A stretch of 37,984 nt of DNA, taken from positions 1 to 37,984 of the IMG/VR virus record IMGVR_UViG_3300020152_000254; one strand, given 5' to 3'. Position 1 is the first letter of the stretch. Every line of letters begins with the position of its first letter. The DNA comes from a virus. The position numbers were made by a program, and so were the translations under genes. The notes beneath the pieces are model-generated. The model ran no database searches. It was not told the origin of the DNA and was given only the letters and a program-made list of their open reading frames with translations. Below, piece after piece: positions 1 to 37,984 of the stretch.

Positions 1-1032
1 GTGAAAATTAACTCTGCTGATTTTATCCAATTTATCACGATAAAGCAGGGTATTTCGGATAGCTCCATCAGGCACGTGTTGAGTCGTCTTGGTATATTCA
101 TCGAGTGGTGTGAAAAACCCGAAAACCTTGTCACAAACATCACTGTCAATCATATTGAGCGGTTTCTCTTTGAACTGAAAAATAAAGGCCTCCACACTAA
201 CACAATTAATACATACATTTTTATGCTTCGGCAACTTCTAGCTTACCTAAGGGATCGTGAGCCAGAAACTGAAGATTTTCTTAAAGGTATTAAGTCTTTT
301 CCCAAAATTAAACCAGTAATTGATGTACTTTCTGTTAATGAAATTGAGGCGATACTCTCTATCGATATGAGTTATGGTAATTTTAGAGGTAGAGATTGCA
401 GCAGACTGAACACTGTTTATAAAGCAATGATCCGCTTTTTAGCCACAACAGGCTGCCGATATGATGAGTGCGCCAGCTTAACACTTGCAAACCTTGACAT
501 TTCAAATGGTAAAGCCAGATTCATTAAAACTAAAAACACAGAATATAGACTTGCTTTCATATCAGAGCCTTTGGTTTCAGAACTTCAATACATTATTGAT
601 TCAGAGAAAAAGGAACGAACCGACCTTATTTTCACAAGCATGATGAATACCAAGATACGTGAGCAAGAATTTATTCCAGATCTGAAAAGAAGGGCAGTTG
701 ATGCAAAAGTCACTAAACGTGTCCATCCACACCTTTTTAGACATTCCTTTGCGACTCAGCTGCTCTCTTCAGGGGTGGAAATTACCAAAGTTGCCGACCT
801 TCTTGGTCATAAAGACATTCAAACAACCTTTAATAACTATGCTCATTTAGCAGATGAAACACTTAGAAAAGCTACTTTCATGCATCCAATGATTCGAAAT
901 AACATACCTGCCCCCGAGTTGTTGAAACAGGCAATTGATGCCGTGAGGAGCTTTAAGTTAGAGCAGGATAAGCGATTTGATATGGTTGTTCTCGAGCAAC
1001 AATTAGCGGGACTATGGGCTTGTATCAAGTAA
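1..1032 (+). CDS. int: Tyrosine recombinase (phage integrase, XerC/D-like)
   Basis: A 343-residue site-specific recombinase that would integrate the phage DNA into the host chromosome by strand exchange through a phosphotyrosine intermediate. Residues 1-90 look like the SAM-like core-binding domain and residues 105-290 the catalytic domain. Visible catalytic residues are Arg153 (TTGCRYDE), a Lys near 177 in the beta hairpin, His244 and Arg247 (HPHLFRH), His270 (LLGHKDI) and the nucleophile Tyr280 (FNNYAHL). It starts with GTG at base 1, so the ribosome binding site is not visible and an upstream start cannot be excluded. It is the only plus-strand gene and converges with the MazG-like gene. 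About 60 residues follow the tyrosine, longer than in XerC/D. The family is very secure. Its being the phage integrase rather than a host Xer protein is inferred from position. Confidence 0.93.
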   Translation: MKINSADFIQFITIKQGISDSSIRHVLSRLGIFIEWCEKPENLVTNITVNHIERFLFELKNKGLHTNTINTYIFMLRQLLAYLRDREPETEDFLKGIKSFPKIKPVIDVLSVNEIEAILSIDMSYGNFRGRDCSRLNTVYKAMIRFLATTGCRYDECASLTLANLDISNGKARFIKTKNTEYRLAFISEPLVSELQYIIDSEKKERTDLIFTSMMNTKIREQEFIPDLKRRAVDAKVTKRVHPHLFRHSFATQLLSSGVEITKVADLLGHKDIQTTFNNYAHLADETLRKATFMHPMIRNNIPAPELLKQAIDAVRSFKLEQDKRFDMVVLEQQLAGLWACIK

Positions 1033-1243
1033 GGAATAGAAATGTTCGTGTGCGCATTTTTCACAGATTCCATGGCTCATTTTAAGTTTATTGCTGATTT
1101 TCCTGTATCTTTCACTTATGCACCAGGCACACGGGAAATAACCCACTAAGTGCTGTAATTTAACCATGGTTTGGGGAGGAAGTATTTTCATATTTCCCCG
1201 AGGATACCATGCGATTCTTTACTAAACTGTAGGAAGGAACCAA
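1033..1243. other. Intergenic region between integrase and MazG-like gene; possible attP region
   Basis: This 211-bp gap separates two convergent genes and is the longest non-coding stretch at this end. It holds a perfect 10-bp palindrome AACCATGGTT at 1162-1171 and a loose inverted pair CACTTA/TAAGTG around 1116-1153. No convincing hairpin plus T-run and no tRNA fragment was seen. Attachment sites often lie beside integrase genes, so attP is possible, but no matching repeat is visible because the right chromosomal end is outside the window. Confidence 0.25.
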
Positions 1244-1657
1244 TTAGTCGGCGTGAGCTAGGTAGTCTAGATAAATGTTTGAGAACATGTAGTCACCACC
1301 CATCGCTTTCCAAGATTGTTTTGCTACTCCAGGAACTTGCTCAGGCAAGTATCCGTCATTGCAAATGGCGTCATCATATTTTTTAGCATTTCTCTTGGTT
1401 TTCATATCAAGCACATCAGCCGGTTCCAATCCACACAACTCACAAAACCTAATTAAAAGAAAAAGAATATCTCCAACCTCACTTGCCACTGGCCAAACAT
1501 CACCTGTAACAAAGGATTCCATTAGTCCGCCCCAAAGCTCCTTAAGCTCGTTCTCTAGCATTTTATAGACTTCTTCAACAGTATCTCCTTCTTGCCAGGC
1601 TCGCCTATTTTGACCTTGTCTGAGGACTCCCTCAATTGCGTGTTCAAGTGTTACCAT
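1244..1657 (-). CDS. MazG-like nucleotide pyrophosphohydrolase
   Basis: A 137-residue all-alpha NTP-PPase of the MazG-like superfamily. Such enzymes hydrolyse (d)NTPs to the monophosphate and pyrophosphate. In phages they are thought to clean non-canonical nucleotides or alter the host stringent response. The metal-binding signature is visible as E37xxE40 followed by E60xxD63 (EVGD), with the helical continuation up to KRNAKKY near residue 94. Beyond residue 97 there is a C-terminal tail of about 40 residues. The start has a very good ribosome binding site (AAAGGAG, about 5 bases before ATG). The gene lies past the late-operon terminator at 1672-1699, so it probably has its own promoter or relies on read-through. 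The substrate is unknown. Confidence 0.82.
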   Translation of the reverse strand: MVTLEHAIEGVLRQGQNRRAWQEGDTVEEVYKMLENELKELWGGLMESFVTGDVWPVASEVGDILFLLIRFCELCGLEPADVLDMKTKRNAKKYDDAICNDGYLPEQVPGVAKQSWKAMGGDYMFSNIYLDYLAHAD

Positions 1658-1671
1658 AAACTCCTTTGACC

Positions 1672-1699
1672 AAAAAAGCCGTCATACTAGGACGGCTTT
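1672..1699 (-). terminator. Intrinsic terminator of the late operon
   Basis: A perfect 9-bp stem AAAGCCGTC (1675-1683) pairs with GACGGCTTT (1691-1699) across a 7-base loop. Read on the minus strand it is followed by six T residues (1677-1672), part of them within the stem. It sits just after the M23 endopeptidase gene, so it would end the long leftward transcript. Confidence 0.85.
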
Positions 1700-1721
1700 A
1701 ATGTAATTGCTATTAAAGCCT

Positions 1722-2819
1722 TTATTGAATTGCTGGGTTAACTTTTGCCATAAGTTCTTCTACATCTATTAAGTCTTCGGTTTTTTTCAATTGGACATTC
1801 TTTGCCCAACCAAAGAAGGATTTTGCCAAGATTAATATGGCATCAGCTAGGGTGATATGAGCCACCGCATGGGTAGTTAGTAGGTCGTTATACTTTTTTT
1901 GCCAATCACTTGCGGAGTTTTGTGCAACAACCAACTGAGTATTTAATTCACCTTTTTCCTTTGCTATAGCGTCAATCTGGTTTTGCTTTAGAACTACTTG
2001 CCCCTGTACTACCCCAAGGCTTTCTTCGGTTTTTATTCGTGCTGAAATTGCGTTGTCCAGTAGGGTCTTTTGCACATTTAGGTCGTTTAGCGCTTGATCT
2101 TTAAGTCTGCTAACTTGCTCTACTCTATTAGAGAGCTCTGCTGTGGCTGCATTGATCTGGTTCTGAACATCAGTTCCTCGAGACTTATACCCTGCAACTA
2201 CCCTCTGAACATCCTCAAATGAGGTAAGAGCTGGGTCGGTGGGCAACTCCACATATTTGACCGTTAGGTCCCATTTCCCACTGTTTCCTACCAGTTTGCT
2301 GAACAAAACAGTATCAATAGTCATTGTATTTGCCATAACTACTCCCCCTTGATTTAGCTCTTTTAGAGCTGGCTCAGGATCAATAAATCCTTTATAGCCA
2401 TTAGTTTGATTTAATCTCACCTTGTTTTCATCACTCATCGTTAAGCCCAAATGGAGATGATCTCCTTGTACATTTCCGCTTCCGCCCATTCGAGCAATCT
2501 TTTGACCTCGTTTGATTTTTTGCCCTGGCTCCACTAAGTTGAAAGCGTTGTGGGCATACCACCAACAGCGCTTAGTTAATGGATTCCACACGGCGGTCAA
2601 ATAGCCGTACGCATCGAATCTTTCGCCAGGGTCAACGTCACGTAAAACTTCACCGTCTTCAACGGCATAAATGTCTTTGTCTTCGAGAACTTTATTTACG
2701 AGGGGAACTAAATCTAAACCTTCATGCCCATTAAAGCCAAATTGCCTGTAATACTCAGGACGTTTCCCAAAAGTTTGGGTAAGGCGATAACCACCTTTAA
2801 AAGGAGTTGTGGGCAGCAT
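1722..2819 (-). CDS. M23 metallopeptidase endolysin with C-terminal coiled coil
   Basis: A 365-residue protein whose first 150 residues form an M23 (LytM/lysostaphin-type) zinc endopeptidase, which would cut peptide cross-links of peptidoglycan at lysis. Zinc and catalytic residues are visible as His32 and Asp36 (HEGLD), His90, His121 and His123 (DHLHLG). From about residue 205 to 320 the sequence is strongly heptad-like (NQINAATAELSNRVEQV and onwards), a long coiled coil, followed by a short hydrophobic stretch near 330-345 (ILILAKSFFGWA). No signal peptide is seen, so a holin would be needed. It is the last gene before the terminator, next to holin-like genes. There is no obvious ribosome binding site and an in-frame TAG 15 bases upstream fixes the ATG. 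The coiled coil is unusual for an endolysin; a virion-associated role is an alternative. Confidence 0.85.
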   Translation of the reverse strand: MLPTTPFKGGYRLTQTFGKRPEYYRQFGFNGHEGLDLVPLVNKVLEDKDIYAVEDGEVLRDVDPGERFDAYGYLTAVWNPLTKRCWWYAHNAFNLVEPGQKIKRGQKIARMGGSGNVQGDHLHLGLTMSDENKVRLNQTNGYKGFIDPEPALKELNQGGVVMANTMTIDTVLFSKLVGNSGKWDLTVKYVELPTDPALTSFEDVQRVVAGYKSRGTDVQNQINAATAELSNRVEQVSRLKDQALNDLNVQKTLLDNAISARIKTEESLGVVQGQVVLKQNQIDAIAKEKGELNTQLVVAQNSASDWQKKYNDLLTTHAVAHITLADAILILAKSFFGWAKNVQLKKTEDLIDVEELMAKVNPAIQ

Positions 2820-2834
2820 ACAATAATAGTAGCA

Positions 2835-3152
2835 CTATTTTGATTTACTGCGAATCAGTAAGAACGACCATGATACAGTAAACCAGCTTGCATCAAAAAA
2901 CAACGTACGTAGTAATGAATAGTGAGTAGCTAATTGATCCTGATTAGTTAAGAAAAAAAATGAGATTATCGTATTAGCAATTGAAATAGCTAAAAATGTT
3001 CCAAACAAGAAGATGAGTGCAGTGAGTGTTGGTTTTAATAAAAGGCGGGCTTTTTTATACTCAGCAATGAGTGACACCAAAAGAATTGCTGTTGGAGGGA
3101 GTGACCCAAGAGCGAAAATGATGTTTAGTATTCGAATGCTATCATCTGTCAT
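2835..3152 (-). CDS. Small three-segment membrane protein, possible lysis accessory
   Basis: A 105-residue protein with three predicted membrane segments (about residues 8-28, 40-66 and 83-100) and a basic C-terminus (RSKSK). No family is recognised. Its place between the BhlA-like protein and the M23 endolysin makes a holin, antiholin or pinholin role plausible, but this is inferred from context only. A weak AAGGA sits rather far upstream of the ATG. Confidence 0.65.
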   Translation of the reverse strand: MTDDSIRILNIIFALGSLPPTAILLVSLIAEYKKARLLLKPTLTALIFLFGTFLAISIANTIISFFFLTNQDQLATHYSLLRTLFFDASWFTVSWSFLLIRSKSK

Positions 3153-3203
3153 GATCTGTTTTGTTTTCCTTCGATATATTTCTACCTACCATTCTAAGCA
3201 ACC

Positions 3204-3506
3204 CTACGACCCATTTCTAGAAGTAATTGTTGTATGTATCTTCTCACTTAAGCTCTGGACTGATGCTGTGTTGCGTTCAATAGCTCTAGTATTATTATCA
3301 ACAGCATTCTGAAGGGACTCACAAATCTCACCATTTTTCCTGTAGGCTTCCATTAAGTTGTCGGTCATTTGCTGAATGCGATTATCTCTAGTCTTGATGT
3401 TTTCTTTATTTTCTTCTTTTTCCTTGTGATAGAGATACATAAACACACTCGCAAATCCAAGTTGCGGCAAAAGTGTCATTAGTATTTCGTTCCAGGCTAT
3501 TTCCAT
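3204..3506 (-). CDS. BhlA/UviB-like holin candidate
   Basis: A 100-residue protein with one N-terminal membrane segment (about residues 8-25, LMTLLPQLGFASVFMYLY) followed directly by a charged KEKEENKENIK stretch and a coiled coil (residues 30-95). This layout, one membrane helix plus a charged coiled coil, is that of BhlA/UviB bacteriocin-type holins. It would act in the inner membrane to release or activate the endolysin. The ATG is 6 bases after the stop of the collar protein gene and has no ribosome binding site, so translational coupling is likely. Confidence 0.68.
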   Translation of the reverse strand: MEIAWNEILMTLLPQLGFASVFMYLYHKEKEENKENIKTRDNRIQQMTDNLMEAYRKNGEICESLQNAVDNNTRAIERNTASVQSLSEKIHTTITSRNGS

Positions 3507-3512
3507 AATTAT

Positions 3513-4787
3513 TTACATCAAGAATGCTAATGGTGCACCTCCCAGGCTATATTGAAATTGAATAAACGCCACAGTAATGTATTCAGGTTGGTTATCAGAT
3601 GAATTAGCTGTAGTGTTAGCGGCCTGAAGTGATCCTGCTGTACTGGAAATACTTGATAAGGTGTGGTTGGGTATTTCTGTAGCATTCGGACCACCCCAAC
3701 AATCTCCCTGATCACCCGATGCTTTACGAGAAGTTGTTTCCACAGCCGGCGAAACAGATCCTGTATGAGTATGGGAGGAAACAGTATGGGTGTGGCTTTG
3801 AGCTGCGTGGGTATGTGTATTGCTACCTCCTGTGGTAGTGGCAGACGCTGAGGCTGGAATCTTTAAAAATTGATCTCTCATGTCAGGGGTACCATTGCTG
3901 CCATTACACAAAACCCATCCTATTGGTATGGTAGCTAGGCTTTGAAGCCACATGGCAATGTCTCCTGGAAGTAAACCAATAGATGATCCTGAGGTGTTCT
4001 TAAACGCGTTTAAAGTTCTAAAAGCTGGTTGAACAGATTCCGATTGTGAGGTAATGGCACTATTTGAATCAGAAGTTACTGAAGCATTATCCAATAAGAA
4101 GGCGTGACTATGAGTGGATAAACCCTGAGGAGTGTTAGAACCACTTTGACGATCAATTGTTCCACCGCTATTGTTGCCTGTGGTTCCGGTATGACCGTGC
4201 GAGGTTGAGTGCGTGTGACTGACTGTATGAGAATTAGTTAAACTTCCTCCAGTTCCACCTGCATTAGCTCCCGTGCCGGCTCCTTTGAGAAATCTATTTG
4301 CTGAAGCTGTATGAAAACTCATTCCATTTCTACTAGTTGCTGAGTTGAGTAACATAGCATTATTGGGCAATGAGTTATAACCAACCGATTTAATGAATAT
4401 CACTTCGTAATAAGGGGGGTCATTTGATTGACTCGAATATGTTACAGCCTCACTTGAAACTGTTTCGCTTGTCAAAGCTGATGTTGTTCCCGTATGAGAG
4501 TGGGTTCCTCGTCCGATTGAACTGCCGCCAGAATCAGACTGATTGTTTGGAATTAATAACTGATGAAAGTTGCTTGAGGTGCTGATATTGTGAGTATGTG
4601 ACGCAAAGCTGTGTGAGTGGCTTGGTGAAGTATGTGTATGTGTTGATGCTCCACCTGCGCCACCAGGGTTTGTGAGATTTGGCGCACCTTTGGGATATTT
4701 ACCATCAAGTGTGGTCTCACGAGAAAAACCGCCTGGTATTGAGGCGTGGGTGCTATCGTATGGAATAGTTACATTAGGCGTCAACAT
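3513..4787 (-). CDS. Tail fibre/collar protein with three His-rich modules
   Basis: A 424-residue virion protein, probably at the tail tip. The C-terminal part carries a phage tail-collar domain (GWVLCNGSNGTPDMRDQFLK), as in microcystin-dependent-type proteins and T4 gp12 relatives. The protein is built from three related modules, each with a cluster of HxH motifs (THTHTSPSHSHSFASHTH; SHTVSHTHSTSHGH; THTHAAQSHTHTVSSHTH) and ending in a PxYxxVxFIxSV/FIQF-type strand. In T4 gp12 similar HxH motifs from three chains bind iron along a needle, so a trimeric metal-bound shaft is likely here. The gene starts just after a 66-residue gene, without a ribosome binding site. It is probably involved in host recognition. 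Confidence 0.78.
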   Translation of the reverse strand: MLTPNVTIPYDSTHASIPGGFSRETTLDGKYPKGAPNLTNPGGAGGASTHTHTSPSHSHSFASHTHNISTSSNFHQLLIPNNQSDSGGSSIGRGTHSHTGTTSALTSETVSSEAVTYSSQSNDPPYYEVIFIKSVGYNSLPNNAMLLNSATSRNGMSFHTASANRFLKGAGTGANAGGTGGSLTNSHTVSHTHSTSHGHTGTTGNNSGGTIDRQSGSNTPQGLSTHSHAFLLDNASVTSDSNSAITSQSESVQPAFRTLNAFKNTSGSSIGLLPGDIAMWLQSLATIPIGWVLCNGSNGTPDMRDQFLKIPASASATTTGGSNTHTHAAQSHTHTVSSHTHTGSVSPAVETTSRKASGDQGDCWGGPNATEIPNHTLSSISSTAGSLQAANTTANSSDNQPEYITVAFIQFQYSLGGAPLAFLM

Positions 4788-4790
4788 AAT

Positions 4791-4991
4791 TTAACGTTTT
4801 GTATCATCAACAATTTCTTGAACTTCTACCACCTCATACTTTTTCCGCGATACGTGCTTCTTGGCTCTATCTAAAGCTTCCTTTTCCGAATCAGCAAAAA
4901 GGCTAATTGGCACTTTGTTCTCAATCACATCCCCAATCTTATTGTCGAATGCATTTAAGTAATATTTAAAAACTGTTTTGAATTTAGTCAT
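4791..4991 (-). CDS. Small hypothetical protein in the tail module
   Basis: A 66-residue, soluble, charged protein (LFADSEKEALDRAKKHVSRKKYEVVEVQEI). No family is recognised. The pattern of a strand, a helix rich in Lys/Glu and another strand suggests a small alpha/beta fold. It is adjacent to the collar/fibre gene (3 bases away), so it could be a fibre chaperone or simply a filler gene. The purine-rich stretch before the ATG is a weak ribosome binding site. Confidence 0.6.
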   Translation of the reverse strand: MTKFKTVFKYYLNAFDNKIGDVIENKVPISLFADSEKEALDRAKKHVSRKKYEVVEVQEIVDDTKR

Positions 4992-5014
4992 CTTGTCTTT
5001 CTTTTTAATAATAA

Positions 5015-5407
5015 TTAGGACATGTTAAATCCACCAAAATAACCCCGATACACATTGGTAGCGGTGCATTTGAAAATAAACGTATCGATGGCGTTAGCTG
5101 CCGTAGAGAGAGTTGGGGCAACGCCTCCAGGCCATTTGATTCCTGCGGGCCAGGTAATTAGCCGCCCTCCAGTCGCATCTTGAATAGCTGTCACCTGAAA
5201 CCATTGACCAACTGTTGCGTTAGAAAATACAACGGTAGTAGAAGCATCATCAAGAGTAATGTCCCAATCGTTTGTTATGGAAAGGTCAACAGCGCCAGTT
5301 GCAATAGCAGACACGCTTTTAAGCCCTAAGAGGGCATCATTTCTTAATTTGTTGTATTGGTCTGCTGTTGCGTTAGTTCCAGCTACCACAGCACTTGATT
5401 GCACCAT
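5015..5407 (-). CDS. Tail fibre-type structural protein (beta-rich)
   Basis: A 130-residue beta-rich protein. The N-terminus (VVAGTNATADQYNKLRNDAL) resembles the start of phage tail or fibre proteins in which this helix anchors the fibre, and the C-terminal half (ITWPAGIKWPGGVAPTLST then IDTFIFKCT) is a pattern often met in phage tail-fibre and head-fibre proteins. It would be an extracellular part of the virion. The ribosome binding site is good (AAGGAG, 5 bases). It is followed by a small gene and then the collar protein. Confidence 0.65.
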   Translation of the reverse strand: MVQSSAVVAGTNATADQYNKLRNDALLGLKSVSAIATGAVDLSITNDWDITLDDASTTVVFSNATVGQWFQVTAIQDATGGRLITWPAGIKWPGGVAPTLSTAANAIDTFIFKCTATNVYRGYFGGFNMS

Positions 5408-5416
5408 AATTACTCC

Positions 5417-5896
5417 TTATCCTATTGTTATAGTCCACCTAAATGTGAGTGTGTCATTTGAGGTTTTCACTCTGTTAATAGCTATCTTAGAAAATAAAGT
5501 TCCTGAGTTTGGAGTAGCGCTAGCGTCATATCCAAATAAACCAGCTTCACGCAAAGTTCCATTCGCCTCAGATGTGGTGAAGAAAGTTTGGAAAACTGCC
5601 TCGTTGGCAGAGTTGGATCGCACAGAGACCTGTTTTCTAAATAACTCAGCTCCCAATTGGGTGTCTGCGGCTGTGGGAGCAACTGTGTTTGTGCCTACTG
5701 CACAGTACGTAATTGTTCCCCGGTTATTACTCGTATCACCTCTTAGGGCCATGGCTATGGAAGTTTTTGCTAAAGAAGTAATGACATTATGTTGTTTAAA
5801 AACTTGTTTCTTGCCAGTTACCACATTTTCCAAAATGATTTCTAGCTCACCTTTGATTTGAATATATTGTTGAGATTCAGATTGAATGTTTTTCAT
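5417..5896 (-). CDS. Tail fibre/baseplate-associated structural protein
   Basis: A 159-residue beta-rich protein. It begins with a beta strand segment (IQIKGELEIILENVVTGKK) and contains the pattern LREAGLFG followed by GTLFSKIAI and a final strand NDTLTFRWTITIG, which I recognise from many small phage tail proteins of unknown exact role. It lies directly after the tail hub gene and before the other fibre genes, so it probably sits at the tail tip. It is likely co-translated with its neighbours (10 bases to the next gene). Confidence 0.65.
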   Translation of the reverse strand: MKNIQSESQQYIQIKGELEIILENVVTGKKQVFKQHNVITSLAKTSIAMALRGDTSNNRGTITYCAVGTNTVAPTAADTQLGAELFRKQVSVRSNSANEAVFQTFFTTSEANGTLREAGLFGYDASATPNSGTLFSKIAINRVKTSNDTLTFRWTITIG

Positions 5897-5897
5897 A

Positions 5898-7328
5898 TTA
5901 TCCCCATTGACCGAGATCCCACCTCAACCTTGTTTGTGTTATTTCTAAAGAGTCAGTAGCCCAAGTGAAGTAAGCTCCCTGGGAGTCGATAGTTAAAGCA
6001 TCGGTTAATGAGTCTGAGTTGAGGGAATCAGTGGCTGAAAATAATTCATCCACGACTTCATCATCATTAAGCTCGACTAGGTTTTTATTTGCTTCTAACA
6101 ACTCGATTAAGAATTTAATAATGCCAACGGTTTTGGCACTAACTATGTCTACAGAGTATTCATACATTCCACCACCCATTGAGGTTGCAGAAACCCTTTG
6201 GACTAAGTAGTCTGCATTTACCCCATACTCAGGAAGATTGATGTTTAAAAATTGACCTGAGACAAATCCTGTTGTATGAGTTTTGAAATTTCCCTCAATA
6301 ACGTTATTTGCATAATCTGTTAGTTCAGCCTGAGCTCTATCGCGCCCCGCTTGAGTTGTTCTGATTGTTTTATCAAAAATAGCAAATTCTTTTTGACCAT
6401 AAGTCTCAATGGAATCAAAATCTTCTACAGCTACTAAAATTGGAATATCGTATTGATAGGTAAATGTCAGAGTGTCAGAGTCTGTGGGTGTTGTAATTGA
6501 GGCGTCTAACTCAACATATTTTTCCTGAAAGTTCAAATACGCATCAAAACCAGTTAGATTTACGTTTTTAATACCAACAGACTTACTTACTCCATTAATT
6601 GCAAAAGTGATGTCATGTGGTTTATCAGGCAGGGTAAATGATCTTTTTTTTCCATCACCTTTTTCTTCGAAAGTGAAAGTATCACTTAAGTAAGTTCCTC
6701 CCCGAACGTACACACGATTTTTAATTTGACTTGCATCCTTGCTAATATTTAAATCAAAATATTCAGCGTTAGAACTATTTATGTCAAAAGGAGCGGCATT
6801 TTCAGTAGAAGCAAAGTAGTGTACGTCTTTATCATAATCGATGTACCAATTTCTCCCTGTTAATTCAGCAATTTTTCTAAAACACTGTGAAGGCTGTAAG
6901 TAATTAAAGGTGATCTGGTCAATTGTCACCCCGAGGCCAACGTTTGCCGTGGTGATCCCAGTGCCGGCACAATAGTTTGAAACAATATCACGAATAATAA
7001 ACTGATCAGTTTTGTTTTGATAAGAAGTTGCCACAAGATTTGAATCGAGTAATCGAGTGTAATCAATGCACTGAACTGTTGCTGCAACCGTTCCCATCTC
7101 TTTCTTTTTTAAGTTAGTGGAGATAATAGTTCCTCCGAAAATCTTGCTATCATCGGCCAAAGTAATAACAACCTCATCTTCTAGTTCAGGCAATCCTTGA
7201 CCACTTAAGTCAACCAAAGTGAATTGTAGCGAATTAGCTTGGTCATTAAGATCATCGGTAATCGAAGGAGACATGTTGGTCACATCTGCAGTTCGATCTA
7301 ATCCGGCGATGGTTATACTGTATGCCAT
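5898..7328 (-). CDS. Tail hub/baseplate protein (tail-associated protein, gpD/gp27-like)
   Basis: A 476-residue protein. The N-terminus (YSITIAGLDRTADVTN, then NSLQFTLVDL and DEVVITLADDSKIFGGTI) matches the first domain of phage tail hub proteins that join the tail tube to the tip. A middle section (CIDYTRLLDSN, then PSQCFRKIAELTGRNWYIDY) is characteristic of the same proteins. The gene follows the tape measure gene, where siphoviruses encode distal tail and hub proteins. It has a GAGGT ribosome binding site. Its C-terminal about 70 residues are acidic and of unknown role. No separate Dit gene was recognised. Confidence 0.75.
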   Translation of the reverse strand: MAYSITIAGLDRTADVTNMSPSITDDLNDQANSLQFTLVDLSGQGLPELEDEVVITLADDSKIFGGTIISTNLKKKEMGTVAATVQCIDYTRLLDSNLVATSYQNKTDQFIIRDIVSNYCAGTGITTANVGLGVTIDQITFNYLQPSQCFRKIAELTGRNWYIDYDKDVHYFASTENAAPFDINSSNAEYFDLNISKDASQIKNRVYVRGGTYLSDTFTFEEKGDGKKRSFTLPDKPHDITFAINGVSKSVGIKNVNLTGFDAYLNFQEKYVELDASITTPTDSDTLTFTYQYDIPILVAVEDFDSIETYGQKEFAIFDKTIRTTQAGRDRAQAELTDYANNVIEGNFKTHTTGFVSGQFLNINLPEYGVNADYLVQRVSATSMGGGMYEYSVDIVSAKTVGIIKFLIELLEANKNLVELNDDEVVDELFSATDSLNSDSLTDALTIDSQGAYFTWATDSLEITQTRLRWDLGQWG

Positions 7329-7330
7329 TA

Positions 7331-9469
7331 TTAATACCTCACGTTTTGACCAAGTTTTTTAATAATTCCATTTCCAATAGTCTCAGCCATTCTCATGGCG
7401 CTAAATTCATCTCCAATCATTGCCCCATCGAGACTAACTGTGACATGAGTCATGTTTGTAGATGCGCTATTAGAGATAGCTGCTCCAGCTATTCTCGGCT
7501 CTAGGTTAGTAGATACAGATAGCTCTCCTAAGGCTTTATTTACTTTGGAGACACCGTTTTTAACAATATCGAGGACGGAAGGTGAGTGACGCTTGGTAAG
7601 GTCAACTTTATCTTTTATTTTATCGATTAATTCTTGAATTTTGTTCCAGGCATCTTGAAATGGTTTTACTAGTTCGTTATAGAATGTTCCACCCCACCCC
7701 TTCACAAACTCAACGATGCCACTAAAAATTCTCTTAATTGCCTCACTGTTGTTAACAGTAATATTTACCAATGTTTCAAAAGCTCCTTTCCAGTTTCCAG
7801 CCAAGAGCTGTAGACCTGCTGTTAAGAAGCCGCTTATGGTGTTCCACGCTATTAAGATGATTCCAGAAATAATTTTCCAAGCCCCATCAATCATCGAAGT
7901 GATGAAGGTCCACCTATCCTTGAACCATCCCACAAACGAGTTAAATAAGGGAACCAATACCCCATTGAAGACAACGTTAAATGCGGGAAGAAATACTTCA
8001 TTAAGCCAGGCAATAAAGGAGTTAAAGATAGGTAGAATGAAGTTTTCAAACACAAACTTTAAAAAATCAGCTACCTGTTGAGTGATTGTCTGAATACCTA
8101 AAAAGTTCGTTTGCCATGCAGTATATAAAGCAGCGATACCTAAGGATACTAACACCAAAGGGTTTAGCAGAGCAGCAAGTAACAATGTAATTGTTCCAAC
8201 AGACAACAAAACTCCCAGCGCAATTCCCAAACCTTGTAAAAAGGTAATTACTGTTTGTTGGTTGGCAGTAATCCATTCACCAATAGGTTTAAGAGTGTTG
8301 TAGAGTCCTACAAAGAACGCCCCTGCTTCTGCAATGGCGCCTTGCACCATGGCTGTGATCTGAGGCCGTGCTGACTCTATGAAGTTCATAAAATCTAACG
8401 CAGCTACAGTTAATTTTTGAAAAATAGATCCATCCGCAACTTCGCCGGTAACGCTTACACCAAGTATTGTAGTAAATAACTCTTGAAATGATTGTTTAAT
8501 ATTTGATAGGGCAACTGGCAATGTTGAATTTTGCCTTTTCATAAGATCAAAGAACTTGCCACCCTTTGCAGTCATTCCGGAGAGAGCTTTTTGTACATCC
8601 TCAAACTTTACTTGCCCATCACTAACTGCTGCAATCATCTCTGCAGCGGAGACCTTAACTCTTTTAAAGCCTGTTCCGGCTGCCGCTGTGGCCGCTGTAG
8701 CGCTACCTATTTTTTGCTCATAATTTTGAACTGTGTTCTTCAAACTCATCATTGTAGATTCTTTGGCTTTACCTGCTTTTGTAGCCTCTTCAAGTCTCTT
8801 TTTAGCAATGCCCAATTTGTCATTGAGTTCGCCCACATCTACTTTCGCCTTCTTGGATGAATCTCCAACCTTAACTAACATGCCCCCACCCTTATTTGCT
8901 TCATCAACAAGTGCTTGTAAAAGGGGGACACCAGCTTCAGAAAACTGTCTCAACTCAGCCCCAGTCAATTTTGTAGCCGCTTTTACCTGACCAAAGGCTA
9001 AGATCAGCTGAGGCAACTTGTCTCTTCCAACGCCTGAAGAAATATTTCCCAACATCTCCATTGTTGGAATAACATCTTTAGCAGCCACGTTATATGCAAG
9101 AAGACGTTTTGATCCTTCTAGCACTTGTTCAAGTTCAAAAGGTGTTTCCCGGGAAAATTTAGAAATCTCTTTTAAAAGATCCTTTGCCTTTTCGGCGTCA
9201 CCTACCATCGTACTGAAAGCAATTCCCGTTTGTTCAAAATTAGCAGCTGTTGCTATTGTCTCTTTTGCTAACAAGCTAAAACCAGCGCCTACTACCGTTG
9301 TGAATACTGCAGCCTTATTACTAAAATCACTGATACTTGACGTAACTGTTCCTAATTTGTCACCAAAAGAAGAAAGGTGGCCTTTTGCTTCAGTAATGCC
9401 CTCTTTAAAATTTGAGATGTCAGCACTTACGCGTGCAACTACGGAACCTAAATCGAAACTCATACTCAT
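7331..9469 (-). CDS. Tape measure protein
   Basis: A 712-residue tail protein that sets tail length and is ejected with the DNA. It has the tape measure domain near residues 70-190 (FEQTGIAFSTMVGD, then FSRETPFELEQVL and KLTGAELRQFSEAGVPLLQAL), a coiled coil near 210-250, and a strongly hydrophobic region near residues 410-460 (ALGVLLSVGTITLLLAALL), typical for membrane insertion during DNA entry. At about 1.5 angstrom per residue the tail would be roughly 105 nm, an estimate. No ribosome binding site is visible; the ATG lies in the loop of an inverted repeat (9461-9477). The gene follows the tail chaperones but is separated from them by a lipoprotein gene. Confidence 0.92.
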   Translation of the reverse strand: MSMSFDLGSVVARVSADISNFKEGITEAKGHLSSFGDKLGTVTSSISDFSNKAAVFTTVVGAGFSLLAKETIATAANFEQTGIAFSTMVGDAEKAKDLLKEISKFSRETPFELEQVLEGSKRLLAYNVAAKDVIPTMEMLGNISSGVGRDKLPQLILAFGQVKAATKLTGAELRQFSEAGVPLLQALVDEANKGGGMLVKVGDSSKKAKVDVGELNDKLGIAKKRLEEATKAGKAKESTMMSLKNTVQNYEQKIGSATAATAAAGTGFKRVKVSAAEMIAAVSDGQVKFEDVQKALSGMTAKGGKFFDLMKRQNSTLPVALSNIKQSFQELFTTILGVSVTGEVADGSIFQKLTVAALDFMNFIESARPQITAMVQGAIAEAGAFFVGLYNTLKPIGEWITANQQTVITFLQGLGIALGVLLSVGTITLLLAALLNPLVLVSLGIAALYTAWQTNFLGIQTITQQVADFLKFVFENFILPIFNSFIAWLNEVFLPAFNVVFNGVLVPLFNSFVGWFKDRWTFITSMIDGAWKIISGIILIAWNTISGFLTAGLQLLAGNWKGAFETLVNITVNNSEAIKRIFSGIVEFVKGWGGTFYNELVKPFQDAWNKIQELIDKIKDKVDLTKRHSPSVLDIVKNGVSKVNKALGELSVSTNLEPRIAGAAISNSASTNMTHVTVSLDGAMIGDEFSAMRMAETIGNGIIKKLGQNVRY

Positions 9470-9477
9470 AAAGTATG
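9461..9477. repeat. Inverted repeat around the tape measure start codon
   Basis: Perfect 6-bp arms CATACT and AGTATG flank a 5-base loop. On the minus strand the loop contains the tape measure ATG. It could be a small mRNA hairpin or a protein-binding site. No Shine-Dalgarno sequence is seen before this start. Confidence 0.4.
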
Positions 9478-9501
9478 ACTTTTAAGATCAGAAAGGACAA
9501 T

Positions 9502-9519
9502 TTGGCAAACTTTAGCAAA
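9502..9519. promoter_or_regulatory. Conserved 18-bp intergenic motif, copy 1
   Basis: TTGGCAAACTTTAGCAAA. It differs in one base from the motif at 17121-17138. On the minus strand it reads as two TTTGC units 10 bases apart, so both would face the same side of the helix. It lies between the lipoprotein gene and its downstream neighbour, the tape measure gene relative to coordinates, in a 76-bp gap. A regulator-binding site is the simplest reading. Confidence 0.45.
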
Positions 9520-9545
9520 CAATTACAGTTAGTCTGGAAACAAAC

Positions 9546-10025
9546 TTACTTTTTATAGTATATGAAGGTTCCCTCAACACTATCCTTTTCAAAGATTATG
9601 TTAGCGATACTATGCGCATTTGCATAATCTTTTTCTTGTTGAGTGAATGTTTTTTTACCGTTATGAACGTCTATCTCAAGTAATGCTGCTTCTCTGTTGT
9701 CATATAAATAGAGATTGCAGGCTACCTTGCAATTGTTTTTCTCAATATCTCTTAATAGTTTCTCAATAAAAACCTCAGATGTATCTGATCCTTTATAAAC
9801 CAAGTATCTGGTTTCATACGTTTCATGATCTTTATGAAGAAGTTCCTCGTATAAGACAGCCTCTGAGGTAGGGGTAGGAGTGGGCTCTGGGGTTGAAATC
9901 GTTGGGCTAGGTGATGTTTGCATAGTACTTTCAGTTGCTGAGGAAGAAGTGGTTTTAGGAGTGCAAGCACTGAGCATCAGAGCTGATACTCCGATAACCA
10001 ACAACGTTGTTTTGTTTACTTGCAT
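9546..10025 (-). CDS. Phage-encoded lipoprotein of unknown function
   Basis: A 159-residue protein with a lipoprotein signal peptide: Lys5, a hydrophobic stretch (TLLVIGVSALML) and the lipobox LSAC with the acceptor Cys21. It is followed by a Ser/Thr/Pro linker (residues 24-54), then a globular domain of about 100 residues with two cysteines (NCKVAC) near residues 97-102. It would be anchored to the outer face of the cell membrane. It has its own good ribosome binding site (AAGGA, 4 bases). Its place between the tail chaperone and tape measure genes is unusual, as these are normally adjacent. Phage lipoproteins often block superinfection, so this is a possible role, inferred only from class and position. 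Confidence 0.75.
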   Translation of the reverse strand: MQVNKTTLLVIGVSALMLSACTPKTTSSSATESTMQTSPSPTISTPEPTPTPTSEAVLYEELLHKDHETYETRYLVYKGSDTSEVFIEKLLRDIEKNNCKVACNLYLYDNREAALLEIDVHNGKKTFTQQEKDYANAHSIANIIFEKDSVEGTFIYYKK

Positions 10026-10032
10026 TTATTCC

Positions 10033-10323
10033 TTATTTTACAAGTATGCTGCTATTTTTTGAGATAGTCGCCTTAAATAGAGCAAAAGCTTGCTTATCTA
10101 GTTCTTTTGACTCATTTTTATCATCATTTGATGCATTAAACAACTGCCATAATTCCTGAGGATTCTTAACATGTGGATTTTGAATTATCGCCAGGAGAGT
10201 TTTATGTTCCTCGTTCTTTCTCCGCTCTCTAGCTTTGAATAACAGGGGAAGTTCGTCAAGATAAACATCTTCTAAGATGCTTTTTTTGGTCCACCCGTAT
10301 TCAGAAGCTAGAGTATCGATCAC
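10033..10323 (-). CDS. Tail assembly chaperone, downstream (T-like) frame
   Basis: A 96-residue open frame overlapping the end of the upstream chaperone gene and lying in its -1 frame. The independent start would be GTG at 10323, overlapping the TGA at 10322-10320, but the frame is open farther upstream to the A7 run at 10377-10383, so it is more likely translated as a fusion to the first chaperone, as lambda GT. The added sequence DYDEWICW before the GTG codon joins smoothly to VIDTLASEYGWTKKSILEDVYLDEL, the pattern seen at the start of this domain in other phages. It would help load tail tube subunits on the tape measure protein and is absent from the virion. Confidence 0.75.
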   Translation of the reverse strand: MIDTLASEYGWTKKSILEDVYLDELPLLFKARERRKNEEHKTLLAIIQNPHVKNPQELWQLFNASNDDKNESKELDKQAFALFKATISKNSSILVK

Positions 10324-10700
10324 CCAGCAGATCCACTCATCATAGTCGATGTTTTTTGAGGTGCTAGGCTGAACGCTTTTTTTACTCGATCGGCGATGGA
10401 AGCAAATTTGTTTACTTCAATTACCGTGATAATAATTTCTGTTAGTTCATCTAGACTAATAGATTTAACTTCATCATCAGTCATATCTGTAGCGATAGAA
10501 ACTATTTTACACAGTTCATCAAAGCTGTTTGCAATTATGCTAGGAAGTCTTTGAATTATTCCTTCAGGAGTTATGTTTTCTAACCCTGAAATTTCTTTTG
10601 GTAAATTATTCAAAGCTTTTAGCACTTCAACATACTTGCCAATAGGTAATTTTTTAATTTCAACTTCTTTTTCTAGTGTCTCTAAATTGATTTTTTTCAT
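10320..10700 (-). CDS. Tail assembly chaperone, upstream (G-like) frame
   Basis: A 126-residue acidic, helical protein located between the tail tube and tape measure genes, the standard place of the lambda G-like chaperone. I chose the ATG at 10700 (MKKINLETLEKEVEIKKL). A TTG eight codons earlier is the other option, and neither has a clear ribosome binding site. In the 0 frame the last codons are GTA AAA AAA GCG and the protein ends 21 codons after that heptamer (SGSAG, TGA). Ribosomes slipping back one base there would make a longer G-T fusion. There is no sequence motif beyond the charged helical pattern, so the call rests on order and the frameshift architecture. Confidence 0.75.
   Translation of the reverse strand: MKKINLETLEKEVEIKKLPIGKYVEVLKALNNLPKEISGLENITPEGIIQRLPSIIANSFDELCKIVSIATDMTDDEVKSISLDELTEIIITVIEVNKFASIADRVKKAFSLAPQKTSTMMSGSAG
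10377..10383 (-). promoter_or_regulatory. Programmed -1 frameshift site (A AAA AAA)
   Basis: Seven T residues on the plus strand give the slippery heptamer A AAA AAA, in the right phase (gtA AAA AAA gcg) for a -1 slip. After the slip the frame reads AGC GTT CAG CCT AGC ACC and stays open into the T-like frame that ends at 10033. A second A-run (10352-10357) is not in a slippery phase. Confidence 0.78.
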
Positions 10701-10742
10701 ATATGTTAATAATGGCGGGCTCAAGGCCTCATTGCCATTTCT

Positions 10743-11252
10743 TTACGCAGTCGAGTCACCAATAAGACCTAGGTAGTTACCATCGGACTTAGATTCGTCG
10801 AGCAATGCTTCAAATACCACTTCGATGACTTTTTCTTCATCAATTTTATGATTAAGAACAATCTCAGAAGCGACATATGCCTTGTGGAACACGATGTCGA
10901 AAGCTCTAGTACCTTCATTAATTGGGTGTAACACCAATTGTAGGGCATCAGTAGAAGCTCGTTGACCTGCACTAGCACCAAGAGTAATCCGGGCGTTAGC
11001 GGCTCCAGCAAAGGTAGCTTGGGGCATGGATCTTCGTAGGTTAGCGATTGTGTACTCAGCCAAAGGAACTTTAGCAGTGAGTTTCTCACCAATGAGATAT
11101 TTCTCAACAATCGTTTCACCAAATTTATCAACCATGACGTCTTTGTGTACGGGTTCGTAAGTAACCTCAACTCCCCCTTTGGTATGACCTAAGTCAGTTC
11201 CACCGAAGGTGACACTACAGACTCCCACTTTAACGTTAGAAATGTCTGCCAT
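10743..11252 (-). CDS. Major tail tube protein
   Basis: A 169-residue protein that would form the tail tube hexamers. The opening (ADISNVKVGVCSVTFGGTDLGHTKGGVEVTYEP) and the following VDKFGETIVEKYLIGE match the beta-sandwich tail tube proteins of siphoviruses. A helix and strands follow (LAEYTIANLRRSMPQA), ending in a long two-strand region (IDEEKVIEVVFEALLD). It has a strong ribosome binding site (GAAAGGA), as expected for an abundant protein. It sits between the tail terminator region and the tail chaperones, the usual order. Confidence 0.88.
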   Translation of the reverse strand: MADISNVKVGVCSVTFGGTDLGHTKGGVEVTYEPVHKDVMVDKFGETIVEKYLIGEKLTAKVPLAEYTIANLRRSMPQATFAGAANARITLGASAGQRASTDALQLVLHPINEGTRAFDIVFHKAYVASEIVLNHKIDEEKVIEVVFEALLDESKSDGNYLGLIGDSTA

Positions 11253-11253
11253 A

Positions 11254-11493
11254 TTATTTTTTTCCTTTCTCCCGACTAGTTGTATTCTGGGGAAGACCCG
11301 GGTTCTTCTCCAGCACGATCACAGTATTTTTTTTCTTTAATTGCTTCAAATGCTTGAAGTCAAAAGAGTTAATACTGTTGCACGCTCCACATTTAATTTC
11401 GATGCGACCATCAAGAAGGTATTCTTGTGCCAGTAGGCGCCGGCAATTTTTGCATCGTAACTCACGATAGAATTTTTTTACTTCTTCTATCAT
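11254..11493 (-). CDS. Com-like zinc-finger protein
   Basis: A 79-residue protein with four cysteines as two CxxC pairs (C14-x2-C17 and C35-x2-C38) in the pattern ELRCKNCRRLL...IEIKCGACNSIN, which matches the Com zinc-finger family. Phage Mu Com binds RNA and activates translation of the mom DNA-modification gene. The remainder is a basic tail (KHLKQLKKK and TSREKGKK). Com-like proteins are common near tail genes in phages lacking mom, where their job is unknown. The gene overlaps the preceding one by ATGA and is just upstream of the tail tube gene, so RNA binding near that start is conceivable. Confidence 0.75.
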   Translation of the reverse strand: MIEEVKKFYRELRCKNCRRLLAQEYLLDGRIEIKCGACNSINSFDFKHLKQLKKKNTVIVLEKNPGLPQNTTSREKGKK

Positions 11494-11873
11494 CTGGTGA
11501 GTGCCTTAAAATTAATACTAAATAAATCTCTTCCATTTTCATCTCTACCCACATGACCGCCCTCTGCAAGTGCTAAAACGTAGTAAACATAGGTTTCGTC
11601 AGTAACAAACTCTATATTTGACTGTCTATGAAGAGCTTCTCGCACCTGGTCTAATCTAGATTGTCCCGCTGCGAAACTTGTTGCTCTAATAAATACCTGA
11701 AAGGTTGGTGACTTAGTAGGAATGTCTGGATCAGGCCTGGTTCCACCGGTATTCAGCACAGCAATACAAGTATCTGGTGCGTCAGGAATATAGCCTTCAA
11801 ATAAATTAGTACCTGTGGTTCCAATGCCCTGGTCATCTAAATAATCGACAATATCAGTTATCAAACTACTCAT
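11490..11873 (-). CDS. Tail terminator / minor capsid-type protein
   Basis: A 127-residue protein with the pattern of tail terminator proteins: an N-terminal helix (SSLITDIVDYLDDQGIG), then FEGYIPDAPDTCIAVLNTGG, a strand TFQVFIRATSFAAGQSRLDQVREAL, and a last strand FSINFKAL. It would form the ring that stops tube growth and joins tail to head. It overlaps both neighbours by ATGA and has a ribosome binding site (AGGAG) inside the end of the upstream gene. The order (connector, head-closure, gp10-like, terminator, tube) supports the call. Confidence 0.75.
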   Translation of the reverse strand: MSSLITDIVDYLDDQGIGTTGTNLFEGYIPDAPDTCIAVLNTGGTRPDPDIPTKSPTFQVFIRATSFAAGQSRLDQVREALHRQSNIEFVTDETYVYYVLALAEGGHVGRDENGRDLFSINFKALTR

Positions 11874-12226
11874 TTAAATGCTCCTGATAAATCTTGAGAG
11901 AACATCATTCTAAAAATATTTAAATTGTTTTTAATTGGATCCTCAAGATATTTCCCTTTTCTTCCTTTTTGGAAGTTATATTCTGGATGTTCATGTAGCC
12001 GAGCAGCATAGGGTTTGTTGTAACCCACCAACACCTCCTCACTTCTCGGTTCTACATGTCCGCTGTTCTGGAGACCACCCTCATCGTGAGGAACTTCTCT
12101 TTGGGAAAGTCGTAATATCTCATCAGCAACCACCTCAAGAGCTTCAGGACTGCTTTTAATAACTTTGTTCAGCAAGTCTCCTGATTTTTTCAAAAAGTCA
12201 CTAATGTCTAAATTTACATTTGCCAT
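11870..12226 (-). CDS. HK97 gp10-like head-tail protein
   Basis: A 118-residue protein. An N-terminal helix (EALEVVADEILRLSQREVPHDEGGLQNSG) is followed by VGYNKPYAARLHEHPEYNFQKGRKGKYLEDPIK, a combination typical of HK97 gp10-like and minor capsid proteins at the head-tail junction. It overlaps the next gene by ATGA and the preceding gene by 13 bases. The role is structural or in tail completion; the exact position in the virion is not settled for the family. Confidence 0.76.
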   Translation of the reverse strand: MANVNLDISDFLKKSGDLLNKVIKSSPEALEVVADEILRLSQREVPHDEGGLQNSGHVEPRSEEVLVGYNKPYAARLHEHPEYNFQKGRKGKYLEDPIKNNLNIFRMMFSQDLSGAFK

Positions 12227-12531
12227 TTGATTAATTCCACTTTAATGTGATGAGCTGTTCCGTCAGCCCCATAGGCTACATTTTTCCCAAATACTTTATA
12301 GTTATTGCTTCCGTAATCCACTCGATCATCAACATTAATTGTGACCTCGGGAGCAAAATAGGCAATTGCAAGAACTGGTACAACTTGGCCGTTCCCAAGG
12401 AATTTTGATTTAGAAACTTCTTGTATTCTTACCTTGTATGTTCTAGTTGCTCCAAACGCTTCACGACCATACCGATCTAAACTGGATTTAGAATATAAAG
12501 TAACAGTCTGGTTCTGAAGTTGGCTTATCAT
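12214..12531 (-). CDS. Head closure (head-tail joining) protein
   Basis: A 105-residue beta-rich protein beginning MISQLQNQTVTLYSKSSLDRYGREAFG, which is the start pattern of head-closure/stopper proteins, and containing INVDDRVDYGSNNYKVFG. It would seal the head after packaging by binding under the adaptor ring. It overlaps the upstream adaptor gene by ATGA without its own ribosome binding site, so coupled translation is likely. Confidence 0.72.
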   Translation of the reverse strand: MISQLQNQTVTLYSKSSLDRYGREAFGATRTYKVRIQEVSKSKFLGNGQVVPVLAIAYFAPEVTINVDDRVDYGSNNYKVFGKNVAYGADGTAHHIKVELIKWQM

Positions 12532-13223
12532 ATGGTGTTTTCTAGATCAAATTGTCCAAATCTAACGACTAATCCTCTGAGTAAGTTTCTTGCCTTAGGT
12601 GCTATTAATTTATTACCAATTCCCTGATCACCACGACCCTCTTTAGTGTAGGAATAGTCACCCAAACTTTCTGATGTTTTGTCGCTAGAGTCTGTAGAGA
12701 AGAACTTTTCTCCCATTTCAATCTTATATTCAACTTGTGCGGCAGTTGCTCTCTTAACTGCCTCAGGAATACTCTTATAGTAAGTTGTAGGTGCTGTTCG
12801 ATTGTAGGAAGTCACATCTTTCTCTCGAGGAAACTTACCCAACTGAAAAATACGATAAAATGAAGTACTGTCTGGTGGGGTTGAAAATGTCTCTGTAGTT
12901 AGTACTCCTGCCTTAGTTGAAGCAGTAATTTTTTGTCTTTGACCCGCACCTGTCCCACCAATGATTTCAACGAAACAATAGGTGAAGTAATTGTCATCAT
13001 ACGCATTTTGGTGAACACTCTCTAGAGTAATAGATGTTGCTGATCCCGCAAAAGCTTTACCCTCTAATTTTCCGCAAAAAAATGGTTGGACAAAACCAAC
13101 ATAGGAATCGATTAACTCTTCCGCTTGAGAAATCTGATCATCGGCCTCTGTGGCATCTTCGATGGTGATGTTTGCGAACTCTACGAGTTCTGATTGTGCT
13201 AAATATTGACGACGTGATGACAT
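12528..13223 (-). CDS. Head-tail adaptor (connector) protein
   Basis: A 231-residue protein. The N-terminal helices (YLAQSELVEFANITIEDATEADDQISQAEELIDSYVGF) resemble gp6/gp15-type adaptors, which attach below the portal. A beta domain of about 80 residues is inserted (about 55-125, AFAGSATSITLESVHQN to STSFYRIFQLGKFPRE), and a final helical part follows (SIPEAVKRATAAQVEYKIE). The inserted beta domain makes it longer than simple adaptors of about 100-120 residues. It lies between the repeat protein and the head-closure gene. Confidence 0.68.
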   Translation of the reverse strand: MSSRRQYLAQSELVEFANITIEDATEADDQISQAEELIDSYVGFVQPFFCGKLEGKAFAGSATSITLESVHQNAYDDNYFTYCFVEIIGGTGAGQRQKITASTKAGVLTTETFSTPPDSTSFYRIFQLGKFPREKDVTSYNRTAPTTYYKSIPEAVKRATAAQVEYKIEMGEKFFSTDSSDKTSESLGDYSYTKEGRGDQGIGNKLIAPKARNLLRGLVVRFGQFDLENTI

Positions 13224-13227
13224 ATAG

Positions 13228-15693
13228 TTATTCTGTTGTGCTCCTTTTGTACCAGATTTGATTAGTTTTGATAGACCAAATAGGTGTATTTTTACTATAC
13301 CATGTTACAACCCTCTTGAGGTTCCAACGTCTTTTCAAAATGTATGCTTTGCCAGAGATAGTTTGGGTTTGGTAAGGTGACAAAACGGAAGCTTTACCCG
13401 TGATTGTTCTTTGAACAACAGCAGAAATTTTTGAGACACCAGTTATGATCTGGCTCTGAGACTTTTCAATTCGGGAAGTCCCCTGAATGGTTTGGGTAGG
13501 AGTGGTTTGAATTCTGGCTAAGCCCGTAATTAATTGACTGACAGCCTTTTGTAATCGAGAGACACCCACAATGTTCTGCGCTGTGGATTTTTCAACGCGT
13601 GATTTTCCTGTAATTGTTTGGGTTACTGATTTTTCAATACGGGCCTTACCCTGAATCGCTTGACTTGTACTTGCCGTGATTCGAGCTAAGCCCGTAATTA
13701 GCTGAGTGACGGCTTTCTCAATTCGAGCTAAGCCCGTCACGGTTTGTGCCACGCTCTTTTCAATTCTTGATTTGCCCGTAATTGTTTGGGTTACATCTTT
13801 GGCAATCCGGGCAACGCCCTGTACTGTTTGAGTAACTGACTTTTGAATCCGGGCAGTTCCTTGAATCGTTTGTGTGACAGCTTTGAGAATCGATGCTTTA
13901 CCAGTAACCGTGCGAAGAGTTGAAGCAGTGATGCGGGCCACACCTGTAATATCACGAGTAGCACCAGCTACGATCGAAGCAACACCATCAATAGTGCGAG
14001 AAACTGACTTTAAGATACTGGCTTTGCCTTGCATCGTTTGACTTGTACTTGCCGTGATTCGTGCTTTTCCCTGAATGACTTGAGAGGCTGACGCGGTGAT
14101 TCGCGCTACACCCTGGATTGTTTGCGTCACTGCTTTTTGAATACGACTTACACCTTGGACAATCTGTGTAACATTTTTTTCAATTCGAGCGACCCCTTGG
14201 ACATTCTGGGTGGTTGATTTAAGAATTGAAGCTTTACCTTGAATAGTTTGGAGGGTGGAAACTGTGATGCGGGCTATGCCCTGAATTGTCTGGGTTACTG
14301 CCTTCTGAACCCTCGCCTTGCCAGTGATGGTTTGTAAAGTATTATTGTTGATGTTTGCCACACCATTAATAGTTCTAGCAACCGAGGTAGTGATTCTGGC
14401 TAGACCGGCAATAGTCTGAGTTACTGCTTTTTGAATTCTCGCCTTACCTGTCACGGTTTGACTTACCGCTTTCTCTATCCTAGCTTTACCTGTAATTGTT
14501 TGAGGTGTTGTGACATCACCTCCGCCAGGAGCAATATATTGAATTACACTCATTAACTCACCCGAGTGGGCTGGTGTATTCACGTTGTCAATGAAAAAGT
14601 TTATTTCATCGTTTTCTGCAGGCGTAATTTCGTCGGTAGTGTCTTCACCCACGGTGTTGGTGCCACTTATGGAAGCTGACAGAGCAGTGCTTGATCCATT
14701 AACGCGAAAATAAACGTCGGTGCTCTTACTCGCACCTGGGGCCAGTAACAATTTAACGTACAAATCTTTGATTACGTATGCTGTTGGTCCTACGATACCC
14801 TTGACTTGACTTTCAGTGCCACCATCATTGGGAACACTTCCCATACCCGCATAGTGGTCGGTGCCAAAAGAGTGATCTGTAGAAGAGGAAATAAAACTTT
14901 CACCATCAGTGTCGGGCTGAAATTCAACACCCCATCTTACTTGACGAGCAGTTGGAGTGCCCGTAGGTGTTACCTTTATTGTGAAATAGTCTCCCCGAGC
15001 CACGTTGATGCTCAAACCAGTGACATTTCCAGATGTAGCAGCATCGGCAATTGTTACAATTGAAGAAGCCTCTTCCGAGTTGTTCTTCATAATAGAAATT
15101 GCATAGCTCTTTCCCGCCCCTGGAGATCCATTTAAATTGACATAGAAAGATTTAATAGTAGCCTCAATAGGGGCTACAGATCTTACAAGATAAGTCGTGG
15201 AGGCAGACTGCCAAATGTTTTGACGGGGAAAAAGAGCATTATATCTTGTGCCAGCCGCATCTACGTTTCCCCCTGATGCACCCATAACTATAAATCTTTG
15301 TGCGGTGTCAGATTCATACTCAACCGACCACGAGGAAGGGGTGGCTGTAGGGGTACCAGAAGCAGTAGTTCGAAGGTTGACACGATCGCCGGCACTGACA
15401 GAAATTTCGTCAGTGTCTAACCCCCTTGTGTCGGTTGCTCCAGAAATGGTTACCGCCAATGAAGAAGCAACGCCATTAACCATAACAGTGAATGTGTAGC
15501 TTTTAGCTGCGCCAGCAACTGCATCTATCTTTACTTTAAGATTTCTAAGTTTTCCAGTAGAAGGGATGATCTGTTCAAAGTCTGTAGCGGTTGCTGAATA
15601 ACCTGACTGAAGGTCGGGAAAAAATAGAGGGTTATAACGTGTGGCGTTATTTACAAGGTTATTCCCGTTTCTTCCAGTGGCTACTTGCTTCAT
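13228..15693 (-). CDS. Large repeat protein: three beta modules plus about 28 tandem 14-residue repeats
   Basis: An 821-residue protein, probably a virion fibre or decoration. Residues 1-390 contain three related beta modules of about 130 residues, each with an RYNxLF-type or equivalent start, a GAxKSYxxxVxxNG strand pair, and a last strand (WSVEYES, WGVEFQP, MSVIQYI). Residues 397-787 are 14-residue repeats of the pattern (T/S)QTI(T/Q)G(K/V/L)(A/S)RI(E/Q/T)(K/A)(A/S)(V/T). This regular alternation suggests a beta-solenoid or fibrous rod. The last 34 residues are basic and rich in Trp/Tyr (VVTWY, PIWSI, QIWYKR). The gene lies inside the head-connector region and overlaps the upstream gene by ATGA. 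The repeat units are rich in Ser/Thr. No family with known function was recognised; a head fibre or glycan-bearing protein is my inference. Confidence 0.8.
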   Translation of the reverse strand: MKQVATGRNGNNLVNNATRYNPLFFPDLQSGYSATATDFEQIIPSTGKLRNLKVKIDAVAGAAKSYTFTVMVNGVASSLAVTISGATDTRGLDTDEISVSAGDRVNLRTTASGTPTATPSSWSVEYESDTAQRFIVMGASGGNVDAAGTRYNALFPRQNIWQSASTTYLVRSVAPIEATIKSFYVNLNGSPGAGKSYAISIMKNNSEEASSIVTIADAATSGNVTGLSINVARGDYFTIKVTPTGTPTARQVRWGVEFQPDTDGESFISSSTDHSFGTDHYAGMGSVPNDGGTESQVKGIVGPTAYVIKDLYVKLLLAPGASKSTDVYFRVNGSSTALSASISGTNTVGEDTTDEITPAENDEINFFIDNVNTPAHSGELMSVIQYIAPGGGDVTTPQTITGKARIEKAVSQTVTGKARIQKAVTQTIAGLARITTSVARTINGVANINNNTLQTITGKARVQKAVTQTIQGIARITVSTLQTIQGKASILKSTTQNVQGVARIEKNVTQIVQGVSRIQKAVTQTIQGVARITASASQVIQGKARITASTSQTMQGKASILKSVSRTIDGVASIVAGATRDITGVARITASTLRTVTGKASILKAVTQTIQGTARIQKSVTQTVQGVARIAKDVTQTITGKSRIEKSVAQTVTGLARIEKAVTQLITGLARITASTSQAIQGKARIEKSVTQTITGKSRVEKSTAQNIVGVSRLQKAVSQLITGLARIQTTPTQTIQGTSRIEKSQSQIITGVSKISAVVQRTITGKASVLSPYQTQTISGKAYILKRRWNLKRVVTWYSKNTPIWSIKTNQIWYKRSTTE
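13333..14505 (-). repeat. Tandem 42-bp coding repeats (14-residue unit)
   Basis: About 28 consecutive 42-base units encode the 14-residue repeats, 27 of them without any length change; a single extra Gln codon precedes the last. The units are diverged at the DNA level, with synonymous changes, so this is an old protein-level repeat kept by selection for period. Confidence 0.9.
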
Positions 15694-16157
15694 GTACCGC
15701 CTAACGCAATAGTCCGTTGAACATTCTTACCATCTACGGTGGTTTGCCATCCAATGAAGTAATTATTAACGTAAAACCTTTGAGCCAATAAATCATCTTT
15801 TTGACCAGCTATCATCTTTACATCGCTTTCGATACGAGTTTCTCGAAAGTAAACAAGTCTTAATGGTTCGGTGGGTTCGAAGTTTTGATCTGCAATATTG
15901 ATTTTTATGCCGTGAACATCAAATTCGCCTGTATTCAAATTCACTTCAATATATTCTTTAAGCACAGGATTAAGTAAGTTAAATGCCATCAATTTTGATT
16001 TTTTTTCATACTCAAGTACATCAAAAAAAGCGGATCTTTTTTCTGGATCTATTGTTGAAACATCTTCCGGAGTTTGACTTATGACATGACCATCTTCAAA
16101 AAATGCTGTGAAAAGATATTTAAGTTTGAGTTTTTTATCACCGAATTGTGTTGCCAT
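15690..16157 (-). CDS. Hypothetical protein in the head module
   Basis: A 155-residue protein, mixed alpha/beta, with strands at both ends (KLKLKYLFTAFFEDGHVI and RFYVNNYFIGWQTTVDGKNVQRTIAL). No family is recognised. It is followed with ATGA overlap by the repeat protein gene, so the two are probably co-translated and may act together, for instance as an attachment subunit for the fibre. The ribosome binding site is weak. Confidence 0.65.
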   Translation of the reverse strand: MATQFGDKKLKLKYLFTAFFEDGHVISQTPEDVSTIDPEKRSAFFDVLEYEKKSKLMAFNLLNPVLKEYIEVNLNTGEFDVHGIKINIADQNFEPTEPLRLVYFRETRIESDVKMIAGQKDDLLAQRFYVNNYFIGWQTTVDGKNVQRTIALGGT

Positions 16158-16229
16158 TGTATTGGGCTTTCTCGCATTGCATTGCGATGTGTTTTTGACT
16201 AAACGCCTTTTGATAAGCCTTCAAGCATG

Positions 16230-16469
16230 TTATTCGGGTTGAGAAGCTTCCTCAGTAGCACCTCCAAATAAAGGTTTCTTTGCTCTTTGACCAACATTAG
16301 ACTCATTATGTTTGGCAACCAAAACATCAAATTCTGCTTCAGAAACGTTAGGGAATTTCAGTTGTCGGCCTGTTTCAGTGCAGGTAGCTACAATTTCGTT
16401 GTTATCGTCAACCTCAAGAGTGTGAGTGGTTTCTTTTTGGAGTTGAGCGTTAAAGATTAGTTTTTCCAT
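16230..16469 (-). CDS. Small hypothetical protein in the head module
   Basis: A 79-residue acidic protein. The sequence HTLEVDDNNEIVATCTETGRQLKFP suggests two beta strands, followed by a helix (VSEAEFDVLVAKHNESN) and a disordered end. No family is recognised. It has a clear ribosome binding site (AAGGA, 5 bases). It sits 7 bases after a structural gene. A 72-bp gap follows. Confidence 0.62.
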   Translation of the reverse strand: MEKLIFNAQLQKETTHTLEVDDNNEIVATCTETGRQLKFPNVSEAEFDVLVAKHNESNVGQRAKKPLFGGATEEASQPE

Positions 16470-16476
16470 ATATTCC

Positions 16477-17028
16477 TTAGTTTTCGTTGTATTGCAAAGT
16501 CATGGTGACGGTTGCTGTATCACCAGCTGCTGCACTACCCGATGTTTGCAATTGAGTAGTCAGATAGTTGGTGTACGCTGGGTTTGAAGTCGTTGAAGAG
16601 GCTTTGCCTGTAGCATAGGGACCAGTTGCGCCGAAAAATACTGCTACTCCCGACCCAATGGCAATTGCTGAGGTGGCATCGACGGTTAAGTTAGCGTTAG
16701 CTGAAGCAGAGGGAGTTGTATACAGTAAGCGGTCACCATCGCCAGTGCAAGCTGGAGTGCTCTTTAGAGTTAATCCTGTACCAAATGCCGTTGCGGTGTG
16801 AGCCCAAAGTCCCGCTGAGATTTGGTTGTAAGTACCAGAGAAATGACCAAAAAGCCAATTATCATAAGAGTTGTTACCTGCAGTGATCGGGGCAGCGGAG
16901 TACGCAGTTGCTTCTGTGTCGGAATTCTTCCAGTTTACGTCAGTAACACCAGCGCTAGTAGTGGTTCCACGAGTAGGTGAGCCAGTTTGTGTACCGTGAT
17001 CTCTGTCGAATGCGAATGTTGCTGCCAT
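16477..17028 (-). CDS. Putative structural protein (Ala/Thr/Ser/Gly-rich)
   Basis: A 183-residue protein, rich in Ala, Thr, Ser and Gly, beta-like, with a hydrophobic stretch AIAIGSGVAVFFGATG (about 120-138) and a final strand ATVTMTLQYNEN. This composition is typical of phage virion surface or fibre proteins, but no family is recognised. It is the first gene after the glycosyltransferase block, has its own ribosome binding site (AAAGG) and a 130-bp upstream region carrying the conserved 18-bp motif, so it may start a separate transcript of abundant structural proteins. Confidence 0.65.
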   Translation of the reverse strand: MAATFAFDRDHGTQTGSPTRGTTTSAGVTDVNWKNSDTEATAYSAAPITAGNNSYDNWLFGHFSGTYNQISAGLWAHTATAFGTGLTLKSTPACTGDGDRLLYTTPSASANANLTVDATSAIAIGSGVAVFFGATGPYATGKASSTTSNPAYTNYLTTQLQTSGSAAAGDTATVTMTLQYNEN

Positions 17029-17120
17029 ATTTTTTACCTTTTACCTATTGAATACTTCAACACAAGGTTTCATTAAAATAAGTTTAGCAACAGGAGATAG
17101 CTAAAGAAATTTCGCAAACC

Positions 17121-17138
17121 TTGGCAATCTTTAGCAAA
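17121..17138. promoter_or_regulatory. Conserved 18-bp intergenic motif, copy 2
   Basis: TTGGCAATCTTTAGCAAA, 17 of 18 bases equal to 9502-9519. On the minus strand it reads TTTGC and ATTGC 10 bases apart, and a third TTTGC follows another 10 bases on, at about 17113-17118 on the plus strand. It lies in the 130-bp gap between the glycan block and the 183-residue structural gene. It may be an operator or promoter element. Confidence 0.45.
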
Positions 17139-17158
17139 AAAAGGGAGTTTTGGGCAAA

Positions 17159-18253
17159 TTAATAGATTTCTAACAAATTATCTAAAAATGACTTGATTTT
17201 CAGGGCGTCTGAATCAAAATTTACTTTCTCTTTAAAGTTACTAATCACATTTTCATTCATAGCTATGTACTGCTCAGGTTGACTATAATGGTCTAGCTTA
17301 GACCAAATCTGGTCTAAATTTAGACCGTCAACATCAATGCACGTTTTACCATCAATTAATAGTTCTTCACCTAGTTTGCCAGAGTAGTATGATTTTTTAA
17401 CAATAACAGGCCTGCCTATAGCAGCTGCATTGTATAAAACATGACCATACCCATCTCCACCTGCTTTAACGTGCCAAATGAACATCGCCTCTCTCATTTT
17501 GTTAGCCAGCTGCTCACTGCCATCCATCGATCCGTCTCTGCATTGACCCCCATAAGTTTTAAAATTCCAGTCTGGTCTACTTGCCTCTAAGGAGAGAAAG
17601 AGACTGTAGTCTGGCATGTCTTGATGTACGTTAATGAAACTGTAAGCTGTTTTTTCCTTGGGTATCTCATTAGTGCCCTCAAATTTATGTGGGTAAAAGG
17701 TTTTGAGGTCAAACTCTTGATGGTATTGAATAGTTCTTACGGGGTAATTGTGAACAACTTGAGCAGATGCCATTACTCCATTAATCATGTGAGCGAAGTG
17801 GGGTTCAATATTCCATTGATTTCCAATTTGATAAATAAGCTTTGGTTTGCTAGGATGTAGGTCACAAAGCTTACGAAATGGTTCAATGTGTTGAGGTAGT
17901 GAAGCAATCACAAAGTCAAATGGCATTGACATAAAGCCATCAAATGTGATCGCTTTATTGGTAAAACCACTATCAATATCTTTGCAATGGTACACATGAT
18001 CAGATGGGATCCTATTTGACCAGGCCTCTGAGCTTTCTACTTCGTTGAGAGGTTTAGTTCCATCTGGTGTCGCGCCGCCGATTGCCAAATACTGTTGTTG
18101 AGTAGCAGGGTGGTCGAATACTTTCCAAAATCCTTTTTCAGCCCACTCAATCCCTATTGGTCGATATAACTCACCACCAAATCTACCCTCAAAAACCATG
18201 ATCAGCGAGTGTAATAGGGATGCGTGATGAAAGTCGGCAAAAACTTTAAGCAT
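17159..18253 (-). CDS. GT-B type glycosyltransferase
   Basis: A 364-residue protein with the GT-B layout: an N-terminal domain (LIYQIGNQW, HNYPVRTIQYH near the domain link) and a C-terminal nucleotide-sugar domain with FIWHVKAGGDGYGHVLYNAAAIGRPVIVKKSYYSGKL near residues 262-298, where family 4-like enzymes have their EX7E loop. Here the acidic motif is replaced by GGDGYGHVLYNAAA. It would add a sugar to an unknown acceptor in the cytoplasm. It is the last gene of the glycan block and overlaps the preceding GT-A-like gene by 8 bases. Fold call is fair; donor and acceptor cannot be read. Confidence 0.68.
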   Translation of the reverse strand: MLKVFADFHHASLLHSLIMVFEGRFGGELYRPIGIEWAEKGFWKVFDHPATQQQYLAIGGATPDGTKPLNEVESSEAWSNRIPSDHVYHCKDIDSGFTNKAITFDGFMSMPFDFVIASLPQHIEPFRKLCDLHPSKPKLIYQIGNQWNIEPHFAHMINGVMASAQVVHNYPVRTIQYHQEFDLKTFYPHKFEGTNEIPKEKTAYSFINVHQDMPDYSLFLSLEASRPDWNFKTYGGQCRDGSMDGSEQLANKMREAMFIWHVKAGGDGYGHVLYNAAAIGRPVIVKKSYYSGKLGEELLIDGKTCIDVDGLNLDQIWSKLDHYSQPEQYIAMNENVISNFKEKVNFDSDALKIKSFLDNLLEIY

Positions 18254-18956
18254 TTGTTTCTTTCATACGGTGATAGTACAAAAAGAAGTCGCTGGGAAGC
18301 TCGATGCCAGCTTGAGCACAACTTCTTAGGTAACTTAAGAACATATCCGGCTGATAGGTAACTTTTTCGCCTTGCTGCATAAGAGTTAGGTTGTGACTCA
18401 AACCATTCATGTGATAATAGTGCTTCTTTCTCTCAAGGCCTAAGTCGTCAAGTAGCCCAACCTTAAATCCAAGGCGAGTAATGTCTTTTGTTATCAGACC
18501 AAAATGATCAAGTTTGTTGGGTACTATCCCGAAATCTAGACAGGTCTGATTTAAGCACTCTCTTCTAATTAACAAGAAACCAGGGTGCAATCTCTCTCCT
18601 TCTTTAAAACCAATAACATCGTATTTAGGCATTTCAATATTAAGATTGAAGAAAAACTGCTCTGGCTTATGGATAATAAAATCTTGTTCAATAAACAAAA
18701 CCCACTTGGATTGACTCTCTTTTAGAGATTCTTGAATTGCTTCATTTCTCCAATCACCACCCCTAGAGTTAGCTCGCAAGAAAGTAACATCATCTTTTTT
18801 CATTGTTTGCTTCACAAAGTCAACTCTATTAAAGATATTGTTTGCATCACTAAATGTGATGATTACTTCTCCAAATCGTTTTCTATTTTCTCTAATTAAC
18901 TTTCTGAAAATAGGATAATCGCAGTGGGTTGGCCAGGTGACGATGAGGTCAAACAT
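18246..18956 (-). CDS. GT-A type (family 2-like) glycosyltransferase
   Basis: A 236-residue protein resembling short GT-A enzymes. A first strand (FDLIVTWPTHCDY) and a segment NSRGGDWRNEAIQESLKESQ (residues 63-82) precede WVLFIEQDF (85-93), where GT-A enzymes have the metal-binding DxD motif; here it reads E90-Q-D92. A later HPGFLLIRRECL is like the acceptor-side segment. There is no membrane segment. It overlaps both neighbours by 8 bases. The EQD variant may still bind metal; loss of activity is also possible. Confidence 0.66.
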   Translation of the reverse strand: MFDLIVTWPTHCDYPIFRKLIRENRKRFGEVIITFSDANNIFNRVDFVKQTMKKDDVTFLRANSRGGDWRNEAIQESLKESQSKWVLFIEQDFIIHKPEQFFFNLNIEMPKYDVIGFKEGERLHPGFLLIRRECLNQTCLDFGIVPNKLDHFGLITKDITRLGFKVGLLDDLGLERKKHYYHMNGLSHNLTLMQQGEKVTYQPDMFLSYLRSCAQAGIELPSDFFLYYHRMKETNA

Positions 18957-20013
18957 ATTTATTAAGTAATTCCAAGTAAATCTTCATTCTTTGGAACATC
19001 CTCTCCTTATTTAGTCCTAAATATCTGACTGCTTTTTCTAGCGCATTTCCGTACTCAATTGAAAATACTTTGAGAATGTCTTTGGTTTCTTTGCTTAAAT
19101 AATCGTTTGAGTGAAAACCCGAATATGCAATAGAAAGCCAAACCAATCTTCTTTCCCACTCTTGCTTCTCCCCTACCGTATTTGCCTGGAGAGGGTAGTC
19201 CGATTTGGGTGCTTCAACCAATCTTCTACCCAGTGCCCTATTGGTATCATCAACCAAAGCTCCATTAAAACAACTTGAGAGAGAACCAATGTGAACCCAT
19301 GGGGCATAACCATCATAAATCCCCATTTTCTTTTCATAGTCTGGCATGTCGTCGGTATAACAGTGATATTGTGGGATTTCTTTTATTCGGCATTTCTTCG
19401 CACGAAGTTGTAGCGAAGTATTAACGAAGGTGTCGCCGTGTACATCGGTAGAAGTGGTCCAATCAAGCTCGGGAATATAGGTTCCAGCCTTCCATTGTTT
19501 ACTGTCAAAATTCCTGTCAGTATCTTTTAAAATTTGGGTTTTAGTGAAGAGAAAACAAGGCCAAAAATTGCACCCCTGATCACCATAACCAGAGTAGTCC
19601 AAGCCCCACACTTCTTTTGCCCGCTCTAAGATCTCTAACGCACAGCTGCCTCGCTTAGACCCCACTACTTCATAGCCTTGTTCTTCTATGTATTTAAAGC
19701 AGTAGTCAATGGTTCCAGGTTTAAATATTGGGGCATCTTCTTCAAGCAAAACCACTAAATCCGTTTTTACCTCATCCAACATAAGATCAATCGAATTTCC
19801 ATGAGTAACTGTTGAGGGTGTGTGTATAAACTTTGCCTTGGGGCTCAACAATACCATCTGCCGAACATACTCGACCACCTCTGCCTCAGCATACCCATTT
19901 AAATGAATAATCAACTCATCTACCTCGTTTTGCCACACCTTTAGGAACTGACCAAACCAGAAGGTTAATAAGAAGGGATCGCCAGAAGAAGGGAGTAGGG
20001 CAGTTCTAGACAT
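18949..20013 (-). CDS. GT-A-like glycosyltransferase
   Basis: A 354-residue protein with a GT-A-like N-terminal half: TFWFGQFLKVWQNEVDELIIHLNG, then GNSIDLMLDEVKTDLVVLLEEDAPIF, where E91-E-D93 takes the place of DxD. The second half holds an aromatic-rich region (WPCFLFTKTQIL; QYHCYTDDMPDY) and helices. I placed the start at the ATG at 20013, giving an 8-base overlap with the methyltransferase gene; the open frame extends 22 codons upstream, but that would run deep into the neighbour. It probably adds a sugar to the same glycan as the neighbours. Family assignment is from fold pattern only. Confidence 0.68.
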   Translation of the reverse strand: MSRTALLPSSGDPFLLTFWFGQFLKVWQNEVDELIIHLNGYAEAEVVEYVRQMVLLSPKAKFIHTPSTVTHGNSIDLMLDEVKTDLVVLLEEDAPIFKPGTIDYCFKYIEEQGYEVVGSKRGSCALEILERAKEVWGLDYSGYGDQGCNFWPCFLFTKTQILKDTDRNFDSKQWKAGTYIPELDWTTSTDVHGDTFVNTSLQLRAKKCRIKEIPQYHCYTDDMPDYEKKMGIYDGYAPWVHIGSLSSCFNGALVDDTNRALGRRLVEAPKSDYPLQANTVGEKQEWERRLVWLSIAYSGFHSNDYLSKETKDILKVFSIEYGNALEKAVRYLGLNKERMFQRMKIYLELLNKYV

Positions 20014-20755
20014 TACTGCTTTCAATAGATATGTTATTTCCACTATGGTAGTGACCAGGAACAGATGATTGGACAACACTTCGACTCCAGTTGTAATCTG
20101 CTTGACTAACTTTATAAAATCCCGTTAGACCTCGAGGAGTTGAAAAATGAATTGGTCGAGCTTTTCCATTTATTACCAGGTTGTGCATAAAGTCTGTAAC
20201 TAGACCATATGGCCAAGCAAAACCGTGCTCATCATTAGGAATTTGGTGCATGTGACGGTGCAAATCATGGATAAATAAGAACCCACCTTCATCAAGCGAA
20301 TCCCAAAACTTTCCCATCTCCGCAAATCGGGTTTGTGGCTCAGTGTCTAACAATATAAATTGAAACTTCTCTGTAGGCTGATAAGTTACCACATCTTGAA
20401 GCAGATTTTCAACATATTCCCCTAACCCCAACTGTTCGATTCGAGCCTTGGCCTTCTCGAAGATTGGTGGCAAAAACTCAATAGTAGTTAGCTTCCCTTT
20501 TTGATTGTGCTTGAGAGCCATACCCATATACATAGCTCCAATACCCCAGTGTGTTCCTGTCTCCAGTACGCGATTGGGTTTTAGCAGTCGAACCATCGAG
20601 TAAAAGAACTCTCCAACCTCCATCTCGACACCAGCGTCATTAAAAGCTAAAAACTCACTTTCTGTTCCTCCCCACTTTCCTTCATCAAATAAAGCCAGTT
20701 CTGGATCCATTTGCATAAGTTGGTAGGTTACTCCGGCAACAATTGGTTCTTTCAT
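20006..20755 (-). CDS. SAM-dependent methyltransferase (class I)
   Basis: A 249-residue Rossmann-type methyltransferase. Motif I is VLETGTHWGIGAMYMG (residues 63-78, ExGxxxG type), the acidic residue ending strand 2 is in TTIEFLP, and motif IV is FILLDTEPQTR; GGFLFIHDLHRH follows. The pattern resembles Methyltransf_24 proteins, often found in sugar or cell-surface modification clusters. The start was set at ATG 20755, which has a good GAAAGG site; the frame extends 9 codons farther. Set among six glycosyltransferases, it most likely O-methylates a sugar, although a protein or nucleotide target cannot be excluded. Confidence 0.8.
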   Translation of the reverse strand: MKEPIVAGVTYQLMQMDPELALFDEGKWGGTESEFLAFNDAGVEMEVGEFFYSMVRLLKPNRVLETGTHWGIGAMYMGMALKHNQKGKLTTIEFLPPIFEKAKARIEQLGLGEYVENLLQDVVTYQPTEKFQFILLDTEPQTRFAEMGKFWDSLDEGGFLFIHDLHRHMHQIPNDEHGFAWPYGLVTDFMHNLVINGKARPIHFSTPRGLTGFYKVSQADYNWSRSVVQSSVPGHYHSGNNISIESSNV

Positions 20756-20757
20756 GA

Positions 20758-21762
20758 TTAGCCTTTCAAAAAGCTCTCCCATTGGTTTTTAATAGTTTCT
20801 TTGCCAAATAATTCAATTGCGCGTTGTCGCCCCTGCTCGCCAATCTTAATTGCTGTCTCTTTGTGGTTGATTAAGTATTCGACCTGGCTCTTTAAGTAAC
20901 TGACGTCGTTGGAAACAAACCCGTGCACGCCGTTTTGTATAATGTCATGAACTTCATAAAAACTTAGTCCTCGATCAAGCTCTGCGTGTTTTTTCCCTAG
21001 AGCAACGACGGGAATTCCTGACATCATTGCTTCAATTAATGACAAAGTGTAGGGTGCAGGCCAGGTTCCGCCATATATAAAGGCCCTACTTTCTCTCATT
21101 AGGCGTTTCATTTCCTCATACGAAACCTGCCCCCCATTCATTGATCCCAAGTTCTCGTTTCCTGTTCCAAATATTTTTGCATCGAAACCACTCATGATCT
21201 GATTAATTTCTTGATAATGGCACTCCGATTGCCTTTGTAAAATTGATTGGGAAAAGTTAATTACTAGAGGATTTTCTCCTGTATAACCTCGAAACTCGCT
21301 CGGATCTTTATAAAAGCGAATAGTTGCGTTCAAGCCAGCAAAATCCGGTAACTCCTGTTCCATAGGTGAGTAACGTACTATCTGAAGACCTTCTTTTACC
21401 AACCTAGCCAGAATTCTCTCTTGATGTGCAACACATTGACCAATTGATCTAAAAATAACTCTTTTATGTCTCAGTTTTTCCCAATTTTTTTCCATTGCTT
21501 CGGGTAGATGCATGAAAATGATGGTGTCAGCCCATTCAATAAGCTCTGAGGGAATTGCATAGCCACTACTCACAATCGTACTCGCCAATCGTTCTAACTC
21601 AGGATAGTGAGTAAGTTCTGGTAAACCAGGGCGAATCATCCCCGGTCGGAAGTGGGGGTAAGCATAGGTTCCCGTTGAAAAAACGTCAAAACCCAGCTCA
21701 TGAAAAAGCTTAACTTCGTCGTATTCGAGCACTTGATGGCATGAAATGTATAAAATCTTCAT
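20758..21762 (-). CDS. GT-B glycosyltransferase (family 4/CgeB-like)
   Basis: A 334-residue GT-B enzyme. It starts with MKILYISCHQVLEYDEVKLFHELGFDVFS, the usual N-terminal Rossmann strand and helix, and its donor domain has AFIYGGTWPAPYTLSLIEAMMSGIPVVALG (228-255), with Glu244 in the place of the second Glu of EX7E, and FLKSQ-like helices at the end (LFGKETIKNQWESFL). The resemblance is to group 1 and CgeB-type transferases. It has an AGGAAA ribosome binding site. It is 2 bases from the upstream gene and 3 bases from the methyltransferase start. Substrate unknown. Confidence 0.8.
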   Translation of the reverse strand: MKILYISCHQVLEYDEVKLFHELGFDVFSTGTYAYPHFRPGMIRPGLPELTHYPELERLASTIVSSGYAIPSELIEWADTIIFMHLPEAMEKNWEKLRHKRVIFRSIGQCVAHQERILARLVKEGLQIVRYSPMEQELPDFAGLNATIRFYKDPSEFRGYTGENPLVINFSQSILQRQSECHYQEINQIMSGFDAKIFGTGNENLGSMNGGQVSYEEMKRLMRESRAFIYGGTWPAPYTLSLIEAMMSGIPVVALGKKHAELDRGLSFYEVHDIIQNGVHGFVSNDVSYLKSQVEYLINHKETAIKIGEQGRQRAIELFGKETIKNQWESFLKG

Positions 21763-21764
21763 AT

Positions 21765-22904
21765 TTAAATTTCCTCAAGTCTAGATTTCATTAATTCACC
21801 AACAGCGCTGAGACTAAATCTTTCTTTGACAAGCTTATTACCCCCTTCAGCGATTTTATTTCTGTATTCAGCATCACTGTAAATTTTTCTCATGGCTTCC
21901 CGTACATCTTTAATCAAAACTCCACTCCAATTCTGATCTGAGCGGTACCACTGTGAGTTTCTCGAGGAGTGAGTGATTCTTTCGGGAAAGGTAGGAAGTA
22001 TGTGTGCTGATTCCTCGTGTGTTAAGTAGTCTGCAATTCCTCCTGACTGCGTAGTGATAACCGGTTTTCCAAATAACATAGCTTCCATTTGAGGAACACC
22101 CCACCCTTCACCTCTGGTTGTGCTGATAAAGCAGTCACCAGAAGCATGAAATCGATGCACTTGATGCCGATCCATAAGGTCTGTATATAAATAAATAGGC
22201 GGTCGATAACTGAGGTTGAGGCTGGCAATAATAGCTTTTATTTCACTTTTAATTTCATCCTTTTTGTTAGAAGTGAAGTCATCTACATAGGTTTTGAGCA
22301 TGAGACATACATTGTCCTGCTCATTAAACTCTTGAAAATATGCTCTTAAAAGGGCATCGGGGTTTTTTCTAGTCGTCCACTCAAAAATAGAATAAAAAGC
22401 AAATTTTCCATTAATTACACTTTCCTGATATGGTTCAGGAGGAAAAACAGTAGTTTCAATAGCCTCAGGAATAATAAAGATTGGCTTATTTACCCCTGCA
22501 TTTACAATCGCTTTTTTATTTGTTTCGCTTCCAGTCCATATTTCATCAAGAACCTCACAACCTTGAGCAAAGTCGGGTGGCAATTTGTCGGTTTCCCAGA
22601 AGACCCTACCAATCATGTAACAACCCTCTTCTTTAAAACGAGGAAAAATGTTTGGAGTGAGATGAAGAATTTTGATTCTGTAATTCTCAGAAATATTTTG
22701 CAGGCGTTTGCAAAGCGAGCCCAATCGACCATAATCAGCAACCTCATGAGTAAAATGGACGTACTCCGTTTGAATAGCTATTCCAGCTTCATGCAACGCA
22801 CCAATGTCATGTCTAGTAGCTTCTCCGTATCCTGAGAAATCTAGAAAAGCACCAGTGTATTTAACACCAATTTTGCCAGTTTTTTGAGCTTTAGTATGAC
22901 TCAT
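21765..22904 (-). CDS. Glycosyltransferase family 4
   Basis: A 379-residue retaining GT-B enzyme. The donor site holds the EX7E motif RGEGWGVPQMEAM (Glu266, Glu274), followed by KPVITTQSGGIADYL; the N-terminal loop SGYGEATRHDIGAL (24-37) is the glycine-rich loop of family 4. Another mark is HLTPN and VFWETDKLP near residues 81-109. It would transfer an NDP-sugar to an unknown acceptor. TAATG overlap with the upstream zinc-ribbon gene. Close in type to the 406-residue enzyme (23173-24393), which suggests duplication or joint import. Confidence 0.9.
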   Translation of the reverse strand: MSHTKAQKTGKIGVKYTGAFLDFSGYGEATRHDIGALHEAGIAIQTEYVHFTHEVADYGRLGSLCKRLQNISENYRIKILHLTPNIFPRFKEEGCYMIGRVFWETDKLPPDFAQGCEVLDEIWTGSETNKKAIVNAGVNKPIFIIPEAIETTVFPPEPYQESVINGKFAFYSIFEWTTRKNPDALLRAYFQEFNEQDNVCLMLKTYVDDFTSNKKDEIKSEIKAIIASLNLSYRPPIYLYTDLMDRHQVHRFHASGDCFISTTRGEGWGVPQMEAMLFGKPVITTQSGGIADYLTHEESAHILPTFPERITHSSRNSQWYRSDQNWSGVLIKDVREAMRKIYSDAEYRNKIAEGGNKLVKERFSLSAVGELMKSRLEEI

Positions 22905-23176
22905 TATTTTAATTCAATAATATTTTCAGTCTTAAAATGACTCATTTTTGCACCACAACTCTTACACTTAACTTCACCTTTTAATGGATTGCCTTCGTAG
23001 TCAAAGCCCTGGATGGGCTCTCCAGATCTTGGCTTGGCATGCAAATAAAAAGCATGTCCCGAACAGCCTACGTGTATGTAGGCGAATCTTGGTCGTTGTT
23101 TAACTAACTTTTCTTGGACACTGTTCTCTTTAGCATTTTCAACAACTACAGCAGTGGTTTTCTCGATTGGTTTCAT
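22904..23176 (-). CDS. Small zinc-ribbon-like protein in the glycan block
   Basis: A 90-residue protein with possible metal ligands C38, H41 (GCSGH) and C71, C74 (CKSCG), and H80; the N-terminal 25 residues look disordered. A single zinc ribbon is likely, though the ligand set is only suggested. No family is recognised. It has a strong GGAGG ribosome binding site, overlaps the upstream GT by ATGA and the downstream GT by TAATG, so it is expressed together with the two family 4 transferases. It could be a regulator, an assembly factor or an acceptor protein. Confidence 0.65.
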   Translation of the reverse strand: MKPIEKTTAVVVENAKENSVQEKLVKQRPRFAYIHVGCSGHAFYLHAKPRSGEPIQGFDYEGNPLKGEVKCKSCGAKMSHFKTENIIELK

Positions 23177-24393
23177 ATTTCCTCCAATTTAATTTGATTA
23201 CTATTCGAGTCTTTGATCTTGTTTTTGACTAAGTTGTCAAAAATCAACTTGAGCTTAGTAGCCGTTTCCTCATAACTATATTTCTTGACGTACTCTGACG
23301 CTGCTTTCCCCTTTGCTCGACACTCCTCAAGGTGGCTAACTACATAACGCATTTTTGCTGCAAGGTCATCTTCATCGCAAATCACCATTTTTCCAACATC
23401 TCTGCCTTTGTAGCGACTATAGACAGCCGGGCACATTTCACGAACTTTGGCCTCGTACATATACTCAGGATTAAAGTACTCAGTTATGCCATGGGCATTT
23501 GGCACAATTGCACTGCATCCAGTAGCCATAGCTTCAAGAGGAGTTATTCCGAAACCCTCACCTCTACTCGGGAATACAAAACAGTCCGCTTTCTCACATA
23601 GTTTTGCCAACTCTTTATCGCTGACCTTACCTAACTGCACTTCTATATTCGGGTATTTGCTGGGTGGGAACGGAAGCGGGGCATGCTCCAACGTGGTTTT
23701 GAAGATCATTTTTACATTTTCGTCAGGTTGGAATTCTTTAATAAATGCTTTAGCCACTTCAGTAAAACCTTTTCTCAGATTGAATGCGTTGTAATGGAGA
23801 AATACAAATGGCTCATGCGTTTTCTCTTTGTCGTTTCTCTCTACGTAGTTGAAAGCTTTGGTGTTGTAGCCTAACGGAACCACCTCAGGATAAAATCCTC
23901 TTTTTCTGAAAACATTAGCACACCACTCAGAAGGAACAATTATTTTGTCAACATGGCGCAAATATTCATCCCAGTCTTCAGGAATCTTGTCACTCTCAAA
24001 CATTGTGAAAAGTACTTTAATTGGGTTCTCCAAACGCTTAACAGCATAGGGGCTGTGGTATAAAAAGCCTATTTTCTGGTGTTTAAACTCTTCGGAAATC
24101 TTCACACCCAACTTTTGCAACTCCGACTTGATGTGTTGACGACTCATTCCATAGCCATCAGCACTTTCATTGACACTACTAAAGTAAACTTCGTAGTCTG
24201 TGTTGCCGGGTGTTTGTTCTTCGGGGTGAGGGATAACGCCTGTGATTAGTTTATAGCGATATTCTTTTTCTTTTCGGTATTCTTCTTGTTCTTGAGGAGT
24301 AGGGATGGTGAATTGGTGGGTGGCGAGTAGCTGTTGAACTTCTTTCTCGCTATCAATCTCGACCAATCTACCACCTTGATTTTTTAAAATCAT
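23173..24393 (-). CDS. Glycosyltransferase family 4 with N-terminal extension
   Basis: A 406-residue enzyme. Residues 1-60 form a charged extension (QQLLATHQFTIPTPQEQEEYRKEKEYRYKL) that is not part of the GT fold; then comes the N-terminal GT-B domain (SSVNESADGYGMSRQHIK, 72-89) and the donor domain with SRGEGFGITPLEAMATG (Glu279, Glu287) and HGITEYFNPE. The extension contains an EIDSEKEVQQL helix and may bind another protein. It is the first gene of the block after the coat protein, separated by a strong hairpin, and has a modest ribosome binding site. Donor and acceptor are unknown. Confidence 0.9.
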   Translation of the reverse strand: MILKNQGGRLVEIDSEKEVQQLLATHQFTIPTPQEQEEYRKEKEYRYKLITGVIPHPEEQTPGNTDYEVYFSSVNESADGYGMSRQHIKSELQKLGVKISEEFKHQKIGFLYHSPYAVKRLENPIKVLFTMFESDKIPEDWDEYLRHVDKIIVPSEWCANVFRKRGFYPEVVPLGYNTKAFNYVERNDKEKTHEPFVFLHYNAFNLRKGFTEVAKAFIKEFQPDENVKMIFKTTLEHAPLPFPPSKYPNIEVQLGKVSDKELAKLCEKADCFVFPSRGEGFGITPLEAMATGCSAIVPNAHGITEYFNPEYMYEAKVREMCPAVYSRYKGRDVGKMVICDEDDLAAKMRYVVSHLEECRAKGKAASEYVKKYSYEETATKLKLIFDNLVKNKIKDSNSNQIKLEEI

Positions 24394-24410
24394 AATTACC
24401 TAATTTATCT

Positions 24411-24451
24411 GGGGAAGGGCCCACTTAAGGACCCCTCCCCCTGGTTTTTTT
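24411..24451 (+). terminator. Strong GC-rich hairpin after the coat gene, with a T-run on the plus strand
   Basis: GGGGAAGGGCCC (24411-24422) pairs, with two mismatches, to GGACCCCTCCCC (24429-24440) over a 6-base loop; seven T residues (24445-24451) follow in the plus direction. On the minus strand, the transcribed one, the T-run is absent and an A-run precedes the hairpin instead. It could stop antisense transcripts or, in the mRNA, shield the 3' end of the coat message. Confidence 0.6.
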
Positions 24452-24470
24452 GCTTAATTAACTAAAGAGT

Positions 24471-25388
24471 TTAGAAACTCTCTAATTCAACAACTCGGCG
24501 AGTGTCTAAGACAGCGACACCGAAGAGCAAGTCTAAAGTAACGATGTGAGCGCCAATTGAACCGTCATAGCGCATGTTCACACGGAGACTCAAACCTACA
24601 TCTTCAGAATTCACTACAGTTGACACTGTACCCAATCCAGGACCAACTTGAGGTAATGGGCGGGAAGCCAACACGAAAGCATCTCGAGTGTAAGCTAAGT
24701 TGTGTAATGAACCTGGAGAACCAGATCGTTTCACACTTTGAGACTCAAAGATGTCAAAACCATATAAGCGCATAACACGACCTTCGATGGTGTTTTGAGC
24801 TTGACCGATGGTTTGTTGCTGAGTGAAGTCTGCTTCCTCAAGTAACTCATTCATGACACTAGGGTCAACATAGAGATACTTGTTTTCTACTTTAGGTACT
24901 TTGTTGTCTACAAAACGTTTGCGGAGAGCTAACAGAGAAGCCTTTTTAGTAGCACTGGAAGTTGCATCAAAAGAGACGGTGTTGGTTAATGAAGAGTGCA
25001 ATGAAGCCAATTCATCCTCAACAGCCTCAGCTAAAGCAATAGCAGCGTCTTCGGCGTAACCATCTAAAGTATTTTGATTTTCTAACACTTTAGTCACGTC
25101 ATCGATGGCGATGGTAACTTCCTTATGCTTGTTCAAGGTAACGCTTACATTGGTAGCAGTTGGGTTTTGCTTTGTATATTCATTACCAGCGGTTTTATCA
25201 TTAGCACTCAAAGTACCACGCTTTGGAACTTGAATTACTTGACCGACTTGAGCAGTCACATAATCAGAACTACGAGCAACGGTTTTACCGAGGTTTAAGT
25301 ACGAAGAAAAACGTCCAAGAGCTTTGTTAGCAATCAGAGTTGGGATAAAAACTGCGTTAGTTGTGTTATTTAATACATTCTCAGGCAT
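24471..25388 (-). CDS. Major capsid protein (P22 gp5-like HK97 fold)
   Basis: A 305-residue coat protein. Its pattern agrees with the P22 coat-like branch: GQVIQVPKRGTLSAND, then TVTLNKHKEVTIAIDDVTKVL (85-105), a long helix (GYAEDAAIALAEAVEDELASL), NKYLYVDPSVMNELLEEADF, GRVMRLYGFDIFESQSV, and LGLSLRVNMRYD-like end strands (VGLSLRVNMRYDGSIG). It follows the scaffold gene and has a strong GGAGG site 4 bases before the ATG, as expected for the most abundant protein. It would form the icosahedral shell. No obvious processing site was noted. Confidence 0.88.
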   Translation of the reverse strand: MPENVLNNTTNAVFIPTLIANKALGRFSSYLNLGKTVARSSDYVTAQVGQVIQVPKRGTLSANDKTAGNEYTKQNPTATNVSVTLNKHKEVTIAIDDVTKVLENQNTLDGYAEDAAIALAEAVEDELASLHSSLTNTVSFDATSSATKKASLLALRKRFVDNKVPKVENKYLYVDPSVMNELLEEADFTQQQTIGQAQNTIEGRVMRLYGFDIFESQSVKRSGSPGSLHNLAYTRDAFVLASRPLPQVGPGLGTVSTVVNSEDVGLSLRVNMRYDGSIGAHIVTLDLLFGVAVLDTRRVVELESF

Positions 25389-25406
25389 TTTGCCTCCTTA
25401 TTAGTA

Positions 25407-26087
25407 CTACTGTTGCATGTCATTCTCAACGAGCCCAAGCTTCATCGCTTGTACTATTTGAGCTTCATGCTCTTTGTAGAACTTATGGTCATTGAGCTGT
25501 GAGAGTTTGAATTTCATGGGTGGTTGATTACCATCTGCGGGAGCTGTTGGTGAGCCAATTGGCGGTTTAGGAGCGTTTTTAGCAACCAAGTAAGGTTTAT
25601 CCTTGATTAAAGAATCAATTGCTTCTTCGACTCCACTAATAGACCAATCTTCATCACTTAAACTGATCTTTGAACGATCAATTAATTTAGCTGCTGCGTC
25701 TGGGTCAACAATACCCTTGGCGACGGCTTTTGCTTGAATGGCTGCAGTTATTGCAGTTTCCGCTGCCTTCGTCTTGATTTGTTGAATTTCGCCTTCTTTT
25801 TTATCAGCAATCTCTTTCCACTTGTTCTGATCCTTTAGCTGCTGCTCTTCTGCCAATCGCTTCTCCTCTTGGAGCTGTTTAGCAAGTTTTGCTTGCTCAC
25901 GGGTTTCCTTGAATCGAGGATGTTTCCATACGCGCTCATCTTTTAACGCAAGTTCAATTTGATCATCAGTAAGCGCATTACTGTTTGAATCGCTCGAACT
26001 ATCGGTGTTAGGTGTGCTTGCTCCTCCTTGTGGGTTTTGATCCCCAGTTGGTGGTGTACTTTGGGCAGGTGCATTAGCCTCAGTCAT
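25407..26087 (-). CDS. Capsid scaffold protein
   Basis: A 226-residue acidic and charged helical protein. The first 60 residues are Pro/Ser/Asn-rich, apparently disordered; a long coiled coil follows (about 70-115; REQAKLAKQLQEEKRLAEEQQLKDQNKWKE), with KGIVDPDAAAKLIDRSKISL later. This order, disordered start, coiled coil and C-terminal binding region, just upstream of the coat gene, is that of siphovirus scaffolds. I chose ATG 26087 because of its AAGGA site; an in-frame ATG 18 codons upstream would add MQIIPVVGRPRKKLNKEF but has no ribosome binding site. Confidence 0.8.
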   Translation of the reverse strand: MTEANAPAQSTPPTGDQNPQGGASTPNTDSSSDSNSNALTDDQIELALKDERVWKHPRFKETREQAKLAKQLQEEKRLAEEQQLKDQNKWKEIADKKEGEIQQIKTKAAETAITAAIQAKAVAKGIVDPDAAAKLIDRSKISLSDEDWSISGVEEAIDSLIKDKPYLVAKNAPKPPIGSPTAPADGNQPPMKFKLSQLNDHKFYKEHEAQIVQAMKLGLVENDMQQ

Positions 26088-26266
26088 AAATTCCTTATTC
26101 AGTTTTTTACGTGGTCTGCCCACTACAGGAATAATTTGCATCAAATTATTTGGTAATTGCCTATGTCATTTCATAACAAAGAACAACAAACATCTAATTT
26201 AGTGCATCATCATTTTGACAATTGTGAAAGCAATTTAGAATACAAAGAAGTACATCATTTTTGATA

Positions 26267-26286
26267 CACTTTAGTTAATTAAAGTG
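26267..26286. repeat. AT-rich palindrome upstream of the scaffold gene
   Basis: CACTTTA and TAAAGTG form 7-bp arms over GTTAAT. It lies just past the minor head protein gene, at the start of a roughly 200-bp untranslated stretch, the longest within the late operon. There is no T-run on either side, so an operator is as likely as a weak terminator. A 14-base part (26269-26282) recurs inverted at 24454-24467. Confidence 0.45.
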
Positions 26287-26289
26287 ATG

Positions 26290-27150
26290 TTACTGAGGGT
26301 TAGAATAGGTAAGCGAACGTGAGCTATATGCACTGGTTTGTGCAGCAAGATCGAAGTGAATAACATTAATCGCATGTTTACAGTTGGGATGAAATAGACC
26401 GGCTTTCTTAGCTTGATCTAATGTGGGGTATCCTGGAGTACTTCCCGTTAGGGATAAAATTTTGCCTTCCCAATCAGCGCAAGATTTGTGTTTTGAATGA
26501 TGATCGCTAACTTCAACTAAATCATAGCCGTTTTCAAGCATTCTATTTGCAAGCGCTGTGTTTCTAGCTTCAACAGCTTTTGTCCTAACTAACATTTCGG
26601 CATATCGATCTAGAGTCCACTGCTTTCCACCCTTATCTACTAGAGCACTCATGCCTTCATCTAATAGAGTTGCCTTAATTGTGTCCGAGATTTTTTTCCT
26701 GGTTTCACCTGTGATTGTTCCTTCAGCGAGACGAGCTTTAATTTGCTCTTTCACTGCCTGACTAAGTAAGTTAGTTGCTGATCGGTAAACTCCGGATATA
26801 CTTTCACCAAAAGCCATTTGCGTTTCACTTACTAGAGCAGACACCGCTTCCTTATGAATAAGACTAAATCCCGTTTTATTGAGTAAACCCATATTGCTAA
26901 GTTCAGTCGTCGCATCTTGAAACCCACTTTCATAGCGAGCCTTGATAAATCCATCAGTAAAGTCTTGAGTCTCATGGCCTAGTTCTTTGAGAATTTCTTT
27001 GATTTGAGCTAGTACTTGGGTTCTATGAAAATTATTGAGTAATGGCGACTTAAGAATTGAGTCCAAAACACCAGCATACGCATTTTTATAGACGGACGTA
27101 ATGCGTGCTATTTCTCTCTCATTAACTGGTACTTCAGTTGGTCTAGCCAT
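26290..27150 (-). CDS. Minor head protein (phage minor capsid protein 2/MuF type)
   Basis: A 286-residue head protein. The N-terminal two thirds are helical; the end carries the MuF-type signature VSDHHSKHKSCADWEGKILSLTG, then YPTLDQAKKAGLFHPNCKHAINV (about 215-270), with the conserved Cys and His residues. It is next to the portal gene, 4 bases away. MuF-type proteins lie inside the head near the portal and can leave with the DNA. The protein ends soon after this domain, so no toxin domain is fused. Start ATG with AGG upstream. Confidence 0.82.
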   Translation of the reverse strand: MARPTEVPVNEREIARITSVYKNAYAGVLDSILKSPLLNNFHRTQVLAQIKEILKELGHETQDFTDGFIKARYESGFQDATTELSNMGLLNKTGFSLIHKEAVSALVSETQMAFGESISGVYRSATNLLSQAVKEQIKARLAEGTITGETRKKISDTIKATLLDEGMSALVDKGGKQWTLDRYAEMLVRTKAVEARNTALANRMLENGYDLVEVSDHHSKHKSCADWEGKILSLTGSTPGYPTLDQAKKAGLFHPNCKHAINVIHFDLAAQTSAYSSRSLTYSNPQ

Positions 27151-27153
27151 AGC

Positions 27154-28650
27154 CTATTGAGCTGGCTTAGCCTCTTTTTTGTCTGAAAGAGTATCATCTT
27201 TGGCAGCTGGTTTCTTTATATTAGAGAAACCCATCTCCACCATTTTGATTTGCTTGCCTTCTCGTATCTCCTTAGCTTTGTTTTTAGCTGAGTCCTCATC
27301 AACCCCTTCAATTCTCATAATCGAATCTTCTTCACTACTTAAACCCGCGCTAATCTTCATTTCTTCTAGTTGAACTTGTTCGAATTGGTCAATTGGCAAG
27401 CCGTCAAACCACTCAATTTCAGGTCGAACGGGCTCTTTGGATAGGGTTTTCCCGTTGATTTTGATCCCGTGCTCTTTACCCAATACTTGAGCGTCGAAGA
27501 TCAAATCCTTCAACGTCTGGTCGTAGTAAAGTCGTTTGCGAGCTGTTTTGGCAATGGTACGCATTAACTTAAGCTTTAGTGCCCGACCAGAATCTGATTG
27601 CCCTTTACCCATTCCCATTGAGTCTGGTGAGATTTCAGAGAACATAAACATAAACTCGACCAATTTATCGATCTCTGAAAAAGCTGCCTCTAAACTAGCA
27701 TTCCATACAACATATTCAGGTTTTTCACCACTGCCCGCAGGAACCTCAAACATATGGAGTGATGACCGTTTCACTTTACCCTTCTCATCCAATACACCCT
27801 CAGGTAAAGCTAAAATTGGATCAGAATGCTTATCTAAAATATTATCAACTTTTGTTAGCCGATTATTTAAGGCATAAATCAGAGTTAAGATGTCAGCGTA
27901 GTCACTTACTCCAAAATAATGTCTTCCAGTTTTCCAATTTGGAGTGTGATAGATCAGGTTGAAATTAACTCCGGTATCCACTTCTTTTGGAGGAGCGCTG
28001 TTGCCAAGTAAGGAGAGATCTACCTCAGCCATTATCTTTTCATTCTCTAATAAATAAAGTTTGTTTGTGATTTTTCCCGGCTCGTGAATTTCTTTTCTTA
28101 GGTACTTTTTATCACCAATCTTAATAACCCAAGCTAATTCTTCAACAGTTGGTTTACCACGGACATTATTTTCTTGAATAAGTGGAAAATAAATACTTGG
28201 GGTAATATCTTCTATAAAAATTCTTTGCTCATCTGAAGATTCTTCTCGGTCTCCAGTACGCATTTTATAAAGCGCATCACCAATGGCTGAATTTGAGAGA
28301 GCGGACTCATAGTTCTGAATGTGCAGTTTATTTTCTTCAATTAACCCATCTACCCACTCCTGATCTCCATCTGGTACTGTAATTTTTGGAGGCTCAGAAA
28401 AAAGCATATCTGCAACAACCTTTGAGATTAATCCACCAAAGTTGGCTACAATATATTTAAGCTTTCCATACTCCTTAGTAAACTTTTCACTATCAATTTT
28501 GATACTAAAAGCCTCGAAATGTTGTCCCTCAAATATTTTTTGATAGAAGGCGTACTGATCGATGCGTCCTTTACTTGCCTCATATGGAAAAGTAAGCCCC
28601 TGGATAACGGGTTGAGTTTTCTGCTGGTTTGTCTGAGCTGGTGTTGCCAT
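27154..28650 (-). CDS. Portal protein (SPP1 gp6-like)
   Basis: A 498-residue portal. Characteristic segments are GLISKVVADMLFSEPPKI (about 72-90), LIYALNNRLTKVDNILDKHSDPILALPEGVL, and the stem region FMFSEISPDSMGMGKGQSDSGRALKLKLMRTIAKTARKRLYYDQTLKDLI. The C-terminus is acidic-basic mixed. It forms the twelve-fold ring through which DNA enters and leaves. It is followed by the MuF-type gene and preceded by TerL, the expected order. AGGA site upstream. Confidence 0.88.
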   Translation of the reverse strand: MATPAQTNQQKTQPVIQGLTFPYEASKGRIDQYAFYQKIFEGQHFEAFSIKIDSEKFTKEYGKLKYIVANFGGLISKVVADMLFSEPPKITVPDGDQEWVDGLIEENKLHIQNYESALSNSAIGDALYKMRTGDREESSDEQRIFIEDITPSIYFPLIQENNVRGKPTVEELAWVIKIGDKKYLRKEIHEPGKITNKLYLLENEKIMAEVDLSLLGNSAPPKEVDTGVNFNLIYHTPNWKTGRHYFGVSDYADILTLIYALNNRLTKVDNILDKHSDPILALPEGVLDEKGKVKRSSLHMFEVPAGSGEKPEYVVWNASLEAAFSEIDKLVEFMFMFSEISPDSMGMGKGQSDSGRALKLKLMRTIAKTARKRLYYDQTLKDLIFDAQVLGKEHGIKINGKTLSKEPVRPEIEWFDGLPIDQFEQVQLEEMKISAGLSSEEDSIMRIEGVDEDSAKNKAKEIREGKQIKMVEMGFSNIKKPAAKDDTLSDKKEAKPAQ

Positions 28651-28656
28651 AATTTC

Positions 28657-30216
28657 CTAAAATCCCTCTGCTTTATTTTCGAAGGCTCGTGCTCTTGGCT
28701 TTCGATATTTCTTCATTTGCAGAGCTATCATCGCTGCAATTAAAGTATCATCGTGTTTGCCGTCAGCATGTTCCCTTTTCCCATTGTCCTTTCTCACAAA
28801 AGTTTTCATTTCCGATATAGTGATAGCCGAATTAATTTTTAAATGACCCTCTTCAAAATACACAATAAAGTCATCAACCATCACATCGCGCGTCTTACTA
28901 TTTGTATTCCATCCAAGCTTTTTAGTTCGCCTATTTGTTTTCTCATCAATGACCACTTCTGAATAATAATTATCATAGATCTTTGACAAAAAGAGAATAG
29001 TCGAGAGCATATTATTTTCCACTCCAACGTATGCATTGTTATATAGTTCACAAACCTTTTTGATGGTTTCTGATAGTTCGTCCGGACGCACTTTTCCGTA
29101 GAATTGTGCGACCTGTTCAAAAGTCTCTTCATCCCAAACGTCAATACATCCAAAGTCGGCTCCACTACCATCACTCGGATCTACCCCCACAATGTAGTTG
29201 TGAGCTTTAACAAATTCCTCTCGCCCCGTGTCAGGATTAACCTCGTTGTGATCAGCAATGGGTTCTTTCCAAATTTTGAGACCAAATTCAGTGCTTCGAA
29301 TTGGAGCGCTTTGATTAAGTGAATCAAGTTTTTCAGCTGTGAATACATTGCCTGCAGCAGACTGAAATGCTTCCTGAATAGTGCTAGGGTATTCTTGTTT
29401 AAAAAGCTGCTCACCTGTTAATCCAAAGACGGTATTGCCCTGAGCAAGCTCTCGTACTTTCCATCGTCTCCAAAGGATCTGACCAGGAGTAAGTTTATAT
29501 CTTCCCACCAATTCCTTTTCGTGGGCACTTAATTCATCAAGCTCTCCCTCAATTGAGTATTCTGGGTTGTCAAACCACGGATAGAAGTAGGTTTTATAGT
29601 CTAGATCACCCGGATTTAGGTTTGAGTGAGCCTGCATGTATGCATCGTAGAAACCTTCGTACCCATTACCCGTTGTTTCCTCACTGATTCGACCAGTTAG
29701 AGGAACAGCTTGCTTACTACCGGAAACTAGCTCTTGGCGATCCTTGATTTTGGAACTTTCAGTAATGTGTAGATGCTGCACAGTACCCGAGCGAAGCTTT
29801 AAAGCAACATAGATGCTACTGTCGAGTACCTTACCATCAAATCGCTCTGCAAAATAATATGCCCGTTTAGTATCTGTTTTAGTCTCAGGTTTGATTTCCT
29901 TGGGAAGATTAACATATGCTCTCTTAACAATCTCAAAAATACGATCAAGAGCCTCTCGTTCATGAGCAATAATGGCACATGAGGTACCAGGCACCCAGAG
30001 CGCATCATCGAGGAGCTCAATACAATAGTGTGTGGTCATTCCATGCTGACGAGCTTTAAGGATTAGGTTGTACCTGTGTTTCGATCTCTCCAAGACGTGC
30101 TTCTTCTGAACCGGGTTCATTTTGTAGGTCACTAGGTTGCCCTGCTTGTTCTTGATCTTGTACAGGTGGTTCATTCTCCACAGTTTGCTCGCCAACCTGG
30201 CTTGAGTAATCTTCAT
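28657..30216 (-). CDS. terL: Terminase large subunit
   Basis: A 519-residue DNA-packaging motor. The ATPase part has the atypical Walker A KARQHGMTT (54-62) and Walker B with catalytic Glu HLHITE (148-153). The RNase H-like nuclease has D346 (IVGVDPSDGSG), E400 (YVGVEN) and D489/D490 (GKHDD). It overlaps terS by 161 bases if the first ATG is used. No good ribosome binding site precedes ATG 30216; later ATGs at 30174 and 30120 would keep Walker A. The portal gene follows after 6 bases. Confidence 0.92.
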   Translation of the reverse strand: MKITQARLASKLWRMNHLYKIKNKQGNLVTYKMNPVQKKHVLERSKHRYNLILKARQHGMTTHYCIELLDDALWVPGTSCAIIAHEREALDRIFEIVKRAYVNLPKEIKPETKTDTKRAYYFAERFDGKVLDSSIYVALKLRSGTVQHLHITESSKIKDRQELVSGSKQAVPLTGRISEETTGNGYEGFYDAYMQAHSNLNPGDLDYKTYFYPWFDNPEYSIEGELDELSAHEKELVGRYKLTPGQILWRRWKVRELAQGNTVFGLTGEQLFKQEYPSTIQEAFQSAAGNVFTAEKLDSLNQSAPIRSTEFGLKIWKEPIADHNEVNPDTGREEFVKAHNYIVGVDPSDGSGADFGCIDVWDEETFEQVAQFYGKVRPDELSETIKKVCELYNNAYVGVENNMLSTILFLSKIYDNYYSEVVIDEKTNRRTKKLGWNTNSKTRDVMVDDFIVYFEEGHLKINSAITISEMKTFVRKDNGKREHADGKHDDTLIAAMIALQMKKYRKPRARAFENKAEGF

Positions 30217-30733
30217 AAGGATCTTTTTTGTCTAAATCATCTAATACTTCTCCCAAAGTTCTGATTTTATTGTCAACTTCCGACTTACTAACGCTAGTTG
30301 GGAGACCTAAAATAACTCGTTCCCCATCCATTGCTAACTTGAATGCTTCAGCTATTTTTTTCAGATCTCCAACATCACGATGTGGTGAGTTAGTTTCTTG
30401 CATAATTCCAAAAGAAAGTAGTTCATTTTTTAGAACTCTCTGCATCTCTTGATAAGCAGCAAACTGTCTCAAATTTGCCTGTTTTTGGGCTTCCGCTCTA
30501 TCCTCAAGGAACTGAGCAGTCTCTTTTCTCCCTAAGTTTTCCCTAAGTTTCACCCACCCCTCATTTGACCCATGAGTTTCTACAGAAACCTCAGAAACCT
30601 CAAATTTTTTTGCAACATCAGAGTAACTTCTAAGCTGCCCCTTTTCATCAGGTAAGCAATAAAAACGAAAAGCAGATTGCCAATCTATGTTTTTTCTTCC
30701 ACCTTTGGTATTTTTTTCTTTTTCTTCTGTCAT
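30056..30733 (-). CDS. terS: Terminase small subunit
   Basis: A 225-residue DNA-recognition subunit. The N-terminal HTH is at about residues 36-60 (SYSDVAKKFEVSEVSVETHGSNEGW). A long helical oligomerisation part follows (QFLEDRAEAQKQANLRQFAAYQEMQRVLKNEL), then GDLKKIAEAFKLAMDGERVILGLP, which is typical of this family. The last about 55 residues are acidic, Gln/Pro/Glu-rich and probably disordered; this tail is coded by the same DNA as the first part of terL. AGGAA ribosome binding site, 6 bases. Confidence 0.82.
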   Translation of the reverse strand: MTEEKEKNTKGGRKNIDWQSAFRFYCLPDEKGQLRSYSDVAKKFEVSEVSVETHGSNEGWVKLRENLGRKETAQFLEDRAEAQKQANLRQFAAYQEMQRVLKNELLSFGIMQETNSPHRDVGDLKKIAEAFKLAMDGERVILGLPTSVSKSEVDNKIRTLGEVLDDLDKKDPYEDYSSQVGEQTVENEPPVQDQEQAGQPSDLQNEPGSEEARLGEIETQVQPNP

Positions 30734-30739
30734 GAATTC

Positions 30740-30883
30740 CTATGTAACAAAATAACTAACACATCTTCCTGGTACTTGGGAATAGGTATAAACCCAGCAA
30801 GGCATATTAAATGTAAACCAAAAACTAAATGAAATAATAATTATTATCAACATTAGTGTTATTAAAAATTGAATTAACTTCAT
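30740..30883 (-). CDS. Small membrane protein (47 residues)
   Basis: The peptide has one strongly hydrophobic segment (LIQFLITLMLIIIIISFSFW, residues 3-22) and a short outer part with two Cys (C29, C41). The ribosome binding site is GAGG, about 8 bases before ATG, and the start overlaps the upstream small gene as ATGA. It ends 7 bases before terS starts. No family is recognised. A membrane regulator or lysis helper is possible, but unsupported. Confidence 0.6.
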   Translation of the reverse strand: MKLIQFLITLMLIIIIISFSFWFTFNMPCWVYTYSQVPGRCVSYFVT

Positions 30884-30987
30884 AAAAGTACCTCATAACG
30901 AATCCAATCAACTACACCTCTTAATTGAGGATGCACCCAAGATTTATCCCTAAATAAACTAAGCATGTTAAAAATCCACATTCTCAT
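30880..30987 (-). CDS. Very small protein (35 residues)
   Basis: A short frame with an excellent AAAGGA site 5 bases before ATG, overlapping both neighbours as ATGA. The peptide reads MRMWIFNMLSLFRDKSWVHP then ends in DWIRYEVLL; it is amphipathic and rich in Trp. An inside ATG two codons on is also possible. No family is recognised. It is supported by signals and packing, not by similarity. Confidence 0.5.
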   Translation of the reverse strand: MRMWIFNMLSLFRDKSWVHPQLRGVVDWIRYEVLL

Positions 30988-31121
30988 TTTTTCCTTTCGT
31001 TTATTTTCTTAGGTTTAGCTTTTTCTTCTCTCCACTTCCATTGAGTTCCCTCTCTTTTTGTAGGGGGCTTTGGTTTGTTACCCTGACCCTTGGCCTCCAT
31101 GGGTATAAATCTTTCTTTCAT
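30984..31121 (-). CDS. Small basic protein (45 residues)
   Basis: A Lys/Arg/Glu-rich and Pro-containing peptide (KGQGNKPKPPTKREGTQWKWR and on to KPKKINERKK), probably disordered and able to bind nucleic acid. The ribosome binding site is AAAGGAG, 4 bases before ATG, one of the best in the window. It overlaps the next gene as ATGA. No family is recognised. Confidence 0.55.
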   Translation of the reverse strand: MKERFIPMEAKGQGNKPKPPTKREGTQWKWREEKAKPKKINERKK

Positions 31122-31129
31122 AAGCTCCT

Positions 31130-31321
31130 TTATTCTTTCTTTTTGTTTTTAAAAAGTAAAATGTTTGTCCAATCTTGATCAGTGTTGATGTGGGCAATAC
31201 CAAAGACAATTAGCCACTCAACGCCAAACAGTTTGTAGATAATGGCGTAAACTACTAGATTAAATAAATATCCTGACACATACCCGTTTTTATGCACATA
31301 ATTGAGATACTTTTCTTCCAT
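31130..31321 (-). CDS. Small membrane protein (63 residues)
   Basis: One hydrophobic region at about 16-44 (YLFNLVVYAIIYKLFGVEWLIVFGIA), long enough for one or two membrane passes, with a basic end (KNKKKE). AAAGGA site, 5 bases before ATG. No family recognised. It is part of the small-gene chain upstream of terS. Confidence 0.6.
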   Translation of the reverse strand: MEEKYLNYVHKNGYVSGYLFNLVVYAIIYKLFGVEWLIVFGIAHINTDQDWTNILLFKNKKKE

Positions 31322-31347
31322 AAAATCCTTTATTCCTTGTTAGTTAG

Positions 31348-31623
31348 TTATTCTCTAGACCAGTTCATAAAGCCATCTAATGTTTCTAAATTTCTGCCTT
31401 GAGCTTCAAAAGCATTTTTCATGTCTTTAGCAATCTTTAGTCTCTCCAATTCCACAGCTCTCTCAATCTCTTCAGCCATCTGTTGTTTCACATCAACTAA
31501 CTCATATTCCTCAATGCCTTTTAGGCCAGTAATCCAGTGCTCTCCCAACCTGTCATTACCTGTAATTTTTTTAAATTTCCCGTCAAACCGTTCTTCTTGT
31601 TCTTTAGTTAAGTGTGCTGTCAT
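31348..31623 (-). CDS. Hypothetical phage protein (helical)
   Basis: A 91-residue protein. The start is ATG 31623 (MTAHLTKEQEERFDGKF) with a strong AAGGAGGG site; it overlaps the upstream gene as ATGA. A Lys/Glu-rich helix at 48-75 (DVKQQMAEEIERAVELERLKIAKDM) could be a coiled coil. No function is recognised; similar short proteins occur in many phage early regions. Confidence 0.65.
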   Translation of the reverse strand: MTAHLTKEQEERFDGKFKKITGNDRLGEHWITGLKGIEEYELVDVKQQMAEEIERAVELERLKIAKDMKNAFEAQGRNLETLDGFMNWSRE

Positions 31624-32033
31624 AGCAAACCCTCCTTTTTCAGATATAACCAACACTTGGCTCTGGCATCTGCTTCTGATTTGTCTTCTGATGATTCAAA
31701 ATAACTCTTATCATCAACATCAAAATAACCACATTCAAAAAGTACTGATTTGTAAAAAGAAGCGTAGAGGTTTTTAAGTCCTTTGTAGTTAATCAGTCCT
31801 GGCAACTTCTCACCCAACTCAGCGACGGTGGGGGCGGCAATATAATTTTTATACTTGGCTACATCAGATGGACCATGACCAGGGTTTAGTTCTGTAATGG
31901 AAAGCCAATCAGTAATACCAATATATTTTTTATTATCATCAAACCAATGCCAGAAATGTGAATCCTGGGGATAACCAGCTTCTTTAATTTGTTTGGCGAG
32001 TTCTGGTGAGACGACTTGTTGTTCTAGTTTCAT
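31620..32033 (-). CDS. Conserved hypothetical phage protein
   Basis: A 137-residue soluble protein. The start VSPELAKQIKEAGYPQDSHFWHW, the middle AAPTVAELGEKLP, and the end SEADARAKCWLYLKKEGLL form a pattern I have met in many small phage proteins of unknown function. It is placed in the early region and overlaps both neighbours (ATGA). The ribosome binding site is GGAG. Role not known; alpha/beta fold. Confidence 0.7.
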   Translation of the reverse strand: MKLEQQVVSPELAKQIKEAGYPQDSHFWHWFDDNKKYIGITDWLSITELNPGHGPSDVAKYKNYIAAPTVAELGEKLPGLINYKGLKNLYASFYKSVLFECGYFDVDDKSYFESSEDKSEADARAKCWLYLKKEGLL

Positions 32034-32458
32034 TGTCCATCTCCTAATAAAGTACCTGATTCAAACTTTTCAAATACTGTATATTGGCCGATTACTATAT
32101 AGGGCAAGAACACCTCTTCTAGTTTAACCATCTCTGTTTCAACGAGTGCAATTTGAGCGTCAATCCAGTCAAAGATATTTTTCCACGCTGTTCGCTTAAC
32201 TTGATCAAGAGCTTGGTTATTTAGTTGATTAAGTCGTGCCCCATACATTACCGCTGCCACACCTTCTATTCTGGCTGGCAATCTAATTGGCAATAAACCT
32301 TTAGGTGAATTTATTAAAAAAGTAATAGCAACTGGTTCACCATCTTTGTAATCAATCATGATCTTTTCAGCCTTTTTAGAAGCTAAAAGTTGTTGAATAT
32401 GATTGAGAGATTTGGTGACAGTATCTCTGCTCGTATAATTTTTGATGTTTTTTCTCAT
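32030..32458 (-). CDS. Conserved hypothetical phage protein
   Basis: A 142-residue protein starting MRKNIKNYTSRDTVTKSLNHIQQLL at ATG 32458 with an AAAGG site; a longer TTG start exists but overlaps the previous gene. It contains KIMIDYKDGEPVAITFLI, then LLPIRLPARIEGV, and WKNIFDWIDAQIALVETEMVKLEEVFLPYI, a pattern often seen in phage replication/recombination regions. Function unknown. It overlaps the next gene as ATGA. Confidence 0.68.
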   Translation of the reverse strand: MRKNIKNYTSRDTVTKSLNHIQQLLASKKAEKIMIDYKDGEPVAITFLINSPKGLLPIRLPARIEGVAAVMYGARLNQLNNQALDQVKRTAWKNIFDWIDAQIALVETEMVKLEEVFLPYIVIGQYTVFEKFESGTLLGDGQ

Positions 32459-32468
32459 AATACCTTTG

Positions 32469-32702
32469 CTATGCTCCAAACCCTTTTTCAGCTAACCTCA
32501 ATACGCTCTCTCTTGGTATACGATTATCACCTCGAGAATTAATCTTGGTGGATTCCAAATGACCTCTTTTGATCCAACGTTTAACAGTAAGTGGTGTCAC
32601 TCTAAAGATTTCTGCTGCTTCACAAGGTTTTAAGAGCTTCGGCATATTCTCAATAGTGATGGATGGCTTTACTTGATCGTTGTCGTTGTCGGGTATGAAC
32701 AT
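32469..32702 (-). CDS. Excisionase-like HTH protein, copy A
   Basis: A 77-residue protein with a MerR/excisionase-type winged HTH (HTH_17): LLKPCEAAEIFRVTPLTVKRWIKRGHLESTKI, then the wing NSRGDNRIPRESVLRL. The start is ATG 32702, two bases after the stop of copy B, with AAAGGA upstream. Roughly half of the HTH residues are equal to copy B. It could be an excisionase working with the integrase or a repressor/activator of early genes. Confidence 0.8.
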   Translation of the reverse strand: MFIPDNDNDQVKPSITIENMPKLLKPCEAAEIFRVTPLTVKRWIKRGHLESTKINSRGDNRIPRESVLRLAEKGFGA

Positions 32703-32703
32703 A

Positions 32704-32937
32704 TTAGTTTTTCCTTTCAAACATTTTTAAAACTTCTTCTTTTTTAATTCGAATATCTCCTCTGCTGTTAATGTTCATTGAGGCAATAGCTCCTTTCTTA
32801 GCCCATCGCTTCACAGTAAAAACAGAAACTCTGAGATATTGAGCTACCTCCGCAGGTTTTAATAAATCTGGTAATTCTTCAAGCGTCATTGGCTGAGGAT
32901 TAAGTCCAATTAGGTTTTTAGTGTTTTCATTAGTCAT
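32704..32937 (-). CDS. Excisionase-like HTH protein, copy B
   Basis: A 77-residue paralog of the next gene: LLKPAEVAQYLRVSVFTVKRWAKKGAIASMNI, then the wing NSRGDIRIKKEEVLKM. It has a GGAGA site. The tandem pair is separated by one base between stop and start. Both keep the second-helix TVKRW segment and the wing SRGDxRI, so both probably bind DNA; differing recognition helices may give different sites or heterodimers. Confidence 0.8.
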   Translation of the reverse strand: MTNENTKNLIGLNPQPMTLEELPDLLKPAEVAQYLRVSVFTVKRWAKKGAIASMNINSRGDIRIKKEEVLKMFERKN

Positions 32938-32964
32938 AGTTTCTCCAAATAAAATTTCAAATAA

Positions 32965-33540
32965 TTACAAAATTTCTGAGGTTGATATAAAACCTCGTAC
33001 TTTGGCGATGAGTTTTTTCGTCGCCATAATGTCGCTCATGGCATCATGAGCCTGAATTTCGATCCCAAAGTGATTACAAACCGTAGACAGTTTGTAGTTT
33101 TCCAAAGCAATCATTTTATGTGCGTCCATAAATTGCAGAATTGGCAAGGGATCAATTGCCTTCCAATTGCAGTACGAACCAAAGTAGTTATTTCCGTTCT
33201 TTTTAAAGAAATTACCCAAGAAATCCAGGTCAAATCGCACGTTGTAGCCAGCAGGGTAAAATTTGTCTGTACGATCAAATTTACTAATATGTTTATCAAG
33301 CATCGCTAGAAAACTTTTGTAGGCTTTATCAGGCGTAGGGAACGTTTTAAGTTCTTCTAAACTAATACCCGTTACCTCTAAAGCTTCTGGTTCAACCGTG
33401 TCCCAGTTTATTGGCTGAAGTCTATAGTTGAACTCTTCAACGATATTTCCATCAATTTCCAAAGCTCCAGAGAGCTGGGTAATATCATTCTTCACGGCAT
33501 CTCTTCCTGTGGTTTCTACGTCGAAATATAAAATTTTCAT
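32965..33540 (-). CDS. DEDDh 3'-5' exonuclease (DnaQ-like)
   Basis: A 191-residue exonuclease of the epsilon/RNase T family. The catalytic set is visible: D7 and E9 (FDVETTG), D104 or D106 (NVRFDLDFL), and H165 with D170 (AHDAMSD). It would digest DNA or RNA 3' ends using two metal ions. It is in the early region with replication and recombination genes; no polymerase is present in the window, so a role with host polymerase, in recombination or in nucleotide scavenging is open. AAAGG site. Confidence 0.88.
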   Translation of the reverse strand: MKILYFDVETTGRDAVKNDITQLSGALEIDGNIVEEFNYRLQPINWDTVEPEALEVTGISLEELKTFPTPDKAYKSFLAMLDKHISKFDRTDKFYPAGYNVRFDLDFLGNFFKKNGNNYFGSYCNWKAIDPLPILQFMDAHKMIALENYKLSTVCNHFGIEIQAHDAMSDIMATKKLIAKVRGFISTSEIL

Positions 33541-33548
33541 TTAAGCCT

Positions 33549-33785
33549 TTATTGTTTTAATGGAACGTCACACATAAATGTGAGTAGCTCCCTACTTTGA
33601 TACGTTCGAAATTGCCCATGGTTAGCCTGACACGACTCAAGGGCACCACATGTATTCATAACAAGGGCAGGCTTATCGCTTATCTTTGAGAGAATCATGA
33701 GTGCCCCAAAGCAGAGAACCGTCAGGACAATTCGACAAACGAATGAAATGAAGTAATCTACTTTATTGAGTCTGTCGGTGTTCAC
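33549..33785 (-). CDS. Small membrane protein with cysteine-rich end
   Basis: A 78-residue protein beginning with GTG in a TAGTG overlap with the upstream gene, preceded by GGAGG. One membrane segment lies at about 11-33 (YFISFVCRIVLTVLCFGALMIL); the rest contains C46, C52 and C73. No family recognised. The strong ribosome binding site and tight coupling favour a real gene. Confidence 0.6.
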   Translation of the reverse strand: MNTDRLNKVDYFISFVCRIVLTVLCFGALMILSKISDKPALVMNTCGALESCQANHGQFRTYQSRELLTFMCDVPLKQ

Positions 33786-33988
33786 TAGGCCTCCTTTTTC
33801 TTAGAAGCTAAGTAACCTCGTTTGCTGTCACAAATGCTTCGGTAATGAGATGAGCAAAAATGATAGATTTGCTCAGTTTTCTCCATACTTAGCGGACGTT
33901 TTACGATCTCACTAAGAACTTGCTTGATCAGTTTTTGCCTGCGTGGGCTCATCTGAGCAAAATTAGGTTTAAAGAGTGCTGTGGGCAT
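33785..33988 (-). CDS. Small basic hypothetical protein
   Basis: A 67-residue, strongly basic protein (SPRRQKLIKQVLSEIVKRPLSMEKTEQIYHFCSSHYRSICDSKRG). A helical, nucleic-acid-binding protein is possible. It has a GAAAGG site and couples to the next gene by TAGTG overlap. No family recognised. Confidence 0.6.
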   Translation of the reverse strand: MPTALFKPNFAQMSPRRQKLIKQVLSEIVKRPLSMEKTEQIYHFCSSHYRSICDSKRGYLASKKKEA

Positions 33989-33997
33989 ACAGCCTTT

Positions 33998-34837
33998 CTA
34001 CGAACTTTTCAGTCCGTGGTTATAAATATGGAAAAAGTAATTCAATTTGCCTTCGTCATCTAAATTGCCTGGATAATCAATTAAGTACGAATACGCTTTT
34101 TCTAAATTCCCCGCATTTTTTCCTGACTGAGCATCCTTGAAGACTTTGAACCACCTTGATCGAGTTATTCCTTCTAGATTGAGATGAAGAGCTTCCATGT
34201 ATCGTATTGCTTTGTCTTGCCATTCAGTTGAAATCTGGGAAGAAGGTTGAGTAGTTTCAAAGCTTCTTTTATTTAAAATCTCTCTAATGTCAGCTACTCT
34301 TTTGTTTTTTACTGGGCTCGCGACAGCGATGCCAGTACTTAACTTCACTTCACTTCCCTTATCTTCACTTCTCTTCACTTCAGACTCCATTTGGATTCCA
34401 TTGTCTTCCAATTTGGAAATACTTGTTTCCATTTTGGAATTTACACTTTGATTAATTAAAGTTTCCAGGCTATCCCAACTCTTTTTAGGATCTTTGTTCA
34501 AAGGTATATTCACAATTGTTTGTGGTTGACGATCCTTCTTTAAAGTTTGATGTTTGTTGAAATCGACAATGTAGTAATATTCTTTGGATTCAATCGTGAC
34601 CGCTTTAAGTAGGCCCACCCTCACCATGTCTTCCAAATGGAAACCAATGTCTTCCATAGTTATCTCTTCCATTGGCATGACTTCTGCTTTAATAGTTCGA
34701 GCAGAGCCAGGAAGAAGCCCAAAATCGTCAGCGTGAGGGATTGCCCATGTATAGAGCAACTTTGCTTTATCACTCTTTAAATCAGCCACTTTCTCAGAAA
34801 CACTGATTTTTTTATCAATCATTCGTTTTTGTGCCAT
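33998..34837 (-). CDS. Replication initiation (replisome organiser-like) protein
   Basis: A 279-residue protein. The start RMIDKKISVSEKVADLKSDKAKLLYTWAIPHADDFGLLPGSARTIKAEV, then IGFHLEDMVRVGLLKAVTIESKEYYYIVDFNKHQTL, is the N-terminal winged-helix layout of phage replisome organisers (about residues 5-110). The middle is a variable linker, and the C-terminal part (WQDKAIRYMEALHLNLEGITRSRWFKVFKDA) may be DnaD-like or a helicase-loader contact. It probably recognises the phage origin. An origin was not found in its coding region by eye. There is no ribosome binding site; it follows the upstream gene by one base and is probably coupled. Confidence 0.75.
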   Translation of the reverse strand: MAQKRMIDKKISVSEKVADLKSDKAKLLYTWAIPHADDFGLLPGSARTIKAEVMPMEEITMEDIGFHLEDMVRVGLLKAVTIESKEYYYIVDFNKHQTLKKDRQPQTIVNIPLNKDPKKSWDSLETLINQSVNSKMETSISKLEDNGIQMESEVKRSEDKGSEVKLSTGIAVASPVKNKRVADIREILNKRSFETTQPSSQISTEWQDKAIRYMEALHLNLEGITRSRWFKVFKDAQSGKNAGNLEKAYSYLIDYPGNLDDEGKLNYFFHIYNHGLKSS

Positions 34838-34838
34838 A

Positions 34839-35375
34839 TTAGTTCAGTGCTCCTTGTGATTGGGTTTTGTTACTACATACTTGTTTGAACCGCTCGCTGA
34901 GACTAAACGGAGCCTTTTCTAGAGGTGCTGAAGGTCTTGGCTCTGGTTCAGGGAAGTTAATCTCCTCAAGTTTCTTCCAACGATCAAGATCGAGAAGAGG
35001 TAAGTTCTTGGGCTCATTAATCAATGCCTTTTGTTTAGCTTCAAAATTCTTAATTGGAAGAATGTACTGTTGGTGATTACCGTACGAAACCATAATCCCC
35101 TTCGTAGTGAATGAGGTAGGTTTTGCGTAGTACAAAAGACCACTAGATTTGAGTCGATAAATAATTTGAGGGCGAAGTTTAAGCTCTGAAAAAACTTCGA
35201 GAATTTGTTTAGCTATTGAATAGCCATTGAACTTTCTCCAGAGCTTATTGGGGTTCATGTCGGCGAGAAATACAGGCTTTCCATCAAGGTAGAAGAATTT
35301 TCCTTGAGGTTCTCGTCTTTTATTTCCGAATGAATCGGTATACCAAATGCATAGTACGGCAGGTCTCAGTTTCAT
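34839..35375 (-). CDS. Hypothetical protein in the replication region
   Basis: A 178-residue protein. The N-terminal part is alpha/beta (LRPAVLCIWYTDSFGNKRREPQGKFFYLDGKPVFLADM), the C-terminal third is Pro/Glu/Lys-rich. No family recognised. It is encoded directly before the initiation protein (1-base spacing) and could assist it. AAAGGA site before ATG. Confidence 0.62.
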   Translation of the reverse strand: MKLRPAVLCIWYTDSFGNKRREPQGKFFYLDGKPVFLADMNPNKLWRKFNGYSIAKQILEVFSELKLRPQIIYRLKSSGLLYYAKPTSFTTKGIMVSYGNHQQYILPIKNFEAKQKALINEPKNLPLLDLDRWKKLEEINFPEPEPRPSAPLEKAPFSLSERFKQVCSNKTQSQGALN

Positions 35376-35436
35376 TAGGTCCTTTCACACCCGGTGAGAG
35401 GTATGAGGGCAGCAAGGCCACTAATTAATAATTTTT

Positions 35437-35610
35437 TTACTCTTCAATTTCTTGTCGTTCGGCTTGTTCTTCTTCGATTACTGACAACTCGTCATCGATC
35501 ACTTGAGTTAATCTGGTCACTTGAGTTTTTGTGAGCAGCTTCAGCTCTTTAACAGCATCAATTCCAGGTTTTAAGAAGTTCCAAACCTTATCGGAAGTTG
35601 TGTCAGACAT
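35437..35610 (-). CDS. Small acidic helical protein (57 residues)
   Basis: A short gene with an excellent ribosome binding site (GAAAGGAG, about 5 bases) that overlaps the YopX-like gene by 8 bases. The peptide (VWNFLKPGIDAVKELKLLTKTQVTRLTQVIDDEL, then EEEQAERQEIEE) is helical and likely a coiled coil with an acidic tail. No family recognised. The following 61-bp gap shows no clear signal. Confidence 0.6.
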   Translation of the reverse strand: MSDTTSDKVWNFLKPGIDAVKELKLLTKTQVTRLTQVIDDELSVIEEEQAERQEIEE

Positions 35611-35962
35611 TGGAGCTCCTTTCTAAAATCTCAGGATTCTCGTAAATATTTCCTACGATTTCGAGCTTCTCCCACAGATCTGTTACAAACAAAGCTTTTA
35701 ATCCAGGGATTCTCATCATTCCCCATCCACACATACTTGAGTTGTCTACCCAAATAATCTTGTAGAGGGTTCCTGAGGGGGTGGTAACTAAATCACCCCC
35801 AAATATTTCATGACCATTTAAGTCGAACTTGCCTGTTGAGAAACTCACAATTGAATATTTATCTTCAAGGTTGATGTTCGCTGAACTAAGCTCAAATGAA
35901 TCTGGATATAACAGTTCTTTTGTTTCTTTCATGAAACAACGTGCTTTTATTGATTTATTCAT
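35603..35962 (-). CDS. YopX-like protein
   Basis: A 119-residue protein with the YopX layout: KARCFMKETKELLYPDSF at the start, then FSTGKFDLNGHEIFGGDLVTT, YKIIWVDNSSMCGWGM, and the end EIVGNIYENPEIL. The family is common in phage early regions and its function is unknown. It overlaps the ATPase gene by 8 bases and has an AAGGAG site. Confidence 0.82.
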   Translation of the reverse strand: MNKSIKARCFMKETKELLYPDSFELSSANINLEDKYSIVSFSTGKFDLNGHEIFGGDLVTTPSGTLYKIIWVDNSSMCGWGMMRIPGLKALFVTDLWEKLEIVGNIYENPEILERSSNV

Positions 35963-36947
35963 TGGACTCCTTTGTGTTAGCTTTTTTTGCGGCCTCTAAA
36001 CCGGCTTCTACTTCCTCGGCAATTTGGTCTCCATCGATTCGACCCAACTCTTCTTCTGATGGTTCAGGAGGAGCATCTTCGTAGGTTTTGAGCTTGGAGA
36101 TAGCTGCTTGAGCTTGTTTAAGGGTTAATTTGTCTAAAGATTCGACTTTATAAAATTCAAGTAATGGCTCTTTTCTCTTTCCCTTAACATCTAAAAGCTT
36201 TTCCAGTTCCATTAGTTGAGATTCTTGGATCAAGATTTCAGTTACTCCACTCTCAGACCAGTTCTTGAGAATCAAACCTGTTTCAGGTGAAATTACGAAC
36301 TCCGGCTTGTCCATAAAAAGGCCAGTTCTGTCTTTGCTCGCCACAGCATAGTGATTTTGAGAAATGGCAAACGATAGGGTGAGTTCGTACTCAAAGCCTT
36401 CTCGAGTAATTTCTTTCAATCCTGCCTTTTCAACTTTAATCTTGCCGTTATTGTCTTTGGTCATCTCGTAATCTTGTTTTCTTCGAACAGTCGTGATGAT
36501 ATGAGCTGTGCTTTGCAAGATCGATTCAATAAAGGCTGTGTGTCGAGGAGTAACCTTGGACCAGTCCTGATAGCGACCGCCTAGTTTTTCGACGATTTCA
36601 AGACAGCCACCCTTTCCATCCCACTCATGAGTAATTGAGTCAATGATGATGACCTCAGCTCCGGCTTCTTCACATGCTTTTACGGCTTCAATGTATCTTT
36701 CTGGAGAAAATGGCGCCGTTAAAGGTAAAACGTTATAGTCACCCAAATGGTCATAAAGGTCAGCTGATCCATTTTCAGTATCAATTACGCAAATCTTGTC
36801 CCAGCTTGTTAATCCACTGGCTAAGAGTAGGGCTGAGAAGGTTTTTCCAGATCCGCTCGTACCAGCTAGACCCATTCTGAGTTTTGCTTTTTGCTTTTGT
36901 GCTTTTCTAAGTTGCATTTTCGGTTGCGCCTGTGTTATGTTTGACAT
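35955..36947 (-). CDS. Sak4-like RecA-family ATPase
   Basis: A 330-residue P-loop ATPase. Walker A is GTSGSGKT (29-36), Walker B VIIIDS (99-104), and KICVIDTENGSADLY (51-65) resembles strand 2 of the AAA_24/Sak4 group. Such proteins promote single-strand annealing and phage recombination, often with an SSB protein. No SSB gene was recognised in this window. The C-terminal about 100 residues are helical and acidic, unlike minimal Sak4 proteins, and may bind a partner. AAGGA ribosome binding site. Confidence 0.82.
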   Translation of the reverse strand: MSNITQAQPKMQLRKAQKQKAKLRMGLAGTSGSGKTFSALLLASGLTSWDKICVIDTENGSADLYDHLGDYNVLPLTAPFSPERYIEAVKACEEAGAEVIIIDSITHEWDGKGGCLEIVEKLGGRYQDWSKVTPRHTAFIESILQSTAHIITTVRRKQDYEMTKDNNGKIKVEKAGLKEITREGFEYELTLSFAISQNHYAVASKDRTGLFMDKPEFVISPETGLILKNWSESGVTEILIQESQLMELEKLLDVKGKRKEPLLEFYKVESLDKLTLKQAQAAISKLKTYEDAPPEPSEEELGRIDGDQIAEEVEAGLEAAKKANTKESNE

Positions 36948-36971
36948 AGTTAATTCCTTGTAATTACTTCC

Positions 36972-37166
36972 CTAGCGCCAACTAGGGATTTTTTTTATTT
37001 CATCGAGTTGACCAAACTCTCTTCGTGCTTTTTTCACCCACCAGGCATAATAGCCACTTTTGTGTAGCGACCTGTTGAGTTTTGCTGGTCTTACTGAAGA
37101 GCGGTGTCCGTATGTCTTGCATCCGCACTTCGGTAATTTCTTTTTGTTTTGAACTCTCCTTTTCAT
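36972..37166 (-). CDS. Small basic protein of unknown function
   Basis: A 64-residue basic protein (MKRRVQNKKKLPKCGCKTYGHRSSVRPAKLN, then SGYYAWWVKKARREFGQL). CGC and an H follow each other (C14, C16, H20), a possible metal site. The start ATG 37166 lacks a ribosome binding site and is 14 bases after the upstream stop; a TTG start eight codons earlier exists. I prefer this frame over the overlapping one at 37000-37212 because its composition is protein-like and its stop fits the next ribosome binding site. Confidence 0.5.
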   Translation of the reverse strand: MKRRVQNKKKLPKCGCKTYGHRSSVRPAKLNRSLHKSGYYAWWVKKARREFGQLDEIKKIPSWR

Positions 37167-37180
37167 TTTTAATAATGTGT

Positions 37181-37792
37181 TTAATACCAACTTGGGACAT
37201 GACAGGTGGCATGATTTGAACCTTTAGACTCTCTTAAAATAGGTCCCCACTCCAAAGCTCTACCGTTTGCAATAGCCCAAGCTGTAGTTCGAGCTGCTTC
37301 TTTGAAGTCATATCTGCTACCAATTTCAGTGGCATGACCTTCTTTGATCATTTGCTTTCGCATACCGACCCAGGTTGCTTCGTGGAACTGAAATGGACCA
37401 CCGGCTAAACCACCGTCTCCATGACCTTTGTCTTCTCCATGCTTGGATTCTTGATTGGCCAGACAATGCATTATTTTTCGACCCTCAGAAGATCTTTTAG
37501 GTAGAAACTCATCCACAGCCTCAGCAATCCAGGTGTCAACGTTTTGGTTTTTATCGATGACTACTGTATTGGTGTAGATAGTTGAAGCGTTGACAGGTAA
37601 AGGACTAATTAGTTCAGGGTTATATTGGCCATACATCATTAACCCCATGCTTACTGACAGGAAGAAACTGAAAACAGCGATGGTTTTAAATCTGTTGAGA
37701 GTTTGTTCCCATGGGTATTCGTATTCAGATCCGCCAACATAGTTCACCAAAACCATATTTTTGTTGTGGGCTAGTCTTGATTTAGCTTTCAT
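37181..37792 (-). CDS. Membrane-anchored lysozyme-like/transglycosylase protein
   Basis: A 203-residue protein with a cytoplasmic N-terminus, one membrane segment at about 36-54 (TIAVFSFFLSVSMGLMMYG), a spacer, and an extracellular lysozyme-like domain (105-185). The catalytic Glu is probably E115 (CLANQESKHG), followed by GDGGLAGGPFQFHEATW, RYDFKEAARTTAWAIANG and EWGPI. It is in the early region, distant from the lysis genes, so a local wall-cutting role during DNA entry, DNA transfer or a host-like function is possible. The final HATC-CHVPSWY part has two Cys that could form a disulfide. I recall related proteins from CPR genomes, but this is not checked. Confidence 0.78.
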   Translation of the reverse strand: MKAKSRLAHNKNMVLVNYVGGSEYEYPWEQTLNRFKTIAVFSFFLSVSMGLMMYGQYNPELISPLPVNASTIYTNTVVIDKNQNVDTWIAEAVDEFLPKRSSEGRKIMHCLANQESKHGEDKGHGDGGLAGGPFQFHEATWVGMRKQMIKEGHATEIGSRYDFKEAARTTAWAIANGRALEWGPILRESKGSNHATCHVPSWY

Positions 37793-37984
37793 TTAAACCC
37801 CCTTCCATCCGCGGCGCTTTTTTTCGTCACGAACGATGTTGCCGATGCGGGCAACAGTTAAGTTGTATTCAAGGGATAGCTGGGTGTATGAAAGTCTGTT
37901 TTCCTTGCGAGTATTTTTCTCGAAAATTTCGCCATTACGAGTTACTTCTCGCTTGGATGAACTGGATGTTGTTTGGTGTGACAT
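37793..37984 (-). CDS. Small HTH DNA-binding protein
   Basis: A 63-residue protein with an HTH-like end: LSYTQLSLEYNLTVARIGNIVRDEKKRRGW (32-61), similar to sigma-region 4 or resolvase-type HTHs. The first 30 residues are polar and Ser/Arg-rich. Its ATG is at the last base of the window, so upstream signals are unseen. As the first gene of the leftward series it could be an early regulator. Family not certain. Confidence 0.62.
   Translation of the reverse strand: MSHQTTSSSSKREVTRNGEIFEKNTRKENRLSYTQLSLEYNLTVARIGNIVRDEKKRRGWKGV

Follow-up and report, generated by a model that had tools for sequence, protein, structure and literature searches.

The DNA studied, hereafter the window, is a stretch of 37,984 nucleotides from a phage (IMGVR_UViG_3300020152_000254, positions 1–37,984). 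Eight co-directional open reading frames (ORFs) on its minus strand, almost all overlapping, occupy positions 17159–24393 between the major capsid gene and the head-tail genes. They encode six glycosyltransferases (four assigned to the GT-B and two to the GT-A fold), one O-methyltransferase-like protein and a zinc-ribbon protein. The original prediction had listed the same inventory, which is borne out by Pfam, by AlphaFold2 models searched with Foldseek and, for the zinc ribbon, by its CxxC pairs. The upstream gene encodes a P22-type major head protein with the HK97 fold (MCP, the proposed acceptor; 305 aa; 24471..25388, minus strand; PF11651, E = 1e-18; phrog_283). Downstream of the block are a Thr/Ser/Gly/Ala-rich protein of 183 aa, recognized by its sequence (16477..17028, minus strand), an 821-aa protein of tandem 14-residue repeats (TQTIxGxARI...; 13228..15693, minus strand), recognized by sequence and repeat spacing, the head-tail adaptor (12528-13223) and the major tail protein (10743..11252, minus strand; phrog_2175 and phrog_885). 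Thus, the block does lie inside the head genes, as had been proposed. The MCP gene and the first gene of the block, GTa, are 77 bases apart, and the successive gaps from GTa to GTf are −4, −1, +2, −25, −11, −8 and −8 bases, in agreement with the tight packing noted before. The listed start of GTd (GTG at 20079) runs over MT, and the ATG at 20013 is the likely start instead. Promoter and terminator scans gave signals no better than those in shuffled sequence.

Three of the proteins, GTa, GTb and GTc, exceed the Pfam cut-off for Glycos_transf_1 (PF00534). GTa (23173..24393, on the minus strand, as are all genes of the block; E = 1.7e-15; phrog_2170, E = 2e-35) and GTb (21765..22904; E = 1e-11; phrog_2170, E = 2e-24) are GT-B enzymes of the GT4 type. 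Both carry the intact EX7E motif claimed for them, at E279/E287 in GTa and E266/E274 in GTb, invariant in alignments of 37 and 35 sequences, respectively. GTa has an additional N-terminal domain of ∼60 residues. Between the two lies ZnR (90 aa; 22904..23176), a small zinc-ribbon-like ORF whose paired CxxC is found at the same position in most relatives covering the junction, and which has no confident match in Pfam or PHROG. GTc (20758..21762), a GT-B protein, has no EX7E at the expected site despite its above-threshold Glycos_transf_1 match; its profile matches TarM (E = 1e-9) and PglA. Relatives of GTc are encoded in 191 viral stretches, and none was detected among 50,697 phage records. Judged by sequence, GTc appears to be the core of a cassette widespread in viruses.

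MT (20006..20782) resembles SAM-dependent O-methyltransferases: it exceeds the Pfam cut-off for Methyltransf_24 (PF13578, E = 9e-9) and its profile matches a family-3 O-methyltransferase (8c9v, E = 1e-12). GTd (18949..20013) is a probable GT-A enzyme with an E-x-D motif, of which D94 is invariant in 34 sequences; its match to Glycos_transf_2 (PF00535, E = 0.0023) is below the cut-off, and its PDB matches to GT-A proteins are weak. GTe (18246..18956) and GTf (17159..18253) have no Pfam glycosyltransferase match and were assigned by AlphaFold2 and Foldseek. The GTe model (pLDDT 94.7), with an EQD motif in which E90 and D92 are invariant, matches RmlT (8bz7, E = 3.5e-8), which places it in the GT-A fold. 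The GTf model (pLDDT 90.8) has MshA as its best PDB match (3c4q, E = 1.2e-10), which places it in the GT-B fold, and GTf has no match in Pfam, PHROG or annotated phages. Since the fold matches of GTf include MshA, PimA, peptide O-GlcNAc transferases and T4 alpha-glucosyltransferase (1y6f) alike, the fold search cannot tell the acceptor. None of the block proteins contains a hydrophobic segment suggestive of a membrane protein.

Relatives of the locus were gathered from IMG/VR and are metagenomic contigs, often incomplete. A scan with the MCP alone yielded 40 loci, of which two are truncated too soon to be informative and one, L093, is without the block; GTa directly follows the capsid gene in the other 37 (37 of 38 informative loci). 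The two genes adjoin even at 34–42% MCP identity. All 16 contigs that extend 9.5 kb or more downstream from the MCP gene, a few of them retrieved via GTf rather than the MCP, have the order GTa-GTb-GTc-MT-GTd-GTe-GTf. Because the gene order and the capsid linkage are still found at MCP identities as low as 34%, we rejected the possibility that the block is a stray moron, present by chance or as recent cargo. Co-inheritance with the head genes is also seen in pairwise distances: GTa, GTb, GTd and GTe correlate with the portal at r = 0.61–0.72, and the MCP itself at r = 0.53. MT and GTf follow the head genes poorly (MT-MCP, 0.02; GTf-MCP, 0.20). These conserved features, together with the absence of export genes described below, are stronger evidence than the original prediction had.

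The cassette likewise begins just after the capsid gene in two contigs with other major head protein families (L057 and L136). Linkage to head genes is not universal, since relatives of the cassette core (GTc, GTf, and GTa or GTb) are located among the replication genes of other phages (L052 and L055). Such a location would suit a target outside the virion, such as a small molecule, a host protein inactivated during infection, or nucleotide-sugar pools. We regard this as very unlikely for the window, given the late position beside the MCP gene and the co-inheritance with head genes; an eight-gene pathway would also be costly for inactivating one target.

The flippase and lipid-linked initiator families (PF01943 and PF02397) were found in none of 16 block-bearing phage records, and neither PF00483 nor, as a sign of an ABC exporter, above-threshold PF00005 in any of 12. 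The block proteins thus lack the membrane-like segment, and the records searched lack the flippase and lipid-linked glycosyltransferase families, expected of gtr-like serotype conversion. In a broader form, conversion of the host surface would mean that a host surface polymer is extended or methylated in infected or lysogenic cells, for instance to keep other phages out. A tyrosine recombinase is encoded at the start of the contig, so the phage may be temperate; GTc has PglA- and TarM-like matches; and GTc, GTf and MT relatives are located beside an ABC exporter in an Omnitrophota chromosome. The same families accompany an ABC exporter at a bacterial locus (G057), so a surface glycan may have been what the pathway originally made. 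We nevertheless consider host-surface conversion improbable, because, in addition to the lack of a membrane protein in the block and of these export families in the records searched, the block is placed in the late head operon and its seven enzymes keep one order even among phages that have diverged widely, which is not how exchangeable conversion genes behave. A metagenome-assembled contig (G004:C13) was considered as a pointer to Omnitrophota as the host. This remains unproven: every part of the contig is phage and no host gene was recognized in it, so only binning ties it to that phylum.

Glycosyltransferases of other phages take part in DNA hypermodification (Pyle 2024, cited in PMC12619734), and those of the block could in principle act on a modified base in the phage's own DNA; the fold matches of GTf include T4 alpha-glucosyltransferase, along with many other GT-B enzymes. 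However, a base hydroxymethylase of the thymidylate synthase type (PF00303) was found in 0 of 16 block-bearing records, and linkage to a capsid gene would have no obvious reason. A Tet/JBP search (PF12851) of block-bearing records, which was run without a working positive control, also gave no match. DNA glycosylation is therefore extremely unlikely here, and the earlier statement that no modified-base synthesis gene or flippase is present agrees with the block-bearing records searched.

Among the candidate acceptors, the MCP is the most likely. All 47 block-bearing MCPs, down to 34% identity, end in V-E-x-E-S-x, in which E301, E303 and S304 are invariant while the last residue varies; S224, in an invariant G-S-P loop, is also conserved throughout. 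The MCP of the block-less L093, 55% identical to that of the window, has lost E301, S304 and S224. A search with the L093 capsid protein for further block-less relatives found only L093 itself, so that the contrast comes from one relative. These comparisons suggest that the MCP is probably the acceptor, with Ser304 (C-terminal V-E-x-E-S-x-COOH) or Ser224 as candidate sites, and that it fits this role better than the repeat protein.

Alternatively, the virion could be glycosylated on the major tail protein, a scaffold, or the fibre, repeat or decoration proteins after the block. Ser/Thr-rich repeat, collagen-like or fibre proteins are often encoded downstream of the block, the C-terminus of the major tail protein is also near-invariant (...NYLGxIGDS), and glycans on both capsid and tail tube are reported for mycobacteriophages (PMC12619734). 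On the other hand, in five genomes (L025, L026, L035, L068 and L073) the block is complete, within the limits of the contigs, and GTf is followed by the head-tail adaptor with nothing encoded in between. The 821-aa repeat protein, which the original prediction had named as a candidate acceptor, is thus rejected as a general acceptor and is not a constant partner of the block. The major tail protein, whose C-terminus is partly retained in the block-less L093, is a secondary candidate by its sequence. The 183-aa protein is possibly a decoration protein and alternative acceptor; it shares 91% amino acid identity with its counterpart in L007, where the DNA is 75% identical, and is absent from most other block-bearing genomes, so it is not a constant partner. 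Overall, an acceptor in the virion other than the MCP appears unlikely.

Of the original prediction, virion glycosylation thus stands as the best reading: several enzymes form a pathway linked to the head module, and nothing points to base modification or membrane export. Capsid linkage, constant order, distance correlation and the absence of export and base-modification genes from the records searched favour a cytosolic pathway, and we consider a soluble assembly line for a virion glycan, with the MCP as its most likely acceptor, to be the probable function of the block. The block would be expressed late, together with the head proteins; the six glycosyltransferases would work in the cytosol, drawing on nucleotide sugars of the host to assemble a short oligosaccharide on a structural protein, and MT would O-methylate one of the sugars in this chain. 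Because the enzyme set stays with the coat gene in nearly all relatives, the particle is probably coated with a methylated sugar chain. With the MCP as acceptor, probably at the C-terminal Ser304 or Ser224, each head would carry hundreds of copies. We infer the acceptor and its residue from conservation; any choice of the chain-starting enzyme, the sugars and the purpose, perhaps shielding or binding, would likewise be conjectural.

A more specific proposal is offered tentatively for these uncultivated tailed phages: the capsid gene and the glycan genes may be inherited as one module, and the eight soluble proteins of the block may add sugars and methyl groups to every capsid subunit at its C-terminal, sequon-like E-x-E-S-x. 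The GTc and GTf families may represent a viral glycan cassette that is widespread but had no match among the isolated phage records searched. To our knowledge, only a few actinobacteriophages have so far been shown to glycosylate their capsids. If the proposal is correct, a whole environmental phage lineage carries such a pathway as a core part of its head module, a concrete acceptor motif is available, and a compact soluble oligosaccharide-on-protein pathway could be used in engineering. It would also provide a role for two large enzyme families, GTc and GTf, which have many metagenomic viral relatives and none in isolated phages at the sensitivity used.

Virion glycosylation is reported for the mycobacteriophages Che8, Corndog and Myrna (Freeman 2023, as described in PMC12619734, PMC11256854 and PMC12363180); according to PMC12619734, the glycans are attached C-terminally to capsid and tail-tube subunits. 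As here, the glycosyltransferases of those phages are phage-encoded, and they are reported to place glycans on capsid and tail-tube proteins. The invariant C-terminal serine of the MCP is reminiscent of these reported sites. The Che8 enzymes gp108-110 compare with seven enzymes in the block, and are located at the right genome end, far from the head genes, whereas the block directly follows the capsid gene. This, with the cassettes among replication genes elsewhere, weakens the earlier argument that co-transcription with head genes points to the target. Che8 gp108-110 are not homologous to the block enzymes at the sequence level (six compared; no hmmsearch match at E = 10; best hhalign probability, 17.8%). 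In Rhodococcus phage Peregrin, a glycosyltransferase and a methyltransferase are proposed, as a proposal only, to glycosylate virions; there is one enzyme of each, in separate genes (60 and 49), and the account in PMC13313380, as far as consulted, describes no conserved operon with the capsid gene. Moraphages, a metagenomic group of large phages, have several glycosyltransferases in their core genome, with no capsid-gene link or conserved order reported in the parts of PMC12619734 consulted. The profiles of GTc, GTd, GTe and GTf do not match gp18 or gp19 of Streptomyces phage Faust, which has only two GT4 enzymes, beside ribonucleotide reductase. These two proteins are sequence relatives of GTa and GTb, both of which match PHROG 2170.

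The gene order on the minus strand of this 37,984-base virus record is terminase, portal, minor head protein, scaffold, P22-type major capsid protein (MCP, 24471–25388) and then the glycosyltransferase block (17159–24393), whose first gene follows the MCP gene after 77 bases. The block encodes, in order, GTa, ZnR, GTb, GTc, MT, GTd, GTe and GTf, where GTa to GTf are glycosyltransferases, ZnR is a small zinc-ribbon-like protein and MT is O-methyltransferase-like; its junctions overlap or nearly so, with one exception. Variable Thr/Ser-rich proteins lie 3' of it, followed by the head-tail adaptor and tail genes. ORF, Pfam and PHROG data confirm eight genes between the MCP and head-tail genes. 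Recent import is not indicated: the G+C content is 0.401 both in the block and in the remainder of the window. A tyrosine recombinase gene at 1–1032, open at the contig end, indicates that the phage may be temperate; the contig is probably incomplete on its left side.

GTa, GTb and GTc score above the Pfam cut-off for Glycos_transf_1, and MT for Methyltransf_24; the MT profile also matched family-3 O-methyltransferases. The EX7E motif, originally described as intact in the two family 4 enzymes (GTa and GTb), is kept by both in every aligned relative and is absent from GTc. GTd gives a weak GT2 match and has an acidic motif with an invariant Asp. GTe and GTf lack any Pfam glycosyltransferase match; of their AlphaFold2 models, that of GTe (pLDDT 94.7) matches GT-A and that of GTf (pLDDT 90.8) GT-B glycosyltransferases. 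Pfam matches and model folds thus bear out the predicted six glycosyltransferases in two folds (four GT-B, two GT-A).

Two IMG/VR scans using MCP-only queries identified 40 relatives of this capsid family. GTa is the next gene after the MCP in 37 of them; of the other three contigs, two are too short to show it and L093 is block-less. Every one of the 16 contigs that extend 9.5 kb or more beyond the MCP, a few of which were found with GTf, has the order GTa-GTb-GTc-MT-GTd-GTe-GTf. Most relatives covering the GTa–GTb junction have ZnR there. Tailoring genes within the block of relatives encode a second GTd, a second methyltransferase, an HAD-like protein and HNH nucleases. The HNH genes occur at differing junctions, in or beside the block (L005, L007, L039, L063, L067, L068), like homing endonucleases. 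A deep relative with an MCP 42% identical, L154, has a smaller set consisting of GTa-GTb-GTc, a Cpn10 (GroES-like) co-chaperonin gene (L154:10188–10484), another methyltransferase and GTf. GTa, GTb, GTc and GTf therefore look like an older core, and GTd and GTe like extensions; in a different phage group, L055 and L052 differ by the same core-to-extension step. For GTa, GTb, GTd and GTe, the correlation of pairwise distances with those of the portal (r 0.61–0.72) is as strong as for the MCP (r 0.53); for MT and GTf it is poor.

The N-terminal domain of GTa (∼60 residues, 24208–24393; motif NPxGRxVxV...LLxxGF) matches no Pfam or PHROG family. In eight other contigs carrying the wider GTc/GTf-containing gene set, or cassette (L056, L118, L123, L151, L152, L173, L177, L187), it recurs as a stand-alone protein of 68–90 residues encoded immediately 5' of GTb, with no convincing match in other positions among the ORFs screened. 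Five of the eight matches have E-values of 0.015 to 0.3; since most are weak individually, the recurrence rests on the constant position. Within the pathway, it may act in targeting or assembly.

As originally noted, genes for modified-base synthesis, a flippase or a membrane acceptor protein are missing. Neither a thymidylate-synthase-type hydroxylase, nor a Polysacc_synt flippase, nor a Bac_transf initiator was found in the 16 block-bearing phage records, no ABC ATPase scored above cut-off in 12 such records, and none of the block proteins is membrane-protein-like. The absence of these base-modification, export and membrane functions fits a cytosolic protein acceptor. The sugars would be supplied by the host, since NTP_transferase was also absent (0/12).

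The favoured reading from sequence comparison is that the block glycosylates a virion protein, as predicted, with the acceptor moved from the repeat protein to the MCP. Repeat or fibre proteins were rejected as a general acceptor, as in five block-bearing genomes the adaptor gene is the next one after GTf. The MCP is the constant partner of the block. Of the 305 MCP columns, 48 show no or almost no variation among 47 block-bearing sequences; E301, E303 and S304 at the C-terminus are among these, although the final residue is variable. The MCP of block-less L093 is 55% identical to that of the window (several block-bearing MCPs are only 34–42% identical) and has lost E301, S304 and S224. This loss is suggestive of the MCP as acceptor, but is no proof, because L093 is a single lineage in which ten invariant columns changed.

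Among the proteins encoded 3' of the block, the repeat protein (13228–15693; 821 aa) contains tandem 14-residue repeats (TQTIxGxARI...) and has a shorter relative in L027. In L028 and L033, collagen-like G-x-T repeat fibre proteins follow the block, with an extra GT-B-like gene near each (L028:11134–13347 and 15149–16273; L033:4107–5981 and 8595–9821). A 183-aa protein (16477–17028; L007:19077–19628) is 91% identical between the two phages at the protein level and 75% at the DNA level, with other proteins ∼50% identical, indicating strong purifying selection; it is probably a virion protein.

Mycobacteriophages are described as carrying glycans at capsid and tail-tube C-termini (Freeman 2023, cited in PMC12619734; PMC12363180). 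The Che8 system would work alike if the virion-glycosylation reading is right. However, the block is not a homologous member of it, since the three Che8 glycosyltransferases have no detectable homology to the block enzymes and are encoded far from the Che8 head genes. Virion glycosylation has been proposed for a Rhodococcus phage that encodes a single glycosyltransferase and a single methyltransferase (PMC13313380).

No GTc, GTd or GTf relatives were found among 50,697 annotated phage records, and the isolate phages Aleemily, KeAlii and R5C, distant capsid relatives, have no glycosyltransferase between the capsid and adaptor/tail genes. GTc and GTf relatives co-occur in many other viral contigs, where the cassette directly follows unrelated major head proteins (L057, L136), is near the terminase (L151, L177), lies between DNA polymerase III and a RecA-like gene (L052, L055) or belongs to a larger phage with nucleotide-sugar genes (L058). 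At an Omnitrophota chromosomal locus (L105:12945–18886; G057:C17), tandem relatives of GTf (three), GTc (two) and MT (two) lie next to an ABC exporter, suggesting that the families descend from, or were exchanged with, a bacterial surface-glycan system.
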